The translations under genes and the position numbers were made by a program. A stretch of DNA of 64,000 nt from positions 1 through 64,000 of the forward strand of contig JARFXP010000004.1 of the NCBI GenBank assembly GCA_029194675.1. Direction: 5' to 3'. This document shows, piece after piece, positions 1 through 64,000 of this stretch. The stretch comes from Nitrospira sp. (GTDB lineage: Bacteria > Nitrospirota > Nitrospiria > Nitrospirales > Nitrospiraceae). The number at the start of each line of letters is the position of its first letter. The first letter of the stretch is position 1. A model generated the notes under the pieces. It had not been told where the DNA came from and did not search any database. It was given only the letters and a program-made list of their open reading frames with translations.

Positions 1-820
1 GCTGCAAGAGCGACCCACCCACGGCGATCCAGATGGCGGCGAACCCCATCCAATCGTAGTAGGCTCGCTCCTCCTGCGACTTCGCCCCCATGTACATGTA
101 GGCGGCGATCATCCCGGCGATAAACCCGCCGAATGCCACATTTCCATCGATTCGGTGGAGGCTCAGGGGGAACCAACTTTGGTTCGCAATCTTATCCCAC
201 AAGGTTGCCGCCGCGATGAAATCCTGCGGCGAAACTCCTTCGGCCTTCGGCGGTGTGTTCATGAAGGACGTGGGGCCGTTGATGACAAATAAGATGAGCA
301 GACAGACAAGATTCAAGAGCACACCGAGAGCAATGTGACGCCCCTTCTTTTCACCCTTCCACACATCCCAGGTGTAGAGGTAGGCATACATCAAAATCGT
401 CTCGGCGATAAACAGCGCCGGATACATTACTGCGAACACCATATAAAACTGATTGATGAATGAGGTCGTGAACTGTGGGTAGGCGGCAAGAAGGACAAAA
501 ATAAACAAGCCGCCCGTCACAGCCGTCATACTGAAGAGAATGACCGTCACCTTGGTGATCTCTTTAGCCAGGCGATCATACCGAGGGTCCTGCTTGCGGT
601 AACCCAGCCATTCTGAAATGACGACGAAGATCGGTGCACCGAGGATAAACGCGGCGAATAAAATATGGAGTTGAGCGACGACCCATACAGCCGTCCGATT
701 GCCTGTATACGGAAGCTCCACCGAAGACGTCCCAACTTCCTGAGCACAGACACCAGTGGCTGCCACGCACAGCGAGAACAACACAATGAGAGCCATGAGA
801 CTGCTCGACAGTTTTTTCAC
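1..820 (-). CDS. Cytochrome bd-like oxidase subunit I, partial
   Basis: This gene runs off the left edge, so only about 273 N-terminal residues are visible. From the GTG at 820 it reads a signal-like segment (VKKLSSSLMALIVLFSL...GVCA) followed by several hydrophobic helices. The segment NRTAVWVVAQLHILFAAFILGAP and later SLHRIDGNVAFGGF resemble the quinol-oxidase subunit I (CydA) family, with conserved histidines in helices. A GAGG lies 4 nt before the GTG; an in-frame ATG at 796 is the alternative start. Nitrospira genomes carry several divergent bd-like oxidases, one proposed to take electrons from cytochrome c rather than quinol. The signal-like N-terminus is unlike classical CydA and suits that divergent group. 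The neighbouring c-type cytochrome gene fits a respiratory role. Electron donor is unknown. Confidence 0.75.
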   Translation of the reverse strand, partial: MKKLSSSLMALIVLFSLCVAATGVCAQEVGTSSVELPYTGNRTAVWVVAQLHILFAAFILGAPIFVVISEWLGYRKQDPRYDRLAKEITKVTVILFSMTAVTGGLFIFVLLAAYPQFTTSFINQFYMVFAVMYPALFIAETILMYAYLYTWDVWKGEKKGRHIALGVLLNLVCLLILFVINGPTSFMNTPPKAEGVSPQDFIAAATLWDKIANQSWFPLSLHRIDGNVAFGGFIAGMIAAYMYMGAKSQEERAYYDWMGFAAIWIAVGGSLLQ

Positions 821-1217
821 GATGCCTCGATGCCCCCCCTACTTTAAGAACCTGGTCAAGGATCTTGCCTTCATACTTACTCGACTTTCCATACTGATAA
901 TTTTGTCTATTATCTATAAATGGGTCTCGGTCACCATCCGACAAGAACGCCTGAAGCCCTTGCGAGCCTTAAGGGATCGCCATTGAAGACCAAGCTCCAT
1001 ACAATCAATTGTCACAGCACCATCTCATACGACCTTATTCGACCGGCTAGAGTATCGCAGACTGCCCAAGCCTTACCGCTAGGAGAATCCCCTGGCAGCC
1101 CGCAAAAAACCCGAGCCCAGTTGGCGGCCTCGAATCGTACACTAAACGCGCACCTTCTGATTCCACAGGAGGAAAGGCCGGAAGGTGCGAAGCATCGACC
1201 ACCCTGCAACCTTATAA
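821..1217. other. Intergenic region, no supported gene
   Basis: About 400 bases separate the oxidase gene from the next minus-strand gene. An AT-rich tract near 890-925 (attttgtctattatctataa) lies about 75-100 bases upstream of the oxidase start and is the likely promoter area, but I cannot fix -35 and -10 boxes. The short frames here lack ribosome sites and protein-like composition. Confidence 0.4.
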
Positions 1218-1703
1218 TCAGTGAGCGACGGCATCGTCCCATTGCTTCTTCTCTTCATTCCAGGTCTTCCCAGCCAGTCCAAAATTCCGCTCATAGAGCA
1301 CGAGCTTCCATCGGTCCTCATCTGAAAGCTTGCTCTTCCAGCCTTTCATCTTGGTATTCGGCACTCCTTCGGAAATACGCCAAAACCAGACAGAGTCCGA
1401 GTAGAGCTTCATGCGCTCAGGGTTTCTGAAATCAGTGGCACCTGCCTTCACAGGCTTCCCGTCTTTCCCGTGACAACTGGAACAGTTTACGTCTGGATTT
1501 GCCTCTCCGATGAAGAGCTTGCGCCCTTCTTCCAGCTTCTGAGCATCCACCCACCAATCTATGGGCATATGCTTGTCGGCATATTCAGCGGGAGCCGGTG
1601 GTGGTGGCACGATCGGCCCCTCTCCACCCTGCTCTGCGCAACTCGCCAACAGTCCCGCACTCATGATGAATACAGCGCGAATCGAGCCTCTCGGTATGTT
1701 CAT
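1218..1703 (-). CDS. Small monohaem c-type cytochrome, probable lipoprotein
   Basis: About 161 residues from the ATG at 1703. An upstream in-frame ATG at 1712 is nearly equivalent, while the longer frame to 1838 adds a stretch unlike an export signal. The N-terminus has a basic start, a hydrophobic run and LLASC, a lipobox-like site suggesting lipid anchoring outside the inner membrane. A proline-rich linker follows, then one haem-binding CSSCH motif in the middle. DFRNPERMKLYSDSVWFWRI and KLSDEDRWKLVLYERNFG resemble class I cytochrome c domains of oxidases and alternative complexes, where a methionine such as that in PNTKMKGW may be the second haem ligand. Role: periplasmic electron carrier, probably serving the neighbouring bd-like oxidase (inference). 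Confidence 0.75.
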   Translation of the reverse strand: MNIPRGSIRAVFIMSAGLLASCAEQGGEGPIVPPPPAPAEYADKHMPIDWWVDAQKLEEGRKLFIGEANPDVNCSSCHGKDGKPVKAGATDFRNPERMKLYSDSVWFWRISEGVPNTKMKGWKSKLSDEDRWKLVLYERNFGLAGKTWNEEKKQWDDAVAH

Positions 1704-1920
1704 TACGTCCATCACGCTGCCATTGAGAGAGATTCTCGTTCGGACTGCAACGCGATCGAGAAAGGGACCGACAAAAAAAAACGCTTTTGCAGAGCCGTCA
1801 CCTGCCCCTGCAAGAGCGTCAAGATTACACTCGCCCATTCAGCTTGTATCACGGGCCCTCGCCGACCTAATCAACCGATTCGGCGAGATACCTTGTAGCC
1901 CCAAGGACCGTCATCGGCGA

Positions 1921-2502
1921 TCATGATTTTTTCTTTCCCAGGGATTTCGCCTTGACCCGTTCCGGCTTCCGCTGAGAACGGACAAACTTCATCCCGATAA
2001 TACCGCAGGCTGTTGCGAAAACCGCCCCGCTGCCCCACCAAATCCAAGCGGGAGGCCCACTTGCCTCACAGCCGGTTCCAAAGTTAACCCAGATCTTCCG
2101 TTCGCTCTCTAGATCTTTCGGATCAAATTTAATCTTAAGGTTCTGCTGTTCACCCCTCGCCTCTACCAGCAGTGGATCGTCAAGATTGTCGTTGTGCAGA
2201 TGAAACATCGCTTTGTAGTAGCCATCTCCATCTGTTCGAACAACCTGACCGTATGAAATCCTTGTGTCCTTGACGAGAACGTCTGTATTCGGAAGTCCCT
2301 TCCCGTTCTGATCGCAAACATACCCCTCCACCATGAAACGATGATCCGCTTCATGCGTGGCTGAAGCCACGGGTGGAAACGCCACATTCGTGACGAGACA
2401 GCAAGCTAGGGAAAACAGTCCGACTGGACTTTGGTTGCCAAGCTTCGAACTAGATCGCTGACTCGTCGCTCGCTCCTTCGAAGTCGTGCGCGCCCAGTAC
2501 AA
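1921..2502 (-). CDS. Membrane-anchored carboxypeptidase-regulatory-like protein
   Basis: 193 residues from a TTG at 2502. No ATG lies upstream in frame before a stop, so the start is uncertain. A hydrophobic run (LFSLACCLVTNVAFPPVASA) serves as export signal. The middle, VEGYVCDQNGKGLPNTDVLVKD followed by RTDGDGYYKAMFHLHN, matches the immunoglobulin-like fold of carboxypeptidase regulatory or Cna-B domains: a G-x-V-x-D-x-x-G-x-P pattern, then a T-D-x-x-G-Y-Y pattern. A C-terminal membrane helix (WWGSGAVFATACGIIGMKFV) and a lysine-rich tail anchor it with the domain outside. It lies on the same strand as the cytochrome gene and may belong to the same respiratory module. Function is unknown. 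Confidence 0.6.
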   Translation of the reverse strand: MYWARTTSKERATSQRSSSKLGNQSPVGLFSLACCLVTNVAFPPVASATHEADHRFMVEGYVCDQNGKGLPNTDVLVKDTRISYGQVVRTDGDGYYKAMFHLHNDNLDDPLLVEARGEQQNLKIKFDPKDLESERKIWVNFGTGCEASGPPAWIWWGSGAVFATACGIIGMKFVRSQRKPERVKAKSLGKKKS

Positions 2503-3164
2503 CGAGCGCTCTACATTCGGGCAGAGGTTTCTAGCACAGCACCCAAATCTTTGTCAACGAAACGACTGGCCCTCTAAATCCGAGTGGAGAGCCGTTGGGT
2601 TTGCAGTTGCGATCGCAGGGCTGGCTGGAGCTGAGGAGCGCGTGGCACGACGTACCGGGTTCACGACCGGTGGGGGACGCAACGACGAACTCCGGACGAA
2701 CGAGGGAGGGTTCTAACCGGCAGCAGCGCAGACGCTCCAGCGGGATGGCGATGAACACTTCGCAGCCTTGGCCTGCCATGGCGTGTACCCTCAAGCGGGT
2801 GCTGACGTTGGAACCTTCGTGGGTGAGGGCCGGAGCGAGGGTGGACCATCGCCTGAACGGCACAGAACGCTCTCGGTGCAACACGGACGGTCCCTCCGAG
2901 GTATTACGCCGGAGAAGCAGAAGGGGCAATGGTTGCTCTGTCGGCCTTCGCAAGGCGGAAGCACCCGGCAATCGCCTCGTTAGATAGTTCACGCGCCAGT
3001 TCTTCAGCAGTCCCATTCTTTGATGTTGTCGAGAAGGAATCCCTAAATTCTCTTGGAACGTAAGACACTTTAAGAGTTAAAGCGCATAGCCTTGGCGCGC
3101 TTGATGTAAAGCTGATTTTTCCACGAAAGTATCAGGAATCAGCCAAGCAAGAACGGAGGAGACC
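2503..3164. other. Gene-poor region with overlapping open frames
   Basis: Some 660 bases contain long open frames on both strands (minus 2531-3016, plus 2595-2987, and shorter ones) that overlap almost completely. None has a good ribosome site or a recognisable motif, and the products are rich in Arg, Pro and Ser. High-GC non-coding DNA or a decayed gene would look like this. I found no inverted repeats marking a mobile element. Confidence 0.4.
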
Positions 3165-3557
3165 TTAGAGATAGCCCTTCGTACGGGCAGCCGCCTCAAT
3201 CTTAATGGCTTCTGCTCGACGCTCGGAGTCTTTCTTCGAGACCCAAGCCTCCCATGACTTGCCGTTCGCAGTGTCTTCACCGGTAAACGCAATGCTCTCG
3301 ATGGATCGGTAGGAAATGCGCTGAGGATTCTGCTGATCAACGGGAAACAGTTCGAGGTAAGGATCGTCGCCTTCCGCCTGACGATTGAAGAGATATCCGG
3401 TGACCGATTCGCCTGATCTTAACGTCAAGGTCACATCCCCACGATAATCGAAGGCAAGCTCGACGGCTTCCATTGTTTCCGCCGGAGAGGCTGGTTTGAA
3501 CACTCGCCCTTCCAGAGAAGCAGGGGTATCCGCTGTGTGATTCTTGGTATCCGTCAT
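3165..3557 (-). CDS. Conserved-looking hypothetical protein beside hpnH
   Basis: 130 residues, soluble, with no signal peptide or membrane helix. The core VELAFDYRGDVTLTLRSGESVTGYLFNR followed by DPYLELFP and RISYRSIESIAFTGEDTANGKSWEAW looks like a small beta-barrel fold similar to Sm- or RNA/ligand-binding domains, with strands ending in an IAFTG turn. I do not recognise the family with certainty. It ends about 40 bases after the hpnH stop on the same strand and is probably co-transcribed. The ribosome site upstream of 3557 is weak. A link to hopanoid side-chain synthesis is suggested only by position. Confidence 0.6.
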   Translation of the reverse strand: MTDTKNHTADTPASLEGRVFKPASPAETMEAVELAFDYRGDVTLTLRSGESVTGYLFNRQAEGDDPYLELFPVDQQNPQRISYRSIESIAFTGEDTANGKSWEAWVSKKDSERRAEAIKIEAAARTKGYL

Positions 3558-3600
3558 TTAGGGATCGTCGGTTGTAATGCGTATTTCGTGAAGCGCAGAA

Positions 3601-4617
3601 TCACCGCGAGGTAGGCAAGAGGGTCAATTTAGCTGTCCGCGCAAATCCAGAGGCGGTACTGAAGGTATCTTCAACGGCCGAGGCCTCATAGCCGCAGTGG
3701 ACCATGCAATCGGCGCATTTTTCATTTCGACCGGTCCCGTACTTCTCCCACTCCGTCGAGTCCATCATCTCTCGGAAGGTTGTTGTATACCCTTCTTGCA
3801 GCAAATAGCAGGGCTTCTGCCATCCGAAGACGTTGTAGGTGGGATTCCCCCAGGGCGTACATTGGTACTCACGCCGGCCCATCAGGAAATCCAGAAACAA
3901 CGGGGATTGATTGAACTGCCAACCTGGCTTGGGGCGAGCAAGAATCTTGGAGAAGAGTTCTTGAGTCCTCGCCCGCTTCAAGAAATGTTGTTGATCCGGA
4001 GCCTTTTGATAACTATACCCCGGAGAGATGGTCATACCTTCGACGCCCAGCGCCATCATGTCATCGAAAAATTTTCTGACCCGCTCCGGGTTCGCGTCGT
4101 CGAACAAGGTGGTGTTGGTCGTCACCCGATGGCCGCGTTTGAGTGCCGCTTTGATGGCCTTGACCGCCACGTCATAGACTCCGTCGCGGCAGACCGCCAA
4201 ATCGTGCTCGTCCTTAAGCCCGTCCATATGGACACTGAAGGTCAAGTACTTCGAGGGCTGATACTCGTCCAGCTTCCGCTCCAAGAGGATGGCATTCGTA
4301 CAGAGATAGATGTACCTCTTCCGATCCACCAAACCCTGGACGATCTTCGCGATTTCAGGATGGATGAGCGGTTCCCCGCCCGGAATGCTCACCATGGGCG
4401 CTCCGCATTCTTCCGCCGCCGCCCAGCATTGTTCCGGCGTCAACCGTTTGTCGAGGATATGATCGGGATACTGGATCTTCCCACAACCCGCGCAAGCCAG
4501 ATTGCACCGAAAGAGCGGCTCGAGCATCAGTACCAAAGGATATCGCTTCACTCCCCTCAGTTTCTGTGAGAGCACATACTTCGCCACGGTATACATCTGG
4601 GACATCGGAACAGCCAT
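3601..4617 (-). CDS. hpnH: Adenosyl-hopene transferase HpnH (radical SAM)
   Basis: 338 residues, the usual length for HpnH. The radical-SAM cluster motif is visible as C38-N-L-A-C42-A-G-C45, followed by KIQYP and VSIPGGEPLIHPEI, which holds the SAM-binding GGEP. HpnH joins the 5'-deoxyadenosyl group of SAM to diploptene to form adenosylhopane, the first step of extended hopanoid side chains, in the cytoplasm. A C-terminal cysteine group (CADCMVHCGYEASAV) is typical of the family. The start at 4617 has a clear AGGAG six bases upstream. The gene lies about 11 kb from the cyclase operon, unlike the compact hpn clusters of many proteobacteria. Confidence 0.93.
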   Translation of the reverse strand: MAVPMSQMYTVAKYVLSQKLRGVKRYPLVLMLEPLFRCNLACAGCGKIQYPDHILDKRLTPEQCWAAAEECGAPMVSIPGGEPLIHPEIAKIVQGLVDRKRYIYLCTNAILLERKLDEYQPSKYLTFSVHMDGLKDEHDLAVCRDGVYDVAVKAIKAALKRGHRVTTNTTLFDDANPERVRKFFDDMMALGVEGMTISPGYSYQKAPDQQHFLKRARTQELFSKILARPKPGWQFNQSPLFLDFLMGRREYQCTPWGNPTYNVFGWQKPCYLLQEGYTTTFREMMDSTEWEKYGTGRNEKCADCMVHCGYEASAVEDTFSTASGFARTAKLTLLPTSR

Positions 4618-5029
4618 TCCGTTCTCCTATTCGCTCTGTATTCTTTCGCGACCCTTGTCTGTATGGACAGCGGCGAGACACGGCCGTACTGGAGGCGCAA
4701 GAACCATGGAATTTTAGCATCCTGCTCAGAGCGCGTCAATTTCGAAAGAGCAAGTCAAGTCAAGAGTGGCGTGCATCTACTTGTCCCCGTATCAGGTTTT
4801 CTGCTACCGTCAGCCCGACCTAATTCCCAGCGTTCCTAGCTGAGGTAGTAATGAGACGTATCCCTCTCCTCTCTCGCCATCCCTTCTTGTCTATCACCTG
4901 TTCAAACGTCGAGGGACAATCATGCGGATTATGGTGTGCGATATCCTCAGGTCAACCAGGCCAGAATGAGCGCATCAATCATTCGGTAGATCTTCGAGCC
5001 ATCCATCCACTTACAGATAGGAGCACATT
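4618..5029. other. Divergent intergenic region between hpnH and the haem protein
   Basis: About 410 bases separate two divergently read genes, so promoters for both must lie here. I see no reliable -35/-10 pair. The frames on both strands (for example 4566-4823 and 4851-5033 plus) have no ribosome site or protein-like motif. An AGGAG at about 5019 belongs to the next gene. Confidence 0.35.
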
Positions 5030-5608
5030 ATGATGAAAAGCCTAGTGTTGGGAATCGCATCACTACTTCTTCTCGCGTTCGGCTATTTGGGAATATCGTC
5101 CGGCGCCAAGGATGCCGGGGGCATTCCTGCTGAGAAAGTGGCGGACATGTTACATTCCGTCATCGAGGCAAACCGCACATTTTATACGCAGCATGTTGTG
5201 GAGCGGATGGAAGCAAAAGGCGCTGCCGTAGCATCAGAGAACTGGCGCTCCGAGAAGACCTTACCCCTTCCAGCCCAATTCTTACAGGAAAGCGCTCGTC
5301 TATCGGTCAATTCGAAGGCTAAGGTCGGCTATAAACTCATCAGTCTCTGGCCCATCAACAAGCAGAACGGGCCAAAATCCGAATCTGAGCAAAGGGGCCT
5401 GACGGCAACCCAACAGAACCCGAATCGTCCGTACACTGAAGTGGTCATGAACGGACCGGACTCCTATCTTATGGCCATCTATGCCGACAGAGCTGTTTCG
5501 CAAGCTTGCATCGGATGTCACAACGCGCATCAGGATAGCCCGAGGCACGATTTCAAGCAGAATGACGTGATGGGCGCCATCATGATCATGGTCCCGTTGA
5601 ACCTTTAG
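5030..5608 (+). CDS. Periplasmic DUF3365-type haem-binding sensor-like protein
   Basis: 192 residues. AGGAG six bases before the ATG at 5030 sets the start. The N-terminus (MMKSLVLGIASLLLLAFGYL) is a signal peptide or anchor. The body matches the DUF3365/Tll0287-like family: a helix with YTQHVVERM, the segment KVGYKLISLWPINKQN, and a C-terminal haem motif C-I-G-C-H followed by NAHQDSPRHDFKQNDVMGAIMI. Such domains have a PAS-like fold with one covalently bound haem and occur alone or at the front of sensor proteins. This is a free-standing version, probably a periplasmic redox or gas sensor or an electron carrier. A GC-rich hairpin follows at 5650-5678. Confidence 0.75.
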   Translation: MMKSLVLGIASLLLLAFGYLGISSGAKDAGGIPAEKVADMLHSVIEANRTFYTQHVVERMEAKGAAVASENWRSEKTLPLPAQFLQESARLSVNSKAKVGYKLISLWPINKQNGPKSESEQRGLTATQQNPNRPYTEVVMNGPDSYLMAIYADRAVSQACIGCHNAHQDSPRHDFKQNDVMGAIMIMVPLNL

Positions 5609-5649
5609 CAGCATCCAGAAAGTGAATAACAAACGCTGGAGGCGCTTTT

Positions 5650-5678
5650 CCGCCGGCGACAATTAGGAGCGCCGGCGG
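5650..5678. terminator. GC-rich hairpin after the DUF3365 gene
   Basis: A perfect 9-bp stem, ccgccggcg and cgccggcgg, encloses an 11-base loop about 40 bases beyond the stop of the haem protein. There is no T-run on either side, so it may be a weak or factor-assisted terminator rather than a classical one. Confidence 0.4.
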
Positions 5679-5852
5679 GTCAACCAAAGACGAACTTAAG
5701 AACACTGAAGGGATTTATCCGACGTCATCAATTCCACAACACGATAATGAGGCGTCGGTCCACGCGAAGGTATCAGAAAATACGAACACTGAAGGTGTCT
5801 TTCCCCGTCGCCAGAAACAATTGTACGGGCTCCGGGTGGAGTAAGCTCTGTT

Positions 5853-5927
5853 TGGAGGCGCCGAGCGGGTTCGAACCGCTGCATCGCAGTTTTGCAGACT
5901 GCTCCCTTACCACTTGGGTACGGCGCC
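5853..5927 (-). tRNA. tRNA-Cys (GCA)
   Basis: Read on the minus strand, the 75 bases fold as a tRNA. The acceptor stem is GGCGCCG paired with CGGCGCC, the anticodon loop is CTGCAAA with anticodon GCA, and the T arm contains GGTTCGAACC. The discriminator base is T and CCA is encoded at 5853-5855. The D arm is short, as in bacterial tRNA-Cys. The gene stands alone between protein genes, and no integrase lies next to it. Confidence 0.97.
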
Positions 5928-6093
5928 TCTGAGAGACGGCATTATAGTAGCTTGGTTTACCGGAACTCAACATAGAGACCACACTGATGAACCGTCGAAT
6001 CAGCTCTCGGCAAGCCCGACGGAAAGTGCCATGCGTCCTGATCCAAGAAGCCGTGCAAGGAAAGAGGTCACAAGGATTGCTGAGTAAGATGTC

Positions 6094-7437
6094 TTACCTT
6101 GGTCCCACCACTCCTGAAGCAGGTGCGCGCATCCCCAGGAATGGGTGGACATGGCGCAGGGCGCCACCGCTGCTGAGCAGCAACCCAAACAAAACCAGCA
6201 TCGCGATGCCGAGATGATGATAACTCTTCAGCGCTTCCCACCTGGCTGAACCCACGACTTCGTAATTCAGCACCATCGTGAGCACGATATATACTCCCAG
6301 CATGGCGTACCCGGCACCGCTCAATCGGCCGCTCACTCTCGCTGCGGCGGCGACGACGATATAGGCCGCCGGGACCATCCAAACGAGATGCTGATCCCAG
6401 GTGATGGGAGAGAATAGCAAGGCCAAAATCAGCGTACCGGCACAGTCCCTCGCCCACGTTGGATCTCCTGGCCCTTGGTACGGCCGCCGGCTGGACCAGG
6501 CGAACAGACCGAGCAGAGTCAGCCCAGTCGCTCCGACGATCGCGTTCGCTGCCGGCGGCGGCAGATCCAACAGGGGCCTGTATCCGGGATCCACTTGCCG
6601 TAGGCGATGGTCCGGTGGGTACGTGACCAAATACCGCAGCATGGTATGGCGGAGTGAAAGGTTGGCCTTCTGAAGTTCATTCTCTTGGCGGCCCTCAAGC
6701 TGCCGATCAAACACGGATAACACCGCGTTCCTGGTCCATTCCATGTGATGATCCCACCAACTCGTGGGGCCCATGTACAGAATGGGCAGTCCGATCCAGA
6801 AGACCGTCGCGAGCACTGTGTATGATGCCAATCGCCACTGCCGCTTCCAAAGAAACAGCAACAGAAATAGTGCGGGAGTGATTTTCAGCGTAATGCCGAA
6901 CCCAAGAATGATCGCGCCGAGTCGTTCTCTGCCTGCCCAGATTGCGTAGATGGCGCAAGTGAGAAGGCCCAGGAGAATCAGGTGCGGCCCACCGTCGTCG
7001 AGATCATTCAAGATGAATTGCAGCGTCAACGCTCCCGCACCCACACCGACCAATAGCCAGCTCCGTACACTGGAATTTGATGTGCCGCACAACATGTGGT
7101 GGAACAGCATAATTGTGATGACGAGGCATCCGACTGCAATGGCATAACGTAAGGCCAAGCTCGCATTTCTCTCCAGCATAAGCAACGGGGCGAAATAAAT
7201 TCCCGTCGTGGGAAGATACATGTAGCAGTAGTCATTGGCGTACAGGTATTCGCCGGAGATGAAACGCCTTCCGATCTCTCGGTGGATATCGATGTCACGG
7301 AAGTGAAATGATCGGCCATAGGAAATGATGTAGCCGTGCACCACCGCTGCAATCACAAGACCGACCTTTACCACTCGAGCAAAGAGAGCGGACCTGGCGA
7401 ATTCATTGATCCAGTGAATGATCGGCTTTGATTCCAT
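6094..7437 (-). CDS. GT87-type polyprenol-phosphate-dependent membrane glycosyltransferase
   Basis: 447 residues with roughly ten hydrophobic segments. The first loop holds FHFRDIDIHREIGRRFISGEYLY, where the acidic pair after the first helix is the expected catalytic site of GT-C enzymes. PTTGIYFAPLLML, GAIILGFGITLKITPALFLLLFL and LLFSPITWDQHLVWMVPA match the DUF2029/GT87 family, which includes alpha-mannosyltransferases using polyprenyl-phosphate sugars. It acts in the inner membrane with its active site outside. It follows ispG by about 115 bases on the same strand, so it may be co-transcribed with isoprenoid synthesis genes that supply its lipid carrier (inference). Sugar and acceptor cannot be told from sequence. 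Confidence 0.72.
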   Translation of the reverse strand: MESKPIIHWINEFARSALFARVVKVGLVIAAVVHGYIISYGRSFHFRDIDIHREIGRRFISGEYLYANDYCYMYLPTTGIYFAPLLMLERNASLALRYAIAVGCLVITIMLFHHMLCGTSNSSVRSWLLVGVGAGALTLQFILNDLDDGGPHLILLGLLTCAIYAIWAGRERLGAIILGFGITLKITPALFLLLFLWKRQWRLASYTVLATVFWIGLPILYMGPTSWWDHHMEWTRNAVLSVFDRQLEGRQENELQKANLSLRHTMLRYLVTYPPDHRLRQVDPGYRPLLDLPPPAANAIVGATGLTLLGLFAWSSRRPYQGPGDPTWARDCAGTLILALLFSPITWDQHLVWMVPAAYIVVAAAARVSGRLSGAGYAMLGVYIVLTMVLNYEVVGSARWEALKSYHHLGIAMLVLFGLLLSSGGALRHVHPFLGMRAPASGVVGPR

Positions 7438-7552
7438 CGTTCAGCTGCACTGATACATGACCCGCAAGAAGGCGTCCAATGGTTTCTTGGTAAGCGGGGC
7501 GTACAGCTTCAGTGAAGTAGTGGGAGAGTCGTTGCCGCTGTCAGCAATGCAG

Positions 7553-8737
7553 CTACCGATGAGGCAAGACCGGGATTTCTCTGCCGAGTGTCGAAGGGGA
7601 ATCCGACTGAGGCCCCGGCGATTCCCACTCGCTTGAAGGAACAGATGCAGTCGCTTCGCCGTTGCTTTCCGCTTCTTTTTCCCTGGCGAGTTGTTCCACT
7701 TCCACAATGAGCGTATCCATCAATTCTTCCATCGGCACCTTTCGGACAAGCTTGCCTTTCTTGAACAAAATACCCTTGCCCTCGCCGCCGGCAATTCCGA
7801 TGTCGGCCTCTTTCCCTTCTCCAATTCCATTCACAACACATCCGAGTACCGACACGTTCAATGGAGTCTTGATGTGGTTGAGTTTCTTCTCCAGTTCGTT
7901 TGCCATTCGGACAACATCGATTTCGACACGCCCACATGTCGGGCAGGCGATGACATTGATGCCCCGATGACGCAATTCGAGTGACTTGAGGATTTCAAAC
8001 CCGACTTTGACTTCCTCGACCGGGTCAGCAGCCAGCGATACGCGCAACGTGTCTCCGATGCCCTGTGAAAGCAAATACCCGAGGCCGATAGAAGACTTCA
8101 CCGCCCCGGTCATGGCCGTCCCCGCCTCTGTAATTCCGATGTGCAGGGGATAATCCGACTGATGTGCGAAGAGCCAATAGGCATCGATGGCATGATGTAC
8201 ATCCGACGCTTTCAGCGACACCTTCATATTGGCGAAACCAACGTCTTCCAAGGCGTGGACGGCATTGAGCGCCGACTCTGCCAGCGCCTCCGGGGAAGGC
8301 CATCCGTACTTCTCCAACAATGATCGTTCGAGAGACCCTCCATTGACGCCGACCCGAAGAGGAATCCCTCGCTCATTGACGGCTTTGATCACTTCTTCAA
8401 CTTTCCACCAGGCGCCGATATTGCCCGGATTGATACGGACACAATCGACGATATGCGCGGCCTTCAAGGCAAGCCGATGATCAAAGTGAATATCGGCGAT
8501 CAGCGGGACGGTCATTGCCGCCTTGATCTGCGGGAGAGCCTGGGCGGCTTCATCGTCAGGAACGGCCACGCGAATAATTTCGCAGCCGGCTGCTTCGAGT
8601 TGATGAATCTGTGCGATGGTCGCGGCTACATCGCGCGTGTCCGTCGAACACATGGATTGCACGGATACCGGAGCATCGCCCCCTACCTTCACTTTGCCGA
8701 CGTGAATCTGCCGCGTCTTTCTTCGCGCGATATGCAT
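7553..8737 (-). CDS. ispG: 4-hydroxy-3-methylbut-2-enyl-diphosphate synthase IspG
   Basis: 394 residues. IspG converts methylerythritol cyclodiphosphate to HMBPP, the penultimate step of the MEP isoprenoid pathway. The [4Fe-4S] ligands are visible as C265-P-T-C268 and C300 in the GCVVNGIGE motif, with the cluster-binding Glu at 307. The TIM-barrel part carries VQSMCSTDTRD, PLIADIHFDHRLAL and VRINPGNIG. About 40 residues at the C-terminus (SNGEATASVPSSEWESPG...) are an extension rich in Ser and Pro that the family does not need. It lies 55 bases downstream of dxs, so the two are an MEP-pathway operon. Confidence 0.96.
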   Translation of the reverse strand: MHIARRKTRQIHVGKVKVGGDAPVSVQSMCSTDTRDVAATIAQIHQLEAAGCEIIRVAVPDDEAAQALPQIKAAMTVPLIADIHFDHRLALKAAHIVDCVRINPGNIGAWWKVEEVIKAVNERGIPLRVGVNGGSLERSLLEKYGWPSPEALAESALNAVHALEDVGFANMKVSLKASDVHHAIDAYWLFAHQSDYPLHIGITEAGTAMTGAVKSSIGLGYLLSQGIGDTLRVSLAADPVEEVKVGFEILKSLELRHRGINVIACPTCGRVEIDVVRMANELEKKLNHIKTPLNVSVLGCVVNGIGEGKEADIGIAGGEGKGILFKKGKLVRKVPMEELMDTLIVEVEQLAREKEAESNGEATASVPSSEWESPGPQSDSPSTLGREIPVLPHR

Positions 8738-8792
8738 GTTATTCTTCGTTGATGATGATGCTTCACGAACAACGCGTCACGCTTGACGCATT

Positions 8793-10736
8793 TCAGCTCC
8801 CCTGTTCGTCTCCATGCGGATGGCCGACCAACGCCGCGCCCGTGAACGCCGATTGTACGGCGGGTGCTTTGCCGATCAATTCCTTCACGCTTTGGTAGAT
8901 CCCTTCAGCCGTCAAACCATACCGTTCCCGCAACAGATCTTGTGGTCCCTGTTCGATGTACCAATCGGGTAGGCCCATGACCTTCGTCTTCACCTCCGTC
9001 ACTCCGGCTTCCGAAAGGGTTTCGAGCACGGCAGAACCAAACCCACCAATCTTGCAACCTTCTTCCACCGTTACGACATAGCGCACCCGCTTCGCGACAT
9101 CGACAATCAGTTCGTGATCGAGTGGCTTAACGAATCGTCCGTTCACGACCGCTGTGGAAACCCCTTCCTTACTAAGCCGTTCGGCCGCTTCAACAGCTTG
9201 CCAGACCGAGACACCGATCGCAACGATGGCCACATCCGTCCCATCTTTGAGAAGCTCACCTTTCCCCACCGGCAAGGCTTGCGGAACCTGGTCCATCTTC
9301 ACACCAAGACTCACCCCGCGCGGATAGCGCACTGAAATCGGCCCGTTAAATTCCAGGCAGGTTTTAACCATGTGCTGCAGTTCATTCTCATCCTTAGGAG
9401 CCATGACGACCATATTGGGAACGTGCCGCAGATAGGCATAGTCGAAGGCCCCATGATGCGTCGTTCCGTCCTCCGCGACAAGTCCTCCCCGATCGATGCA
9501 GAAGGCCACCGGAAGATTTTGGGTGGCGACATCATGCACGACTTGATCATAGGCCCGCTGCAGGAAGGTCGCATACATCGCCACGACCGGTTTCATGCCC
9601 TGCGCGGCGAGCCCTGCCGCAAACGTCACCGCATGCTGTTCGGCGATGCCGACGTCGTAGAGACGATCCGGGAATTCCTTTTCGAATGCCGTCAGCCCCG
9701 TCCCTTCGCACATGGCAGCGGTGATGGCCACGACACGCTTGTCCTCGCGAGCCAATTTGACGAGCGCCTCCATGGCGATCGCTGTGTAGGAAGGACGCGC
9801 GGCTTTCTTGGCCGGTGCGCCGGTCGACCGAACGAACGGAGGGCACGCATGGAACCATACCGGATTCTTCATGGCCGGTTCGTAGCCGAGGCCCTTCTTC
9901 GTGATGACATGGAGCAGGACCGGCCCTTTCATCTTCAGCACATTCTCGATCGTCGGAAGGAGATGCTCAAAATTGTGGCCGTCGATGGGTCCACTGTATT
10001 GAAATCCCAGCTCTTCGAAGAGCAATCCCGGCAGAATCGCGCCTTTGGCGAGCTCTTCGGCTCGCCGGGCGAGCTTCTGCATATCGGAGCCGATGTGAGG
10101 AATCTTCCCCAAGAGCTGACCGGTCTCTTCGCGCACTTTCCCATAGAACTCACCCGTGATGGTCCGGCTCAGATAGGCGGAAATAGCCCCGACGTTTTTC
10201 GAGATCGACATTTGGTTGTCGTTCAAAATCACGAGAAAATCTTTTCCGAGCCCCCCGGCATGATGCAGTCCTTCCAGCGTCATGCCCGCCGTCATGGCGC
10301 CGTCACCGACGACGCAGACGACCTTATGTTTTTCCTTCAACTGGTCTCGGGCTTCGACCATGCCGAAGGCGGCCGACACACCGGTCCCCGCATGGCCGGC
10401 GTTGAATGTATCGTACTCACTCTCTTCCCGCTTACAAAACCCGCTCAATCCGCCGTACTGACGGAGTGTGTGGAACTGTTCGCGCCGACCGGTGAGCAGT
10501 TTGTGCGTGTATGACTGATTACTGGTGTCCCACACGATTTTATCGGTCGGCGTATCCAGAAGATATTGTAAGGCGACTGTGAGCTCGACGACGCCCAAAT
10601 TCGAAGCCAGGTGTCCGCCCACATTCGAGACTGCTCCGATAATTTGTTCCCGGATCTCCCGGCACAATGCCGGAAACTTGTCGGGAGACAACCGCTTCAG
10701 ATCGGCAGGACTATGGATTGTCTTGAGTATGGACAT
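8793..10736 (-). CDS. dxs: 1-deoxy-D-xylulose-5-phosphate synthase Dxs
   Basis: 647 residues, close to the usual 620-650. Dxs condenses pyruvate with glyceraldehyde 3-phosphate using thiamine diphosphate, the entry step of the MEP pathway. Visible motifs are SNVGGHLASNLGVVELT with the active-site His42, the thiamine-binding GDGAMTAGM at 144-152 with NDNQMSISKN at 172-181, and the transketolase-type glutamate in DVGIAEQHAVTFAAGLA. AAGGAGA lies about 8 bases before the ATG. The pair dxs-ispG supplies isoprenoid units for the hopanoids made by the operon just upstream. A possible TTGACT -35 box near 10850 lacks a convincing -10. Confidence 0.97.
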   Translation of the reverse strand: MSILKTIHSPADLKRLSPDKFPALCREIREQIIGAVSNVGGHLASNLGVVELTVALQYLLDTPTDKIVWDTSNQSYTHKLLTGRREQFHTLRQYGGLSGFCKREESEYDTFNAGHAGTGVSAAFGMVEARDQLKEKHKVVCVVGDGAMTAGMTLEGLHHAGGLGKDFLVILNDNQMSISKNVGAISAYLSRTITGEFYGKVREETGQLLGKIPHIGSDMQKLARRAEELAKGAILPGLLFEELGFQYSGPIDGHNFEHLLPTIENVLKMKGPVLLHVITKKGLGYEPAMKNPVWFHACPPFVRSTGAPAKKAARPSYTAIAMEALVKLAREDKRVVAITAAMCEGTGLTAFEKEFPDRLYDVGIAEQHAVTFAAGLAAQGMKPVVAMYATFLQRAYDQVVHDVATQNLPVAFCIDRGGLVAEDGTTHHGAFDYAYLRHVPNMVVMAPKDENELQHMVKTCLEFNGPISVRYPRGVSLGVKMDQVPQALPVGKGELLKDGTDVAIVAIGVSVWQAVEAAERLSKEGVSTAVVNGRFVKPLDHELIVDVAKRVRYVVTVEEGCKIGGFGSAVLETLSEAGVTEVKTKVMGLPDWYIEQGPQDLLRERYGLTAEGIYQSVKELIGKAPAVQSAFTGAALVGHPHGDEQGS

Positions 10737-10934
10737 AGATAGTCTCCTTCCTTCGCATCTGTCAGCACCGCAGCCCCTGCATCCGACCAGTCAAAGCCGC
10801 TCGTTCGGGTGCCAAATTTCGGCGAGTCTCACACAAGATCCATATGAAGTCAAGCACTTATGAAACATGCCCCGTCTGACCTTTGTTATAAGGCATCAGG
10901 ATTGTCCCATCGGAGTTGCTACCGTATGATTCGG

Positions 10935-12146
10935 TCAGTATGGAAAATCCAGCCCCGCAAAAATCGCTCCTCCTTCTTTACTGTATCCATAATCTATCCG
11001 TCCCACTACGTTGGGGCGGATGATTCCCCGGAATCCAATACCTGGTGTAATGCGATAGTCCTTGAAGCTGACATCCATGAAAGAGTTGAAAACCTGTCCG
11101 GTATCGATGAACGGCGTCAACTCAAAATCCGCCACGACTCCCGCGAGACGCGTTCGCAAGATATGAATTCGTTCCTCAACGCTGAACGCGATCAGTTGCT
11201 TGTCGATATATCGGTCCATTCCAAAGCCGCGCAGATTGTTCTGCCCGCCTAACGAGCTCTGCTCATAAAACGGAACGTCCGAGCCGAGCGTGGCTTGCAA
11301 TTCGCCGTGAACCACCAAAATCGCCCGCTTGGATTCACTCGCGAGCATCTTCGTGATCTGGAGACCGTACCTGGAATACACAGGCTCTGCACCTTTATGA
11401 AAATTGAAATTGAGCTCCGCATAGGCCGTGAGCGCCATTCCATCAGTCGGCGTCACCAAATTATTCCGCGTATCGTAGTGAAAGCTGATCCGTTGACCGA
11501 GGATCGCCGCCCCATCCATACCAGGATCTTCCGGAAAAACATCTCGGGAAAACGGAAACATGGTAGCTGCTCCCGGCTGGATCTGCTGCATAACTCGTAG
11601 CCGCTGACTCACGGCGATCTGCGTCACTTCATTGGCATACACACCGAATCGCCAATTGACCCGTGTCTCGGATGCCGTGTAGTTGGTCTGATCTCCCTTT
11701 TCCGTCGACGGGCCTAGCCCAAAATACCGCATAGTGGCATTCTTAAAATTCGTGGCACTGAACTCGACACTATATCGTCCGTTGCTGAAACCCGGATCGA
11801 CATAGCTCAATAGGAATTTATGTTCGATCTTCTCTGACCAGGACGCAAGGGCTTTGATTTGTTTCCCACCTGGTTCATAACGGAACAGATTGATGGTTCC
11901 TCGGAGGCCCACGTATGAGTTATGAATCAGCATCGGAGCGACTAAATACTTTAGATCCCCATCCGCTCCAGTGATGAGAACCGGCATGATTAATCCAAGA
12001 TCGTTGCCGTCGTTCTTGCTGGTACTGATGGCAGGAATAGGGAAATACTGCACATCCGCATGAGCTCGATCGAGAAGCCCGGGGCAGAACGCCACCCACA
12101 GCAGGAGGCTAATACCGGCGGCAGAACGACGCACAAACCTCTTCAC
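10935..12146 (-). CDS. Outer-membrane beta-barrel protein, surface-antigen/Omp85 C-terminal type
   Basis: About 403 residues from a GTG at 12146, chosen because it lies 16 bases after the mlaC stop and begins a good signal peptide (VKRFVRRSAAGISLLLWVAF...RAHA). A longer frame to 12236 would overlap mlaC. The mature part shows alternating aromatic strands and ends in GLDFPY, with a terminal aromatic residue as in outer-membrane barrels. SLGGQNNLRGFGMDRY and TPGIGFRGIIRPNVVGRIDYGYSKEG match the bacterial surface antigen (D15/Omp85) barrel. No POTRA domain precedes it. As the last gene of the cyclase-Mla operon it may be the outer-membrane end of a lipid path (inference). Confidence 0.75.
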   Translation of the reverse strand: MKRFVRRSAAGISLLLWVAFCPGLLDRAHADVQYFPIPAISTSKNDGNDLGLIMPVLITGADGDLKYLVAPMLIHNSYVGLRGTINLFRYEPGGKQIKALASWSEKIEHKFLLSYVDPGFSNGRYSVEFSATNFKNATMRYFGLGPSTEKGDQTNYTASETRVNWRFGVYANEVTQIAVSQRLRVMQQIQPGAATMFPFSRDVFPEDPGMDGAAILGQRISFHYDTRNNLVTPTDGMALTAYAELNFNFHKGAEPVYSRYGLQITKMLASESKRAILVVHGELQATLGSDVPFYEQSSLGGQNNLRGFGMDRYIDKQLIAFSVEERIHILRTRLAGVVADFELTPFIDTGQVFNSFMDVSFKDYRITPGIGFRGIIRPNVVGRIDYGYSKEGGAIFAGLDFPY

Positions 12147-12162
12147 CTTCCCGTGGAGAATG

Positions 12163-12810
12163 TTACGGAGCCGGCGCTCTGAGCTGAATGGATTTCTTGC
12201 GCAGCTGATCGACGAGGTCCGAATAGGAAGAAGCACGAAGGATCTTCGTAAACTGGCCGCGATAGTTATTCACCAGACTGACCCCGTCCACGACGACATC
12301 ATAGACCCGCCAATCATCGGCTTTGTTGATTAAACGATAATCGAGCGGAATCTCCGTCTTTCCCGAAATCACTTTGGTCCTGACTTCCGCGTACTCTTTC
12401 TCCGTTCGTTCATGTAAATACTGCACGCCTTCGCCGGAATAGGTTTCGATCCTGTCCGCGTACGAATTTGTCAGCAGCTGCCGAAAGAGGTCGACAAACT
12501 CCTGCTTCTGTTCATCAGTCAGCTGGTTCCAGGGAGACCCAAGAGCCCGTCGAGACATTTCTGTATAGTCAAATCGAGCCGACACCACTTGCTCCAGCAG
12601 GTGTCGCCGCTCCTCGGCTTTCTCCGGTTGCTGGAGTTCCTTTTCCCGTACGATGCGGAGCACTTCGTCGATCGTCGCCTTCATGGAGTCGGTTGGAGGA
12701 CCCGCGTACCCGGGTACCGTCACCGCTCCGATGCAAATGACCATCATGAGCACCGCGAACCACGAGCCCCCTCCTCTTCGCCCTCTCCAAGCATTCCTGA
12801 TCGCTATCAT
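12163..12810 (-). CDS. mlaC: MlaC-family periplasmic lipid-binding protein
   Basis: About 215 residues from the ATG at 12810, which has GAGAGGG four bases upstream; the frame to 12855 adds residues before the signal peptide. The signal is WFAVLMMVICIGAVTVPGYAG. The mature protein has the MlaC/Ttg2D pattern: VLRIVREKELQQPEKAEERRHLLEQVV, FDYTEMSRRALGSPWNQLTDEQKQEFVDLF, YADRIETYSGEGVQYL, then KTEIPLDYRLI and WRVYDVVVDGVSLVNNYRGQF. MlaC shuttles lipids across the periplasm between the inner-membrane MlaFED complex and an outer-membrane partner. It lies between mlaD and the barrel gene with short gaps. Confidence 0.9.
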   Translation of the reverse strand: MIAIRNAWRGRRGGGSWFAVLMMVICIGAVTVPGYAGPPTDSMKATIDEVLRIVREKELQQPEKAEERRHLLEQVVSARFDYTEMSRRALGSPWNQLTDEQKQEFVDLFRQLLTNSYADRIETYSGEGVQYLHERTEKEYAEVRTKVISGKTEIPLDYRLINKADDWRVYDVVVDGVSLVNNYRGQFTKILRASSYSDLVDQLRKKSIQLRAPAP

Positions 12811-12871
12811 CGCGCCCTCTCTCCTAGGACAACAGACTGGTCTTTTCCGCCACATCCATAGATAGGTCCGG

Positions 12872-13315
12872 TTAGTTGACCTTCCCGTGGACGTACTGAC
12901 TCACCAACTCCTCCAAGTCGAGGCCTGATTCCGTGTCACGAATGACGTCGCCCGGCTTCAGCGGATCTCCCCCTCCACCCGGCGAAAGCGCAAGATACTT
13001 TTCTCCGATGATTCCTCGGGTCTTGATCGAAGCGATGGTATCGGAATAGAGTTTCGTCCCAGTCTGGACCGCCAGTGATACCATCGCTCGATCCTCTTTC
13101 AGACGGATCGTCTTGACCCGACCCACCTCAACACCAGCGACTTCCACGGTTGCTCCGGCTTTCAGCCCTGTGGCTGAATTGAACAGCGCATCCACTTCGT
13201 AGACATCGCCACCGATCAGTTCCAACTTGCCGAGCTTGATCGAGAGATAGCCTAGACAGACAATCCCGACCAGCACAAACACGCCGACGATCAATTCGAG
13301 CTTGCCTTTTTCCAC
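12872..13315 (-). CDS. mlaD: MlaD-type MCE-domain protein
   Basis: 147 residues from a GTG at 13315 with GAGGAG seven bases upstream. One N-terminal membrane helix (LIVGVFVLVGIVCLGYLSI) is followed by a single MCE domain: VDALFNSATGLKAGATVEVAGVEVGRVKTI, VSLAVQTGTKLYSDTIASIKTRGIIGEKYLAL, SPGGGGDPLKPGDVI. The size and single MCE domain fit MlaD, which forms a hexameric ring with a lipid tunnel on the periplasmic side of the MlaFE transporter. The tail SGLDLEELVSQYVHGKVN is short. The gene order E-F-D-C is the classic mla order. Confidence 0.93.
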   Translation of the reverse strand: MEKGKLELIVGVFVLVGIVCLGYLSIKLGKLELIGGDVYEVDALFNSATGLKAGATVEVAGVEVGRVKTIRLKEDRAMVSLAVQTGTKLYSDTIASIKTRGIIGEKYLALSPGGGGDPLKPGDVIRDTESGLDLEELVSQYVHGKVN

Positions 13316-13350
13316 TGAGAGACTCCTCTATGATCCGTAGAACGCCTTCG

Positions 13351-14085
13351 TCATTGGTACGTCCCGCCGACTGAGATGAATTCTCTGATTTCAGGGTCGG
13401 TCGTCCGTTGAAATTCAGCCGGCTCCGCCATCGCGGCTATTTTCCCTCGTTTTAACATCGCGACATAATCCGAAATCCCGAATATCTCCGGAATCTGATG
13501 GCTCACCATCACGGCAGTGAACCCGAACTTCCGCTGCATGCTCGTAATAAGATCGTGAATCGATTTAGCCATGAGCGGATCGAGACCCGTCGTGGGCTCG
13601 TCGAAGAGAATAATTTCGGGTTGCATCACCAACGCCCGCGCCAGGCCGGCGCGTTTCCGCATACCCCCGCTGAGTTCCGCAGGAAACTTGTGTCCCATCC
13701 CGGCCAGGCCCACTTGATCCAACTTCTCTTCCACACGGCCGGTCACCTCCTGACCTTTCATTCGGAGTCTTTCCCTGAGCGGAAAGGCCACGTTTTCGAA
13801 GACAGTCAGTGAATCGAACAGCGCCGCCCCCTGGAACAGCATCGCAAACCGCTTCCGGACCTCGTTGAGTGCATGGCCGCGGAGCCGAGAAATCTCGACC
13901 CCATCGACCCACACTTGTCCGGAATCAGGTTGGAGGAGTCCGATCATATGCTTCAGCAGCACGCTCTTGCCTTCACCGCTCCGACCGATGATCGTCGTGA
14001 GCTTTCCTTCAGGGACGATGAGATCAATGCCCTGCAAGACCAGCTGACCTCCCAACGTTTTCGTGACTCCCACGAGCTTCAGCAT
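13351..14085 (-). CDS. mlaF: MlaF-type ABC transporter ATP-binding protein
   Basis: 244 residues, a single ABC ATPase domain. Walker A GRSGEGKS spans residues 34-41, the signature is LSGGMRKRAGLARALV, and Walker B with the following loop is IILFDEPTTGLDP. The H-loop histidine is in VMVSHQI. The GEGKS variant of Walker A and LSGGMRKR signature are typical of the Mla/Ttg2A group. It powers lipid movement by MlaE in the inner membrane. It begins two bases after the mlaE stop, which implies translational coupling, and is followed by mlaD after 35 bases. Confidence 0.94.
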   Translation of the reverse strand: MLKLVGVTKTLGGQLVLQGIDLIVPEGKLTTIIGRSGEGKSVLLKHMIGLLQPDSGQVWVDGVEISRLRGHALNEVRKRFAMLFQGAALFDSLTVFENVAFPLRERLRMKGQEVTGRVEEKLDQVGLAGMGHKFPAELSGGMRKRAGLARALVMQPEIILFDEPTTGLDPLMAKSIHDLITSMQRKFGFTAVMVSHQIPEIFGISDYVAMLKRGKIAAMAEPAEFQRTTDPEIREFISVGGTYQ

Positions 14086-14087
14086 GA

Positions 14088-14855
14088 TTACAACAACAAT
14101 GACGTCAGAAAATAATCCCAGATGAGAATCAAGACCGATGACAACACGACCGCCTCGGTCGTGGCGGTGCCGAGCCCTTCGGCGCTCATCTTGGTGTAAA
14201 AGCCTTTATAGCAACAGATCCAGCTTACGATCAGACCGAAACTAATGGATTTGAGAATGCCGCCATAGACGTCTTTCCACTCGACCGCGGCCTCGATGGA
14301 ATTCCAGTACGAACCGGCGCTGACACCGAGCAGGTCCACCCCAACCAGGTGACCACCGTAGATTCCCACCACATCGAAGATAGCGACCAACAGCGGCACG
14401 CCGATCAAACCTGCGACGAGTTTCGGTGCAATCAGGTATTGGAGCGGGTTGACGGCCATGGTATCGAGCGCGTCGATCTGTTCCGTGATCCGCATAATGC
14501 CGATTTCCGCCGTTATAGCGGAACCGGCGCGCGCCGTCACCATGAGCGCAGCCAAGACCGGGCCCAACTCGCGAATCATGCTGAGCGCCACCGCGGAACC
14601 TAACAGTCCTTCAGATCCGAACTTTCGCAGCGTGTAGTAACCTTGTAGCGCCAGCACCATCCCGGTGAACGCCGCAGTCAGCACGACAACAAACGTCGAC
14701 TTGTAGCCGATGAAGTGGAGTTGCTTGACTAATTGCATGCCCCGCAACGGCGGACGCGCCAACCAAACGAAGGAAGCCGCCACGAAGATCAGCATCCGGC
14801 CCATTTCCGCCACATAGGTAAGCGCCCATCGACCTACGAGTTTGAGTAGCGTCAT
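14088..14855 (-). CDS. mlaE: MlaE-type ABC transporter permease
   Basis: About 255 residues from the ATG at 14855, two bases after the hpnG stop. The longer frame to 15026 lies inside hpnG and is not used. The protein is hydrophobic with the MlaE permease motifs QLHFIGYKSTFVVVLTAAFTGMVLALQGYYTL, FGSEGLLGSAVALSMIRELGPVLAALMVTARAGSAITAEIG and MRITEQIDALDTMAVNPLQYLIAPKL. It forms the membrane part of an Mla-type retrograde or anterograde lipid transporter. Its fusion into the hopanoid operon suggests hopanoids or lipids packed with them as cargo (inference). Confidence 0.93.
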   Translation of the reverse strand: MTLLKLVGRWALTYVAEMGRMLIFVAASFVWLARPPLRGMQLVKQLHFIGYKSTFVVVLTAAFTGMVLALQGYYTLRKFGSEGLLGSAVALSMIRELGPVLAALMVTARAGSAITAEIGIMRITEQIDALDTMAVNPLQYLIAPKLVAGLIGVPLLVAIFDVVGIYGGHLVGVDLLGVSAGSYWNSIEAAVEWKDVYGGILKSISFGLIVSWICCYKGFYTKMSAEGLGTATTEAVVLSSVLILIWDYFLTSLLL

Positions 14856-14857
14856 GG

Positions 14858-15685
14858 TCAAGTCGACGAGAGTTCTTTCTTCTGCCGCTCGGTCGCCATC
14901 GCCACCGCATAACTTCGAAAAAAGGCCGTCAAGGCCTCCGCTGCGACCAGACTCTGTCGACGAAGCCGGCCAAGACCCAAGAGGCATGAAGGAGCAGCCA
15001 AGACGGTACCGATACCTTTGACCCAACCAGTGGGCCTGAGAAATAGATTGAAGTCAAGCGGAAGATCTTCGTCCAGAAGATCCGAAACAGATCGGATGAT
15101 CACAAAAGGAACCTGCGCCCGTTGTGCTTGAGCGGCCAAGGCTGAACTTTCCATATCGAGACCGATGGCCCGAGTACTCAGCGCAAACCTTCTCTTGTCA
15201 CGAGCACTGGCGATCACGCGATCAGTCGAGACAAACCGTCCGATATGCGCGGAGGGCACCATGGCATCCACAAATGCCAAGGCGAGATTCCGTTCATCGC
15301 CCGGTACTTCGATCGGCTGTGATGACTCTTCGCTGCACTCTCCCCTATGCACCACTTCGCGGCCCACCAACAACGCTCCAATATCAGCTGTGATGAGTGC
15401 ACAGGAAAATCCCGTCGATATCGCGAGGCTGAAGGATTGGCCGGCAAGTAGTTGGGCGGCGCTTCGCTGTGCCTTCTCCGGACCTACGCCGGTCTGCGCA
15501 AGCCAATATTCCCTGTCCACGATGGTATGCACGGGAACGGAGAGGCCACCGATTCGTCGTTGAACACCGGGAGGGAAGGCCGATTGAATCGCGCCCATTT
15601 CCCATGGAGTGGCGGCGAAGATCGCAATTCGCTTAAGCGGCACGGTACCCGATGATAGCGGGGAAAAAGAACCGGCGGGCGTCAA
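14858..15685 (-). CDS. hpnG: Hopanoid-associated nucleoside phosphorylase HpnG
   Basis: 275 residues. The ATG overlaps the cyclase stop in an ATGA junction, so the two are translationally coupled. The fold is that of purine and 5'-methylthioadenosine nucleosidases: IAIFAATPWEMGAIQSAFP at the front, SLAISTGFSCALITADIGALLVGREVV in the middle, and AIGLDMESSALAAQAQRAQVPFVIIRSVSD with the base-binding DMES motif. HpnG releases adenine from adenosylhopane made by HpnH, giving the ribosyl hopane used to build bacteriohopanetetrol. Its substrate enzyme hpnH lies about 11 kb away. The last 30 residues carry an extra helix. Confidence 0.85.
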   Translation of the reverse strand: MTPAGSFSPLSSGTVPLKRIAIFAATPWEMGAIQSAFPPGVQRRIGGLSVPVHTIVDREYWLAQTGVGPEKAQRSAAQLLAGQSFSLAISTGFSCALITADIGALLVGREVVHRGECSEESSQPIEVPGDERNLALAFVDAMVPSAHIGRFVSTDRVIASARDKRRFALSTRAIGLDMESSALAAQAQRAQVPFVIIRSVSDLLDEDLPLDFNLFLRPTGWVKGIGTVLAAPSCLLGLGRLRRQSLVAAEALTAFFRSYAVAMATERQKKELSST

Positions 15686-17868
15686 TGCTTGGACCGGTAA
15701 GAGTCACTTCCTTGAATGTGATGTCGAAGTTCGTCGGCCCGCATCTTCCCTCGAGAACGAAGGTTACGGTACATCGCCAGGGCCCACAGCGGGAAGTACT
15801 GGCAATACCAATGATACCGAAGATAAAACACGCGTGGAAATCCTGTACCGGTATGAGCAATTTCTTCCCATGATCCATCCTTCATTTGACGGCGAAGGAG
15901 GAATTGTACTCCCCGCGCGACACTGAAGGAATCAATCGCTCCCGCAGACATCAGAGCCATCAATGCCCATGCTGTTTGCGAGGGGGTACTCTCCCCTTTC
16001 CCGTGATGCTCCGGATCGTCCCTATAAGAGAGACAGGACTCACCCCATCCACCGTCAGAATTCTGTTTCGATTCCAGCCAAGCAACCGCCCGGCGAATAG
16101 AAGGTGTCGAGAGATCTTCACCAATGGCCCTGAGCCCAGCTAAGACGGACCAAGTTCCGTAGATGTAATTGACCCCCCAGCGTCCGTACCAACTGCCGTC
16201 TTCCTCCTGCTCTTTCTTCAGAAAAGCCAAGGCCGGTCCGGCGGCTGGATGGGTCTTGTCATATCCTAATGCGCCGAGCATCTCAAGGCATCGCCCGGCC
16301 AGATCGGAGGTACTGGGGTCCAAGAGAGCTTTATGATCGGCAAAGGGGATATAGTTGAAGACGATTCGGTTGTTGTCTTTATCATAGGCGCCCCAGCCGC
16401 CGTCGGATCCTTGCATCGCCAAGACCCATCGCATCCCGCGACGAATGGACTCGTTCAGCTCGCCCTCCTGACCCGGGATCTTCAATTTGGTGAGCGCCAT
16501 GATGACCACGGCAGAATCGTCAACATCCGGGTACGATTCGTTCTCAAACTGGAAGTACCATCCACCCGGTTCCGCGTTCGGTGAGGAGATAATCCAGTCA
16601 CCCACGGCCTTGGTTTGCCTGGACATGAGATACCGTCCAGCCTTTTGGAGGGCAGGATGATCCTGCGGCACCCCCGCTTCAACCAGAGCATTCATGAGCA
16701 GCGCAGTGTCCCAAATGGGAGAAAAACATGGCTGGAGATGGAGAGTGGGGACGACCTCACCGTCGATCATCGTGGAATCATAGACTTCCAACTCCTCGAT
16801 CTCGCGAAGTGCCTTGACGACGAGCGGGTCATCGGCGTCGTACCCCAAGCATTCAAGCGCCATGATGGAGTTGGCCATCGCCGGATAGATGGCACCGAGC
16901 CCTCCGGATCCTTTGAGATGATCCACCATCCAGCAGGCTGCTTTATGCAGCGCCTTTTCCCGCAACACCCGCATAGGCATCCGGTCATACAGTTTCAACA
17001 TCGCATCCAATGCCACGAAGAAGTTATGCGGGGTGAACCACGCCTGATCCTTATTGAATGGAGGGTATTTCCAATAGCGAACCTCCGCGCGCGGGATCGG
17101 GTACAACTCGTCGATACCTTGTTCGCGTGGAATCCGACAGACCGGTCGGTGCGCGAATACGATGAGCAAAGGAATCAGCACGGCCCGCGACCAATACGAG
17201 ATCGCATAGATACTGAAGTAGAACTTCTTCGGCAGCATCATGATCTCGACGGGCATGTGGGGAACACCTTCCCAGTCATACTGATCGAACAAGGCCAACG
17301 TGATTTTCGTAAACACGTTGGCTTGTAGGACGCCGCCCATCGCCAGAATCCGTGCTTTGGCCAGAACCATAAAGGGTTCATCCGCCGACACCCCACTTAA
17401 CTTGAGAGCAAAATATGCCTTGACCGATGCACTGATCTCCGCCGGGCCACCGTAGTAGATCGGCCATCCGCCGTCCGGCAGTTGCGTCGTTTTGAGGTAT
17501 CGGACAGCCTTCACCTCTCGATCCGGATCAACCCGATCGAGAAATCGACGCAGCATCAAGTACTCGGAGGTCAGAGTGGTGTCTGCTTCCAGCTCAGCAA
17601 CCCAGTACCCTTCGGCATGTTGACGGGTGAAGAACCATGATTGACTCCGCCTGATCGCGTCATCCACGGCATCGGGCTGACTGACGGCATGGCCGAAGGG
17701 CCGGCGAGCGACGGAGGAAGAATCCAACGAAGGCAGAACAACTGGCTTGTCCGAAACCAATCGAAGCGGAGCGACAGGGGTAAACTCCGTCGCCGGATCA
17801 AGTCGTCCCTGAACAGTCGAGAGCAGACTGTCAGAGAGACGGTTGAATAACGCCTTAATGATATTCAT
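15682..17868 (-). CDS. shc: Squalene-hopene cyclase
   Basis: 728 residues; known cyclases are about 630-730. The acid catalyst motif D448-V-D-D451 is present after FENESYP. QW repeats are spread along the protein, for example QLPDGGWPIYYGG, GSDGGWGAY, EQEEDGSWYGRWGVNYIYGTWS and KQNSDGGWGESCLSY. It cyclises squalene to hopene or hopanol as a monotopic inner-membrane enzyme. The first 60 residues are a non-conserved extension. It is the first gene of the seven-gene hopanoid-Mla operon, with a clear sigma70-like promoter about 110 bases upstream. No squalene synthase (hpnC/D/E) lies in the window. Confidence 0.96.
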   Translation of the reverse strand: MNIIKALFNRLSDSLLSTVQGRLDPATEFTPVAPLRLVSDKPVVLPSLDSSSVARRPFGHAVSQPDAVDDAIRRSQSWFFTRQHAEGYWVAELEADTTLTSEYLMLRRFLDRVDPDREVKAVRYLKTTQLPDGGWPIYYGGPAEISASVKAYFALKLSGVSADEPFMVLAKARILAMGGVLQANVFTKITLALFDQYDWEGVPHMPVEIMMLPKKFYFSIYAISYWSRAVLIPLLIVFAHRPVCRIPREQGIDELYPIPRAEVRYWKYPPFNKDQAWFTPHNFFVALDAMLKLYDRMPMRVLREKALHKAACWMVDHLKGSGGLGAIYPAMANSIMALECLGYDADDPLVVKALREIEELEVYDSTMIDGEVVPTLHLQPCFSPIWDTALLMNALVEAGVPQDHPALQKAGRYLMSRQTKAVGDWIISSPNAEPGGWYFQFENESYPDVDDSAVVIMALTKLKIPGQEGELNESIRRGMRWVLAMQGSDGGWGAYDKDNNRIVFNYIPFADHKALLDPSTSDLAGRCLEMLGALGYDKTHPAAGPALAFLKKEQEEDGSWYGRWGVNYIYGTWSVLAGLRAIGEDLSTPSIRRAVAWLESKQNSDGGWGESCLSYRDDPEHHGKGESTPSQTAWALMALMSAGAIDSFSVARGVQFLLRRQMKDGSWEEIAHTGTGFPRVFYLRYHWYCQYFPLWALAMYRNLRSRGKMRADELRHHIQGSDSYRSKH

Positions 17869-17958
17869 GAATCTTTATGGCTTGCACGACGGTACTGAGA
17901 GGGGCGAAAGACCGACATCTTGCAGCAGTCTCCCTTCGTAAACCTCCCCAACACTCCC

Positions 17959-17970
17959 CCGTATATACGG
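17959..17970. promoter_or_regulatory. 12-bp palindrome at the predicted transcription start of the hopanoid operon
   Basis: ccgtatatacgg is a perfect palindrome located 5 to 16 bases downstream of the -10 box, where the transcript should begin. A dimeric repressor bound here would block initiation. That it is an operator is inference; no regulator gene is adjacent. Confidence 0.4.
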
Positions 17971-17974
17971 AAGG

Positions 17975-18003
17975 CTTATAACAAACGATTGGGGGCGAGT
18001 CAA
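17975..18003 (-). promoter_or_regulatory. Sigma70-like promoter of the cyclase-Mla operon
   Basis: On the minus strand TTGACT (18003-17998) and TATAAG (17980-17975) are separated by exactly 17 bases, one mismatch from consensus in each box. Transcription would start near 17968, about 100 bases before the cyclase ATG. This is the best promoter match seen in the window. Confidence 0.7.
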
Positions 18004-18528
18004 GCGAAGGGGCTGGGAAGTGCCTGAAGTATATATATATTTTATCGGGTATGCGATGGAGACCATCGCCTCGACCGCATCCTAAACTGGAGGTCGAGAC
18101 GTTCCGCTGTCTGTCGATTACTTGTGACAGCTGACCCACCTCATCATGGATCTATTGGGGGCCTGATCAGCAGACGTCAAGATGGACACAACAGCACAAA
18201 GCGACAGAACTCTTGAGAACACCATCTGCTTCATCGCGGGTCTTTCCGTTCCGGATGATTCATTGCACATCCATCAAAATTCCCTTGCCCCATGCGCACC
18301 ATTCATTCGCTCTTTCAAAAGGCTTCTGCCCCTTAAGAAAAGAAAGCGACTCTTTCTTTCCTCTGTATCCAAATGCCCGCTTCGTTATCGAACCACTTCA
18401 CATGCACGCATAATCACAATGTCGAAAATGAGATTGAGACTACACAATACAACAGAAATACACGTCCGGACGGGGAAGCGACACGCGGTCTGAGTGGGTA
18501 AGAGATTTGAGGCTAGATAGGGGACGGG
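18004..18528. other. Intergenic region, no supported gene
   Basis: About 520 bases beyond the cyclase promoter. It includes an AT tract at 18032-18046 (gtatatatatatttta) and a 103-codon plus-strand frame at 18182-18493, which has no ribosome site and an unconvincing composition. I see no RNA gene or repeat. Confidence 0.4.
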
Positions 18529-18786
18529 TTATCGCATCAAGAGGACAACGAGTGCGATGAAGCTCCACAGAGTGACAGAAAGGCGCAGCCCATTGCCAAT
18601 ACCTCTGGCAGCCCCCAACGGATCATCATCCAGCTCCTCCTGCAGCCCATCCCGCACCACTCGCAGCCGCCCCTCCTCGACTTTGCTGTTGGGCATGAGC
18701 AGCGCTTCCAAGGTCACTTGTGCTAGGACGAGATTTGCGACCGACTGAGGATGTGTTCCTCTGCCCGGGATTTGCGAAAGCGCCAT
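18529..18786 (-). CDS. Small tail-anchored hypothetical protein
   Basis: 85 residues from the ATG at 18786, chosen because AGAAGGA lies seven bases upstream; the longer frame to 18834 lacks such a site. The N-terminal part is soluble (LVLAQVTLEALLMPNSKVEEGRLRVVRDGLQEELDDD). The C-terminus is one hydrophobic helix ending in Arg (LRLSVTLWSFIALVVLLMR), a tail-anchor layout. I do not recognise the family. The good ribosome site and amphipathic helix support a real gene. Confidence 0.5.
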   Translation of the reverse strand: MALSQIPGRGTHPQSVANLVLAQVTLEALLMPNSKVEEGRLRVVRDGLQEELDDDPLGAARGIGNGLRLSVTLWSFIALVVLLMR

Positions 18787-19217
18787 GATCGCATCCTTCT
18801 CGATGCAGGTTATGAAGCGGTCTTCATACTCCATAGAGCAACAACGATACCGTGGGGCATCCGCTTCTCATAGTAAAACCACCTTTCTAGACCGCCTGTT
18901 CACGATTGGCCCACGACGGAGAGATCGAATAAGTCATTGATGAATATCGCTTCCTTTCCCTAGGAGCATCCACGTTCCAGTAAGTGTGGGCAGATCGCTC
19001 GACCACTCATCAACTCGTTCCCTGACGCTGGGACATTTTTAGGCATGAACCCAGGCAACTTTTGCACAGTGATGGCTCAAGTGGCCTACGCGAATCGGCA
19101 CTGCGGAGAGAAAAAATTCCACGCCGGTACTCGGAAAACTTGGTCGCCAAACCTGTCCCTGATAGAAACCTTCGGCAAGACTTGCTGCATCGCGTCTCCC
19201 GTGCGAAACTGTCATTC
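18787..19217. other. Intergenic region before the CDF transporter
   Basis: About 430 bases between the small tail-anchored gene and the cation transporter, which are read divergently. In-frame codons continue upstream of the transporter to 19062 but translate to an Arg-rich stretch unlike the family. No clear promoter boxes or repeats are visible. Confidence 0.35.
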
Positions 19218-20156
19218 ATGACGACAGTCGCTTCGTACACACATCTCCGATCGCGGCTCCGACTGGCGCTGGCCATCAACGCCGTGATCATCGCCGCTGA
19301 GTTTGTTGGCGGCTGGCTCCTCAATAGCATCGGACTCATGAGCGATGCAGGCCACAACCTCGTCGATCAAGGGTCGCTCTTCCTCGCCCTCTATGCCCAT
19401 CTACTCACCGCCCGGCCAGCATCGGAAAGTCGGACTTTTGGTTACCATCGCGCCGGCATCATCGCGGCATTTCTCAACAGTTTTATCCTCCTGTTGACCG
19501 CACTCGGCATCGCGCTGGTCGGCCTGAAGCGACTCCTGCAACCGGTTCCCGTGGACGGCTCGTGGGTCATGGTGGTTGCCTCCGTCAGTTTCGTGGCCAA
19601 TCTTGGGATTGCTCTGTTGCTCCAGCACGGAGCGAAAGACGATCTGAACATTCGGAGCGCGTTCTGGCACATGTTGGGAGATGCGTGGGTCTCGCTCGGC
19701 GTCATTGTCAGCGGTGGTGCAATGCTCCTCACAGGATGGACGGTCCTGGATCCCCTAGTCAGCTTGCTGGTCGTCGGCGCCATTGTCCGAGGTGCCTGGC
19801 CGATCTTTAGGGAGTCGATGGAGGTCCTGCTGGAATCGACGCCACCGGACATCAACGCATCTCATGTCGCTGCAACCATGGAAGCCATCCCTGGTGTCAA
19901 GAACGTGCACGACCTTCACATCTGGGCAGTCGAACCTCGCTTAGTCATGCTGACCAGCCATGTTATGATCGAACAGCATCGCACACCTCTGGAGTTACTG
20001 CAGTTGATCCAGAACCGGATCACGACGGATTTCGGCATCAAGCACATGACCATTCAACTGGAAACCGAGTGCTGCGATCCCGACGACATCCACTGCGACC
20101 TTCGGAAGCTGACCGGACACCACCACGAAACACATACCTTCGCGCACCATCACTGA
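19218..20156 (+). CDS. CDF-family divalent cation efflux transporter
   Basis: About 312 residues from the ATG at 19218. Helix I begins RLRLALAINAVIIAAEFVGGWLLNSIGLMSDAGHNLVDQ, which contains the HxxxD-type metal site (D-A-G-H-N-L-V-D). Helix V has the matching AFWHMLGDAWVSLGVIV. A cytoplasmic domain follows with IPGVKNVHDLHIWAVEP. The C-terminus is His/Cys-rich (TECCDPDDIHCDLRKLTGHHHETHTFAHHH) and probably binds metal. The HxxxD quartet fits zinc/cobalt/cadmium exporters of the CzcD/ZitB type. It exports metal from the cytoplasm using proton exchange. No ribosome site is evident; the start is set by family alignment. Confidence 0.92.
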   Translation: MTTVASYTHLRSRLRLALAINAVIIAAEFVGGWLLNSIGLMSDAGHNLVDQGSLFLALYAHLLTARPASESRTFGYHRAGIIAAFLNSFILLLTALGIALVGLKRLLQPVPVDGSWVMVVASVSFVANLGIALLLQHGAKDDLNIRSAFWHMLGDAWVSLGVIVSGGAMLLTGWTVLDPLVSLLVVGAIVRGAWPIFRESMEVLLESTPPDINASHVAATMEAIPGVKNVHDLHIWAVEPRLVMLTSHVMIEQHRTPLELLQLIQNRITTDFGIKHMTIQLETECCDPDDIHCDLRKLTGHHHETHTFAHHH

Positions 20157-20378
20157 CCATTCATTACCTATCAGGGTTCGGACACTCGTTGTGGGGTTTC
20201 CGTTGGTGCCTGAGATCGCCCAACATGACGGTCTCGCCGCAGCGCCTCAACATTGTGGGTCCAGAAGTCTTTTCGCTTTCTCGACCTGCGAACCTTCGCA
20301 GTAGATTCTATGTGTACATTCAAGCTGAGGCAGAAACCGTGCGACCGTGGAGTCGTCTCGAAACCATTCAACTCAACC

Positions 20379-22064
20379 ATATAGCCCGCATTATTCACAA
20401 CCGATGACGAAAAGCCGCATGCAAGCTGTTGTGGAGCGCCGAGCGCTCCATCTGCCCGTCGAGAGCGAGGCCGACTGGGGAAGAAGCCCGCAGTGCAGAC
20501 GCTCCGAGAAGGCCTGAACATGGGGACACGCGCTGGAGAAAGGATTCACGACAGACGTCTCCCCTCTGATCGCTCTGGGTTGCCGTCCTGCACGAGATCG
20601 GGCGGGCGTTTAGCCCGGCGTGGCGCCCACTGCCACAGCCAGCCGTCGCCAGGTCGCGCCCCAGGGAGCTGTCCGAGACAAATGCAGTACGATCCGGCGG
20701 ACCGAGCGTTCCACCCAGGCCGCCAGCTTCAACAGCCGCGCTCGCAGCGTCGAGACTTGCGCGTCCGCACCGTTCATCCCCTGCGTCCGGCGGCGCAGTT
20801 CCTGGAGCAGCACGTAGGACGCCGCCGTGAGCAACACGCGGAATTGGTTGGCCCAGAATCGCGAACAGCTCGTGCGGTCCAGCGCCAGGCCATGATGCAA
20901 CTCCTTGAGCCGGTTCTCCATGGTCCCCGCGCTGGCAGTAGAGCGCATAGACGGTGGCTGGAGTCTCCGGAAGATTGGTGACCACGAAGCGCGGATTGCA
21001 CTTGGGAGCACGCCCGGGGAGGCGCACCACCTCGGCCTTGATGATCGCGCGCCGGCGATGCGACCAGCTCTGGGCGGCGTACAGGGTCTCGCCATAGACG
21101 TGCTCCGTGCGGCCGCTGAACTTGGACAGGCCGTAGGCCTCCCCCAGCACCGGCCCGCCCGCTGCGTCAGCCGGGCATTGCTGGCCAGCCCCACGACGTA
21201 CTCGACCCGCTCGGCTTCCAGCAGCTCCAGCCTGTCATTCCCCGCAAGGCCACCCCCGGAAACGCCCACCGCAGGCGACGCAGGAGGGCGCGCAGCAGGC
21301 CAACGGCTCCGCGCTTCGCTGGACTATTACCCGGCCGCAGCACGATCGCCACGACATATTGCTCGGTCTCGTCATTGAGCGTCAGGGTCGCCACCAGCAG
21401 GAGATAGCACCAGCTCTCATAATGTCCGTTGAAGAAGGCCAACTCTTGTTGTCCGTGCGTCGGATCGTCCGTCGGGTCCAAATCAATCGTGATGCGCTGC
21501 GCGCGCCCCTTGAGCCGGCGCCGGTGGTGCGCGATGACCGTCGCCGCCAAGATCCGCCCCATCCGATACAGGGCCCGCGGCCCCACGGCATTCTCAAAGC
21601 GGGACAGAGTGGGCTGCGAGGCCAACGCCGGTCCCGTCACCGGATCGCGCCCCACGGCCAGTTTGTGCAGCGGATCGTCCGCCAGCCGGGCCGCATCATT
21701 GCCGTCCTCGTACCCACGCGCCAGACCGAAGAGCCGTTGCCGCAGCAGATCCCGCATGGCATGCCAGATCTTGTCCGGATCGCGACGGTCGGGCAGGCAC
21801 GCCGCCAACTGCTGAGTCAACTGCAGTCGCTCATCCACGGCCTTGAGCAGCGCGACGCCCCCATCGGTGCTGGCATGGGCCCGGTCGAATCGGGCCACAG
21901 TCTTCATCTTGGAATGGAATTCGAACATCAGTTGCGGGATACACTCTGTCGCCATCAAGTCTCCTTTCCACTGTACGTAGAAGCGTCTGAACACCGCTCC
22001 TATAGCACAGTTGGGAGCCTCGGTGACTTTTTTATTACCAGAGTCGTGAATTATCCAGGATAGT
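20379..22064 (-). mobile_element. IS1380-family insertion sequence, decayed
   Basis: A roughly 1.69-kb element. Its imperfect terminal inverted repeats match at tatagcccgcattattcac on the left (20380-20398) and, read inverted, tatcctggataattcac on the right (about 22045-22061). The size and transposase fit IS1380. Boundaries are accurate to a few bases. I could not identify a certain target duplication. The element cuts off the end of the small gene at 22051-22296. Confidence 0.7.
20610..21955 (-). pseudogene. IS1380-family transposase, frameshifted
   Basis: The ATG at 21955 has GGAGA seven bases upstream. The first frame reads FHSKMKTVARFDRAHASTDGGVALL and ITIDLDPTDDPTHGQQELAFFNGHY, which holds the first catalytic aspartate of the DDE domain. 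The reading then moves through at least three frames: GNDRLELLEAERVEYVVGLASN, then YGETLYAAQSWSHRRRAIIKAEVV, then GTMENRLKELHHGLALDRTSC with the final catalytic glutamate region. At the first shift, near 21245, the family motif around the second catalytic Asp (usually a D-S-G-F) seems to be missing, so a short deletion has removed an active-site residue. The protein cannot be functional. Confidence 0.8.
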
Positions 22065-22296
22065 GGTTTGTTTTTGGATGTTTCTTCAGCACTTTCAAAT
22101 AATCCTCGTCGTTGAGTTTTGGCCCTTTGCTTTCAAATACGTCTTGCTGAGCATCGATGCCATGCTCGTCCAGAGCCGCCTTATGACAGTGCCATCGCTC
22201 TACAGTATTCTTCGGTGTTTGGGCATCCACGCGTTCCTCGAAGCCACGTTTGACCAACTGCCTCTCAATAAACACTTTTCTTGCTATTTCTCGCAC
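22051..22296 (-). pseudogene. Hypothetical gene truncated by the IS1380 element
   Basis: 81 residues from a GTG at 22296 with GAGAAG just upstream. Its composition (Lys/Glu/His-rich, for example KRGFEERVDAQTPKNTVERWH and LNDEDYLKVLKKHPKTNHYPG) and lower GC differ from the neighbouring IS DNA. The last codons and stop come from the IS terminal repeat, so the original gene was longer. I do not recognise the family. Confidence 0.45.
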
Positions 22297-22351
22297 CTTC
22301 TCAGCATTCCTTTTTCTTCAAGAAAACAACAGATAAAGCTTTGATCGTCTA

Positions 22352-23234
22352 GGGCGTGTCATCAGTTGAGCCATATGACCGAGGCGGCGCGATAGATAGC
22401 ACCGAGGAAGTTATGCGCCCGGTTATCGTACCGTGTGGCCGTGTGGCAATGGCGCGGTCGTGCGTGAGTGTTGCGAAGAAATTCTCGATCAAATGTCTGG
22501 CCTTCTACATGTCCTTCTCGTAGTCGCGCTGTTGCGTGCGATGTGATGTGGGTGGAATGACGGGTTTGACGCCGGCTTTTGCCAACAGGTCGAGGACACG
22601 CTCCTGCGCATCATACGCGTTATCCGCCAGAAACGCCTGAATGGTTTCAAGGAGATTGGGCAGCAGCCTATCAGCCCCTTCCAGATCGTGGGCTTGCCCC
22701 GGCGTCAGATGGAAGCCTGTGGGATTGCCCAGCGCATCGCACGACGCATGGTTTTTTGTCGTCAATCTGCCTTTTGAGCGCCCGATGCATTCCATTTCCC
22801 GGTCCTCCCTTTTGCGCCGGCTGAGTGCTGGTGGGCGCGGACGATGGCGGAATCGATCATCGCGTAGTCGTTGTCGGCGTCTTCGGCCAGATATGCAAAC
22901 ATCCTTTGCCAGACGCCGCGGTTGCTCCAGCGCGTGTGACGTGTGTGGACCACCCGGAAAGCCCCGAACCGCTCCGGCCGATCGCGCCAGGCGATCTCGG
23001 CGCGGCAACGATAGAGAACCGCGTCAACACACAGCCGGTTCTCCTTGGCCGTCCCTCCGACATGTCCCTCCCGGCCAGGGAGAGCATCCTTGATCCGTTC
23101 CCATTGCTCATCTCGCAACGCCTAGCGCCTTTGGGTCATTCATAAGCCTCTCCCCTGGCTCATGACTATTGAATCACACGCACATTCTCATGTGAATCCG
23201 GAACATGATGGCGCCGCTAACGGATGACACGCCC
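22352..23234 (-). mobile_element. IS5-family (IS427-like) insertion sequence, decayed
   Basis: An 883-bp element bounded by perfect 12-bp inverted repeats, gggcgtgtcatc at 22352-22363 and gatgacacgccc at 23223-23234. TA flanks both ends, as cta on the left and tag on the right, as expected for insertion into CTAG with a 2-bp duplication. Size, ends and two-frame transposase fit the IS427 group of IS5. Confidence 0.85.
22362..23139 (-). pseudogene. IS5-family transposase with stops and frameshift
   Basis: The natural start ATGACCCAAAGGCGC at 23139 is followed at once by TAG, where relatives read through into LRDEQWERIKDALPG. Frame A continues to GRTGKWNASGAQKAD and frame B from IGRSKGRLTTKNHASCDALGNPTGFHLTPGQAHD. 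This A/B junction may be the programmed frameshift typical of IS427 elements. A second TAG after QQRDYEKDM stands where a Tyr precedes KARHLIENFF, and a further shift follows before the terminal GAIYRAASVIWLN. At least two stops and one shift mean it is inactive. Confidence 0.82.
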
Positions 23235-23237
23235 TAG

Positions 23238-24503
23238 GAGCCTGGCCGACATTGACCCCCCACTTGTGTGCAGCCGTGGATTCGGTCATCGACGGAGTGC
23301 CGAGTGAGGCGGCTACGTGATGACCACTCGAACCTTTCGCCCCTACGATCCTGATGACTTGTGACTGTTGCCGCCGTCACCGCGCGAGTGGTTGCCGGAG
23401 GACCACCTGGCGTACTTCGTGACGGATCTGGTGGAGGAACTGAATCTCACGCCCATCCTCGCCACCTATGGCGGCGTAACGCGTGGCACGGTGCCGTATC
23501 ATCCCCAGCTGCTGGTCACGGTATTGCGGTATGCCTATGCCGTGGGGATTCCGGCCTCGCGGCAGATTGCGCGGGAACTGGAAGAGGATGTGGCGTTTCG
23601 GGTGCTGGCGGCCAATCAGCGGCCGGATTTCCGGACCCTCAGTGACGTTCGGAAGCCGCATCTGACAGCATTGGCTGATCGGTTTGTGCAGGTCCTGAAG
23701 CTCTGCCAACGGGCGGGCTTGGTGAAGCTGAGGCACATCGCGCTGGATGGGACGAAGGTCAAGGCCAATGCCTCGAACAAGGCCATGCGTTATGGTCGGA
23801 TGGTGACGCAGGCGGAGATCGCCGATGCTCGGGACGATGCGGCGTATGGCCCCGACCGGCGGGGCGATGAACGGCCCGCCGAACTTGCGCGCCGCGAGCA
23901 GCGGCTCCAGACCATTCGGGCCGCCAAGGCCGTGCTGGAGCAGGTGCTGGTGAATACCGAGCAGGTCCCCCGGATCGTGACGATGGACGCGGGCTCTTGC
24001 AGCGAGGCGAACGTCATGGCCCTCACGGCGCTGGGCTGTACGCCGCTCATCCCGCCGGATCGCCAACTCCATAGCCCGGTGGTGCTGAGAGCTTCCCGTG
24101 GACGACCGCCCGCGGGCTTGTCGGTCGCCGATCGGATGCGCCGCACGCTCCGCACGACGCGCGGGCGACGATGCTATGCTCAGCGCAAAGCGATTGGCGA
24201 GCCGGTCTTCGGTCAGATCACGCAGGGCCGGGGCTATCGGCAGTTCTTGTTACGCGGGATGCGGCAGGTGCGTGGGGAATGGGCGCTGATCTGTCCGACC
24301 CCCAATGTGCGTAAGCTCTGGACCGCCCTCTGTCGGCAACGGCGACGCCCCGGCGAGGGGCTACGGGCAGTGGGCAGAAGCCGGAAGGCGGAGCGGAACG
24401 TCTACGGGTAGTCGAAGATCGTAGGCGCATCCGTCTGTGGGTCCGCGAATACGGGCTCACCTGGAACGATCAGCCGGCGCTCAGGTCAATGTCGGACAGG
24501 CTC
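23238..24503 (+). mobile_element. IS1182-family insertion sequence, decayed
   Basis: A 1266-bp element with 21-bp inverted repeats differing at one position: gagcctggccgacattgacc on the left and, inverted, gagcctgtccgacattgacc on the right. A CTAG target duplication flanks it at 23234-23237 and 24504-24507. The left CTAG is formed by the last base of the neighbouring IS5 plus its TAG flank, so this element inserted after the IS5. It is shorter than full-length relatives because of an internal deletion. Confidence 0.85.
23320..24411 (+). pseudogene. IS1182-family transposase with premature stop and internal deletion
   Basis: The start ATGACCACTCGAACC at 23320 reads MTTRTFRPYDPDDL and then meets TGA at 23362-23364. 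The frame resumes as LPPSPREWLPEDHLAYFVTDLVEELN, SRQIARELEEDVAFRVLAANQRPDFRTLSDVRK and LRHIALDGTKVKANASN, which includes the first DDE aspartate. After KAVLEQ the text jumps to VLVNTEQVPRIVTMDAGSCSEANV, missing a stretch of perhaps 80 residues present in the family. The DAGSCSEAN segment corresponds to the second catalytic aspartate. Premature stop plus deletion make it inactive. Confidence 0.82.
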
Positions 24504-25285
24504 CTAGTCGCAGTAAACGCAGGGGTGAGGGAGCCCGGCGACACGGCCAAGCTTTGCAAGTTGTTATTGCTGGCCTGTGCCGCTCGTTCAACGGTGATGG
24601 CGTACGTCTTAGAGCTTTGGTTTGGGGCAGTGACGGTGATCGACACGACTTTGCTTGTCCCTGGCCTACCGAGTGGAATGGTGGCTTGACCGGTGGCTTG
24701 CCCCACCCCGGGATCAGCGATCGAACCGGACAGGACAGCGTTCGAGTCGGACTTGGTGGCAGAGACCGTCACGCTGGGGACGTCGGTTGCAACATTCACC
24801 GTGTAGCTCAGTGTGCCGGCAGCGAATGCGGGGGCAAGGGAGCCTGGCTCCACCGTCAACGCAGACAGATTGTTGTCGCTCGATAAGAGTCTCGTGACGG
24901 TGACCGTATAGGTGCTTTCCTGGCCCGTCTGTGACGTTAAGACGATGGAGACGGTTGTGGTTGTTCCCGGTGCGCCTAACGGCACGGACCTCCCCTGCCC
25001 GACAGAGGTTGGGGTCCCATTGATTGTCATGGTTGTCGTGCTGTCCTTAGGGGCGGCTGTCACGGTGACGGCGGTCGCCGATGTCGGCGCATCGACCGTA
25101 TAGTCGGTAGTATTGCTGGAAAACGCCGGCTGGAGGGCGCCGGGAGTGACAACCAAGCTGGAAAGCGGTACCTGAACTTCATCCGAGATCGATGCGGAGT
25201 CTTTGCAGCCATAGGCGCTCAAGCCGATTGCGGAGATAAGGACGGCGACGAACCGTTGTCCAGGGTAGATATGATTCCATCTCAT
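24504..25285 (-). pseudogene. Cadherin-like beta-sandwich lipoprotein, truncated
   Basis: The ATG at 25285 gives a lipoprotein signal, RFVAVLISAIGLSAYGC; upstream in-frame starts extend to 25348. Two full repeats and part of a third follow, each opening L-S-x-L-x-V-x-P-G-x-L-x-P-A-F and carrying a Y-T-V or Y-A-I-T-V strand, the pattern of cadherin-like beta-sandwich domains (PF12733 type). The frame enters the IS1182 end after PAFTATR. Rejoining the DNA across both IS elements gives only 12 more codons (RRSKLYLLFS region) before a stop, so the gene had probably lost its 3' end earlier. Surface adhesion or carbohydrate binding is plausible. Confidence 0.7.
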
Positions 25286-25551
25286 GTAAAGCCGGTCGTG
25301 TTCATTCGATGTTGTGAGTGGGGAACTGTTCATCCTTTTGAACCGCACCCATGGATGCCGATATCACAGGAGGGTTCTCGGTCCGGTCTACCTCTACTAG
25401 TGCGAGGGCGACCAGATGCCGGATAGATGATCGCGCTCCGGGTGGTCAAGCCTCTGATCGACAATTGAACACCGGATTCTACAGAGCAGCAAAAACGTCG
25501 GTATTTCGGCGCCACGTATCTGGAGGCCCTAATGAGGCAGATGCTGATGAC

Positions 25552-26934
25552 TCAGCGTCCTGCAGGGGGTTTTTCTTGTGACTTGGCCAGGAGATCGGCC
25601 TCGGGCGGAATCTGCGATAGGAGATCCGGGCGGACCAGATATACACCTTGCAGGCGTTGACCAGTGGCATAGCGGAGATTGCCTGTCTGGTTGCCGAGGG
25701 TCAGTTTCCCTGAGGTCTTGCCGTCCTTGCTGGTCGCGATAAATTCTGCAGCGGGAGACAGGAGCCCATAGGGGGCGAGTGGTGCGGATTGTTTCATGAC
25801 GCGTTCTTCGGCCGGAAGATTCGCGACCCGGCTGACAAAGAGATCTGCCGCTTCTTGGCTGACTTTCTCGTCAGGCCGGCCTTCGAGGACCCATACGCCC
25901 GTCTGGTTGATCAAGACATACTGATGATCTCTCGTCTTCACCGACAACATGGCGATGTCGGTGTAGTCGAGGCCGAGCAGTCTCTTGTCCTGGAAATTGA
26001 AAAGTTCTTTCGTGAGGTCTTTGATCAGGGCGGGGTTGATACGATAGAGGGGGGCGTCGGCCGTCGTCTCCGCGATGGCCTCCCCGCTTTGCGGGTTCGG
26101 TTGATAGAGCCGAACTGATTGGTCACCGGTTGAGGTATGCAGCGTGATTTTTACTCTGGGGGCCGTCAGGGTCTTGGCAACGGCATCTCGTTCGGGACCG
26201 GGATCGATGATGCCGAGCGCCTTCAGATCTTCCAACCGAAACATCAACGAGCGAACTTCATTCTGGTCGGCTTCGGCTTCGATCGGATAGCGGATCTTCC
26301 ATGAAGGCCTGGGCTTATCCTTCGTCATATTGTAGATCACGATTTCGGTCGTGGGATAAGTCAAGCGGACCCGTTCGACATCATTCTGCACGAACCGCAA
26401 GAGCTCCTTGCGGCGGAATGTCATCAACGACTTGTTGATGAAGTCTTTCGGTGCCAAATTCGTTAACAGCACATGCCGATCCGACCCGCGGAGCACATAG
26501 AGCGTATTGGAGAGAGGGCCGCTGTCGCCGATGGAAATCGTCTCTTGCTGCGTTCCCGAGGTGATCCTGAGGGTCGATACCGGTTGCTCGAGGCCAAATG
26601 GCGCCAGCGCGGTGGCCTTGTCCTCCACGGTTCGAGTGACTGTCCCCGTCACGAGGGCACGAATGAGGGACTGCACTTCACGGTTATCGGCGTCCGTTTG
26701 AAGTGGAGCCACGATAGACCATTTGCCCGGCTCCGTCAGCTTGAATTCGATGGGACCCTGAACGGTGGTGACCGAGAGGCCAGTGATCGCAGTTTCCGGG
26801 AAAGGCAGGATGTGCTTCTGTTCGCTTTCCTGTTTCTCTTCTCGCTCCTTCGCGGGAAATTCTACAAGGTAGAGATAGCTCCCCAAACCAGCCAGCACTA
26901 TGAGCATGAGCAGAGTCGGCCAGTAGCGTGTCAT
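25552..26934 (-). CDS. DUF4340-domain protein of the Gld-like ABC operon
   Basis: 460 residues: one N-terminal membrane helix (PTLLMLIVLAGLGSYLYLVEF), then a long extracytoplasmic part made of repeated beta-rich modules. Examples are ITGLSVTTVQGPIEFKLTEPGKWSIVAPLQTDADNREVQSLIRALV and a second copy with IPIEAEADQNEVRSLMFRLEDLKALG-like spacing. This is the DUF4340 pattern, a family almost always next to GldG-like proteins. It starts 3 bases after the GldG-like stop and is the last gene of the operon. It likely forms a periplasmic part of the ABC complex. Substrate unknown. Confidence 0.85.
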   Translation of the reverse strand: MTRYWPTLLMLIVLAGLGSYLYLVEFPAKEREEKQESEQKHILPFPETAITGLSVTTVQGPIEFKLTEPGKWSIVAPLQTDADNREVQSLIRALVTGTVTRTVEDKATALAPFGLEQPVSTLRITSGTQQETISIGDSGPLSNTLYVLRGSDRHVLLTNLAPKDFINKSLMTFRRKELLRFVQNDVERVRLTYPTTEIVIYNMTKDKPRPSWKIRYPIEAEADQNEVRSLMFRLEDLKALGIIDPGPERDAVAKTLTAPRVKITLHTSTGDQSVRLYQPNPQSGEAIAETTADAPLYRINPALIKDLTKELFNFQDKRLLGLDYTDIAMLSVKTRDHQYVLINQTGVWVLEGRPDEKVSQEAADLFVSRVANLPAEERVMKQSAPLAPYGLLSPAAEFIATSKDGKTSGKLTLGNQTGNLRYATGQRLQGVYLVRPDLLSQIPPEADLLAKSQEKPPAGR

Positions 26935-26937
26935 GGG

Positions 26938-28461
26938 CTAGAGGCGGCGGCGTTTCCTCCACACGATGATGCCGGTGAGCAACGTCACGAGTGGAAGGAA
27001 AATTACTTGAACGTAAATCAGGGCCCGTTCCTGAGTGGGGTTGGGTGTGAACGGACGCAACGCCGGCTCTCTAGGCGCGATGGAAATCAAGTCCCGTTCC
27101 TCGGCCAGCCAACCGGTTGCATGGAGAAAGAAATCGCTGTTACCGGGGAAGTTGAAAAAGGCGTTGGACACGAAGGTCGAGTTACCGATCACCACGATGG
27201 TGGGTCGGGGTTTGCCCTCTTCTGGAACCTGCTTCGGCGCCAGGACGGCAGCCATGGGAAGCGGTCCTTTCACATCTTCCTTTTCGCTCAGGCTCACGAC
27301 CCGACCTTGCATGTTCGTTTCAGCCCAGCTGTTCGGCGAGGTGCGAGCCAGCGGCACAAAGTCCCAATCTTTCCCGACTTGCTCATCGAACGTGACGTGT
27401 CGCGAAAGCGGCAAGAGCACGGCAGAGGTGAGATCCTGCGTGATCTCATGCTCGGTGAACGTCCGAACCAGCAACGCGGTGAGGTCTCCCTGCGCCAACC
27501 GATCCTGTAAATCGACCAACACGCCCGGACCTAGGCCGATCCCCCAATGGGCCAGCATCGGCTCCAGACCTGTCTGAGTGTCCGGGTCAGCCATGACCAA
27601 AAGATGACCGCCCTTTTCGACATAAGCCCTGATGCGTTCCTGTTCTTCCTTCGTCACGGGACGACGAGGACCGGCCAACACCAGCACCGACGTATTCTCC
27701 GGCACAGCCGACTCCTTGAGGAGCGAGACGGTACCGACGTCATAACCTTGCCGAGTCAGGGCTTCTTTGGCGATGGAGAGACCGTTGCGGTCTTTGTCTT
27801 CTACACTCAACTCGCTGTGGCCTTCGACGAAGACGATGCGCTTCTTGGCGTCCTTGGAAATGCGAATCAGGGCGCCGGTGAGCTCCACTTCCGACGGTGA
27901 GGTGACGCGGATCGTTTGGCCGTTGCTCTCGAAAATCGCGGTATCGGTTCGGAAGATCCCGTAGCTTTGGGCGATCTTCGGCTGTTTTTCCGGATCGATG
28001 AATTCTACGCTGAGCTTGGTGGAGGCTTGCCGATAACTTTCCAGTCGTTCCTTGTATGGTTGATAGCCGGGATCCTTTTCCCTCGTGAAGACCGTGATCT
28101 TGACGTCGTGCGGCAAGGTTCGGAGCACCCGATGGGTCTGCGGGGCGAGGGTGAAGTTCTGGTTTTCGGAAAAGTCCCAACGTATCGAGTGTCGTGAGGC
28201 CAAAAAGTTCACGATGACCAAAATGCTGGAAAAGAGGGCGATCATGAGAAAGCTGTTCAGCCCCATCCTGGTCGACCGTCGGCTTGAGAATGCCTTGACG
28301 GTCTCAAAATGCAGAACGAAGAACAGCACCAAACAGACCAGTGCCGCCCCCTCCGCGGCCGTGACGACCCACAGCCAATCAGGTCGAAGGCTATACGTGA
28401 TCATGCCGCCGACGCCCAGGGCGATTCCGAGAATGCCGAGAGGAAAGGATTTCAGGCTCAT
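26938..28461 (-). CDS. GldG-like ABC transporter auxiliary protein
   Basis: 507 residues. Two N-terminal membrane helices and a third (GLNSFLMIALFSSILVIVNFLA) precede a large extracytoplasmic domain with SENQNFTLAPQTHRVLRTLPHDVKITVFTR, VEFIDPEKQPKIAQSYGI and RIVFVEGHSELSVEDKDRNGLSIAKEALTRQGYDV. VLVLAGPRRPVTKEEQERIRAYVEKGGHLLVMADP closes a ThuA/GATase-like fold of the ABC_transp_aux family. A final helix and basic tail (IVWRKRRRL) end the protein. The ATG overlaps the stop of the permease gene by 4 bases. In Bacteroidetes GldG works with GldA and GldF in gliding; outside that phylum the role is unknown. Confidence 0.88.
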   Translation of the reverse strand: MSLKSFPLGILGIALGVGGMITYSLRPDWLWVVTAAEGAALVCLVLFFVLHFETVKAFSSRRSTRMGLNSFLMIALFSSILVIVNFLASRHSIRWDFSENQNFTLAPQTHRVLRTLPHDVKITVFTREKDPGYQPYKERLESYRQASTKLSVEFIDPEKQPKIAQSYGIFRTDTAIFESNGQTIRVTSPSEVELTGALIRISKDAKKRIVFVEGHSELSVEDKDRNGLSIAKEALTRQGYDVGTVSLLKESAVPENTSVLVLAGPRRPVTKEEQERIRAYVEKGGHLLVMADPDTQTGLEPMLAHWGIGLGPGVLVDLQDRLAQGDLTALLVRTFTEHEITQDLTSAVLLPLSRHVTFDEQVGKDWDFVPLARTSPNSWAETNMQGRVVSLSEKEDVKGPLPMAAVLAPKQVPEEGKPRPTIVVIGNSTFVSNAFFNFPGNSDFFLHATGWLAEERDLISIAPREPALRPFTPNPTQERALIYVQVIFLPLVTLLTGIIVWRKRRRL

Positions 28462-29228
28462 TTCCAGCTGGTCGACTCCACGACGCGATACGTGAGGAAC
28501 AGCATGAGCGCCAACCCGCTACCGAAGTAGATGAGGTCGCTCGTGTCGATCAGCCCCCGCACCAATCGTTCATAGTGTTCCATGTATGAAACATACGAGA
28601 TAATGCGGCCTGCGGTACTATCTCCGAAAAGACTTCCCAATCCGGCGATCAGCCAGATGGTCAGAAGCATGCCGAAACTGACAAACGCGGCGACAATTTG
28701 ATTCTCCGTCAACGCTGAGGCGAACAGGCCCACGGAAAGAAACAGGGCGCCCAGCAGCACCATTCCTAAATAGCCGGTCCAGATCGGATTCCAATCGAAG
28801 TCGCTGAAGAGCATCAGCACCGTCGGGACCAATATGGTGAGCCCTACGAGGCCGAGATAGATCAAGAACACGCTGACGAACTTGCCGACGACGATTTCAT
28901 TGATCCTGATCGGTGAGGTCATCAGAAACTCGAAGGTGCGCAACTTGCGCTCTTCCGCGAACAACCGCATGGTCAGGATGGGCAGAATAATTACGAGGAC
29001 GATCCGCATGCTCGCGAAGAGATTCCGAAACACCAAATCGTTCAAGTTGATCTGGGCCAATCCACCTTGCATCTGCATCATTTGGATGGCTTGTGCGCCG
29101 GCGAAACCGACGTAGAGGTAGGAGAGCAGTCCGAAGATCAACAGAAAGACCGCGCCGACCACGTAGACAATGGGCGACACGAAATACCCGCGCAGTTCCT
29201 TGGCGATGACGGCATGTACCGGGGTCAT
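28458..29228 (-). CDS. ABC-2 type permease, GldF-like
   Basis: 256 residues with six hydrophobic helices. The N-terminus VIAKELRGYFVSPIVYVVGAVFLLIFGLLSYLY and the cytoplasmic segment ILTMRLFAEERKLRTFEFLMTSPIRINEIVVGKF are hallmarks of ABC-2 permeases of the GldF/NosY/CcmB-related group. It pairs with the ATPase gene immediately upstream and the GldG-like protein downstream, with overlapping or near-adjacent ends. It would form the membrane channel of the complex. Confidence 0.9.
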   Translation of the reverse strand: MTPVHAVIAKELRGYFVSPIVYVVGAVFLLIFGLLSYLYVGFAGAQAIQMMQMQGGLAQINLNDLVFRNLFASMRIVLVIILPILTMRLFAEERKLRTFEFLMTSPIRINEIVVGKFVSVFLIYLGLVGLTILVPTVLMLFSDFDWNPIWTGYLGMVLLGALFLSVGLFASALTENQIVAAFVSFGMLLTIWLIAGLGSLFGDSTAGRIISYVSYMEHYERLVRGLIDTSDLIYFGSGLALMLFLTYRVVESTSWK

Positions 29229-29234
29229 AGGCTC

Positions 29235-30221
29235 CTACGCGTCCGTCCTTTCGGCGGAAGCCATGCCCACCATGGTCTCAGCCGGCTCGGAGAGGTGGTC
29301 CTCGTGACGCGTGAGCTGGAGGAAGACGTCTTCCAAGGTCATCGACACAGTGCGGAGCTCGAGCAATCCCCACTGATTGAACACGGCTACACGCGCGATC
29401 TCGTCCCGTAGATCACGACCCAGCTCGCATTCGATCAGAAAGCTTCCTCCCGCTTGCCCAGGAAAAACATTGAGAACGCCGGGAATCGCACGAAGCTTCA
29501 TCTCACAGTCCGCCGGGCATGTTTTGAGCGTAATCGAAACTTTCTCCGATTGACGCAATCGAGCCGACAACTGTGCAGGGGTATCTTCGGCGACGATGCG
29601 GCCTTTATTGATGATGACGACCCGTTGGCAGACGGCCGTGGCCTCCGGGAGAATATGCGTGCTGAGGATCACGGTATGCGAGCCGGCCAGGCTCTTGATG
29701 AGCTCTCGAATTTCAATGATCTGCTTGGGATCAAGGCCCACCGTCGGTTCATCGAGGATCAGCACCTGAGGATCGTGTAACAACGATTGCGCGAGCCCCA
29801 CTCGCTGGCGATAGCCGCGAGACAGGTTGCCGATCAGTCGATGGCGGACTGAGCCCAGCTCAAGTCGTTCAATAGATTGGTCGATTGCCGACGAGAGCTT
29901 CTGTCCCGAGATCCCACGGAGTCGTCCGGCAAAGGTCAGATATTCCACCACCGTCAGTTCTTGGTAGACCGGCGGCGTTTCCGGCAAATAGCCGATCTGT
30001 CGTTTCACTTCCAATGGCTGATCGGTACAATCAAACCCCGCCACGCGCGCCGTGCCTTCTGTCGCCGGCATGAAGCAGGTCAAAATCCGCATGGTGGTTG
30101 TTTTGCCCGCACCGTTGGGGCCAAGGAATGCCAACACCTCTCCCTTGGCCACCGAGAAGGTGACGCGATCGATAGCCGTATGATGGCCATACCGCTTGGT
30201 AATGTTTTGGACGTCGATCAC
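29235..30221 (-). CDS. ABC transporter ATP-binding protein, GldA-like
   Basis: 328 residues from a GTG at 30221; no strong ribosome site. Walker A is GPNGAGKTTT, the signature LSRGYRQRVGLAQSLLHD and Walker B VLILDEPTVGLDP. The H-loop is in TVILSTHILPE. A C-terminal domain of about 100 residues (VSITLKTCPADCEMKLRAIPGVLNVFPGQAGGSF) is typical of GldA-type and other ABC-2 exporters. First gene of the four-gene operon GldA-GldF-GldG-DUF4340. Confidence 0.92.
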   Translation of the reverse strand: MIDVQNITKRYGHHTAIDRVTFSVAKGEVLAFLGPNGAGKTTTMRILTCFMPATEGTARVAGFDCTDQPLEVKRQIGYLPETPPVYQELTVVEYLTFAGRLRGISGQKLSSAIDQSIERLELGSVRHRLIGNLSRGYRQRVGLAQSLLHDPQVLILDEPTVGLDPKQIIEIRELIKSLAGSHTVILSTHILPEATAVCQRVVIINKGRIVAEDTPAQLSARLRQSEKVSITLKTCPADCEMKLRAIPGVLNVFPGQAGGSFLIECELGRDLRDEIARVAVFNQWGLLELRTVSMTLEDVFLQLTRHEDHLSEPAETMVGMASAERTDA

Positions 30222-30702
30222 GAATGTGATATTGGTGCGAACATCTGCGGAGTAATGGAGCGGTAGCGCTCTAGAAACTCTACCCTGTTGTTTGACTCGG
30301 GATCTTACTCATTCCGTCCGAGGCAGTCAATATCTAGGGTGGGATATCAGGGTCATCTACACAATACCGGGGACGTGGCGGCTCGAAGACGACTCTTCGT
30401 CACTCAGATGGATATCAACAGCTCCGCGAGGAGGAGGGCTTCGAAGAGGTTCGACGCGTTGCTGCCGACTCCGTTTGATCGACAGATGTTGAATTAAAGT
30501 CCCGACTCATTTATATAGAGGTGGCGAGGAAGCCTAGCCTTTGCGTTTTCGGTGCGATCACCTCTCGATTGTGGAACGGAGGAATCCATACGGAGGTGGG
30601 GGAACCGGTACTCCAGTCGGTATTGTCGAAGTCCCAGGCCTTTCATACTCTGAATCGACCAGAGGTCTCATTGCTCACAACAGAGGGAGGCGCGATACCC
30701 GC
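30222..30702. other. Divergent intergenic region between the ABC operon and rlpA
   Basis: About 480 bases; promoters of both divergent units must be here. Plus-strand codons in frame with rlpA continue up to 30541, but the translation lacks a signal sequence. No regulatory motif is clear beyond the AGGGAGG ribosome site at about 30683-30689. Confidence 0.35.
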
Positions 30703-31338
30703 ATGTACACTGAGCTTCGCCATAGTGGGCGCTCGTCATCCACATCCTTCGCTATAATCCTGTGCCTTTCGTTAGGGGCTTGTTCTTGGGTTCCCAAGGG
30801 GGATACGCAGCTGGATGTAGGGATCAAAGATCGAGGAGTCGCTTCGTGGTACGGTGAACAGTTTCATGGCAGACAGGCGGCGAACGGCGAGCTGTTCGAT
30901 ATGGAGGCGTTGACAGCTGCTCATCGGACCATGCCGCTCGGGAGTGTGGTGCGTGTGGTTAATTTGACGAATGGTAAACATGTCTATGTGCGGATTACCG
31001 ACCGGGGGCCTTACGAGAAGGGCCGCATTCTCGATCTTTCTCATGGTGCGGCCGTCCGGTTGGGTATGGCGCACGGAGGGTTGGCGTATGTGCAGGTGGA
31101 GATTGTCGGCGAACGCCGCCCGGAACTGATGGTGCTGTCGGAACAATACTCAGACCAAGCTGCTTCACTTCTTGCCGATACGGGGTCGCGGACCGATCGG
31201 ACGTCATCCGGGATGGCCCCTCCGGCTCGACAATTTCCAGGCGACCTCTGGATTGCAAGGCGGAATCGCTGGGCCCTTGCCATGCTCGCGGTGGCTCATC
31301 ACATCTCCACTCCGGTCGCATCGTTGATCCTCAGTTAA
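30703..31338 (+). CDS. rlpA: RlpA-like septal ring lipoprotein
   Basis: About 211 residues from the ATG at 30703, with AGGGAGG about 13 bases upstream. The start is set by the lipoprotein signal (SFAIILCLSLGAC). The double-psi beta-barrel domain follows: GVASWYGEQFHGRQAANGELFDMEALTAAHRTMPLG, VVNLTNGKHVYVRITDRGPYEKGRILDLSHGAAVRLGM. RlpA proteins cleave denuded peptidoglycan glycan strands at division septa in some bacteria. No SPOR domain is present, so binding to naked glycan would need another partner. A hairpin terminator follows. Confidence 0.9.
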   Translation: MYTELRHSGRSSSTSFAIILCLSLGACSWVPKGDTQLDVGIKDRGVASWYGEQFHGRQAANGELFDMEALTAAHRTMPLGSVVRVVNLTNGKHVYVRITDRGPYEKGRILDLSHGAAVRLGMAHGGLAYVQVEIVGERRPELMVLSEQYSDQAASLLADTGSRTDRTSSGMAPPARQFPGDLWIARRNRWALAMLAVAHHISTPVASLILS

Positions 31339-31363
31339 TTCCATTTTGTTGATGACATCGAGC

Positions 31364-31383
31364 GGGCCTCTCGGCCCCCTTTT
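31364..31383 (+). terminator. Hairpin terminator after rlpA
   Basis: gggcc-tctc-ggccc forms a tight stem-loop followed by cctttt, 25 bases after the rlpA stop. The stem is short (5 bp, GC only) and the T-run is four bases. Confidence 0.5.
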
Positions 31384-31449
31384 CCTGTCGACACGAGACC
31401 TCGCATTCGTATTTCATCGAGGGTGATGACCGTGCTGAGCCTATCCAAG

Positions 31450-31479
31450 TTGACAGGGTGCAAAGCTCTCCACTAGACT
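31450..31479 (+). promoter_or_regulatory. Sigma70-like promoter before the small basic protein gene
   Basis: TTGACA at 31450-31455 matches the -35 consensus perfectly; TAGACT at 31474-31479 is a fair -10 with an 18-base spacer. A transcript would start near 31486, about 55 bases before the ATG at 31543. A second AT-rich tract (tatattatataag, about 31515-31528) could be an alternative. Confidence 0.5.
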
Positions 31480-31542
31480 GCACCTCCCTCGTCAGCAGCC
31501 GAGAATACGTTCAGTATATTATATAAGGGGAGGCATGGATCG

Positions 31543-31758
31543 ATGGCCAAGAAGCGGGCAGAGGAACCGGATGAAGTGAAGTTGAAGAAGAAGATCGCCG
31601 CAAAGCTGACCACCCACAGCAACCTGGAGGGGGATGCCGCAGTCCGGTCATTGAGAAAACGGTTGAAGAGAGAACAGCGTAAGCGGCGGGCCCTCGCGCA
31701 GCGGAAGAAACGAGCAGCTGGAAGTACAGGTGCGGCTGCAACCCCTGCATCGACATAG
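31543..31758 (+). CDS. Small lysine/arginine-rich protein
   Basis: 71 residues, starting MAKKRAEEPDEVKLKKKIAA, preceded by GGGGAGG about 8 bases upstream. The chain is highly basic and helix-forming (SLRKRLKREQRKRRALAQRKKRAA) with a low-complexity Ala/Thr tail. It may bind nucleic acid or ribosomes; I do not recognise the family. The next gene, a HEAT-repeat protein, begins 37 bases downstream, so the two are probably one transcript. Confidence 0.6.
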   Translation: MAKKRAEEPDEVKLKKKIAAKLTTHSNLEGDAAVRSLRKRLKREQRKRRALAQRKKRAAGSTGAAATPAST

Positions 31759-31795
31759 TCCTTCAGCTGTCACAGTCAAGACAGGTACAGATTCC

Positions 31796-32626
31796 ATGGC
31801 ACAAGAACCGGAACAGTCTCCCCAAAGCAGCAACCCTCTCAGCAGGCAACCCGGTGACGGGCCCGTCGCCGATGCTGTGGTCGATCAGATGCAAGCTGGT
31901 TCTCCTGCTGCCGATGCGTTAGTGATCGGCCAAGATACCATCGCGCTTGACGAAGAGCAGGTGAAGGATGAAATCGACATCCAGATCGATCTGCTGGGCG
32001 ATCCCGACTGGGTGGTCCGTCGCGAAGCGGTCATTACGCTGGGCGAGATGGGGGATGAGCGGTGCATCAAACCACTGGCCCGCGCATTGCGCGATGGTGA
32101 TTGGCAGGTCCGGGAAGTCGCGATCGAAGCGATGGGACAATTGGGCTCTCTCGCCGTTGAGACCCTCCTCAAACTGCTCCGTGATTGGGATGTTCGTAGA
32201 TCCGCCATCGCGGCGCTCGGGAAGATCCGTGACGAACGGGTGCTGGATCCTCTGATGCTTCAGCTTCGGAACGACGAGTTCAAAGACGATGCCGTTGATG
32301 CGTTGGTCGCACTTGGTGAACCGTCCGTCGTAAGGCTGATCGGAACCCTTCGGGACAAAGATGAAAATGTCCGCAAGTGCGCCGTGCTGGCCTTGGGACG
32401 GATCAAAAGCAGCGAGGCCATTGATCCGCTCATTACAATGCTCGGTGATAAAGATTGGTTTACGCGCCTGACAGCCGCCGCAGCGTTGGAATCGATCGGT
32501 GACGAGCGGGGCCGCGAGGCGATCAAGCCGCTGCTCAAAGACCCCGATATGGTCGTGAAGATGCGGGTGGAGCGGATTCTGGCAAAGTGGAAGAATCAAC
32601 CGATCTCTTTACCGGCCAACGCCTGA
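31796..32626 (+). CDS. HEAT-repeat protein, cytoplasmic
   Basis: About 276 residues from the ATG at 31796 (the frame extends to 31730 inside the previous gene). An acidic, low-complexity N-terminus of about 60 residues leads into PBS-lyase-like HEAT repeats of about 31 residues: LLGDPDWVVRREAVITLGEMGDERCIKPLARALRDGDWQVREVAIEAMGQLG, LLRDWDVRRSAIAALGKIRDERVLDPLML and so on, six or so in total. Such alpha-solenoids serve as protein-binding scaffolds. No signal peptide. Partner unknown. Confidence 0.85.
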   Translation: MAQEPEQSPQSSNPLSRQPGDGPVADAVVDQMQAGSPAADALVIGQDTIALDEEQVKDEIDIQIDLLGDPDWVVRREAVITLGEMGDERCIKPLARALRDGDWQVREVAIEAMGQLGSLAVETLLKLLRDWDVRRSAIAALGKIRDERVLDPLMLQLRNDEFKDDAVDALVALGEPSVVRLIGTLRDKDENVRKCAVLALGRIKSSEAIDPLITMLGDKDWFTRLTAAAALESIGDERGREAIKPLLKDPDMVVKMRVERILAKWKNQPISLPANA

Positions 32627-32627
32627 G

Positions 32628-33083
32628 TTATGTATTCAGCAGTTGATCCATTTTCTGCTGGAGTTCGTCCAGCTTCTTCAGCGACACCGGTTTCCCCGTC
32701 TCGATGTCCGACTTCACCTTCCGTAGCGATCCGGCCATATCCAGTAAATCTTTGGTCGACTGATCGGGCTTGACTCCTTTTGTGATGTTCTCCACGGCAT
32801 TGACGGCCTCGGACAATTCTTTCGCTGCGTCGCCGAAATTGCGATCGGTGAGGTGTGCCTTCGCCTGGATCAACCGAGATTTGGCCTCCACGAGGCCCTG
32901 ACGCCGACGGAGATCGCGCTCGATCCCGCGTGTCGTGTCCAACACGTCTCTGGACACATCCTTCAACGACTGTTGAAGTTCCGCGACCGTTCGCTGCAAC
33001 GTTCCAACCGGCCGCTGTCCGAGATAGTAGCCTGCTCCGAATGCCCCGACAAGCAACGCCACGACAACGAGAAATTTAATCAT
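32628..33083 (-). CDS. Membrane-anchored coiled-coil hypothetical protein
   Basis: 151 residues. One N-terminal membrane helix (KFLVVVALLVGAFGAGYYLG) is followed by helical, heptad-like segments (TLQRTVAELQQSLKDVSRDVLDTTRGIERDLRRRQGLVEAKSRLIQAKAHL) and DAAKELSEAVNAVENITKG. No catalytic motif is seen. Its stop is 2 bases from the stop of the convergent HEAT-repeat gene. It follows the secreted HEAT-repeat gene by 13 bases on the same strand, so the two are likely co-transcribed. Confidence 0.7.
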   Translation of the reverse strand: MIKFLVVVALLVGAFGAGYYLGQRPVGTLQRTVAELQQSLKDVSRDVLDTTRGIERDLRRRQGLVEAKSRLIQAKAHLTDRNFGDAAKELSEAVNAVENITKGVKPDQSTKDLLDMAGSLRKVKSDIETGKPVSLKKLDELQQKMDQLLNT

Positions 33084-33095
33084 AGTGGTCCTCGG

Positions 33096-34439
33096 TTAGG
33101 AGCGTCGTTTCGACGAACTCCCGCGGGCCAGTTGTTGGAACAGGCTGCCGGCTGTCGCGATACGCACGGCCTCATCCGAGTCATGCAAGGCTTCCACCAA
33201 GATAGGGATGGCACCGGCGCTGCTTTTCCGCAGTCCCTTGGCGGCCATCAGGCGAGGAAGCGGCTGCTGGTCATGCAAGAGAGTTTGGAGCACCGCCAGG
33301 GCCTCCTTGTCGGCAGAGGCACTCAAGGCCTGCGCCGCTGCGCCGCGAATGGACGGGTCGGAATGCCGAGTCAGCTCGGTTGCCAGCGTGAGGGCGGACG
33401 GATCGTCGAGGCGAATCAACCCTTCCGCGGCGCTGGCGCGGACATGCAGATTCGGATCTCTGGTGAGTGCCGACAATAAGGGCCGGTTTCCCTTGATGCC
33501 GAGCTTTCCAAGACTTGCCGCAGCAACGCCGCGAACCATCGCCATTTCGTCTCCAATGGCATGCGTCAGCGGAGCCACGCCGTCCGGGGAGCCGAATTCT
33601 CCCAGTGCTCCGGCAGCGAACGCGCGCACCGATGGATCAGGATCATACACAGCTTGGGCCAGGACTGCCAGACTTGCCGGACGTTTGAGGCGTCCCAATA
33701 CCCCCAGCGCTGCCATCCTCGTCTCTGCGTCCGGCAAGGTGGCCGCGCTGGTGATGTCGTCCAGCTTCTCGGAATGACCCAGCTTAAACAAGGCTGCATA
33801 CGCAAAAATCGCTTCGGGTCCGTCTTCTGCACGCGCGACGTCGAGCAATCGCTGTTGAACGTCGGTGGCGTTCGCCTCGCCGAGCGCGGTCATGGCGGCG
33901 ATGCGCACGGTCGGCATCTCATCCCGCAATGCACGTCGCAAGGCGCCGGACTTTGCCGCCAGCCCTGCTTTTCCGATCGCTTCTGCGGCCCGCGCTCGTA
34001 CGACGACGGAGGGATCGAGCAAACCATCTTCCAAAATCGCGACGGTTTCCGGTAGCCCTAATTCCGCGAGGGCCGAGTAGGCCGCGATGCGGACATGCTC
34101 TTTGCGATCACGAACATGGCTCGTGATGACTCCCAGTGCCACTAGACGAAGGAGCGACGCATCATGAGGCTGTCCAGGCTGGATCAATTTCCCATAGACC
34201 GTCAGGGCTTCGTCTGCTCGTCCCAAGCGTACATAACTCAGCACGGCGAGACGGAGGAATTCGTTCGAGGGTGTCGCGTCGGGCGGAAGACTTCGGTAGA
34301 GCGATGTCACTTCGGAGTAGTCACCGGCTTTGAAGAGGGATGCGGCTTTCGATTCGACCGTGGAAGAGGTTCCGACCGATGCAGCAAAGAGAGGCGCGGC
34401 GATGAGGAGCAGAATGAGGGCGCCGATGACGCGCGTCAT
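33096..34439 (-). CDS. Exported HEAT-repeat protein
   Basis: About 447 residues from the ATG at 34439, chosen for its signal peptide MTRVIGALILLLIAAPLFAA; the open frame extends to 34625 into the phosphorylase gene. After a short TPR-like region (KAASLFKAGDYSEVTSLYRSLPPDATPSNEFLRLAVLSYVRLG), at least ten HEAT repeats follow, such as DPSVVVRARAAEAIGKAGLAAKSGALRRAL and DPDPSVRAFAAGALGEFGSPDGVAPL. It is a periplasmic scaffold candidate. It is distinct from the cytoplasmic HEAT protein 500 bases away, which lacks a signal. Confidence 0.82.
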   Translation of the reverse strand: MTRVIGALILLLIAAPLFAASVGTSSTVESKAASLFKAGDYSEVTSLYRSLPPDATPSNEFLRLAVLSYVRLGRADEALTVYGKLIQPGQPHDASLLRLVALGVITSHVRDRKEHVRIAAYSALAELGLPETVAILEDGLLDPSVVVRARAAEAIGKAGLAAKSGALRRALRDEMPTVRIAAMTALGEANATDVQQRLLDVARAEDGPEAIFAYAALFKLGHSEKLDDITSAATLPDAETRMAALGVLGRLKRPASLAVLAQAVYDPDPSVRAFAAGALGEFGSPDGVAPLTHAIGDEMAMVRGVAAASLGKLGIKGNRPLLSALTRDPNLHVRASAAEGLIRLDDPSALTLATELTRHSDPSIRGAAAQALSASADKEALAVLQTLLHDQQPLPRLMAAKGLRKSSAGAIPILVEALHDSDEAVRIATAGSLFQQLARGSSSKRRS

Positions 34440-34498
34440 TGTGATTGGATCGGAAGGCAGGTCGCGCAGCAGATGACGATCCGCTGCGCCGAACCGAG

Positions 34499-36658
34499 TT
34501 ACCATGTCGTCGGTAGCCGCACAGTGGCGGCGCGGTACAGCAGACCAACATAGTCCTTCAACATGCGCGTGGTGCAGAACTGGGGCGCGATCGTACGGAT
34601 ACATTCTTTGACCATTTGGAGCCAACCCCGAGGGATTCCGTCGCGATCGCGCTGATAGAACAGCGGGACGGCTTCCTGTTCCAACACACGATAGACCTGC
34701 TCCACATCATGTTGGTCTTGCGCCTGCGCGTCGGCCGGCTCGGTCAAGGGTTGGATTCCCCACCCATTGGCCCCGTTATACCCTTCGACCCACCATCCAT
34801 CGAGAACACTGAGGTTCAACACGCCGTTCAGGGCGGCTTTCATGCCGCTGGTGCCGCTGGCCTCCATCGGAAAGCGAGGGGTGTTCAACCAGATGTCGAC
34901 GCCTTGGACGAGATACTTCGCCATGTGCATCTCGTAATCTTCCAGGAAGGCGAGGCGGCCTCCCAGCTTGTGGTCATGGCAGAAGGTCAGCACCTCGTGA
35001 ATGAAGTATCGACCCAGCTCGTCGGCAGGATGGGCCTTGCCTGCAAAAATGAGTTGGACCGGCCTCCAGCGGTCTTGGAGGAGCGCCTTCAACCGTTCCA
35101 GTTCTTGGAAGAGCAACGTGGCCCGTTTGTACGTCGCGAACCGTCTGGCAAATCCAATGGTTAATGCTTCGGGGTCCAGGAGTGTGCCGCGCGTGAGGAC
35201 TTGGGACGGCTGCAAATGGCCCTGCATCCAGCCGTCTCTGGCTCGTTCACGGATGAATCCCATCAGTTTCCGCTTCATCGTTTGCCGAACCGCCCACAGC
35301 TCATGGTCGGGAACATCCATCACCCGCTGCCACATGATGGGATCATCGCAGGTGTGGGTCCAGGTCGGGCTGAGCGACTTGCTGTACAGATGGTGCAGCT
35401 CCGCCGAGATCCAAGTCGGCGCATGAATGCCGTTCGTTACGCTGCGGATTGGGACCTGGTCGATCGGCAGCCCCGGCCAGAAATGCTGCCACATGTCGCG
35501 AGTCACGCGGCCATGTTCGCGGCTGACGCCGTTGACGTGGGCCGACAGGCGCATGACCAGCGCGGTCATGTTGAATCCGTGCCCGCTCGACTCGGGAGTT
35601 TCGCCCAGGTGGAGAAATTCGTCGCGCGAGAGGCCCAGCTGCTCCCAGTAGCCGGCAAAATATCGATCCATCAGATGGTGCGGGAAGACGTCATGCCCGG
35701 CCGGCACCGGTGTGTGCGTCGTGAAGACGGTGCTCTGACGGACCAGCTCGCTGGCTTCCGCATGGGTCGAACCCGTTTGAACAAACTCGCGGACCCGCTC
35801 CAAGGTGAGAAAGGCTGAGTGACCTTCGTTGGCATGCCACACTGATGGTGAGATGCCGAGCGAGCGCAACATGCGCACGCCGCCGATCCCCAGCAAAATT
35901 TCCTGACAGAGCCGCATTTCTTGATCCCCGCCGTAGAGACGGGCGGAGAGGGCGCGATCCTCCGGACTGTTCTCCGGCACATCCGTATCGATGAGAAAGA
36001 GCGGGATTCTTCCCACCAGCACTTTCCACACTGCTGCGGTCACGCGGCGACTGCCCATTTCAACGGCAAATCGGCATGACTCTCCAGACGGAGTCAGGGC
36101 CGGATGAACCGGAGATTCCTCGCGGTTGAAGGGGGAGTAGGCCGCCTCTTGCCAACCTTCCGGCGTGATCCGCTGGCGGAAATACCCTTGCGGGTACATG
36201 AATCCGATGCCGACGATCGGCAAGCCAAGATCGCTCGCCTCTTTACAATGGTCTCCGGCCAAGATCCCGAGACCGCCGCTATAAATAGGAACAGAGGCAT
36301 GTAACCCAAACTCAGCGGAGAAATACGCAATGGTGGTCTTTGTCAAATCGGCATGGTTCGTTCCGGCCCAACTCTTCTTGTTGGCAAGATACTCGTCGAA
36401 CAAGCGGAACACCGCCGAGTATTGCCGGAGAAACGACGGGTCTTCGGCCAATCGTGTCAACCGGTCGGGTTTGACATCGGACAAGAGTTTGACCGGGTTG
36501 TGGTTCGTGAGGAACCACAGGGTCGGATCGATTAGTTCGAACAGCTGGCGAGCTTCCAATGTCCAACTCCACCAGAGATTTTGCGCCAGTTCGGGCAGAC
36601 GCTTGAGGCTCTGGGGAAGCGACCCGGAGGAACTCTTCACCGCATTACGTACATCCAC
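34499..36658 (-). CDS. glgP: Alpha-glucan (glycogen) phosphorylase
   Basis: About 719 residues from a GTG at 36658, chosen because AAAGGAG lies five bases upstream; an ATG at 36682 adds 8 residues without a site. The enzyme releases glucose 1-phosphate from glycogen. GT35 features include AYFSAEFGLHASVPIYSGGLGILAGDH near the front, WHANEGHSAFLTLERVREF, and the pyridoxal-phosphate lysine motif near the end, MEASGTSGMKAALNGVLNLSVLDGWWVEGY. The N-terminal DUF3417-like segment (LPELAQNLWWSWTLEARQLFELID) marks the bacterial/archaeal short type. No other glycogen gene is in the window. Confidence 0.95.
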   Translation of the reverse strand: MDVRNAVKSSSGSLPQSLKRLPELAQNLWWSWTLEARQLFELIDPTLWFLTNHNPVKLLSDVKPDRLTRLAEDPSFLRQYSAVFRLFDEYLANKKSWAGTNHADLTKTTIAYFSAEFGLHASVPIYSGGLGILAGDHCKEASDLGLPIVGIGFMYPQGYFRQRITPEGWQEAAYSPFNREESPVHPALTPSGESCRFAVEMGSRRVTAAVWKVLVGRIPLFLIDTDVPENSPEDRALSARLYGGDQEMRLCQEILLGIGGVRMLRSLGISPSVWHANEGHSAFLTLERVREFVQTGSTHAEASELVRQSTVFTTHTPVPAGHDVFPHHLMDRYFAGYWEQLGLSRDEFLHLGETPESSGHGFNMTALVMRLSAHVNGVSREHGRVTRDMWQHFWPGLPIDQVPIRSVTNGIHAPTWISAELHHLYSKSLSPTWTHTCDDPIMWQRVMDVPDHELWAVRQTMKRKLMGFIRERARDGWMQGHLQPSQVLTRGTLLDPEALTIGFARRFATYKRATLLFQELERLKALLQDRWRPVQLIFAGKAHPADELGRYFIHEVLTFCHDHKLGGRLAFLEDYEMHMAKYLVQGVDIWLNTPRFPMEASGTSGMKAALNGVLNLSVLDGWWVEGYNGANGWGIQPLTEPADAQAQDQHDVEQVYRVLEQEAVPLFYQRDRDGIPRGWLQMVKECIRTIAPQFCTTRMLKDYVGLLYRAATVRLPTTW

Positions 36659-36721
36659 AAACACTCCTTTGGTCAAGATCATGCATTCGGTATCGGCAAC
36701 GGCGGGCGATCACCGGCTGGG

Positions 36722-37558
36722 TCAGGCGTGGCCTGCCTTATGCCACGAAGCCCAGTCTCTGGAGAATGCCACGGCGGCATACCGTTCGCCAACGATTTTT
36801 GCGACTCTGTTCAAGAGTTTGGTGAGTTGCTGGAGTTCGGAGGGGGTGAGGTCCTCACGGAACCGTGGGTGGAGTCCCCAACGCGTCTCGACTTCTTCAC
36901 CTGTCACACTCGACATCACGCTGACGAGTTTGATCTCTTGGCCGGTCGATTTTTTCTGTTCAGTTAAGGTCTCAACGGGGAGAGGCGCGGTCTGTGATGC
37001 TTCCTGAGAGGGAGGAACCTGCCCTTGTAGTACCGCACTGAGGGCCGGCACGACGGCGCTGGCACAGAGCGTCGCCGCTGAGCTGAGTTGCGCATTGCCG
37101 GCTGCGCCGAGGGCGTCAGCCACTTTGTCGCCGAACTCGCGGAACATTTCGTTCTTGGTCTTGGAGTCTTCGGAGATCAAAAACTTATATCTCTCATAGG
37201 TCTGTCGACTTTCTGCGACGGTCGTGCCGATCGTCAGCACGATTTCCATCTGATCCGCGTTGTTCCCAAACGCCGGCTCCAGCACATGCTTCAACTGTTG
37301 CGTTACGGCGTCTTCCAACCCGTTCATGAATTCCATCTGGTCCTTCAGCGGGATATGCAGAGCCACCAGCCGGTCCGTGAGATTGAACATGACCTTGAGA
37401 AATTCCAGGTAGATGCCCCACTCATCCTGGCGCTTGAGCTTCAGTGCCTGGTCGGGGGCATTGCGCTTCATCATCGTGACCGATTCGCCCGACACAGCGA
37501 GCATCAGCTCGGCCAGCTGACGGAGGCGTTCCCTATATTCGGGTTTAGCAGTGGTCAT
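36722..37558 (-). CDS. Hypothetical helical protein upstream of glgP
   Basis: About 278 residues from the ATG at 37558. Mostly helical and soluble, for example YRERLRQLAELMLAVSGESVTMMKRNAPDQALKLKRQDEWGIYLEFLKVMFNLTDRLVAL. A Pro/Thr/Gln-rich linker (QVPPSQEASQTAPLPVE) splits it into an N-terminal domain of about 180 residues and a C-terminal domain of about 70 (WGLHPRFREDLTPSELQQLTKLLNRVAKIVGERYAAVAF). I do not recognise either. It lies 60 bases before glgP on the same strand. Confidence 0.65.
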   Translation of the reverse strand: MTTAKPEYRERLRQLAELMLAVSGESVTMMKRNAPDQALKLKRQDEWGIYLEFLKVMFNLTDRLVALHIPLKDQMEFMNGLEDAVTQQLKHVLEPAFGNNADQMEIVLTIGTTVAESRQTYERYKFLISEDSKTKNEMFREFGDKVADALGAAGNAQLSSAATLCASAVVPALSAVLQGQVPPSQEASQTAPLPVETLTEQKKSTGQEIKLVSVMSSVTGEEVETRWGLHPRFREDLTPSELQQLTKLLNRVAKIVGERYAAVAFSRDWASWHKAGHA

Positions 37559-37740
37559 AAGTGTTCCCATGAGCAACGCGGATTATAACGGAGACATGAG
37601 AGGGGAGAAAAGAGGTGGGCGGAAGAAGTTACTTCTTAAGCCGTCGGGAACCATCGATCGAAAATTAGGCGCCTCGTGTTCATGATTGAGAGGCATATTT
37701 ACGGCCTTAGAAGTTAGAGGTGAACGATATACCGATGACG

Positions 37741-40700
37741 TTATTCGCCTCGTTTTCGGATCGAGCGGATGGCTTCAACTGAAGTCTGGCCGTAGTCCGG
37801 TGTTTCAGTCAATGTCTCCAACACTTTTATACTCGATAATGTACCAAGTTCACCGAGAAGTTCGATGAGGAACATAGTCCGTCTGTTTTTCTGAAATGAA
37901 GCCGAACGCTCAAAGATGGTGATGAGCCTTTCTCGGTTGACCAAACCAAATTCCAGCAATGATTGCACTATGTCCTGAAAGTCGGCGGCTAATTCTCGAA
38001 GGCCCTTTATGGGAAGCTTCATATCTAGTGACGGACCAGCATTCCACAGATGCATCAACGGGTCGATGGCTTCGAAAGGAATCTCTTTCCTCAACTTCTC
38101 CCAAAGGGGCGTACACTTCGCCAGGATGTCCTCATGAGATAGTGTCGATTTATTTCCCCAGAACAAGATCTCCCCATAGAGCTGCCAAGCACGTTTCGCG
38201 TCTGAGTCTAGGTTGGCCAGTTGTGCCGGGAAGGGTCGAAAAATGGCACATCCACATTGTGCGAGTGCAAATACGCGAGCAGTTTCCTGTATGTTCATGG
38301 ATTCCACGTCTATTTCTGTCGCCCATCTCTCAAATGCAGGCGATGCCCTTGCATCGCGCAATGTGATCAGCTCTTCAAGGATGTAATCACAGGCAAATCC
38401 ATAGCTGGGAGCTCCAAGCGAACCTCGTGTATAGAGGGTAACGAGGTCATCTTTGGACAGCTCACGGATTGCAGTGTAATAAGCGCCCTGAAATACATCC
38501 TCGAATTGCTTGCTTATTGCCGAATACGCCCATTCTCGGGCTTGCTGGGTATCGACTGCCGTAATAATCTCGTCAATCTCCTTGGCTGCGCTTTCAGCAT
38601 CGACCGTCGGCTCGATCAAGTCGTAAGCCATACTTGTTTCCACCAATTGTGTATTGAGGAAAAGGTTGTTCGTTTCAAACCCAGAAAGTACTTCAACAAT
38701 CTCATCTCGCAAAGGTCCGATTGTTTCATGTGCGCACCCCTGAACGAATTGAAGCGCTTGCAGTTGGAGATGATAGAGCTCAGTGCACCAGGATAGTCGT
38801 AAGAGTTTCGGGAGATAACTTGGAGGTTCGCCCTTCCAGTGCCACCGTCTAAGCAAGAGGCAACACACATACAATTCACCAGGCGTAGGACGCTCCGAGC
38901 CTTCAAGTATCCTTGAGATTTTTGGAAGTACCGGCAGAACCAGTTGGGAATTCCATGAGTTATGGCATGACGTAGCAATTAACGAAGTAGGCCATGCTGC
39001 CGTGCTACCGGGATGTTGGACAACATACATCTCTGCAAACCATTGCTCTCTGTGCTTTCTGTTTTCAGGAGGCCATCTCTTTACTATTTGGTCTACATTC
39101 GTGTCAGTCCGTCGGATCAATGATAAAGTTTCATCCAACAAGATGTCTTCGTACAAGGCCTGTCCTACTGCGCTCAAAAGAACCATGTCATAGCTCGATA
39201 AGGTTCGACGACCCGATACAAGCAACAGAGTCTTGTCATCTTGATCCTCAATGCGGGCTCTGAACTCCATTGCATTGATAAAACATGCATGTAGGACCTG
39301 TTCTGCGTCCTTCAGCGCTAAGCTCCTTGCGAGCGGCCCCCAAATACCACGTAAGCAGGCCAAGACTGTCTCAACATCTTCCAAGGCAACCAGCGTATTT
39401 CGTAACACCGTGTCATCACTGATCATCGGGATTACTAGGTCAGATAAATGTCGATGGCGCGGGCGAGCGAGATTTGAGGGCAGGAGCTGCCTCTCCGGAT
39501 TGTGTCGCAGAAACGCTTCGGCTTCAAAATACAACTGGAATTGTTCGTGGCGAAAAGAGCCGCGGTTGTAGCGAACCTCTACGAGATTGGACTGTAAGGC
39601 ACTAGTGAGCAGATCGATAGAGGAAGACGGATGGTCAGAAATAGTTGATGCAATCTGTTCTATCTCCCGAAGCGGAAGACTATAGGTAAACTGATCCGCC
39701 ATTGCCTCCGCCATCCTCATGAAGAGCTCACGGACCCTTAGCGGCTCGCCAGTCCTCTCCGTAAGGCGACGCGTATAGGTTTCCAGCAAATCAGCCTTTG
39801 TCATGTGGGGCACACTTGCCATAGAATCTGAAAGACATTGCCCCGCCAGGCTCAATTCAAGAGGAGTCTTAAACGGCTGTAGCAAGCTCGCCACGTCTCC
39901 ATGGAAGTCACCCGAGTGCGCCTCAAAGACGGCCTTTCTCTCCTCCAAAGAGAGGTCAGCAAAAGTCAGTGTTTCACCCCTGAGATGCTGCGGTAGCTGT
40001 AGCTGACTCTGAGCGGTGATAATGACGGGAAGCGGTTCTTTGAGAACCAAAGATTGGAGTTCCTGCAAGAATCTGTCTTTCTTATCATGAGGACATTCGT
40101 TGAACGCATCCACAAGCAGGGCTGTCCGTTTATTGAGAGTCTTGCATCGATGCATTAAGTCCGCAAAGTTACCCGGATGAAGGTAGGACACGCTCACATC
40201 GAGAAGATGTGACAGGTCGCCGTCATAGTTTTTCACCTGCACAAAGATGATGACGATGCCGTTCGCTAGAGACTGCAAGGCGATGTGAAGAAGTAGTTCT
40301 GTTTTCCCGCTTCCAGAAGGTCCGATGATTTGGTAGTGCTTGCCCTCCGAAATGATCCCGATCACCTCTGTAGTTTTACATGTGCGGTCTGTCCCTCGAA
40401 GCGTAAGAGGAACAAGCTTTCCAATCCGCGGCCTCCAAAAATCATAAAAACGTTCGACATAGCTTGAGACCGACGAGAGAGCCTCATCAGCTGTAGTGTC
40501 TCGGAGCTGGCTATCTTTCTCCCATTTCGTCAACGCGAGATACATGACAAGGGCTTGCCATTGCTTCTTGTTCCAGTTTGGTGATCGTGAGCCTGTGAGA
40601 GTTAGAGTTTTCAGACACTCCCGGTAGCCGACTACCTTGGCTTTAAAGTTTCCTTCTGTCACAGTCGAGCCCATTGGGATTTCAGGATAAATGCAAACAA

Positions 40701-41130
40701 TTCCTTCTACAGATTGGTAAAAGTAGTCATTGCCAGGGATGAGCCACTGGTCTGGGTGTTTTGCAGAAAGCTTGCGGACTTCATCACTAAGCGCATACTT
40801 GCATTGGACAGCTTGCGTATGAGGATTGGGTAAGAGGAGCTTCTTTCTCGACCCGTCTGGCAGAACCAAAGCCCACTCACCGTTAATTTCGCCCTCCACT
40901 GGCTGGTTAAATGCCTTCAGTTCGATGAGTGCCGCACAGCGCTCCGTCACAACAAAAAAGTCGATCTGGCGAGGACGAGTCGGCGGGGTGAAGTTTGCTA
41001 GGATGATGGCCGCACAATTGGCTTGACGAAGATCATCACAGATGTGATTGAGGAAGGATCTTTCGGATTGCTGTTCTAGCGGAGAGCCGATGTAAACGTC
41101 GATGGAAGTTGTCACGCGGTTGTCTACCAT
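37741..41130 (-). CDS. NERD-domain NACHT/STAND NTPase, probable defence protein
   Basis: 1129 residues. The N-terminus (about 1-180) resembles the NERD nuclease-related domain: an early Glu, then RQIDFFVVTERCAALIELKAF with D57 and E70-x-K72, the acidic/lysine set of PD-(D/E)XK folds. A P-loop NTPase follows with Walker A GPSGSGKT at 270-277, Walker B TALLVDAFNEC at about 336-345 and a downstream VIITAQSQ sensor, in NACHT style. The remaining 700 residues are helical and may be a repeat sensor. Signal-sensing STAND ATPases with nuclease-like effectors are known in anti-phage immunity. Codon use is more AT-rich than its neighbours, suggesting transfer. It stands alone, with a toxin-antitoxin pair next to it. 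Confidence 0.75.
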   Translation of the reverse strand: MVDNRVTTSIDVYIGSPLEQQSERSFLNHICDDLRQANCAAIILANFTPPTRPRQIDFFVVTERCAALIELKAFNQPVEGEINGEWALVLPDGSRKKLLLPNPHTQAVQCKYALSDEVRKLSAKHPDQWLIPGNDYFYQSVEGIVCIYPEIPMGSTVTEGNFKAKVVGYRECLKTLTLTGSRSPNWNKKQWQALVMYLALTKWEKDSQLRDTTADEALSSVSSYVERFYDFWRPRIGKLVPLTLRGTDRTCKTTEVIGIISEGKHYQIIGPSGSGKTELLLHIALQSLANGIVIIFVQVKNYDGDLSHLLDVSVSYLHPGNFADLMHRCKTLNKRTALLVDAFNECPHDKKDRFLQELQSLVLKEPLPVIITAQSQLQLPQHLRGETLTFADLSLEERKAVFEAHSGDFHGDVASLLQPFKTPLELSLAGQCLSDSMASVPHMTKADLLETYTRRLTERTGEPLRVRELFMRMAEAMADQFTYSLPLREIEQIASTISDHPSSSIDLLTSALQSNLVEVRYNRGSFRHEQFQLYFEAEAFLRHNPERQLLPSNLARPRHRHLSDLVIPMISDDTVLRNTLVALEDVETVLACLRGIWGPLARSLALKDAEQVLHACFINAMEFRARIEDQDDKTLLLVSGRRTLSSYDMVLLSAVGQALYEDILLDETLSLIRRTDTNVDQIVKRWPPENRKHREQWFAEMYVVQHPGSTAAWPTSLIATSCHNSWNSQLVLPVLPKISRILEGSERPTPGELYVCCLLLRRWHWKGEPPSYLPKLLRLSWCTELYHLQLQALQFVQGCAHETIGPLRDEIVEVLSGFETNNLFLNTQLVETSMAYDLIEPTVDAESAAKEIDEIITAVDTQQAREWAYSAISKQFEDVFQGAYYTAIRELSKDDLVTLYTRGSLGAPSYGFACDYILEELITLRDARASPAFERWATEIDVESMNIQETARVFALAQCGCAIFRPFPAQLANLDSDAKRAWQLYGEILFWGNKSTLSHEDILAKCTPLWEKLRKEIPFEAIDPLMHLWNAGPSLDMKLPIKGLRELAADFQDIVQSLLEFGLVNRERLITIFERSASFQKNRRTMFLIELLGELGTLSSIKVLETLTETPDYGQTSVEAIRSIRKRGE

Positions 41131-41226
41131 TAGTGCCAGTAACTATGAAAGAAAGATAACGCGAGGTGTGAGAAAGGTGTCAAGCGGAAATCGAGGTAGG
41201 TTTGTGATCATGAGCATCGAACGAGT

Positions 41227-41871
41227 TTATGAGCGGTGCAGCTTGAGCGCTGCGGCGACGATCGGTTTGGCCCAGTTCGGCGTGGATGCCAGGTCCGGCG
41301 GACCGAGAATTCTGCCATGTTCCATATGCAGCACCGGTTTCAGCTGCGGTGTTCGGCCTGCTGAAGGGTTTGCGTCCGCGCTGTTGTCGTACATGTGGAG
41401 GGTGGTGAAGAGCGGAAGCAGGGCGATGAGGTTGAGACGGCTATGTTCGTAGCGGCGATGGATGTCGTGCGGGGGAATGTCGTGCCCGCCTCGGCTGACT
41501 CGGGCCTGCACGCGTACGATGTGTAATTCCGGGCTGGACAGTCCCACGTACCAGACATGCACCTCGATGCCCTGTTCGGCTGCTTGTGCAAGGAGGCTTG
41601 TGATGGTTTTCCCGCCGAGGGTGGTCTCAAAGGTAAAGTCTAGGCGCTTTTCGATCGCCCACTTCAGCAGCCTCACGCCCTGATGCCAAGCTGCGCCGTT
41701 GGCGTCTGCCTGTGTTAGCGTAGGATCTTTCTCCCTGAGGGCGCGGGCCGCTTCGTCCGGATTGAAATATTCGCCTCCGTGTTGACGGACAGCCGCGCCG
41801 CCGATGCTGCTCTTCCCCGCCCCATTGACGCCGGCCAGCACATGAATACGTGGCCGACGGGAAGTGCTCAT
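41227..41871 (-). CDS. Zeta-toxin-like P-loop kinase
   Basis: 214 residues. Walker A is GVNGAGKSS at 14-22. EYFNPDEAAR at 34-43 and FTFETTLGG at 79-87 are the zeta-toxin substrate segment and lid-strand motifs. Zeta toxins phosphorylate UDP-N-acetylglucosamine and block cell-wall synthesis; some relatives in this family have other substrates. The start overlaps the stop of the upstream antitoxin gene in an ATGA junction, so both are translated together. The pair is on the minus strand next to the NERD-NACHT gene. Confidence 0.82.
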   Translation of the reverse strand: MSTSRRPRIHVLAGVNGAGKSSIGGAAVRQHGGEYFNPDEAARALREKDPTLTQADANGAAWHQGVRLLKWAIEKRLDFTFETTLGGKTITSLLAQAAEQGIEVHVWYVGLSSPELHIVRVQARVSRGGHDIPPHDIHRRYEHSRLNLIALLPLFTTLHMYDNSADANPSAGRTPQLKPVLHMEHGRILGPPDLASTPNWAKPIVAAALKLHRS

Positions 41872-42263
41872 GCCCGCATGGCAGACGCACGCCGCGCACG
41901 CTTGCGCGCCGGTGCGCGATGCTTTTTGGCAGCCGTGGCTGCGGCGCGCCCAAGTTCCTCTGGAGAGGCGTTGAAGGCGGCCTCTACACCCTTCCGCGCT
42001 TGCCTCGTCTGCATGCGGGCCAGCGATTCGTCGAACTCCTCGTTCAGATCGTCCAGCGAACGGCTGCGTTCTTTCACCAGCGATTCGAACTCGGCGAACG
42101 AGAGGAGCACGGCCTTGGGCCTATCGTGACGAGTAATGACGACCGCGCCGCTCTGCAGCGTTTTCTCTAGGATCGCGCCGAACTCGTTCTTGACTTTCGT
42201 GGCTGCGACGGTGGAGATGTCCATAAGCTCTCCACGGCTGTTTCTGAATGTGAGCTTCGGCAT
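41868..42263 (-). CDS. Phd/YefM-type antitoxin fused to an Ala/Arg-rich tail
   Basis: About 131 residues from the ATG at 42263; the longer frame to 42308 lies in an AT-rich control region. MDISTVAATKVKNEFGAILEKTLQSGAVVITRHDRPKAVLLSFAEFESLV is the Phd/YefM DNA-binding fold. A helical linker and a basic tail (AAKKHRAPARKRARRASAMRA) follow and may wrap the toxin or bind DNA. Zeta-like kinases are more often paired with epsilon-type antitoxins, so this pairing with a Phd-type protein is less usual but known. It precedes the toxin, the standard order. Confidence 0.75.
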   Translation of the reverse strand: MPKLTFRNSRGELMDISTVAATKVKNEFGAILEKTLQSGAVVITRHDRPKAVLLSFAEFESLVKERSRSLDDLNEEFDESLARMQTRQARKGVEAAFNASPEELGRAAATAAKKHRAPARKRARRASAMRA

Positions 42264-42300
42264 GATGTCTCGAAAGGAATTAATAATTAATACAGCTAAA
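42264..42300 (-). promoter_or_regulatory. AT-rich operator-like region before the antitoxin
   Basis: gaattaataattaatac just before the antitoxin ATG contains the inverted repeat attaat-aattaat. Phd-type antitoxins bind such palindromes to repress their own operon. No fixed -35/-10 pair is assigned. Confidence 0.35.
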
Positions 42301-42561
42301 TTGTACATATTAGCTATTTATCGGTCAAGTGTGTGCAAACCGTGAAAGTGTGGACCGTTACCAACCACTGTCGGGCGGCCCTCACAAGGTTATGGCTTCT
42401 TAATCGAGAACGAAACGCACGAGAGAAGCATGGGATCGGATCTTGAATCGTGCAGCCGCCTTCTCTGACCGCCGGACAGGTGCTCGGCTCTGCTACTGGA
42501 CAGCCGGCAACGATAAGCGCTAGGCTGAACCTGAACCTTAACCTAAACGAGTAGGTAGCCC

Positions 42562-42663
42562 ATGCCTGGAATGTTTGGTGCCCATCCTCCGCTCATGTTG
42601 ATCGCTATCGCGATTGTCGTGATAGCGGCTGTGGTGTTCGCCTTGATGACGGCAGGTTATTGA
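42562..42663 (+). CDS. 33-residue single-helix membrane peptide
   Basis: A short gene not long enough for ordinary ORF calling. It reads MPGMFGAHPPLMLIAIAIVV and continues IAAVVFALMTAGY, one hydrophobic helix. A GTAGG lies about 5 bases before the ATG. It sits alone between the toxin-antitoxin pair and the YprB-like gene, on the opposite strand to both. Such peptides are often stress or regulatory membrane proteins; function is unknown. Confidence 0.45.
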   Translation: MPGMFGAHPPLMLIAIAIVVIAAVVFALMTAGY

Positions 42664-42731
42664 GGAATGAGTGATCGGACAGAAGTGCGGGGCGTATCGA
42701 TCGCTCCACGGTCATAGTAGCCTATCCCCAA

Positions 42732-43496
42732 TTATCCAACAGTTGACTTGATGCCAACTTCTAACCGGCGGACCATTTCGCAGTAGAAGGTATCGGCCAG
42801 CCGCTCCAGATTCACGCAATCCGCTTCGTTGTAGCCGAGTAGCCGTTCTCTGGCGTTCCCATCATGACTGTGTCGCCATCGATTCCAGAGCAACACCGCA
42901 TCATGGCCGTTCAAGCCCTGCAGATCAGAGGCGCGAGTAATCTCCAATTGCGCTTCAATAGCCTTGAGTCCGCCTCGATACCCGAGCTGCCGACCCATAA
43001 AACAGAGGTCGATGTGGGGTTGGTCTAGGGGAAGGTCCGGATACTGCGCGAGCAACATCGGCACATCGAACGTCGTCCCGCAAAACGTCACCAGTAGATC
43101 GTACTGCGACAATTCATCCGCAAGCTGCCGGACATTCAGCGACTCACCGCGGACGAACGAGGTAAACCGGCCGCGACCGTAGCACCCTACGACCGTGATC
43201 TGTCCGCACGAATCGGTTTCGATGTCCAGATACACCGCCCGCTCACGAAGCCATTCGTAGAGCCGCCACTGCTCTCGCTGAGGCAGGACTGCGCCGAAGT
43301 AGCGTGCATCGTCTCGCGTATAATGTGCTTGAGCTTCCGAGATGCCCTCGTCATACAGCGCCTTCCGGCCTGCGCTGATACCCCGAATGGAAGGAGCAAC
43401 GAGGAAATCCGACCAGGTGGTCATCCCTTCCCGCCACAGTCGGCGTTCCGTGATGCGTCCTACCCCTGGAAGCAAGCAGAAGGTGGAGGTGATCAT
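42732..43496 (-). CDS. YprB-like RNase H fold exonuclease
   Basis: 254 residues. The start carries a helix-hairpin-helix-like segment (LLPGVGRITERRLWREGMTTW). The nuclease core shows AVYLDIETDSCGQITVVGCYGRG (DxE catalytic pair), YDLLVTFCGTTFDVPMLLAQYPDLPLDQPHIDLCF (central aspartates) and LLGYNEADCVNLERLA with the final D. This is the YprB ribonuclease-H-like 3'-5' exonuclease pattern. Proteins of this kind act on DNA or RNA ends, and relatives occur near helicases. Here it is isolated. Confidence 0.82.
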   Translation of the reverse strand: MITSTFCLLPGVGRITERRLWREGMTTWSDFLVAPSIRGISAGRKALYDEGISEAQAHYTRDDARYFGAVLPQREQWRLYEWLRERAVYLDIETDSCGQITVVGCYGRGRFTSFVRGESLNVRQLADELSQYDLLVTFCGTTFDVPMLLAQYPDLPLDQPHIDLCFMGRQLGYRGGLKAIEAQLEITRASDLQGLNGHDAVLLWNRWRHSHDGNARERLLGYNEADCVNLERLADTFYCEMVRRLEVGIKSTVG

Positions 43497-43803
43497 GTTT
43501 GATCTATCACAAATACATGAGACGATTTCAACGTCTATAAGTCAAAATTGAAGAACGGGCCACCGCGTTCGCTTGAGACCTGTCTGGCATGTGCAGGTGC
43601 TTGTACAACCCCGGCGACAGCAGTACAACGAGAAACCGCCACATCGCTCGCTCAGCTTGTGGCCCACCTGCACAGGATATCCTCCCGCTATCATGTACAT
43701 AAGTGACGGACATCCTGGTACACTGATCGGAGACGGCACCGAGTAGATCTCGCACACACTCATGCTGCTCATATGCGAACCGTCCCTCATGAAGAAAGGA
43801 AAG
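43497..43803. other. Divergent intergenic region
   Basis: About 300 bases between the YprB-like gene and the small exported protein, read divergently. Minus-strand frames here (43528-44001, 43542-43880) run antisense to the next gene and lack start sites. Promoter elements are not clear. Confidence 0.35.
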
Positions 43804-44100
43804 ATGGCCATGGACCGGCTTGTGTTGGGAGTACTGGGCGGTCTTATTTTTCTGGTCATGAGCATAGTCAGCCTGCCCAATTCCGTTCTTGCTCTTCCTC
43901 CCGTTCAGGGAGAAATTGTCTCCATGACGGTCGGTGTTCCGGGAACGATGGTCATTCGAGACGACAAAGGGCAGCTCCATATTCTGAACCTCACGCAACA
44001 AACTCAGCTCGGTGGTCAGTTTAAGGTCGGTGACAAGGTGCTGGCCTTCTTCAGCCCCTATGGCGTGAGCGCTGTTCAGCTCCAGAGTGGAAATCGTTAG
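43804..44100 (+). CDS. Small exported hypothetical protein
   Basis: About 98 residues from the ATG at 43804, with AGGA five bases upstream; in-frame ATGs at 43789 and 43810 are close rivals. A signal peptide (LVLGVLGGLIFLVMSIVSLPNSVLA) is followed by a small beta domain: GEIVSMTVGVPGTMVIRDDKGQLHILNL and FKVGDKVLAFFSPYGVSAVQL. This looks like an OB-like or DUF5666-type small barrel. It is read toward the end of the exporter cluster. Function unknown. Confidence 0.6.
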   Translation: MAMDRLVLGVLGGLIFLVMSIVSLPNSVLALPPVQGEIVSMTVGVPGTMVIRDDKGQLHILNLTQQTQLGGQFKVGDKVLAFFSPYGVSAVQLQSGNR

Positions 44101-44191
44101 CCCGGCTCGCTGTAAAGATCGCGACTACATCCAACCCGTCAAGAGCTTTTGTAAGCCCAGTTCGTCTGGCGCTCGATATATGGATAGTCCC

Positions 44192-46330
44192 CTACGGATG
44201 TGCGATCACAACGAGGGTAGATGCCCGCGACAGGGCGCATCGGAGGCATTGGGTAAGCGTTTCCGGATCCAGTGCCGCAAAACTTTCGTCGAGAACCACC
44301 AGCTCGGCCTTTTGGAGCAAGGCGCGTGCAAGGTACAGGCGGCTCCGCTCACCGTGAGACAATTGCCATCCCGTCTCGCCGACTATCTGCATCAACCCTG
44401 ACGGCATACGACTCAGGAGATCACCAAGACCAAGCTCGTCGCAAAGTTGCTTGGCTTCTGCCATATCCTCGACGGTCGGTGGCCAGCGACGGCCCATCAA
44501 CAGGTTAAAGGCGAAGGGTCCTGTCATGACATGGTTTTCATGAAATTGCGATGCGACAGTGGTCAGCCGCTGCCAGGTCTGCCCAAGCGTCGACCGATCC
44601 AAGCCATTGAGCATCAACAATCCGGAGTCAGGATGCCGCAATCCTGCAAGTACGGCGCCCAACGTCGATTTCCCACCTCCGGAAGATCCTTCAATTAAGA
44701 GCCGATCGCCACGGTAAATCGTCAAATTACAGCCTTTCAATACTTGTTCACCTTGTCGCACGTAGCGGTAAGAGAGATCGCGGGCATGGACCAAGACGTC
44801 CCTTGCCACATCTTCACCATGGCTGAACGTGGCATGTGGCATCACTGATACGGCTGTGCTGCCTTCTTCGATGTGTTGGGTGGCCTTGAATAGTGGTGCG
44901 ACGGTTTCCCAGGCGACTGCCGCCCGTGCCAACGCTGCGAGGCCGGATCCAATTTCGCCGAATGCGCGGTACGCCAGCAACACCCCGCCTAGTCCGATGG
45001 CAAGCCCCATCCCTTCAGCACTGCTCCAGATGAATGCCGGGAGAAGCGCTAACATGCCCACAATCAACCAACCTCTTGGCGCTCCCCAGGCCAGCGGAAG
45101 AAAGGCCTTATCAAACTCACGCGAAAGGTGAAGAAATCGTTCCAGAGAATGATCTTCACTGACATGCCGCTGTTCGGGTGCTTCCTGCGCGATTCGAGTG
45201 CGATGGCCCACCATCTGTTCCACCAGCTCATGAGTGAGTCCGATTCGTGCGCGGGTCCAGCGGCGAAGTCGTTGGTAATAGAACCAACTGACTGAGAATG
45301 TCCCGGCCACCCATAGCAGAAGTGCGAACACATGCCAAAGACCGCCAGTGCCCCACGCCAGCACCCAGGCGGCCAAACTCAACTCAACCGCTGCAACAAG
45401 GACCGCAAATCCGCCGTTCAAGGCGAGGGACTCTAGGGCTTGAGACTCGATCACGTGCCCGAGTAACTGTCCGAATCCTTTCTGACGAATCTCATCCATG
45501 TTCATGGACAATGCACCGGATAACAACCGCTGTTTCAATAACGTCCCAAAATCAATGGCAAAGGTCCCTTGCAGCCACGTACCCACAAGCTGGATGGGAA
45601 CCATACCCAGCAGCAGTAGAGCCCATGCCATGAGCCAGCCGACATCGAGCCGTCCCTCTAATGCACCCTGGCCGATGATGGCCCACCCGATGATTTCGAG
45701 GAGATACAGCGTCACAAAGATCGCAACCATTGCCAGTGCACGATGAGGCAGTTTCATAGACGTGATCTGCAGCCAAAATGGTCTGTTGGGAGGCATTCGT
45801 ATCATCCAACAGCCTTCGATGGTCTGGCTCATCATCCGTTCCTGTACAAGGAGACGAGCAATGTGGGCCTGAGTATCGGCGGGAAGATTCGCGTGCTGGA
45901 GCAGGGCGTCGACCTCGGCGGTCACTGGTCTCTCCAATTCCACGCACAACGCTGCCTGTAGAAGACATGCTGGATATCGCCTCATCTCCTGATCGGGTCC
46001 GATAAGGTACACGTGACGGGCAGTGGCCTTGAGCAGCAGTAAGATGGTCGGCTCGCCTGCCAGTCGATATCGTAACAGCACCGGCCCTGCGCCATGGATC
46101 AGCTTCATCAGGTCCGCTCCGGTGGCGATCACAGATTCCATTTCTATTCCGCGTTGTGCACAGATCCAATCGAGCCACTGTTCAAAATCCTCGTGGCTCA
46201 AAGTTTCACGACATGAGGGGTGCCTACCGAGATTGACTGAAGTCGGTTTGAGCCCCGCTCGACGAGCCAGCACCTCGATCGCTTCGGGTAGTCGAACCAT
46301 GGGCCATGCGATAGATGCGATATTATCCAT
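44192..46330 (-). CDS. NHLM-type ABC transporter, ATP-binding/permease
   Basis: About 712 residues from the ATG at 46330, which overlaps the end of the peptidase-type ABC gene by 8 bases; the frame extends to 46402. An N-terminal domain of about 200 residues without a C39 catalytic set precedes the membrane domain (six helices, for example LAMVAIFVTLYLLEIIGWAI) and an ABC ATPase with GSSGGGKST, LSHGERSRLYLARALL and LVVLDESFAALD. This layout matches the second ABC subunit of NHLM (nitrile hydratase leader microcin) bacteriocin export systems, which pairs with a C39 peptidase ABC and an HlyD-like protein. Last gene of the cluster. Confidence 0.85.
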   Translation of the reverse strand: MDNIASIAWPMVRLPEAIEVLARRAGLKPTSVNLGRHPSCRETLSHEDFEQWLDWICAQRGIEMESVIATGADLMKLIHGAGPVLLRYRLAGEPTILLLLKATARHVYLIGPDQEMRRYPACLLQAALCVELERPVTAEVDALLQHANLPADTQAHIARLLVQERMMSQTIEGCWMIRMPPNRPFWLQITSMKLPHRALAMVAIFVTLYLLEIIGWAIIGQGALEGRLDVGWLMAWALLLLGMVPIQLVGTWLQGTFAIDFGTLLKQRLLSGALSMNMDEIRQKGFGQLLGHVIESQALESLALNGGFAVLVAAVELSLAAWVLAWGTGGLWHVFALLLWVAGTFSVSWFYYQRLRRWTRARIGLTHELVEQMVGHRTRIAQEAPEQRHVSEDHSLERFLHLSREFDKAFLPLAWGAPRGWLIVGMLALLPAFIWSSAEGMGLAIGLGGVLLAYRAFGEIGSGLAALARAAVAWETVAPLFKATQHIEEGSTAVSVMPHATFSHGEDVARDVLVHARDLSYRYVRQGEQVLKGCNLTIYRGDRLLIEGSSGGGKSTLGAVLAGLRHPDSGLLMLNGLDRSTLGQTWQRLTTVASQFHENHVMTGPFAFNLLMGRRWPPTVEDMAEAKQLCDELGLGDLLSRMPSGLMQIVGETGWQLSHGERSRLYLARALLQKAELVVLDESFAALDPETLTQCLRCALSRASTLVVIAHP

Positions 46331-49121
46331 GGTTTGCCTTTCCGTTTCCGACCACCACCGCTCTCCTCGATGACAACGGCATCTTGAGGCTAGAGGTTTC
46401 ATTCTCCTGGACCTGTCCCTGATCCAGCCGCAAACGACGCCAGATTGCTCCTGCCCATAACTCCTGACGGACCGACTCCTCAGATTCTAGGAGTGCCCGA
46501 TATCGTGAAGTCGGATCCGCTACCAGCTGGTCAGGCGATCCATCCTCTACAAGACAGCCGTTCTCGACCACGAGCACTCGATCAAATAAGCGTGTCTCTG
46601 CCACGTCATGGGTGACACACACGAGGGTCGCCGCATTCCAAAACTGTCGCGCCTCAGCTAATAGGTGGTGCCGCAGTTCTCGTTCCAATCCTCGAAAAGG
46701 CTCGTCTAACAACACCAGACGAGCCGCTGGTTGCCACATCGCTCGTGCAAGTCGGAGACGCTGACCTTCACCGCCGGAGAGGCGCGATCCACCCTCGCCT
46801 AATGAGGTTTGCAGGCCGTCGCCCAGGCGAGCCGTCACGTTCGTAAGCTCCGTTCGTTCGAGAATGGGGCCCAAAGCTGGGTAGGATTCGACTTTGCCGC
46901 CGTAGCAGACATTCTCCAACAGTGACCGATTCCAGATCTGAATCGCCGGATCCACCCAGGCCGTGGCACGGCGGAGTTGCCGCAGTTGCGCCGCTGACAG
47001 CGGTTGTCGATCGACGAAGATCCCTCCTTTGTCGGCGCGATACCAGCCTAGGAGCAAACCGATCAAACTCGACTTGCCCGCGCCGGATGGCCCGACAATA
47101 GCCACATGTTCGCCGGATTGAACATGCAGACGAATGTCTTGCAAGATGGTTTGCCCAGCAGCGATGACCGTGACTCGTTGAAACTCGATTTCTACACCGG
47201 ACATCTTCGGTGAGACGGGAGAGACCCGGGTGTGCTCCACTGATTCTTCCGGTGAAGACACGAGATTGGTTTCAGCATCCGTCATGGTCTCTTCCGGTGC
47301 ATTAAGCGGTTCGAGCAAGCGCAAGACGATGTTGCGTTGCGCGGGGTACTGCAACGCCAGCGTCGCGAGGCTTCTGCCTAACGCCGGCAACTTGAGAGTC
47401 CAATAAACCAATAAGAGTAGACTTCCCGTGACTCCGACAGTGTCAAGATGTTGCATCAAGAGCACACCGACTAACCCAAACGCGACAAACGACTGAATGC
47501 CGTGTACGATCAGTGAGAAGCTCAAGAGTCGCTTGGCCGACCGTGCCCACTCGGTCAGCAGGCTTTCATGTTCCCGGCGAACAGCCCGCTCTGCGGAATG
47601 TGTCCGAATCGGGACGCTGCCCCGTAAGGCATCCAGGTAGAATCCATGCAAAGCCCCAGCGTGACCGCGAACCCGTAAATCTCGTTCGCGCATAGGATGT
47701 TGCGCAAAAACCGTCAGGCTAAGCGATGTGCCGGCGAGCGTCAGCGCGAGCATGAGACTGTGAGGTGCAATATAACCAATGCCCACCAGGGTAAAGATGA
47801 CTTCCCACCAAGCTTGGATGAAGCGCACCGCTAAATCAGGCAAAGTGCGAAGCAGCGACAGACTATGACTCCGTTCCGCCATATCGGGGATCGGACGGCT
47901 CTGCAAATATCGATCATGTAATGTCGGAAGTTTCTGGAGGAGAGCCGATCGTAAACGAATCTCGAGGTGCCGCCCTAATCGTAACGACTCGCTGATAATG
48001 GGAAGCTCACACCCCCAGAGCAGCACGATGAACGACAGCAACGCTCCAAGCGCGACGATACGTTGGCTGGCGACGGTGAGCAGGTTGGCGAGTTCGAAGA
48101 CGCCGCGGAACAGCAGTGATTCGATCAGCACGGCACCGACCGCCAGACCGATGGCGCCTATTAATGCAAGGGGAGTTAAAATACCCTCTCCTCGCATTAA
48201 GTCCCACAACTCTCGCATCGGACGCACAGGGCGTTCTCGCAAGGCGGCCGAGAGCTCAGGCGTCAAGGAGTTCTTGATCGCCGATTCGCTCGCCTGACGC
48301 AGGCGACCACGAATCCGAAGAAGCACTGCGCCCTGGAAGACCAATTGATCCTCCATGCGCGGATGGTCTATCGGAGCTACAGACCAATAGGTGGCGGGAA
48401 CGGCAGTACGGGCTCCTGGCGGTTCTTCTAGAACCCGAGTGAAGAGGCTCTCAAGTAAGCGGACTGTCTGTGTCCCACGACGGAGTCCACCGGAGGTCAT
48501 AAGACGCGCGGTCATTCGCAATGCCGCATCAAGTCCAGCCACGGCATGCCAAGTTTTGTGATCCTTCGCACGTTGAAGAAGGTCATTCGTCTCAGCAGGA
48601 GAAGCCCCGACCGCCTGTAACCGGCTTGCAAAGATTTCAAGCGTGTCGTCGGATATGGCCCATTCGTGCCAGTCGGAAGTCGCAATGGGCAAACGATGAA
48701 GATGGATCTCCCTAGCAAAATCCGCACAGGTCGCCCACCGACGCCCCACCCCCGGATCCATGATTTGCAACCAACGGCCATGGCGTCGCCACACGATGAC
48801 AAAATGCAAAAGGCCATTAGGTTGCTTGGCAACAACTAAGGCCGGCAGCGCCTTGGCGGCAGGAATCCACAGGTAATCCGGCGGCAACATCACCTGTTCA
48901 GCATCCAACCCAAGCTGACGAGCGACAACCTCGATGACATCGATGGATGTCCCATCGACGGATGTCTGACAGGCCTCACGAAGCCGTCCATAACTGGCGG
49001 AAATATTGAAGCCCTCCAACAAACAAGTCAGCGCCGCAGGGCCGCAATCCATCACCGAGGTCTGCACGACCTCAGGCACGAACCAGCAACGTCGCGTTGT
49101 ATCCCGTGTGGATTCCATCAT
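46323..49121 (-). CDS. NHLM-type ABC transporter with C39 peptidase domain
   Basis: 932 residues. The C39 peptidase opens the protein: QTSVMDC26GPAALTCLL, H106 in GLLHFVIVW and D122 in QIMDPGVGRR form the catalytic triad. C39 domains cut leader peptides after Gly-Gly during export. A helical insertion, six membrane helices and an ABC ATPase follow (Walker A GPSGAGKSS, signature LSGGEGQRLRLARAM, Walker B LVLLDEPFRGLE). The ATG overlaps the HlyD stop (ATGA). The partner ABC gene overlaps its end. All three transporter genes are thus coupled. The peptide gene 1.5 kb upstream is the natural cargo candidate. Confidence 0.9.
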   Translation of the reverse strand: MMESTRDTTRRCWFVPEVVQTSVMDCGPAALTCLLEGFNISASYGRLREACQTSVDGTSIDVIEVVARQLGLDAEQVMLPPDYLWIPAAKALPALVVAKQPNGLLHFVIVWRRHGRWLQIMDPGVGRRWATCADFAREIHLHRLPIATSDWHEWAISDDTLEIFASRLQAVGASPAETNDLLQRAKDHKTWHAVAGLDAALRMTARLMTSGGLRRGTQTVRLLESLFTRVLEEPPGARTAVPATYWSVAPIDHPRMEDQLVFQGAVLLRIRGRLRQASESAIKNSLTPELSAALRERPVRPMRELWDLMRGEGILTPLALIGAIGLAVGAVLIESLLFRGVFELANLLTVASQRIVALGALLSFIVLLWGCELPIISESLRLGRHLEIRLRSALLQKLPTLHDRYLQSRPIPDMAERSHSLSLLRTLPDLAVRFIQAWWEVIFTLVGIGYIAPHSLMLALTLAGTSLSLTVFAQHPMRERDLRVRGHAGALHGFYLDALRGSVPIRTHSAERAVRREHESLLTEWARSAKRLLSFSLIVHGIQSFVAFGLVGVLLMQHLDTVGVTGSLLLLVYWTLKLPALGRSLATLALQYPAQRNIVLRLLEPLNAPEETMTDAETNLVSSPEESVEHTRVSPVSPKMSGVEIEFQRVTVIAAGQTILQDIRLHVQSGEHVAIVGPSGAGKSSLIGLLLGWYRADKGGIFVDRQPLSAAQLRQLRRATAWVDPAIQIWNRSLLENVCYGGKVESYPALGPILERTELTNVTARLGDGLQTSLGEGGSRLSGGEGQRLRLARAMWQPAARLVLLDEPFRGLERELRHHLLAEARQFWNAATLVCVTHDVAETRLFDRVLVVENGCLVEDGSPDQLVADPTSRYRALLESEESVRQELWAGAIWRRLRLDQGQVQENETSSLKMPLSSRRAVVVGNGKANHG

Positions 49122-50308
49122 GAGCCGGCGACGGTGAGCGATCCGCCTTGTTGTGCTGGTCGGGTCAACATCTGTCCCACGGCACGCAGGGCTAAGGTCA
49201 CTGGTGTCGTATGTTCAATCTCAACTTCAACCGTGCCCGGCAAGCCATGCTGGAGTAACAGAGGGAAGCCGGATTGCGAGTCCGGTATCAGTTCGACCCG
49301 GACACGACCGGCTCGAATCTCGCTTGCCACGCGAGCGACCTTGGCGACGATGCTTCCATATTGCGCCCAGGGATAGCCGTCGAGGCGTACGCGTGCTGGT
49401 TGGCCAGGATGCATACGCCCTAGGACTCTGGCCGGCGAAAACTCTGCAACAATTTTCAGATCCCCCAACGGGACCACGCTGCCGACCACGGCACCGGTCT
49501 CGACGAACGCACCAACGTTTAGAGGAGCGACTTCCCCAAGCACCCCAGGCACGGGAGCACGAATGACGTGTTTCTCGATGTCTTGTTTAAGGCGTGCGAC
49601 CGTGGCGGTTGAGAGGTCACGTTGGCCTTCAAGCGACGCGACTTCGCGCTTCAGAGCTTCCACGACAGCATGTTTTTCATGTGCTTTGCTCGATGCATCA
49701 GATGTCAAACGGTGGATCTCGTGCAACAAGGCATCGGCCACCGCTTGCGCTTTCTCTGCTTCGGTCTTGGTCCGTAAAAAATCGACTTCCGAGATGATGC
49801 TGCCACTCAGAAGTTGTGCCATGCGTCGGGCCTGATCTTTGGCAAACGACGCGGTGGAGAGGGCTTCGCGATAGCGCGCTTGGGCTTGCTCAAGACCACT
49901 GGCCGACGCTCCTCGACTCTGTACAGCAGCTCGTTCTTCATCAGCAATTTGTCGTGTGAGCGCTGCGAGTTGAGGGGGGATCGCCGTGATCCTGGCTTCT
50001 TCTTCTTCCAGTCGTAACCGCTCGGTATGGGCATCGAGTTCAATGAGTTTCTCACCTGCTTCGACCTGCTTCCCAAGACGCATCGACGTGGAGAGAATCG
50101 TGCCCGCGATTCGAACAGCGACCGGATGTGCCGCCTGTTCGACTTCCACACGAGCGGTCTGGGACACTTCATAAAGTGTCACCTTCACAAGCGTGAACCA
50201 CGATAGCCACGCCCCGAGCAGGACTGCGAACAATCCCCACGCAAACAGCGCAAACCGTGACGTGTCATGTGTCAATGAGCGAGTCGTTCGCGAAAAAGGA
50301 ATGGGCAT
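49118..50308 (-). CDS. HlyD-family secretion adaptor (NHLM-type)
   Basis: 396 residues: one membrane helix near 20-42 (FALFAWGLFAVLLGAWLSWF), a lipoyl-like half motif, a long coiled coil (ERLRLEEEEARITAIPPQLAALTRQIADEERAAVQSR...EKAQAVADALLHEI), then the second half VIRAPVPGVLGEVAPLNVGAFVETGAVVGSVVP and a beta-barrel. Membrane fusion proteins of this type link inner-membrane ABC exporters with the outer envelope. It begins 178 bases downstream of the peptide gene, with two strong hairpins between. No outer-membrane TolC-like gene is in the window. Confidence 0.88.
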   Translation of the reverse strand: MPIPFSRTTRSLTHDTSRFALFAWGLFAVLLGAWLSWFTLVKVTLYEVSQTARVEVEQAAHPVAVRIAGTILSTSMRLGKQVEAGEKLIELDAHTERLRLEEEEARITAIPPQLAALTRQIADEERAAVQSRGASASGLEQAQARYREALSTASFAKDQARRMAQLLSGSIISEVDFLRTKTEAEKAQAVADALLHEIHRLTSDASSKAHEKHAVVEALKREVASLEGQRDLSTATVARLKQDIEKHVIRAPVPGVLGEVAPLNVGAFVETGAVVGSVVPLGDLKIVAEFSPARVLGRMHPGQPARVRLDGYPWAQYGSIVAKVARVASEIRAGRVRVELIPDSQSGFPLLLQHGLPGTVEVEIEHTTPVTLALRAVGQMLTRPAQQGGSLTVAGS

Positions 50309-50407
50309 GGCGACAGGTGAATCCCCATGGAAATGTGTGTGAAATGCAGCTCGACGATGTAGATTGCCGGTCGACTTCGCCCCCTCTTGCAGTTCTTGAG
50401 GGACGAG

Positions 50408-50431
50408 GTAGGGAGCGTCATCGCTCCCTAC
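50408..50431. terminator. Perfect 10-bp hairpin between peptide gene and exporter genes
   Basis: gtagggagcg-tcat-cgctccctac is a perfect 10-bp stem with a 4-base loop. It lies between the peptide gene and hlyD, so the minus-strand transcript forms it. No T-run follows, so it may be an mRNA processing or attenuation element rather than a full terminator. Confidence 0.5.
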
Positions 50432-50453
50432 TTCGTAGACTGCTGCCAGTCTT

Positions 50454-50474
50454 CAGAATCCAAAGGATTCTGAA
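50454..50474. terminator. Second hairpin just after the peptide stop
   Basis: tcagaatcc-aaa-ggattctga is a perfect 9-bp stem with a 3-base loop, 12 bases after the peptide stop codon. With the hairpin at 50408-50431 it could stabilise the 3' end of a short, abundant peptide mRNA while letting a fraction read through to the exporters (inference). Confidence 0.5.
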
Positions 50475-50486
50475 TCCGTGTAGCCC

Positions 50487-50585
50487 CTAGAAGGCATAGA
50501 CGGGACCACCACCGGGAAGCTTCGGCAACCCGATGGGGCTGCAGTAATTCGGACGCCCGGCCCGAACCTTGGATTTCACCTTCAT
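50487..50585 (-). CDS. 32-residue candidate precursor peptide
   Basis: From the ATG at 50585, with AAAGGAGAA giving a GGAG six bases upstream, the peptide begins MKVKSKVRAG, has one Cys in RPNYCSPIG and ends LPKLPGGGPVYAF. The start is basic, the rest Gly/Pro-rich. A Gly-Gly at 26-27 lies six residues from the end. C39 peptidases cut after Gly-Gly, which would release only a GPVYAF-like hexapeptide, or the peptide may be processed elsewhere. No known precursor family is recognised; it is not the long nitrile-hydratase-type leader. The location between an unknown 626-residue protein and the exporters makes it the likely cargo. Confidence 0.6.
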   Translation of the reverse strand: MKVKSKVRAGRPNYCSPIGLPKLPGGGPVYAF

Positions 50586-50692
50586 GGCGTTCTCCTTTGG
50601 TCGCGAAGTTCCGTGCCCATCGCACGTAGATCTGCCGGCCTTCTGCCGGCCACAGATACGCCACCCCACATCAGCAACTCGTGGCGGAGTTG

Positions 50693-52573
50693 CTAACCGG
50701 TCATAATATCTGTGATCTCAATAGTGTCGTGCGTAATGTTGATCTGCACTCCCGTCCCTTCCTTCAGCACAGCAAGGAGATAGGGTGGTCTACGGCTCAA
50801 CTCCTGCAATTCGTAATACATATAAAGGTCCCATCCCGTGAGCGGCTGTCCGGGTGAGGGGCGACCGAGGAGCTGATTGATGCGCTGTTGAATCTCCCGG
50901 ACCGCCCGTACCACTGCCCGTTCTTGTCGTAGGTAATCCATGACGCAACCAGCGAGACTCTTACCGGCTGAATTCTCCGGAGCTGTACCCAGACAGAGGC
51001 GGTGTTGCAACAAGGAACACAGTTGTTCCAGCACTTCCCCATCGTGGGCTTCCCAAACAGGGGTCAGAGATTCTGACAGGACAGTAGGTGAAGAGCTGAA
51101 GCCGAGCCCGCTCGCGGATTTCGCATACATGTCTGCGAATACTTGATCGCGTCTCATGCGTGACTCTTCGGTTCCAATGTAGGAATGAGTGCGCATAAAA
51201 GTGACCGCGTCGTAAAGCCGATGGCGAAACTTCACGAACAGCTCAGACTTTTCGGTAGGCCAGGATTCGACAATGGCACAAAGTTGCTCATAGGTTCGCG
51301 TGATCATATTCCAAAGTACAAACACGATCGCGTGCAATTGAAGGCCATAGAGCGCATAGTCGAATGCCGGTTCTATTTCGGCCAGTGCCGATTCGAGGGG
51401 ATCGTCGAGCACGACGGACTCCGTTCCGTCGACGGATTCACCGTCTACAAGGATGCGGAGAAACTCTTCGATCATCACTCTCGGTCCCGCGCACACACCA
51501 TGATCCGACAGGAACACCGCATTTCGCTCTGCATACGAAAAAATCTCCTGGCTCGTCATCGGTGCGTCAGGCGGCCTGGTTGGCTCATTGACATCGATGA
51601 ACAGCATGTAGTGCATGACCATCCGTACGCCGTCGGTCACTCGGAACATGGAGGAGAGCACGGGGTGGAGCTGGCCGTTCTCAACGCGGTTCTCGGCACG
51701 CATCAGCAGAAAAGCCGGCAAGGTCAACACCACCGCAGATAATCGCTCCAGATCGCCTACCGTCCATCCCGCTCGAACCTTCGGAAAACGGCGCAGGTAC
51801 GCTTCTCGGATTCGTTGCACCGCCACCATTGTTGGCTTCCAGTGCTCCTTCATGCTCTTGAGCGCCGTGACGTTAATCGGATGATGGTCTTGGAACCGGC
51901 TACCCTTGTACATACAGGTGCGCCACTCAGTCGGAATATCCAATCGTAATTGTGCTGGAAAGACGTTTGCCTCACCCACCTGCCGCCCTTCGGTATCTAA
52001 CGCAATGTGCGCCACTCGATAGATGGGAATAACCGACTCCAAATAGCCCACTTCCAAAGAGCGGCCGGTTAACTCGCTCATGATCGTCTCACAATCAACC
52101 CAGGTACGAGGCACTGAGGTTTGCGCAGGTGGAAGTGGGGATTGGCGAACCTTCTCTTGCATGGAAAAAGGTTCAGATCTGTCAGAAGCATTCGCGGTGC
52201 TCCGTTCAAGAATCCCTTCATTGAGGAGCTGGCTCAGCAGCTCACGTACTCGCGACCAATCGTATCCAGCACCCCAGTTTGTGGCATCACGCGCCACGAA
52301 CCGCTCATGCGCGGCCAGACTTTCGCCAAACTGAAACAACTCTGGTTCATCGAATGTGATGTCCTTTTCGCCGTAATAGATGTGCAACTCTTGGCCACCT
52401 GAGTCCGTGGTCACGTATTCGCTGACCATACGTCTATAATGCGGACAAGAGAGATGATCCTGAGGCTCCAGTAAACTCTGATCGGCATATTGCCCATGCA
52501 TGGGGCAACCGCTACTGGTTGGTGTCTGTACCTCGTCGTGCATCTTTACTTGGCTACACGATGATTCACTCAT
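50693..52573 (-). CDS. 626-residue protein of unknown family in the peptide cluster
   Basis: Starts at the ATG at 52573 with GAGGTG seven bases upstream. The N-terminus has C23-P-M-H and C43-P-H motifs, plus C6, which may bind metal. A segment GYDWSRVRELLSQLLNEGILER (about 100-121) resembles a winged-helix or peptide-recognition helix. The rest is mixed and soluble: VPRTWVDCETIMSELTGRSLEVGYLESVIPIYR, HHPINVTALKSMKEHWKPTMVAVQRIREAYL, LHAIVFVLWNMITRTYEQLCAIVES. I do not recognise an enzyme family. It starts 77 bases after the MauG-like gene and ends about 108 bases before the peptide gene on the same strand. A maturation or peptide-binding role is inferred from position. Confidence 0.7.
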   Translation of the reverse strand: MSESSCSQVKMHDEVQTPTSSGCPMHGQYADQSLLEPQDHLSCPHYRRMVSEYVTTDSGGQELHIYYGEKDITFDEPELFQFGESLAAHERFVARDATNWGAGYDWSRVRELLSQLLNEGILERSTANASDRSEPFSMQEKVRQSPLPPAQTSVPRTWVDCETIMSELTGRSLEVGYLESVIPIYRVAHIALDTEGRQVGEANVFPAQLRLDIPTEWRTCMYKGSRFQDHHPINVTALKSMKEHWKPTMVAVQRIREAYLRRFPKVRAGWTVGDLERLSAVVLTLPAFLLMRAENRVENGQLHPVLSSMFRVTDGVRMVMHYMLFIDVNEPTRPPDAPMTSQEIFSYAERNAVFLSDHGVCAGPRVMIEEFLRILVDGESVDGTESVVLDDPLESALAEIEPAFDYALYGLQLHAIVFVLWNMITRTYEQLCAIVESWPTEKSELFVKFRHRLYDAVTFMRTHSYIGTEESRMRRDQVFADMYAKSASGLGFSSSPTVLSESLTPVWEAHDGEVLEQLCSLLQHRLCLGTAPENSAGKSLAGCVMDYLRQERAVVRAVREIQQRINQLLGRPSPGQPLTGWDLYMYYELQELSRRPPYLLAVLKEGTGVQINITHDTIEITDIMTG

Positions 52574-52649
52574 GATCGCTCACCTCGCACCTGCTCGTTT
52601 CGATTGGCCTGGATGATCTTCAATGGCCCAAAACCTTCCCGTTCGTCCG

Positions 52650-54941
52650 CTACCGCGCGCATTGCCCCCGTGGAGTAAGAATTGGATCTTGCGGGTCTAG
52701 ATTGAGAAACGATTGGAGAGGAGACCAGGTTCCTCCACTCCCGACAGCTTCAATGTGCAGCATGCCGACGGCATCTGTTCCATCGCGTGGAATGCTGAGC
52801 GCAGGGTGGTCAAACGGCGCTTGTTGATACTTCACACGAGGATCAGTTAGCGAAACCAGGAAAGCGACGAGTTGTTCTTCCTGTTCGACAGTAAGTTGTA
52901 ACGGTGCCATCAGAAGATGTATGTCGCTGATATTGAAGCTGCAAAAATTCCCTCCTCGATTGTAGAACTGCACCACTTGCCGCAATGTCGCCATCCCACC
53001 GTTATGGAAATATGGTCCCGTCAATTCAACATTACGAAGGCCCGGGACCTTAAATGCTCCATCGGCAGCGACACGCTGAAAATTTGGCCTGATAAGTTCA
53101 TTCGGCTCACAGAGTCCGTTGGCACTGGCATCCTCACAGACGGGCAGTCCAAGATCTTCGTCCTTGGCTGGAATATGGGCGTTTCCTAGAATTGGGAAGC
53201 TCATTCTAGGAGTTCCAAGTGTGCTGGAGAGACGGTCAAACAATGCTTGACGAGTAAAGGCCAGGGGCTGACCAAAAATATCCGTGTCACCGCGCCCGAT
53301 ATCGTCCGTCGTCGGCGTGACTCCAAGATTGTAAAAGCCATTGTCGTAGAGCGCGGTCCCTTTGACCATTGCCATAGCTCTGATCAGGTTCTGCCCGCCC
53401 TTGGCACTTCGCACCGAAGCATTCGTCAATTCCGGGCCGGCATGGCAGTGAAGACAGCGCCCCTCGTTCACAAAGACGTTGAGGCCGGCCAGCTGCTTTT
53501 TGTGGAATCCATGATTGAACTGTCCTGTTTCCATCCACTCGTCAAAGGGCGTTCGATCTGCCACCAACGTGGCTTCGTACATGGCGATTGCAAGACCGAA
53601 GAAAAACCCGAAATTCACCTCCATTTGGGTGAAATTTACGGGCGTCGGCGTACTGGGAAGCTCCGTCAGTTCCTTGGAATTCCAATACACGTCGACAAAA
53701 GCGCGCTTGATCATCGCTTCATAGGTGGTGGATAGCCCGTTCCCCGGGGCTTTCGATAACCGGCCCAGCACAGAATCATACGGATGGACGTATTGTCCGC
53801 CGAGGGGAGTCAGAGGAACATTGGTTGAAGTGCCGGGGCGTAATAACTTCTGACCGAGCTCACGTAATCTCCTCCCATTGCCGATTGTCGGCTCGCCAAA
53901 TGCCATTTCAACCGGATTGATCGGTGGTGCCACTGCTTGTGAGGCCAAACTGGCATTGTCGAGTGAGATATGCTCTGCCACGAGTCCGATGCCTGATCGA
54001 TTCACCAGAATGGCGGCTGCTTGGTCCTGATCGCCAAACGGAGTTCGCCCCGTGAAATGCGGATTGGCTCGTCCGTCCCAGAAGTTGGTGAAGTTGAAGA
54101 CCGCATTGATGACCGAGGGCGTGTTGCGATGTTCGATAGCCCTCACAGTGATGTGACCATCGCGATTGAACACCGGGTCGAGGAGTGGGGTGCCGAGATC
54201 GAGGGGAGACCCTGGCTGCAGTCCGTCATATCTTGTGGATTTGACTCCCATGGATCCGACGATGTCGTTGCTGTTATTGGCGCCGGGCGCAATCGTCCCA
54301 TCGGACATGCGGGTCACGACGTCAATCACTTTCACAAATGGGAAATCTTCCCTGGTCAGGCTCTCATCTGGTCGCTTGGTCTCAAAGCCCTGTCGGCTTG
54401 AGCCGGCAGTACTGTAACCGATCACGTCGCCAACTCTGCTATCTGTCACTCCCTCATCAGGATTCACCGCATTTTTTATGCGATTGTCCGTGCCTGCATG
54501 AAAGTGGCAACTGGCGCAGGCCTGCACACCATCGCTGCCGACTTGCATATCCCAGAACAAAGCCTTCCCCAGTTGAATTGCTGCCCACCGATCTGAAATG
54601 AATGCCTCAAGATTTGACGGTAATGGGACAGTTCCGTCTTTCTGAACCGCGAGACGCAACGAGTCTAATCCGACTTTTCGCGCATCTCCCGGATGGTTAA
54701 TCCGATCGCCATGATGTCGGCCAGGATGATGTCCATGGTCGTGGGGTCCAATGGAACGATCCCGTGAGTCAACGTCCATCTTTTCCAGCTGTGAAGGATG
54801 ATCCGTCGTATTCGCAGTGGATTCGGCCATCGGGAGTTGCGGCACAAACAGTGTCCCACCGAATATCATCATGATGATCGCTAATGACGATCGCATTGTG
54901 ATTCGAATTGTCTTCATCCAATGACCGTTTGACTTAGCCAT
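52650..54941 (-). CDS. MauG-like di-haem cytochrome c peroxidase-family enzyme
   Basis: About 763 residues from the ATG at 54941 with AGAGGA six bases upstream. The signal peptide is MKTIRITMRSSLAIIMMIFGGTLF. A His-rich stretch (HDHGHHPGRHHGDRINH, about 67-83) follows. Haem motifs are C142-A-S-C145-H146 and C496-L-H-C499-H500. Late motifs GPYFHNGGMATLRQVVQFYNRGG and GAFKVPGLRNVELTGPYF are those of the bacterial cytochrome c peroxidase/MauG family. Such enzymes use hydrogen peroxide to oxidise proteins, for example tryptophan crosslinking by MauG or kynurenine formation by MbnH. It is first in the peptide cluster, so a periplasmic peptide- or protein-modifying role is plausible. It is longer than typical enzymes of about 350-450. 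Confidence 0.85.
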   Translation of the reverse strand: MAKSNGHWMKTIRITMRSSLAIIMMIFGGTLFVPQLPMAESTANTTDHPSQLEKMDVDSRDRSIGPHDHGHHPGRHHGDRINHPGDARKVGLDSLRLAVQKDGTVPLPSNLEAFISDRWAAIQLGKALFWDMQVGSDGVQACASCHFHAGTDNRIKNAVNPDEGVTDSRVGDVIGYSTAGSSRQGFETKRPDESLTREDFPFVKVIDVVTRMSDGTIAPGANNSNDIVGSMGVKSTRYDGLQPGSPLDLGTPLLDPVFNRDGHITVRAIEHRNTPSVINAVFNFTNFWDGRANPHFTGRTPFGDQDQAAAILVNRSGIGLVAEHISLDNASLASQAVAPPINPVEMAFGEPTIGNGRRLRELGQKLLRPGTSTNVPLTPLGGQYVHPYDSVLGRLSKAPGNGLSTTYEAMIKRAFVDVYWNSKELTELPSTPTPVNFTQMEVNFGFFFGLAIAMYEATLVADRTPFDEWMETGQFNHGFHKKQLAGLNVFVNEGRCLHCHAGPELTNASVRSAKGGQNLIRAMAMVKGTALYDNGFYNLGVTPTTDDIGRGDTDIFGQPLAFTRQALFDRLSSTLGTPRMSFPILGNAHIPAKDEDLGLPVCEDASANGLCEPNELIRPNFQRVAADGAFKVPGLRNVELTGPYFHNGGMATLRQVVQFYNRGGNFCSFNISDIHLLMAPLQLTVEQEEQLVAFLVSLTDPRVKYQQAPFDHPALSIPRDGTDAVGMLHIEAVGSGGTWSPLQSFLNLDPQDPILTPRGQCAR

Positions 54942-55322
54942 CACTCGTCCTCTCTAATCGTTTGATCTCATGGTTATTTTCATCTTCAGCAAAGTCGATC
55001 GCTGCGACCCCAATCTCTCCAAACCGACCTTCTTCCTCAGTGTGGATACGTATTTGCGACCTTTGTTTGGTTGAGGTGCTAATCACGTCTTATGCCAGGA
55101 AGGGGCGCAGGATCGGTCTCGGCGGAAACTATTGGGAAGAATGGGAAAAATAGACTCGCAGGAGGAAACCACCGGATAACGATGATTAGCGACCTAATAT
55201 AATATGTATCCGAATAGATTCCGTGGTGTATCTAATTCGATATCTGGGAGCTCACGCGGCGACAAGCGGCGGGACGGTTCGGAGCAGGCGAGCGGTCGGA
55301 ATGAATTCCAGCGGCGTGCCGA
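54942..55322. other. Region upstream of the peptide-cluster operon
   Basis: About 380 bases. The promoter of the MauG-like gene must lie here on the minus strand. An AT-rich stretch aatataatatgtatccgaatag near 55195-55215 may be part of it. No gene is supported; a plus-strand frame (55223-55561) enters the transposase fragment antisense. Confidence 0.35.
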
Positions 55323-55472
55323 TTACGTGTTCGATATCGAGTCCGTATCGGAGAGCAGATGATACCGAGCCGTACACAGGAGTGCAGAGAGAATTAAGGA
55401 CGGTACCATATCTATTCCTTCTGAATAGCGGCAAGAAGTCCTGCAGCGCCGAGAAGCCCGCCCAGGATGATC

Positions 55473-55607
55473 CGAAACGACGTGTGCCAGCACCCCAAGG
55501 AACCGCTGCCGGTCCTCGTCATCCAAGAAGATGTCCTGTCGGGCGTTGCCCCGGGCCGTGACGTGGTAGAGGGCCCCAGGAAATTCGATGCGCAGCGGAC
55601 GGGCCAT
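55473..55607 (-). pseudogene. REP-associated transposase (RayT), N-terminal fragment
   Basis: From the ATG at 55607 the first 45 residues (MARPLRIEFPGALYHVTARG...FLGVLAHVVS) are identical to the intact copy at 62867-63742. The reading then diverges to unrelated sequence and a frame ending at 55323, so the gene is cut at that point. The DNA differs from the intact copy at many third positions while the protein matches, so the two copies had been kept by selection before truncation. The upstream flank with ctgacccct is shared. Confidence 0.85.
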
Positions 55608-55865
55608 GGGGCGGAGCGTAGCTCATTGAGAGGTACAACACAAGGTCTGACCCCTCTTTGTTCTTCTCACCTTTCTCCTCTCCCTTCAAGAAGGGTGAAG
55701 AAGCAAGATGGGACGGCCAGGTTCCCGGCGCATCAGGTGCGCCGTAGAATATCGACATCCACGTACCAGAACAACAGACGGTTTGGACTCTTTTTTTGTG
55801 TCGAGAGGGGGCGTACGCTGAAGGAAGGCCGGCTTTGCTCACCACTGAATCGAAAGGAGTTGGTT

Positions 55866-56339
55866 ATGGCGACTCCAGCGAGCATTCAGAAACATCCGAT
55901 TCACCCAATGCTGATTCCGTTTCCGATTGCGCTCTGGATTTTCTCCCTGGTCTGCGATGTGATTCACATGATGGGGTTGGGAGGTGAGGCCTGGAAGGAC
56001 ATGGCGCTGTATACGATGATAGGAGGGTTACTTGGCGCTTTCGCCGCAGCGATTCCCGGATACATCGATTACCGTTCGATCGCAGACCCGGCAGTGAAGC
56101 GCGTCGGCTTCTGGCACATGGTGACCAATCTGTCGATTGTCGTGCTGTTTGCCGTGAACGTTCTACTGCGTCTTTTCTCGGAGGCAGGAAGCATTCCCGT
56201 CATCTTGTCGGTTATCGCAGTGACCCTGCTGGGGGTCTCAGGATGGCTGGGAGGCGAGTTGGTGTATGTCCATGGGATTGCCGTGGAACCACAGGAGAGT
56301 GCCAGGGCTAAGGAGAAGGACCAGCATCGGGTCGCCTGA
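55866..56339 (+). CDS. DUF2231-type membrane protein
   Basis: 157 residues from the ATG at 55866, with AAAGGAG seven bases upstream. It begins MATPASIQKHPIHPMLIPFPIALWIFSLVCD, the H-P-x-H-P motif of DUF2231 followed by the first helix. Four membrane segments are visible (MALYTMIGGLLGAFAAAIPGYIDY, FWHMVTNLSIVVLFAVNVLL, IPVILSVIAVTLLGVSGWLGGELVYVHG). The buried histidines suggest haem or metal binding, and the family is annotated as a predicted membrane protein without known function. Confidence 0.85.
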   Translation: MATPASIQKHPIHPMLIPFPIALWIFSLVCDVIHMMGLGGEAWKDMALYTMIGGLLGAFAAAIPGYIDYRSIADPAVKRVGFWHMVTNLSIVVLFAVNVLLRLFSEAGSIPVILSVIAVTLLGVSGWLGGELVYVHGIAVEPQESARAKEKDQHRVA

Positions 56340-56360
56340 CAGCAGATGCTGACCGCCGGT

Positions 56361-56495
56361 TCAGCTCTTCATCGCCGGCAGCACGAGCGTGAAGGTCGAG
56401 CCTTCGCCGACTTCGCTCTCGACGGTGATCGAGACCTTGTGGGAATCGGCGATCTCCTTGACGATGGAGAGACCGAGGCCTGTTCCGCCGACGTC
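56361..56495 (-). pseudogene. C-terminal stub of a sensor histidine kinase
   Basis: 44 residues of the kinase ATPase domain remain: [44 protein letters not shown], holding the G2 box (GTGLGLS). The kinase frame ends at about 56495, where RayT-type flanking DNA begins, so the rest of the kinase is gone. It lies just downstream of the DUF2231 gene on the opposite strand. Confidence 0.8.
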
Positions 56496-56525
56496 CCTGG
56501 TTCTGGACTGACAAGGGAGAAAAGG

Positions 56526-56534
56526 GGACATCCT
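56526..56534. repeat. 9-bp target-site duplication of the IS4 element, left copy
   Basis: ggacatcct here and at 59212-59220 flank the IS4-family element perfectly. A 9-bp duplication fits the IS4 family. Confidence 0.8.
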
Positions 56535-56652
56535 CACTCTTGTCCAAAATAAGTTCTCAACAGGCCTCCGGCTTGTGAGTAGGATAGGTTGTTCAACGCA
56601 CATCCATCCACGGCGTTCCCGCGCCGTGGCACCCACAAGCCGGAGGTGCAGT

Positions 56653-57357
56653 ATGGTAACCGTCGCCAGTTGCTTTGCGCAAATGCTCGCCCTGATCGAT
56701 CGCGCGGACTTCGCTCGGGCCGTTCGACAGCACGCCGCTGAGCGAGCAGCCAAGGGGTTCAGCTGCTGGGATCACTTGATAGCGATGCTGTTTTGTCAGA
56801 TGGGTAGTGCGCACTCACTTCGAGAAATCTGTGGCGGCTTGGCCACCGCCCTTGGCAAACTCGTCCACCTTGGCATCCGTCGGACACCGACTCGGTCCAC
56901 GCTGGCCTATGCCAATGCGCATCGGCCCTGGCAGCTGTACGAGACGCTCTTCTATCAAGTCCTCACCCGTTGCCAAGCCGTCGCGGCCTTGAAGCGCCGC
57001 CGGTTCCGGTTCAAGCACCCCTTGCGCACCCTCGACGCAACGATCATTGAACTCTGTGCCACGGTGTTCGATTGGGCCAGATTCCAGCGGACGAAGGGGG
57101 CGATCAAGCTCCATCTGCAGCTGGATCACCAGGGGTGTTTGCCCTGCTGGGCCCTCGTGACCGACGGCGACACCAACGACGTGCGGATCGCCCAACAGCT
57201 CACCTTTGCGCCAGGCACCATCGTGGTGATCGATCGCGGGTATCTCGACTATGCCCGCTATCATCGTTGGACGGTCGACGAGGTGGGATTTGTCACCCGT
57301 CCACGCACCAACATGCTCTACGAAGTGCTGGAGCAACGTGTGCTAGGCTCGAAAAAG
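56653..57357 (+). pseudogene. IS4-family transposase, 5' part
   Basis: The ATG at 56653 has GGAGG six bases upstream. [27 protein letters not shown] and [32 protein letters not shown] are the DUF4372-like front of the IS4 group. TLDATIIELCATVFDWARF gives the first catalytic Asp and FAPGTIVVIDRGYLDYARY the second. The frame enters the IS3 element after VLGSKK and so lacks the end of the protein, which continues at 58595. Confidence 0.85.
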
Positions 57358-57398
57358 TGGACGCCTTCACCCTATGATCAGAGGTCTGGAGGTGGGGG

Positions 57399-57716
57399 AT
57401 GGAACAAGTACCGCGACAGCAGTATACGAAGGAGTTTCGGGAGCAAGCGGTGCAGCTGGTCCTGGAACAGAAGTTGACGATTCCGGAGGCAGCCAGACGC
57501 CTCACCATGTCGGGCAAGACCCTCGAGCGCTGGGTGTGTCGAGCCCGGCAGGGTCAGCTCGCGACGCTGGGCGAGAGCCGACGGCCCGTGACGGAGCTGG
57601 AGGCCGAGGTGTCTCGGCTCAAACGCGATCTCGCTGAAGCACGCATGGAGCGTGACATCCTAAAAAAAGCCACCGCGTACTTTGCGAAGGCGCAGCTGCC
57701 CGGTACGCGCTCATGA
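57399..57716 (+). CDS. IS3-family transposase OrfA
   Basis: 105 residues. The start MEQVPRQQYTKEFREQAVQLV is a typical OrfA helix-turn-helix, with LTIPEAARRLTMSGKTLERWV as recognition helix and LEAEVSRLKRDLAEARMERDILKKATAYFAK as the C-terminal leucine-zipper. It binds the element ends. Its stop overlaps the OrfB start in an ATGA junction; relatives make the OrfAB fusion by -1 frameshifting, here possibly at the cctaaaaaaagcc run near 57658-57670. Confidence 0.92.
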   Translation: MEQVPRQQYTKEFREQAVQLVLEQKLTIPEAARRLTMSGKTLERWVCRARQGQLATLGESRRPVTELEAEVSRLKRDLAEARMERDILKKATAYFAKAQLPGTRS

Positions 57717-58573
57717 GGACGCTGCGTCACCAGTATCCGTTGCGTCTGTTGTGCCGGGTCCTCGACGTGTCCCGAAGCGGGTACTATGCCTGGTGCACCC
57801 GCCGCCCCTCGACGCGCGCCCAGGAGAACGCGCGGCTGGAAGTGGCGATCCAGGCCGCGCATGTGCGCACGCGGCAAACCTACGGCCCAGAGCGGCTCCA
57901 AGCAGAATTGCGTGCCGACGGGTTCCCTGCTGGGGTCGGGCGTATCAAACGACTGCGCAAGAAACTGGGACTGCGTTGTCAACAAGTCCGCCGGTTCACA
58001 ATAACCACGGATTCAACGCATGCGCTGCCGGTAGCGGAAAACGTGTTGGCTCAGACCTTTGCCACCAGGCGACCGAATGAGGCTTGGGTCACCGATATTA
58101 CCTATGTGCCGACCGTGGAAGGATGGCTGTATCTGGCTGGCGTTAAGGATCTCTACACCTGTGAGGTGGTCGGCCATGCGATGGACGCCCGGATGACGAC
58201 GGACTTGGTGCAGGATGCACTGATGAAGGCCATCGACACCAAACGTCCAGCCCCGGGGCTCATTCATCACTCCGATCGCGGGGCTCAATATTGTGCCCAG
58301 GGGTATCAAGCAACGCTGAGGCAGTTCGGCATGATCCCATCCATGAGTCGGAAGGGGAATTGCTATGACAACGCGCCGATGGAGAGTTTCTGGGGAACGC
58401 TGAAGAATGAGCTGGTGCATCATCGTCGCTACGAGACCCGTGAGCAGGCTCGGCGCGAGATCTCGGAGTACATCGAGCTCTTCTATAACCGTCAGCGGCG
58501 GCATTCTCGGCTCGGGAATCGCTCGCCCGCTGCGTTTGTCCAGCAATGGGTCCGTCAACAGCTGGCGGCGTGA
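57713..58573 (+). CDS. IS3-family transposase OrfB (DDE integrase)
   Basis: 286 residues. The integrase core has the DDE residues: Asp in EAWVTDITYVPTVEGWLYLAGVKDLYT, Asp in LIHHSDRGAQYCAQGYQ, and Glu in YDNAPMESFWGTLKNEL. The front part HVRTRQTYGPERLQAELRADGFPAGVGRIKRL is the HTH_21 domain. Length is normal. The catalytic set is intact, so with OrfA the element could move. Confidence 0.95.
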   Translation: MRTLRHQYPLRLLCRVLDVSRSGYYAWCTRRPSTRAQENARLEVAIQAAHVRTRQTYGPERLQAELRADGFPAGVGRIKRLRKKLGLRCQQVRRFTITTDSTHALPVAENVLAQTFATRRPNEAWVTDITYVPTVEGWLYLAGVKDLYTCEVVGHAMDARMTTDLVQDALMKAIDTKRPAPGLIHHSDRGAQYCAQGYQATLRQFGMIPSMSRKGNCYDNAPMESFWGTLKNELVHHRRYETREQARREISEYIELFYNRQRRHSRLGNRSPAAFVQQWVRQQLAA

Positions 58574-58594
58574 GGCTGCAATTCATGGCGTCCA

Positions 58595-59100
58595 CTATTG
58601 ACAACCGGGGTCAACGCTCCGTGCCGACACGCGGACCGGTGCTGGTCGATGAGGTGATCCGTCTCACCAGTTCCCATGCGGCTGACCGGTGCTCGGTCCC
58701 CCTGCGACAGGTGACGATCTGGGATGAGAGACAGCAGCGGCCGCTACGGTTCCTGACCACTCTCATGCAGCTTGCGGCCAGCACGATTGCCGCCATCTAT
58801 CGGGAGCGCTGGCAGATCGAACTCCTCTTCAAGGCCTTGAAACAGCATCTCCGGATCAAGACGTTTGTGGGCACGAGTGAGAACGCCGTACAGGTCCAAA
58901 TCTGGATCGCCCTGCTCGCGATGCTGCTGTTGAAATTTCTGCAGCTGAAGTCCACGTGGCCCTGGAGTCTCTCGAATCTGGCCGCGTTGCTCCGCTTCAA
59001 TCTGTTGACCTATCGGGATCTGTGGGACTGGCTCAATGCGCCCTTTGAACGGCCGCTGCTCATACCAGCGCCGCCCCAACAGAGGCTATTCGCTACCTGA
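58595..59100 (+). pseudogene. IS4-family transposase, 3' part
   Basis: The frame downstream of the IS3 element continues the interrupted transposase: NRGQRSVPTRGPVLVDEVIRLTSSHAADRC, FLTTLMQLAASTIAAIYRERWQIELLFKALKQHLRIKTFVG, with the catalytic Glu in the Y-R-E-R-W-Q-I-E-L motif. It ends at the stop at 59098-59100. The IS3 insertion disrupts the coding sequence, so the protein is lost. Confidence 0.82.
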
Positions 59101-59211
59101 TCTTGGACAGCAGACCGGACAACCTGAACTGGATGGGTGACCAGAGACCGTCTCATATGCCGCATTCACGGGGGAAGAACTCGAAACAGCCGACTATTTT
59201 GGACAGCAGTG

Positions 59212-59220
59212 GGACATCCT
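59212..59220. repeat. 9-bp target-site duplication of the IS4 element, right copy
   Basis: ggacatcct identical to 56526-56534; it sits directly after the right terminal repeat of the IS4 element. Confidence 0.8.
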
Positions 59221-59473
59221 ACTTTTCATTGCGCGTCCGTGGGCGCCCACGGGGATTGACACTGGCCTCTAGCCCCAGCCGCCGCGCGGTCCGCTGGACC
59301 CAGGCCGCACTCCCAAACGGCGTCCCGCGGTTCACACTGTGCCGGAGCGCCGCCACCTCCGTGTCCGTCATCGGTGCATTGACCCAGTCCACCCAGTCCT
59401 TCGGTTCCGGCACGGGCACCGCCTGCAGCCACGCCTCCTTGCCTCCTCCCCCCCGCAGACTGGACCACAGCAT
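59219..59473 (-). pseudogene. RayT transposase, C-terminal fragment
   Basis: About 84 residues match the tail of REP-associated transposases: PVPEPKDWVDWVNAPMTDTEVAALRHSVNRGTPFGSAAWVQRTARRLGLEASVNPRGRPR, a conserved block in other RayT subfamilies. It is not from the same type as the intact copy at 62867-63742, whose C-terminus differs. The IS4 element inserted at its 3' flank, so this is a separate, older RayT remnant. Confidence 0.7.
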
Positions 59474-59494
59474 GAACGGACTGAAAAAATCACA

Positions 59495-59517
59495 CGCCCT
59501 TCGCCGAGCTCAGGGCG
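59495..59517. repeat. REP-like palindrome near the RayT fragment
   Basis: cgccct...agggcg with an inner gagctc palindrome forms an imperfect hairpin next to the RayT fragment. RayT proteins act on such interspersed palindromes. Similar sequences recur in many genomes. Confidence 0.5.
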
Positions 59518-59570
59518 AACGGAGTAGGACGCAACACTAACGAAGACTGCACTCGCCTGCGGAATCGGAG

Positions 59571-59599
59571 CAAAGGGTAAAAGAACAAAGGGCAAAGGG
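59571..59599. repeat. Short direct repeats after the TIR-STAND-FGE gene
   Basis: Three near copies of caaaggg (agcaaagggtaaaagaacaaagggcaaagg) lie immediately after the gene's stop codon on the minus strand. They may mark the region that follows the variable region of a retroelement target, but are too short to decide. Confidence 0.3.
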
Positions 59600-62404
59600 T
59601 TAGGGCTCGAGGTCCTGGGCAAGACGAAAGCCAAGGTAGTTGAACCGGAAGACGGTGTCGAACCTGAACCGGTACGAAGCACGCAGGTACACCGGTCCGA
59701 AGTACCAGGAACCGCCGCGGATCATGCGCAATGTGCAATCGCCGCCGCTTGCCTCTAACCAAGCCGAGCCATCTTGGGGTGCACCCTCATACATTGCATG
59801 CGCACAATCCTCCACCCATTCAAAGACATTGCCACTCAGGTCATGGAGACCAAACTCGTTCGTCTTTTTCGTTCCAACTTCTGCCGTGCGGATTCCCGAG
59901 TTATTACTGAACACCGCGTACTTATCTAATTCAGATTCCTCTGAGGTGCCTGCCCATACCTCCTGCTTCGCTCCACTGCGCGCGGCATATTCCCATTCCG
60001 ATTCGGTGGGCAAACGGTAGTGTTTACCGGTTGTTTTGGACAGCCACGCGGCATACGCTTTGGCATCGTCCCACGACACGTTGATCACCGGCCGCCGACC
60101 ACGTCCCCAGCCCAGATCACCGGCCAATGACTTCCCTTCAGCAATGGCAAAGCGGTCGTACTCTTCAAATGTGACTTCATATTGTCCCATGGCAAAGAGC
60201 TTGATCGTCACCGAATGCACCGGATTACGCCATGATTCTCCTAGCTTCTCCACGTCGCCCATCTGAAAGGTGCCGGCTGGGATCTGTACCATCTTAGGCG
60301 GCACATGGATGCTGACCACGAGCGATTGAATTTTGAGTGCGGCCTGATCGAGGTCATAGCCCTTCTGCCAGAGCCAGGTAACTATCCAGCCCCCTAGAAA
60401 GAGGAGCAGCAGCGCCAGGCTGAAATATCGTTGTCGTCGGCTCGCTCTCTCAGCCGCCTCTCGCGCCCGTTCCGCCTCTTGCGCTCTTGCCTGCTGAGCT
60501 TGCTGCGCTTGTTCCGCCGCGGCGGCTCGCGCGCGTTCGGCTTCTTCGCGTTTGGCCGCTTCCTCCGCGAGGCGCTTCGCCTGTGCCAGCTCGTGTTCGG
60601 CCCGTTGCTGCTCTGCCTGCACCGCCCGCTCACGAGCCCACGCACTGTGCCCGATGTAGTCCGTTTCTTCATCGGTCAGCATGTCCGCTTTCTGGGAGAG
60701 CCAGCGTTGCGCCTCCACCAGCAAGGCACCTCGGAGCAGCGTGCCTTCGTCCTGTTTATTTTGCTGCCATTCGTTCACGCGCCCTCTCAGCCGCTCCCGC
60801 CACAGCAGAAACTCACGATCCTCATTCAGCCATCCTTGCAACCGTTGCCACTGGCGGATCAGCGCTTCGTGACTGACTTCGACGGTATCTTCTCCGGCCA
60901 CCGCGCGATTGGTCACCAAGAGTCGCGCGTCTGCGAGTTTCTTGACGACATCCATCGCGGCCGAACCGATTTCTGAGATCGCCGCTCTGCGGCGGGTGTC
61001 CTCACCGGTTTCGCCCGCTCGGACCACTTGAAGGAAGACGCGTTTGACCACTTCTTGTTCCGGGGGAGTGAACTTGTCAAAGACCTCTTCGGCCTTCTTC
61101 GCCACGGCGCCCTGCAACCCGCCCATGGCTTCGTAAGCCTGGTGCGATAGTTCCGGGCCCTGGCGGTCCTCCCACAAGCGTTTGAGCACGAACTCGAGCA
61201 GGGGCAGATGGCCCGGTTCATCACCGACGTCGTCCAGGATCCTTGTCACAAGACCGTCGGCAAAGAACAGTTCGACGCGACGGGCCGGGGACGTGATGGC
61301 CTGCTCCAATTCGGCTCGCGTCATCGGTCCCACATTGACCTGCGCGCCCTGCAGTCGGTCTGAGAGCGGGCGATAGGAAAGCGCCTTTCCTACAAAGTCC
61401 CCGCGGAGCGTGAGCATCGCGGTCCATGAGCCTCTCTCGCTGGCATCGAGTGTTTCATCGATGAACCGGCGGCTGGTGTGATCATCCTTCGCGACCGTAT
61501 AGAGTTCCTCGGCTTGATCGATGACGAGCAACAACCGATTCGTTCCCGATTGTTTGTCCAAGATGCGCAGGCCGACGTCGTGCAGGCTGACGTCTTGCTT
61601 CGCGAAGGCGTCCGCGAGCTTGTTGATCTTCGATAAGCGGTCTGTTTCATCCTTCGTTTCCGGCTCAAGGAGCGGAGACACAGCCCACGCCAGGGCCTTC
61701 AGCGGTTCACCGCCAGGAAACAGGGTCGCGACTTCCCAGGTCGTTTCTTTTTCCTGTCGTAGCTGCGGGACGAGGCCGGCCCTCACGACCGACGACTTGC
61801 CGGAGCCCGATGCCCCCACGACGGCGATGAACCGATGCTGCCGGACGGCCCCATGGAGGTTTCGGACTGCAGCCTGTCGCCCAAAAAAGAACGGGGCATC
61901 TTCTTCCCGAAAGTAGAGAAGGCCGCGGTACGGACAGAGGGTCGTACGGGTGACTCTGAGGCGTTCGGCAAGATCCGGTCCAGGCGCTTCACGTCGGATG
62001 GCGCCGGCAAGCAGCGAAAGCAATGCCGGATCATCCGTGCCCTGACGTAGATCGACCCAGGTATTCTGGCTAAGGAAGCCGAGTACCGGATCCGAGCCCG
62101 GCAGCAAGACGGGGATAACAGGAAAATCCGCTTTGCGCCCCTGCCGATCCAGCGCAAAGTTTGATTCCCGCGTCTGCCATGGCCCCATTTCTCCGGGGCC
62201 AATGCACACGGCGACCGCCCGGCACGAAACCAGTGTCTGTTCCAGCGCCTGTGGCCAAGGCCTGCCCGGGACGAGGTACCAGCGATCGAGGAATGGCTTG
62301 AGGCCCTGATCCCGGAGTGATCGCGCGATGCGCTCCACCGGCTCGCGGTCGCGCCAGTGGTAGCTGAGAAAGACATCGAACTGAATCGAGGATCGATCAG
62401 CCAT
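59600..62404 (-). CDS. TIR-STAND NTPase-FGE domain protein
   Basis: 934 residues from the ATG at 62404; the frame extends to 62542. Residues 8-135 form a TIR domain (FDVFLSYHWRDREPVERIA, PWPQALEQTLVSCRAVAVCIG, GPWQTRE with a conserved Glu). A STAND P-loop NTPase follows: Walker A GASGSGKS at 197-204 and Walker B LLLVIDQAEELYT. After an Ala/Glu-rich coiled coil and one membrane helix (FSLALLLLFLGGWIVTWLW, about 661-680), a formylglycine-generating-enzyme-like domain (about 702-934) reads IPAGTFQMGD, PVINVSWDDAKAYAAWLSKTTGKHYRLPTESEWEYAAR and GLHDLSGNVFEWVED. The final 30 residues (RGGSW...LGFRLAQDLEP) look like a retroelement variable region. TIR domains in bacterial conflict systems often degrade NAD. 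No ribosome site is clear. Confidence 0.85.
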   Translation of the reverse strand: MADRSSIQFDVFLSYHWRDREPVERIARSLRDQGLKPFLDRWYLVPGRPWPQALEQTLVSCRAVAVCIGPGEMGPWQTRESNFALDRQGRKADFPVIPVLLPGSDPVLGFLSQNTWVDLRQGTDDPALLSLLAGAIRREAPGPDLAERLRVTRTTLCPYRGLLYFREEDAPFFFGRQAAVRNLHGAVRQHRFIAVVGASGSGKSSVVRAGLVPQLRQEKETTWEVATLFPGGEPLKALAWAVSPLLEPETKDETDRLSKINKLADAFAKQDVSLHDVGLRILDKQSGTNRLLLVIDQAEELYTVAKDDHTSRRFIDETLDASERGSWTAMLTLRGDFVGKALSYRPLSDRLQGAQVNVGPMTRAELEQAITSPARRVELFFADGLVTRILDDVGDEPGHLPLLEFVLKRLWEDRQGPELSHQAYEAMGGLQGAVAKKAEEVFDKFTPPEQEVVKRVFLQVVRAGETGEDTRRRAAISEIGSAAMDVVKKLADARLLVTNRAVAGEDTVEVSHEALIRQWQRLQGWLNEDREFLLWRERLRGRVNEWQQNKQDEGTLLRGALLVEAQRWLSQKADMLTDEETDYIGHSAWARERAVQAEQQRAEHELAQAKRLAEEAAKREEAERARAAAAEQAQQAQQARAQEAERAREAAERASRRQRYFSLALLLLFLGGWIVTWLWQKGYDLDQAALKIQSLVVSIHVPPKMVQIPAGTFQMGDVEKLGESWRNPVHSVTIKLFAMGQYEVTFEEYDRFAIAEGKSLAGDLGWGRGRRPVINVSWDDAKAYAAWLSKTTGKHYRLPTESEWEYAARSGAKQEVWAGTSEESELDKYAVFSNNSGIRTAEVGTKKTNEFGLHDLSGNVFEWVEDCAHAMYEGAPQDGSAWLEASGGDCTLRMIRGGSWYFGPVYLRASYRFRFDTVFRFNYLGFRLAQDLEP
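59618..59719 (-). other. Candidate diversity-generating retroelement variable region
   Basis: The codons between GGSW and LGFR in the TIR-STAND-FGE gene are almost all NNC: TAC, TTC, TAC, TTC, TTC, GAC, GTC, TTC, TTC, AAC, TAC. Each could come from AAC by change at the first two bases, the adenine-specific pattern of DGR mutagenic homing, in the usual C-type lectin or FGE location at the end of the protein. No reverse transcriptase, Avd or template repeat is visible in the window. Confidence 0.5.
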
Positions 62405-62866
62405 ACACGTTGTCATCATCTGCGATGGAGCTATAGCGAGAACTCCCATCGCGAGAGCCTTATCAAGTCGTACCGGTGGAGGAGTTTCATGGTTCCCAAA
62501 GGTTTCCTCAACGTGAGCAATGAGAACACCGGCAGAGAGCAACTCCGCCCATGTGTCTGTGCATTCGTGAAGTGGTTGTTCAGCGAATAACTGGAGCTGC
62601 GCTTAGTGAAGTGACGTACCTGATCATGAGGAGAGCTTGCCATCCCGTGGTCTCCGTTCAGATACGACGTGTACCAGAATAGATACCATAAGTAAGATCG
62701 GTTACGGAACCAAGCTCGTTCGGCGGTGGAGGCGGCACATGGTCATCATCAAATTTCCTGTGGTTTTCTCTTATCGCCTTCGGTCGAGAATGCTCGAAGC
62801 TTGTTCGGACACTTCTTTGACCAAGATCCCATCTTCGGATGTGACGGCTCGCAACTAAATTTGGGG
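62405..62866. other. Intergenic region between TIR-STAND-FGE and RayT
   Basis: About 460 bases. The frames on both strands (for example plus 62726-63043) lack start sites and run antisense into the transposase. The TIR-STAND frame continues upstream to 62542 without a methionine or ribosome site better than 62404. No repeat or RNA is recognised. Confidence 0.35.
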
Positions 62867-63742
62867 TCAGCTCTTGCTATGTGCATCTATCGAAGTTGGG
62901 ACATTCACGATGCGACTGATCGTCGAATAGTGCAAGCCTACGGCCTGTCCAATCTCGGACAAACAGTAGCCGTGTTCCAGATGCGCGCGACGAATGACCT
63001 CGTTGCGTTGAGCCCGGTCTGTCCGCGCACGTCTGCCGAATAGCCGGCTCAGCTTCGGTCGGCCCGCAAACCGCTGTTGCCGGGGAATCTCCTTCAATCG
63101 ACGCGTATCTTGAAGCCCAGGCGCCAGGCGTTCGACGAATCGCTCACTGCCGAGCAGCACTTGTCCTCGGACATGTTCCCAGGGCGAACCATAGCCGATC
63201 CCTTCGGCAACGAAGGCCCGGTACTTCCGCTGCGCAGCCGCGCGCTGATGGCCAAACTGAGACAGCAGCCAGTCCACCGCCAACCACGACGGCACAGGGA
63301 CGAGGCCTGCCGTGGCTTGGTAGCTCGACCAGGAATAGGTATCGGCTTTGCGTGTGCGCCGGATTCGCACCGGATTGAGCACGACATACCGGCAGAGCTC
63401 CAGCAGATAGCTGTTCCGATCGACTACAATCGCCTTGAAACGGCCCTGTAAGACGTGGCCGACCCGACCGTGACGCCGGTTGAAGGCTTGGGTAGAGACG
63501 CCGTTGAGCTGGCGCATGGCTTTTGAGAGATTACCTTCAGGCGTTTCCACCACCAGATGGAAATGATTGTCCATCAGGCAATAGGCGTGCAGCCGAAGAT
63601 GAAAGCGGGAGACGACATGTGCCAGCACCCCGAGGAATCGCTGTCGATCCTCGTCATCCAGAAAGATGTCTTGCCGGGCGTTGCCCCGGGCCGTGACGTG
63701 GTAGAGCGCGCCAGGAAACTCAATTCGCAGGGGGCGGGCCAT
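62867..63742 (-). CDS. REP-associated tyrosine transposase (RayT), intact
   Basis: 291 residues of the IS200-like Y1 transposase superfamily. MARPLRIEFPGALYHVTARGNARQDIF at the front and HLRLHAYCLMDNHFHLVVETPEGNLSKAM hold the HUH motif (His-Phe-His). The catalytic Tyr is probably in the VGHVLQGRFKAIVVDRNSYLLELCRYVVLNPVR segment. A C-terminal helix-turn-helix (HLEHGYCLSEIGQAVGLHYSTISRIV) follows. RayT proteins nick REP palindromes and are thought to spread or maintain them. A REP-like hairpin lies just upstream at 63831-63850. A truncated relative sits at 55473-55607. Confidence 0.92.
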   Translation of the reverse strand: MARPLRIEFPGALYHVTARGNARQDIFLDDEDRQRFLGVLAHVVSRFHLRLHAYCLMDNHFHLVVETPEGNLSKAMRQLNGVSTQAFNRRHGRVGHVLQGRFKAIVVDRNSYLLELCRYVVLNPVRIRRTRKADTYSWSSYQATAGLVPVPSWLAVDWLLSQFGHQRAAAQRKYRAFVAEGIGYGSPWEHVRGQVLLGSERFVERLAPGLQDTRRLKEIPRQQRFAGRPKLSRLFGRRARTDRAQRNEVIRRAHLEHGYCLSEIGQAVGLHYSTISRIVNVPTSIDAHSKS

Positions 63743-64000
63743 AGGGCGGAGTGTAGCTCATCGAGAGGCACAAAACAAGATCTGACCCCTATTCTAACCT
63801 CTTGCGCCAGAGGGTACCAGAGAAGAGGATCCCCGTAGCAAGCTACGGGGAATCACAAGTTGAAAGCAGGCAACTTTCAAGGAGCGGCAGTGCTGACAAT
63901 GCGACAGGCGTCTTTCCGGTCTCCAGGGAACACTGAACACTGTTTTTAAAGACGATCTATCCCCGCCGAAAGGCCACCAGAAACCGTGCGAAAGGAAGCA
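63743..64000. other. RayT upstream flank with REP-like hairpins
   Basis: The bases next to the transposase share tagctcat.gagaggcacaa.acaagatctgacccct with the flank of the truncated copy near 55610-55660. The rest holds the palindrome at 63831-63850 and a weaker hairpin ttgaaag...ctttcaa at 63860-63880. No gene is seen before the window ends. Confidence 0.5.
63831..63850. repeat. REP-like palindrome ccccgtag-caag-ctacgggg
   Basis: A perfect 8-bp stem with a 4-base loop lies about 90 bases upstream of the intact RayT gene. RayT genes are commonly flanked by the palindromes they act on, so this is the likely cognate REP. Confidence 0.6.

Follow-up and report, generated by a model that had tools for sequence, protein, structure and literature searches.

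We identified a candidate gene cluster for a ribosomally made, post-translationally modified peptide (RiPP) in a Nitrospira genome, which recurs in a small number of related genomes and probably makes a modified, exported peptide of a kind not yet described. Within the 64,000-nucleotide stretch of DNA analysed (hereafter the window), six co-directional genes encode, in order of transcription, a MauG-like protein with two haem motifs, an uncharacterised 626-aa protein (P626), a 32-aa peptide, a HlyD adaptor, a C39-ABC exporter and a second ABC protein (ABC2; Table 1). The original prediction of a compact cluster of these six genes on one strand was correct, as all six reading frames exist and the set is conserved. 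Its interpretation was only partly supported. The short peptide proved to be a real precursor gene, and neither family searches nor the open-access literature returned a described RiPP class with this enzyme set, however, the exporter is not NHLM-type by curated cut-offs and the MauG-like protein is not the only candidate maturase.

Table 1. Features of the cluster, its surroundings in the window and related loci in other genomes.
Location	Strand	Feature	Support
52650..54944	-	MauG-like di-haem c-type protein, 764 aa (ATG start likely at 54941); N-terminal hydrophobic signal/anchor-like stretch; haem motifs CASCH and CLHCH; Tyr where bCCPs have the Met haem ligand (QFYNRGG)	Pfam CCP_MauG 1.7e-20; alignments to PDB MauG/bCCP; motif positions and family alignment
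50693..52573	-	P626, 626 aa: candidate RiPP-modifying protein, predicted N-terminal RRE-like domain plus unknown core; no signal peptide apparent	No Pfam, NCBIfam or PDB match; 48% identical orthologues beside precursors in G011 and G072
52211..52426	-	Predicted RRE-like winged-helix domain of P626 (residues ~50-121)	AF2 model; nearest PDB folds mostly RRE domains
50696..52108	-	P626 core (residues ~156-626), a family shared with a Burkholderia NRPS-cluster protein; conserved C..G-[ST]-R, HW and VCAGPxxM motifs	tblastn 6e-16; alignment
50608..50632	-	25-nt element GATCTACGTGCGATGGGCACGGAAC with dyad CGTGC-N5-GCACG	Identical upstream of all four precursors
50487..50585	-	Precursor peptide gene, 32 aa: leader MKVKSKVRAG, predicted 22-aa core RPNYCSPIGLPKLPGGGPVYAF	Four homologous precursors; ribosome-binding site AAAGGAG
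50556..50585	-	Conserved 10-residue leader, motif KxKx[NK]V[KR]xG	Identical or near-identical in four precursors; KxKxNV[KR]xG also in the Piscinibacter precursor
49118..50308	-	HlyD-type periplasmic adaptor, 396 aa	Pfam HlyD_3 7.7e-13
46323..49121	-	C39 peptidase-ABC exporter, 932 aa; catalytic Q..C, H and D motifs and Walker A/LSGGE intact	Pfam Peptidase_C39 2.5e-19 and ABC_tran 6.7e-24; motifs DCGPAAL, HFVIV, MDPGVGRRW
44192..46402	-	Second ABC transporter/permease (ABC2), up to 736 aa (probable start Met25 near 46330)	Pfam ABC_tran 8.1e-19; 61% identical orthologue beginning at residue 26
3601-4617		HpnH-like radical SAM gene	Radical_SAM plus DUF3463 (domains of the G011/G072 counterpart)
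41227-42308	-	Zeta-toxin-like kinase next to a Phd/YefM antitoxin	
56575-59100	+	Transposase and integrase-core genes or fragments beside the cluster	
59600-62542	-	980-aa TIR plus nSTAND1 plus FGE-sulfatase protein, a defence-like architecture	
G017 locus, 9488-9918		In-frame deletion scar joining P626 residues ~50-103 to the end of ABC2	
Burkholderia arboris pla_2 locus, 9458-16603		NRPS cluster with a P626-core homologue	
Piscinibacter gummiphilus plasmid locus (NZ_CP136338), 1-9221		HlyD, C39-ABC, ABC2 exporter with an MbnB/TglH/ChrH enzyme and a 57-aa precursor	

Conservation and loss of the cluster

The full gene set recurs in two further species with readable peptides, here called G011 and G072, in two gene orders. 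In G011, which was found through its P626 orthologue, the order is P626, two peptides, MauG, HlyD, C39-ABC, ABC2, whilst a search with the upstream-plus-leader DNA detected the cluster in G072, with a P626 orthologue and one peptide. A close relative, G085, and a near-identical MAG contig carry MauG and part of P626 at one contig end and exporter genes at another, hence contig ends hide the peptide. C39-ABC homologues at 65% identity or more occur in exactly four of 79 Nitrospira-genus genomes (that of the window, G011, G072 and G085). The same four carry P626 and MauG homologues at 58% or more, with other genomes having only MauG homologues of 47% or less. Among 296 Nitrospirota genomes, a sample that did not include every carrier, P626 was found only in this genus. 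Weak hits elsewhere in the phylum, in genomes G292 and G310, lay in frames that by eye read like a restriction-type helicase and a TPR/Sel1-repeat protein, and were treated as chance. No relatives were detected in viral contigs, and one scan of genome contigs found only the close relative, although this used single-sequence patterns and a wider distribution is not excluded.

A fifth genome, G017, keeps the flanks of the window locus, but the cluster is reduced to an in-frame fusion of P626 residues to the C-terminal end of ABC2, with a later frameshift (Table 1). This is direct evidence that the cluster was there and was lost. The HpnH-like radical SAM gene that borders the cluster in G011 and G072 lies about 39.5 kb away in the window, with the cluster inverted and toxin-antitoxin, NERD-AAA and other genes in between (4.6-44.2 kb), indicating a variable island next to hpnH. 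This gene is therefore a housekeeping neighbour and not a maturase.

Precursor peptides share a leader and differ in the core

The window peptide reads MKVKSKVRAGRPNYCSPIGLPKLPGGGPVYAF, and the other three precursors, two of them from G011, read MKVKSNVRAGLVATAVRGTCRSLTTPVLPKFGCRVLYAAY, MKVKTNVRAGARGGCRSIVLANY and MKVKSNVRAGVLATTVRGTCRSLTTVLAPKIGTCRTLYAAF. All four share the leader MKVK[ST]xVRAG, which changes mostly at silent sites (pN 0–0.09 against pS 0.29–0.57), before a hypervariable core (pN 0.19–0.48). One Cys is invariant in the core and all four peptides end in Phe or Tyr, whilst none contains Trp. This is the leader/core pattern of RiPP precursors (PMC7470986), here in the three species with readable precursors.

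The 25-nt element lies some 22 bases before the start codon of each of the four precursors without a mismatch, and nowhere else in the 79 genomes with up to three mismatches. It is the longest exact DNA match between the window cluster and G072 (25 nt) and part of the longest with G011 (33 nt), although the genes are 57–69% identical in DNA (G072 comparison). A regulator site and a translation-control element are both possible. The CGUGC/GCACG stem recurs but its energies are not unusual, and a search of Rfam returned nothing above threshold.

P626 has a predicted RRE-like domain and an uncatalogued core

An AF2 model of P626 residues 50–121 (pLDDT 66, moderate confidence) has the beta3-alpha3 order of a winged helix, with DSSP assigning E12-17, E23-29, E32-36, H39-50, H56-60 and H68-80, which matches the definition of RRE (leader-binding) domains used in PMC12710340. 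The top VIA rows were ThcOx (Z 5.7) and McbB (Z 5.1), followed by CteB, LynD, the PbtF RRE, TruD and PaaA, with Foldseek ranking LynD first and the PbtF RRE third. No single match is significant (Z 5.7 at most, Foldseek E at least 0.25), hence we call the domain RRE-like; what persuades is that RiPP enzymes with such domains fill most of the top rows.

The remainder of P626 matches no Pfam, NCBIfam or PDB family, and PDB sequence searches with P626, its profile and its Burkholderia homologue returned nothing. No HExxH, CxxxCxxC or CxxCH motif is present, and a full-length AF2 model was unusable (pLDDT 36). A resemblance in motifs suggested a PrnB/IDO-type haem dioxygenase, however, comparison with PrnB homologues from plasmids gave no support (hhalign probability 0.1–0.2%, E 0.29–0.61), albeit with shallow profiles of limited power. 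The one distant relative of P626 is a 480-aa Burkholderia arboris protein, 24–26% identical (26% over residues 193–435), which lacks the N-terminal domain and is encoded next to cupin/JmjC and metallo-beta-lactamase proteins, an NRPS frame with condensation, adenylation and carrier domains, and a thioesterase. The P626 family is therefore probably a peptide-tailoring enzyme, and the B. arboris locus appears to be an NRPS pathway with an uncatalogued tailoring enzyme. P626 relatives without a peptide or exporter nearby had been named beforehand as evidence against the cluster, but this homologue was the only such case, and it shows wider use of the core domain without breaking the cluster reading.

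Exporter and MauG-like protein

The original prediction described the exporter as NHLM-type. NHLM models (TIGR03796/03797/03794) hit far below their curated cut-offs, at 163.8 of 853.3, 99.8 of 709.4 and 17.8 of 156.2 bits, and a search for the NHLP precursor (TIGR03793) returned no match in the genome, with none in the control genomes either. The only close full-length exporter relative in 72,556 plasmids, and the only plasmid record below 1e-10 when searching with the first 707 residues, is in Piscinibacter gummiphilus. Here HlyD, C39-ABC and ABC2 stand in the same order (30, 39 and 33% identity) beside a PF05114 “RiPP precursor modification enzyme MbnB/TglH/ChrH”, a 225-aa protein of unknown family and a 57-aa precursor containing KAKVNVKLG and ending GPIPFIAGLSNKARQKPW, with MoeB/MoaD-type proteins and a carbamoyltransferase nearby. 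In 430 kb of DNA from the loci compared (overlapping loci counted), translated in six frames, the pattern KxKxNV[KR]xG occurs only in that frame and in the G011 and G072 precursors, whilst the window copy has Lys for Asn. As the motif was first noticed by eye it is a lead only, and is probably the exporter’s recognition and cleavage signal, with the cut after the final Gly.

The MauG-like protein has, by alignment only, Tyr at the six-coordinate haem ligand position, as in MauG and BthA (PMC6405878) and unlike the Met of bCCPs. It scores below the TIGR03791 and TIGR04039 cut-offs (81 of 444 and 106 of 363 bits, the latter for MbnH). Relatives of 690–780 aa occur in Nostoc, Paraburkholderia and Comamonadaceae without RiPP genes, and long di-haem proteins include fatty-acid and rubber oxygenases (PMC4496055).

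Proposed pathway and alternatives

Our favoured explanation, held with moderate confidence, is a RiPP cluster of an undescribed type. The precursor, MKVKSxVRAG plus core, would be translated and its short leader bound in the cytosol by the RRE-like domain of P626. The P626 core would then modify the core peptide, most likely around the invariant Cys and/or the C-terminal aromatic end. The C39 domain would cut after VRAG while the HlyD/C39-ABC/ABC2 exporter moves the peptide out, and the secreted di-haem protein would oxidise the exported peptide, or handle its redox chemistry, in the periplasm. Our analysis establishes the gene set, its recurrence, the leader/core selection pattern (and with it the peptide reading frame) and the intact C39 motifs, whereas leader binding is inferred from a predicted fold of modest match quality, and core modification, export, the cleavage site and periplasmic oxidation are likewise inferred from sequence without expression or product data. 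The di-haem step is speculative and remains tentative.

The original prediction held that the secreted MauG-like protein was the only redox enzyme candidate. This is not supported as stated, since P626, with its predicted leader-binding domain, is the better candidate for a first, cytosolic step. Periplasmic oxidation after export stays possible. Were it to occur, this would be a new RiPP class matured in two compartments, with an RRE-fused enzyme of a new family acting in the cytosol and a MauG-like di-haem enzyme oxidising the exported core, a reading that is not excluded but which we consider unlikely.

The alternative that survives best, although tentative, differs from ours only in this last step and so overlaps with it. 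Here P626 and the exporter alone make the RiPP, and the MauG-like protein is a co-located helper, such as a lipid/terpenoid oxygenase like RoxA or PA2077, a peroxide-handling peroxidase, or protection against the product. The occurrence of its subfamily far from any RiPP gene and its varying gene position between species favour this, however, in the cluster-bearing species the close form is found only with the cluster (4 of 4). It is unlikely that the peptide is exported unmodified and then oxidised in the periplasm by the MauG-like enzyme, the version closest to the original prediction, with P626 a chaperone, immunity or regulatory protein. The close MauG-like protein is always in the cluster, with Tyr at the ligand position, MauG modifies tryptophans of a partner protein (PMC6405878) and the Trp-to-kynurenine change of MopE is possibly made by a MauG-like peroxidase (PMC3621798), but P626 carries a predicted leader-binding domain, the precursors lack Trp, the classic MauG target, and RREs belong to cytosolic modification. 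Similarly unlikely is an unmodified, C39-processed bacteriocin or signalling peptide with P626 as a regulator or immunity factor. A C39 exporter with HlyD suffices for class II bacteriocins and signals, and the core is Gly/Pro-rich in the window copy, but the RRE-like domain, the NRPS-cluster homologue and the exporter relative beside a RiPP-modifying enzyme argue against it. Finally, although short open frames are common in the window, a chance neighbourhood with a spurious small frame is very unlikely given four homologous precursors at the same place with silent-site leader changes, a ribosome-binding site and the conserved 25-mer, and the co-occurrence in four of 79 genomes.

The cluster is a testable candidate for a RiPP class whose key enzyme belongs to no catalogued family, in nitrite-oxidising bacteria whose peptide chemistry is little explored, and the P626 core family bridges ribosomal and non-ribosomal peptide pathways. 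If the di-haem protein acts on the exported peptide, it would be a case of haem-based peptide maturation after export. The 10-residue leader and the 25-nt element are simple handles for finding more such clusters.

Comparison with known systems

In our reading the cluster works like other RRE-dependent RiPP clusters (PMC7470986, PMC12710340), with a short precursor of conserved leader and variable core, an enzyme with a beta3-alpha3 RRE-like domain, and C39/ABC export beside it. It differs in that the domain fused to the RRE-like part belongs to no Pfam, NCBIfam or PDB family, and in that no cyclodehydratase, radical SAM, YcaO or lanthionine enzyme is present in the cluster. The NHLP/Nif11 (NHLM) export systems (PMC2887384) share a distantly homologous HlyD, C39-ABC and second ABC, but the leader here is 10 residues and not nitrile-hydratase-like. 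The Piscinibacter locus has the same exporter subfamily in the same gene order and its precursor shares KxKxNV[KR]xG, but its modifying enzyme is a DUF692 multinuclear-iron protein, and no P626 or MauG-like gene was seen in the stretches read.

A MauG-type protein beside a RiPP operon is not unprecedented. MbnH/MbnP lies by methanobactin operons, with the role of MbnH unresolved in PMC3621798, and NCBIfam has a His-Xaa-Ser-system MauG-like model (TIGR03981). The cluster described here has no MbnB or MbnC, has a different exporter, and its di-haem protein is about twice as long as MbnH. In quinohemoprotein amine dehydrogenase maturation (qhp; PMC7876137) a peptide is likewise modified in the cytosol, its leader removed and the product exported to the periplasm by an ABC transporter, but that system uses a radical SAM enzyme, a flavoprotein and a subtilisin-like protease, and its product is an enzyme subunit.

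What the first reader, a model, noticed from the sequence alone, without database searches (positions are those of the whole stretch)
59600..62404. TIR-STAND-FGE protein with a DGR-like variable end
An intracellular TIR effector plus STAND NTPase is joined through a membrane helix to a C-terminal FGE/C-type-lectin-like domain. The codons in its last 30 residues fit adenine-directed mutagenesis of a template rich in AAC. A receptor whose sensor is rapidly diversified and whose effector is a TIR domain would be an adaptive-like immune sensor. Related domain mixes are known, but this particular protein appears to be an orphan here.
Basis: partly seen in the sequence, partly recalled or inferred. 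Interest (0 to 1): 0.82.

Follow-up and report, generated by a model that had tools for sequence, protein, structure and literature searches.

The report
Immune receptor tip rewritten by retroelement
A Nitrospira protein that looks like an immune receptor ends in a stretch that a mutating genetic copier (a diversity-generating retroelement) once rewrote, but that copier is not found in this genome, which keeps seven more such receptors and only broken pieces of the machinery.

Summary
Window 59600-62404(-) encodes TIR - nSTAND1 NTPase - coiled coil - membrane helix - FGE domain, and its last 34 codons are a genuine variable region (VR) of a diversity-generating retroelement (DGR). I inferred the unseen template (TR) from the window VR and four paralogous tails in the same genome. 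Searching the genus then found real TRs at 90-93% identity beside DGR cassettes (Avd, IPIGNLTSQ reverse transcriptase) in other Nitrospira; two lie directly behind a TIR-nSTAND1-FGE target. The window VR differs from the best TR at 20/30 adenines but only 5/72 other sites; ten unrelated FGE tails of this genome differ at 30-49% of non-adenine sites. The window VR and a TIR-FGE gene on another contig agree at 48/48 never-adenine sites although the rest of their FGE domains is 38% identical, so one template wrote both. This genome (99.2% complete) has no DGR RT and no TR, only three truncated avd fossils behind other VR genes. The gene is an orphaned, trans-written DGR target. Present-day diversification is unproven. 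TIR/STAND/FGE DGR sensors, trans writing and transposon decay are already described (Doré 2024): new member of a known kind.

The parts
59600..62404 (-). DGR target gene: TIR - nSTAND1 - coiled coil - TM - FGE receptor
   Evidence: ORF, Pfam, start supported by alignment with relatives
62030..62374 (-). TIR domain; W122-x3-E126 is the candidate catalytic glutamate motif (inferred by analogy)
   Evidence: PF13676 E 5e-24; W122 and E126 invariant in four relatives
60746..61933 (-). nSTAND1 NTPase, Walker A GASGSGKSS
   Evidence: PF20703 E 6e-121
60422..60643 (-). Ala/Glu/Arg-rich coiled-coil-like linker; sequence identity to orthologs breaks off here (about 60440-60503)
   Evidence: sequence; sliding identity to LK70 and ACE_NIT13 falls from 88-100% to 65-80%
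60368..60424 (-). single hydrophobic (membrane) helix FSLALLLLFLGGWIVTWLW, basic on its N-terminal side
   Evidence: sequence; topology inferred, no predictor run
59618..60298 (-). FGE-sulfatase (C-type-lectin-like) domain
   Evidence: PF03781 E 4e-49; TvpA 2y3c E 1e-28 and PvdO E 2e-40 by sequence; fold search
59615..59716 (-). variable region (VR) written by a DGR
   Evidence: 20/30 A-site versus 5/72 non-A-site differences from a real TR; controls
59506..59599 (-). remnant of the target-avd spacer; the cassette that follows in relatives is absent
   Evidence: alignments of downstream regions
56575..59100 (+). insertion-sequence nest downstream: DDE_Tnp_1 transposase split by an IS3-type element
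   Evidence: Pfam

Best explanation
The gene is a target of a Nitrospira diversity-generating retroelement. In relatives an Avd-RT-TR cassette is present; by the established DGR mechanism it copies the template RNA with random changes at adenines and the cDNA replaces the 3' end of FGE-domain genes. In this lineage one template wrote several genes in trans, among them this one and a TIR-FGE gene on another contig (shown: 48/48 agreement at never-A sites against 38% identity in the rest of the FGE domain). The cassette is absent from the assembly; three truncated avd genes behind other targets show that local cassettes decayed. The protein most likely works as a membrane-anchored sensor: the FGE/C-type-lectin face carrying the VR binds a ligand, probably from a phage or competitor, nSTAND1 then oligomerises with ATP, and the TIR domain is activated and depletes NAD or signals to abort infection. 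Shown by sequence: VR origin and trans writing. Shown for the assembly only: loss of the cassette. Inferred from family knowledge: ligand binding, periplasmic placement of the FGE domain, oligomerisation, TIR activity.
For: The TR inferred from own VRs was then found at 90-93% identity beside RT genes in relatives. Own-TR comparisons in relatives: 20/31 A and 0/71 non-A; 19/31 and 0/71; remote VRs 10/30 and 0/72, 13/28 and 0/65. Window VR 20/30 and 5/72. FGE tails of the same genome outside the group: 30-49% non-A mismatch. Window versus C3_65k: 0/48 never-A differences, 16/34 A-site differences. Avd: PF22296 and NF033474 DivGenRetAVD above cut-off in relatives; truncated avd fossils in own genome. 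No DGR RT or TR in own genome; RTs there are group II. Domains.
Against: No strain or read data, so present activity is untested. Five non-A differences from the best foreign TR: the window's own TR is unknown. Immune role and ligand are untested; PADLOC gave only weak partial hits. Three of the eight VRs look degenerate.
Confidence: 0.8

Rival explanations
1. The DGR is present and active in the living organism but missing from this 16-contig assembly (gap, collapsed repeat, or carried by only part of the population), so the receptor is still being diversified.
For: The window and C3_65k VRs show no difference at 48 never-A sites, 23 of them third positions, which suggests fairly recent writing. 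In other genomes contigs end at VRs (G066 C64 and C47), so these repeats do break assemblies.
Against: 99.2% completeness; no RT, intact avd or TR found by HMM, protein or DNA search; the VR matches of this genome do not lie at contig ends; the single-contig genome G001 also has a VR gene without a DGR RT.
Confidence: 0.3
2. Frozen relic: the cassette has been lost from the lineage and the receptor repertoire now evolves only by ordinary mutation and by exchange of whole sensor halves.
For: Truncated avd genes at three loci; degenerate VRs at C2_132k, C3_426k and C5_59k; insertion sequences behind the window gene; VR-like tails in 31 of 79 genomes but DGR RTs in 10.
Against: The silent sites of the window and C3_65k VRs have not drifted apart.
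Confidence: 0.5
3. Machinery on a phage or plasmid acts in trans on the chromosomal targets.
For: DGR RTs of this general family occur on viral contigs (up to 50% identity).
Against: None of the viral RTs is close to the Nitrospira RT (80% or more identical among Nitrospira); the Nitrospira cassettes examined lie behind chromosomal-type receptor targets.
Confidence: 0.08
4. No DGR: ordinary variation of an FGE-domain tail under selection.
For: FGE tails that fit neither TR family also vary at the same structural positions.
Against: Those tails mismatch the TR at 30-49% of non-A sites, the window VR at 5%; codon positions 1-2 vary while third positions are kept; real TRs and machinery exist in the genus.
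Confidence: 0.01

Closest known systems
DGR-diversified STAND/TIR/FGE conflict-system sensors of Thiohalocapsa PB-PSB1 and other multicellular bacteria (Doré et al. 2024, PMC10907252)
   Same: nSTAND1 and TIR domains with C-terminal FGE/CLec VR; some loci incomplete and written in trans; transposons degrade RT and TR; domain shuffling plus hypermutation
   Different: That genome keeps RTs and TRs and has read-level proof of diversification; here a Nitrospira genome keeps only VRs and avd fossils
Putative conflict systems with STAND and FGE domains (Kaur et al. 2020, PMC7159879, found by search, not read here)
   Same: Predicted architecture class: STAND NTPase with effector and sensor domains, DGRs mentioned in the text
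   Different: Prediction by comparative genomics; this gene and its template history were not compared with it
Treponema denticola variable protein TvpA (PDB 2y3c)
   Same: FGE-type C-type-lectin domain; sequence E 1e-28, third in the fold search; its being a DGR target is from memory
   Different: No TIR or STAND part
BPP-1 phage DGR (AY029185)
   Same: Components RT, template repeat and VR in the target's 3' end (record annotation); adenine-specific writing is from established knowledge
   Different: Phage tail-protein target next to its cassette; here cellular receptors, several of them remote, and no cassette in the genome

Membership tests
DGR target gene (variable protein) | VR differs from a TR mainly at template adenines | tested here: met
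   20/30 A versus 5/72 non-A against a relative's TR; no own TR to compare with
DGR target gene (variable protein) | VR in the C-terminal part of a CLec/FGE-type fold | tested here: met
   PF03781; TvpA match by sequence and fold
Complete DGR at this locus or in this genome | DGR reverse transcriptase | tested here: not met
   Only group II RTs; a relative's DGR RT scores above the PF00078 cut-off, so it would have been seen
Complete DGR at this locus or in this genome | Template repeat | tested here: not met
   Inferred TR and whole-cassette DNA searches find only VRs and avd fragments
Complete DGR at this locus or in this genome | Accessory protein Avd | tested here: not met
   Only fragments of 38-53 residues at three other loci
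TIR-STAND immune sensor | TIR effector, STAND NTPase with Walker A, C-terminal sensor | tested here: met
   Domains; Walker A in sequence
TIR-STAND immune sensor | NAD cleavage or signalling on ligand binding, phage protection | not testable with these tools
   Needs experiments
Formylglycine-generating enzyme | Active-site cysteine pair in the C-terminal segment | tested here: not met
   The VR (residues 943-976) contains no cysteine; that the human pair 336/341 lies in this segment is from memory and was not aligned here

The most novel reading that the evidence does not exclude
One DGR template supplies a genome-wide repertoire of receptors with different N-terminal parts (TIR-nSTAND1, TIR, caspase, DUF4062-nSTAND1) in trans, from a machine that is not kept in every genome of the genus, while whole TM-FGE sensor halves are also exchanged between receptors: a two-level (module exchange plus hypermutation) receptor repertoire in a nitrifier.
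Probability: 0.25. Interest if true: 0.75.

Novelty: new member of a known kind. Interest (0 to 1): 0.52.

Why it matters
It shows DGR-diversified TIR/STAND sensors in Nitrospira, an important nitrifier genus, shows that orphan VRs can be recognised and their template inferred from paralogs alone, and gives evidence that one template wrote several receptors in trans. If the machinery is really gone, the genome is a natural case of what happens to a diversified receptor repertoire after its mutator is lost; if it is only unassembled, these receptors are candidates for an adaptive-like immune repertoire.

Tried and rejected
Ordinary FGE variability: rejected by the control tails and the template match. 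The RTs of this genome as DGR RTs: rejected, group II maturases. A TR in the assembly: none found with the VR, the inferred TR or a whole cassette as query. A cassette hidden in the window: tblastn of RT and Avd against the window gave only chance hits. The A/non-A Fisher test as sole evidence: rejected because some ordinary FGE tails also give small values. Four tails first used as controls (C2:912456, C2:339593, C1:1466168, C1:1471027) turned out to approach a second DGR template family and are not counted as clean controls. PADLOC gave only weak partial hits. Population variation could not be tested: no metagenome scans or conspecific genomes on hand. The AlphaFold model is of modest quality and poorest in the VR, so no residue-level claim is built on it.

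Full report
What is there. The gene at 59600-62404(-) encodes TIR, nSTAND1, a coiled-coil-like linker, one hydrophobic helix and a C-terminal FGE domain. The genome is a Nitrospira: the closest named relatives of the protein in the species collection are Nitrospira MAGs. It has 5.2 Mb in 16 contigs and is 99.2% complete.

Test of the variable end. A DNA search of the own genome with the last 160 bases found further genes ending in the same segment. Aligned by codon, these tails keep the third base of nearly every codon and vary at the first two, in AAC-like columns. From the window tail and four paralogs I wrote down the template that adenine mutagenesis would require and searched for it. In the own genome the best match was 85% and was one of the VRs. 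In 79 genomes of the genus, matches of 90-93% appeared in G066, G012, G058 (two), G037, G013 and G056, and one of 89% in G021. These carry AAC-rich sequence of the type GGSWNNKPENLRASNRNRNNADNRNNNIGFRLAQ, and homology to the VRs stops at the same CAG. Except for G056 they lie at the end of a reverse transcriptase gene with IPIGNLTSQ and YVDD motifs (broken in G037); complete cassettes have an Avd in front. In G056:C54 the template sequence is fused in frame to a target gene. In G012 and in G058:C47 the cassette directly follows a TIR-nSTAND1-FGE target 59% and 69% identical to the window protein.

Numbers. In cassette-bearing genomes the target VR differs from its own TR at 20/31 and 19/31 adenines and at 0/71 and 0/71 other bases; a remote VR on another contig of G066 differs at 10/30 and 0/72, and one in G021 at 13/28 and 0/65 of the shorter core. 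The window VR differs from the G066 TR at 20/30 adenines and 5/72 other bases. As a control I compared FGE tails of the same genome outside this group: the ten that fit neither TR family mismatch at 30-49% of non-A sites, against 0-14% for the clear VR group. The control also shows that the A/non-A Fisher test alone is too lenient for FGE domains.

Trans writing. The window gene and the TIR-FGE gene at C3:65564 share 38% identity in the FGE domain before the VR. Inside the VR, all 48 sites that are never adenine in any of the eight TRs, and that lie before base 81 of the core, are identical, 23 of them third positions, while 16 of 34 sites that can be adenine differ. Descent or gene conversion alone would not leave the silent sites identical and the adenine sites scrambled. 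The simplest reading is that one template wrote both.

State of the machinery. The own genome has four PF00078 matches at three loci. Two give group II maturases by TIGR04416; the third is interrupted and has the QGxPLSP motif; they are 29-32% identical to the Nitrospira DGR RT. A relative's DGR RT scores 70 bits with PF00078, so an intact one would have been seen. A whole cassette used as DNA query finds only two VRs and three avd fragments, at C1:351404, C2:134159 and C5:58749, of 38-53 residues, each on the strand of and behind a VR gene. Behind the window gene only about 90 bases of the target-avd spacer remain, followed by a dispersed repeat and, at 56575-59100, a nest of two insertion sequences. 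In ACE_NIT9 (L128) a transposase-like insertion separates a related target from an avd fragment. In the genus, VR-like tails occur in 31 of 79 genomes and DGR RTs (50% identity or more) in 10; some of the 31 are short partial matches. The single-contig genome G001 has a clear VR gene and no DGR RT. VR genes without machinery are therefore not peculiar to this assembly.

The receptor set. Eight genes of this genome carry the tail: window, C1_351k, C2_640k and C5_59k (TIR-nSTAND1-FGE), C2_132k and C3_426k (DUF4062-nSTAND1-FGE), C3_65k (TIR-FGE) and C4_372k (caspase-FGE). The VRs of C2_132k, C3_426k and C5_59k look degenerate. The window gene's TIR-STAND half is 93-94% identical in DNA to genes of LK70 and ACE_NIT13, but identity falls abruptly at 60440-60503 and the TM-FGE halves are only about 65-80% alike; each of the three has a different nearest relative for that half. 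The sensor half appears to have been exchanged as a module.

Mechanism. From established knowledge of DGRs and STAND proteins: the diversified CLec face binds a ligand, the STAND part oligomerises, and the TIR acts on NAD or signals. The TIR glutamate motif, Walker A and a hydrophobic helix are present; ligand, topology and activity are untested. The FGE domain is unlikely to be an enzyme: there is no cysteine in the C-terminal segment where, from memory, FGE active-site cysteines lie. A shallow AlphaFold model (pLDDT 67.6, poorest in the VR) matches PvdO, TvpA and FGE.

Relation to known work. Doré et al. 2024 (PMC10907252) describe DGR-diversified nSTAND1/TIR/FGE sensors, trans activity, transposon decay of RT and TR, and domain shuffling combined with hypermutation. 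An early DGR survey lists a small share of hits in Nitrospirae (PMC3521204). This is therefore a new member of a known kind; its particular features are the missing machinery, the fossils and the trans-written repertoire.

Noticed in passing
G000 C2:339593, C1:1466168, C2:912456, C1:1471027 (L232, L234, L229, L235): Tails of the GFRCA type that approach a second DGR template family of the genus (RT with IPIGNQTSQ; TR GGSWNNEPDNVRSANRNRNTPTNRNDNIGFRCAQ; cassettes in G016, G055, G058); non-A mismatches 7-9 of 63-64. No RT of that type in this genome.
   Followed up: partly
window 60440-60503; L129, L132: Sharp fall in identity between orthologs at the start of the membrane helix: the TM-FGE sensor half has been exchanged as a module while the TIR-STAND half is 93-94% identical.
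   Followed up: partly
G056:C54:3633 (L078) and G056:C2:116120-116313 (L124): A target gene ending in template sequence and, elsewhere in the same genome, an RT tail followed by a VR and a target 3' end: they look like reciprocal products of exchange between VR and TR.
   Followed up: no
G000 C1:351404, C2:134159, C5:58749; L128, L141, L151: avd genes truncated at similar points (mostly after about 40-55 codons) in several genomes and loci; the own C1 and C2 copies share the sequence after the break.
   Followed up: partly
L133 (Caballeronia), L145-L147, L150, L154, L161 (Methylococcaceae/Methylococcales), L155 (Variovorax): Relatives of the TIR-STAND(-FGE) protein outside Nitrospira (50-57% identity in the best segment); their tails were not examined.
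   Followed up: no
window 55323-55607 and 62867-63742: A Y1_Tnp (REP-associated type) transposase upstream of the target and what looks like a truncated copy of it beyond the insertion-sequence nest; REP-like repeats (TTCGCCCTGAGC...) follow several VR genes.
   Followed up: no
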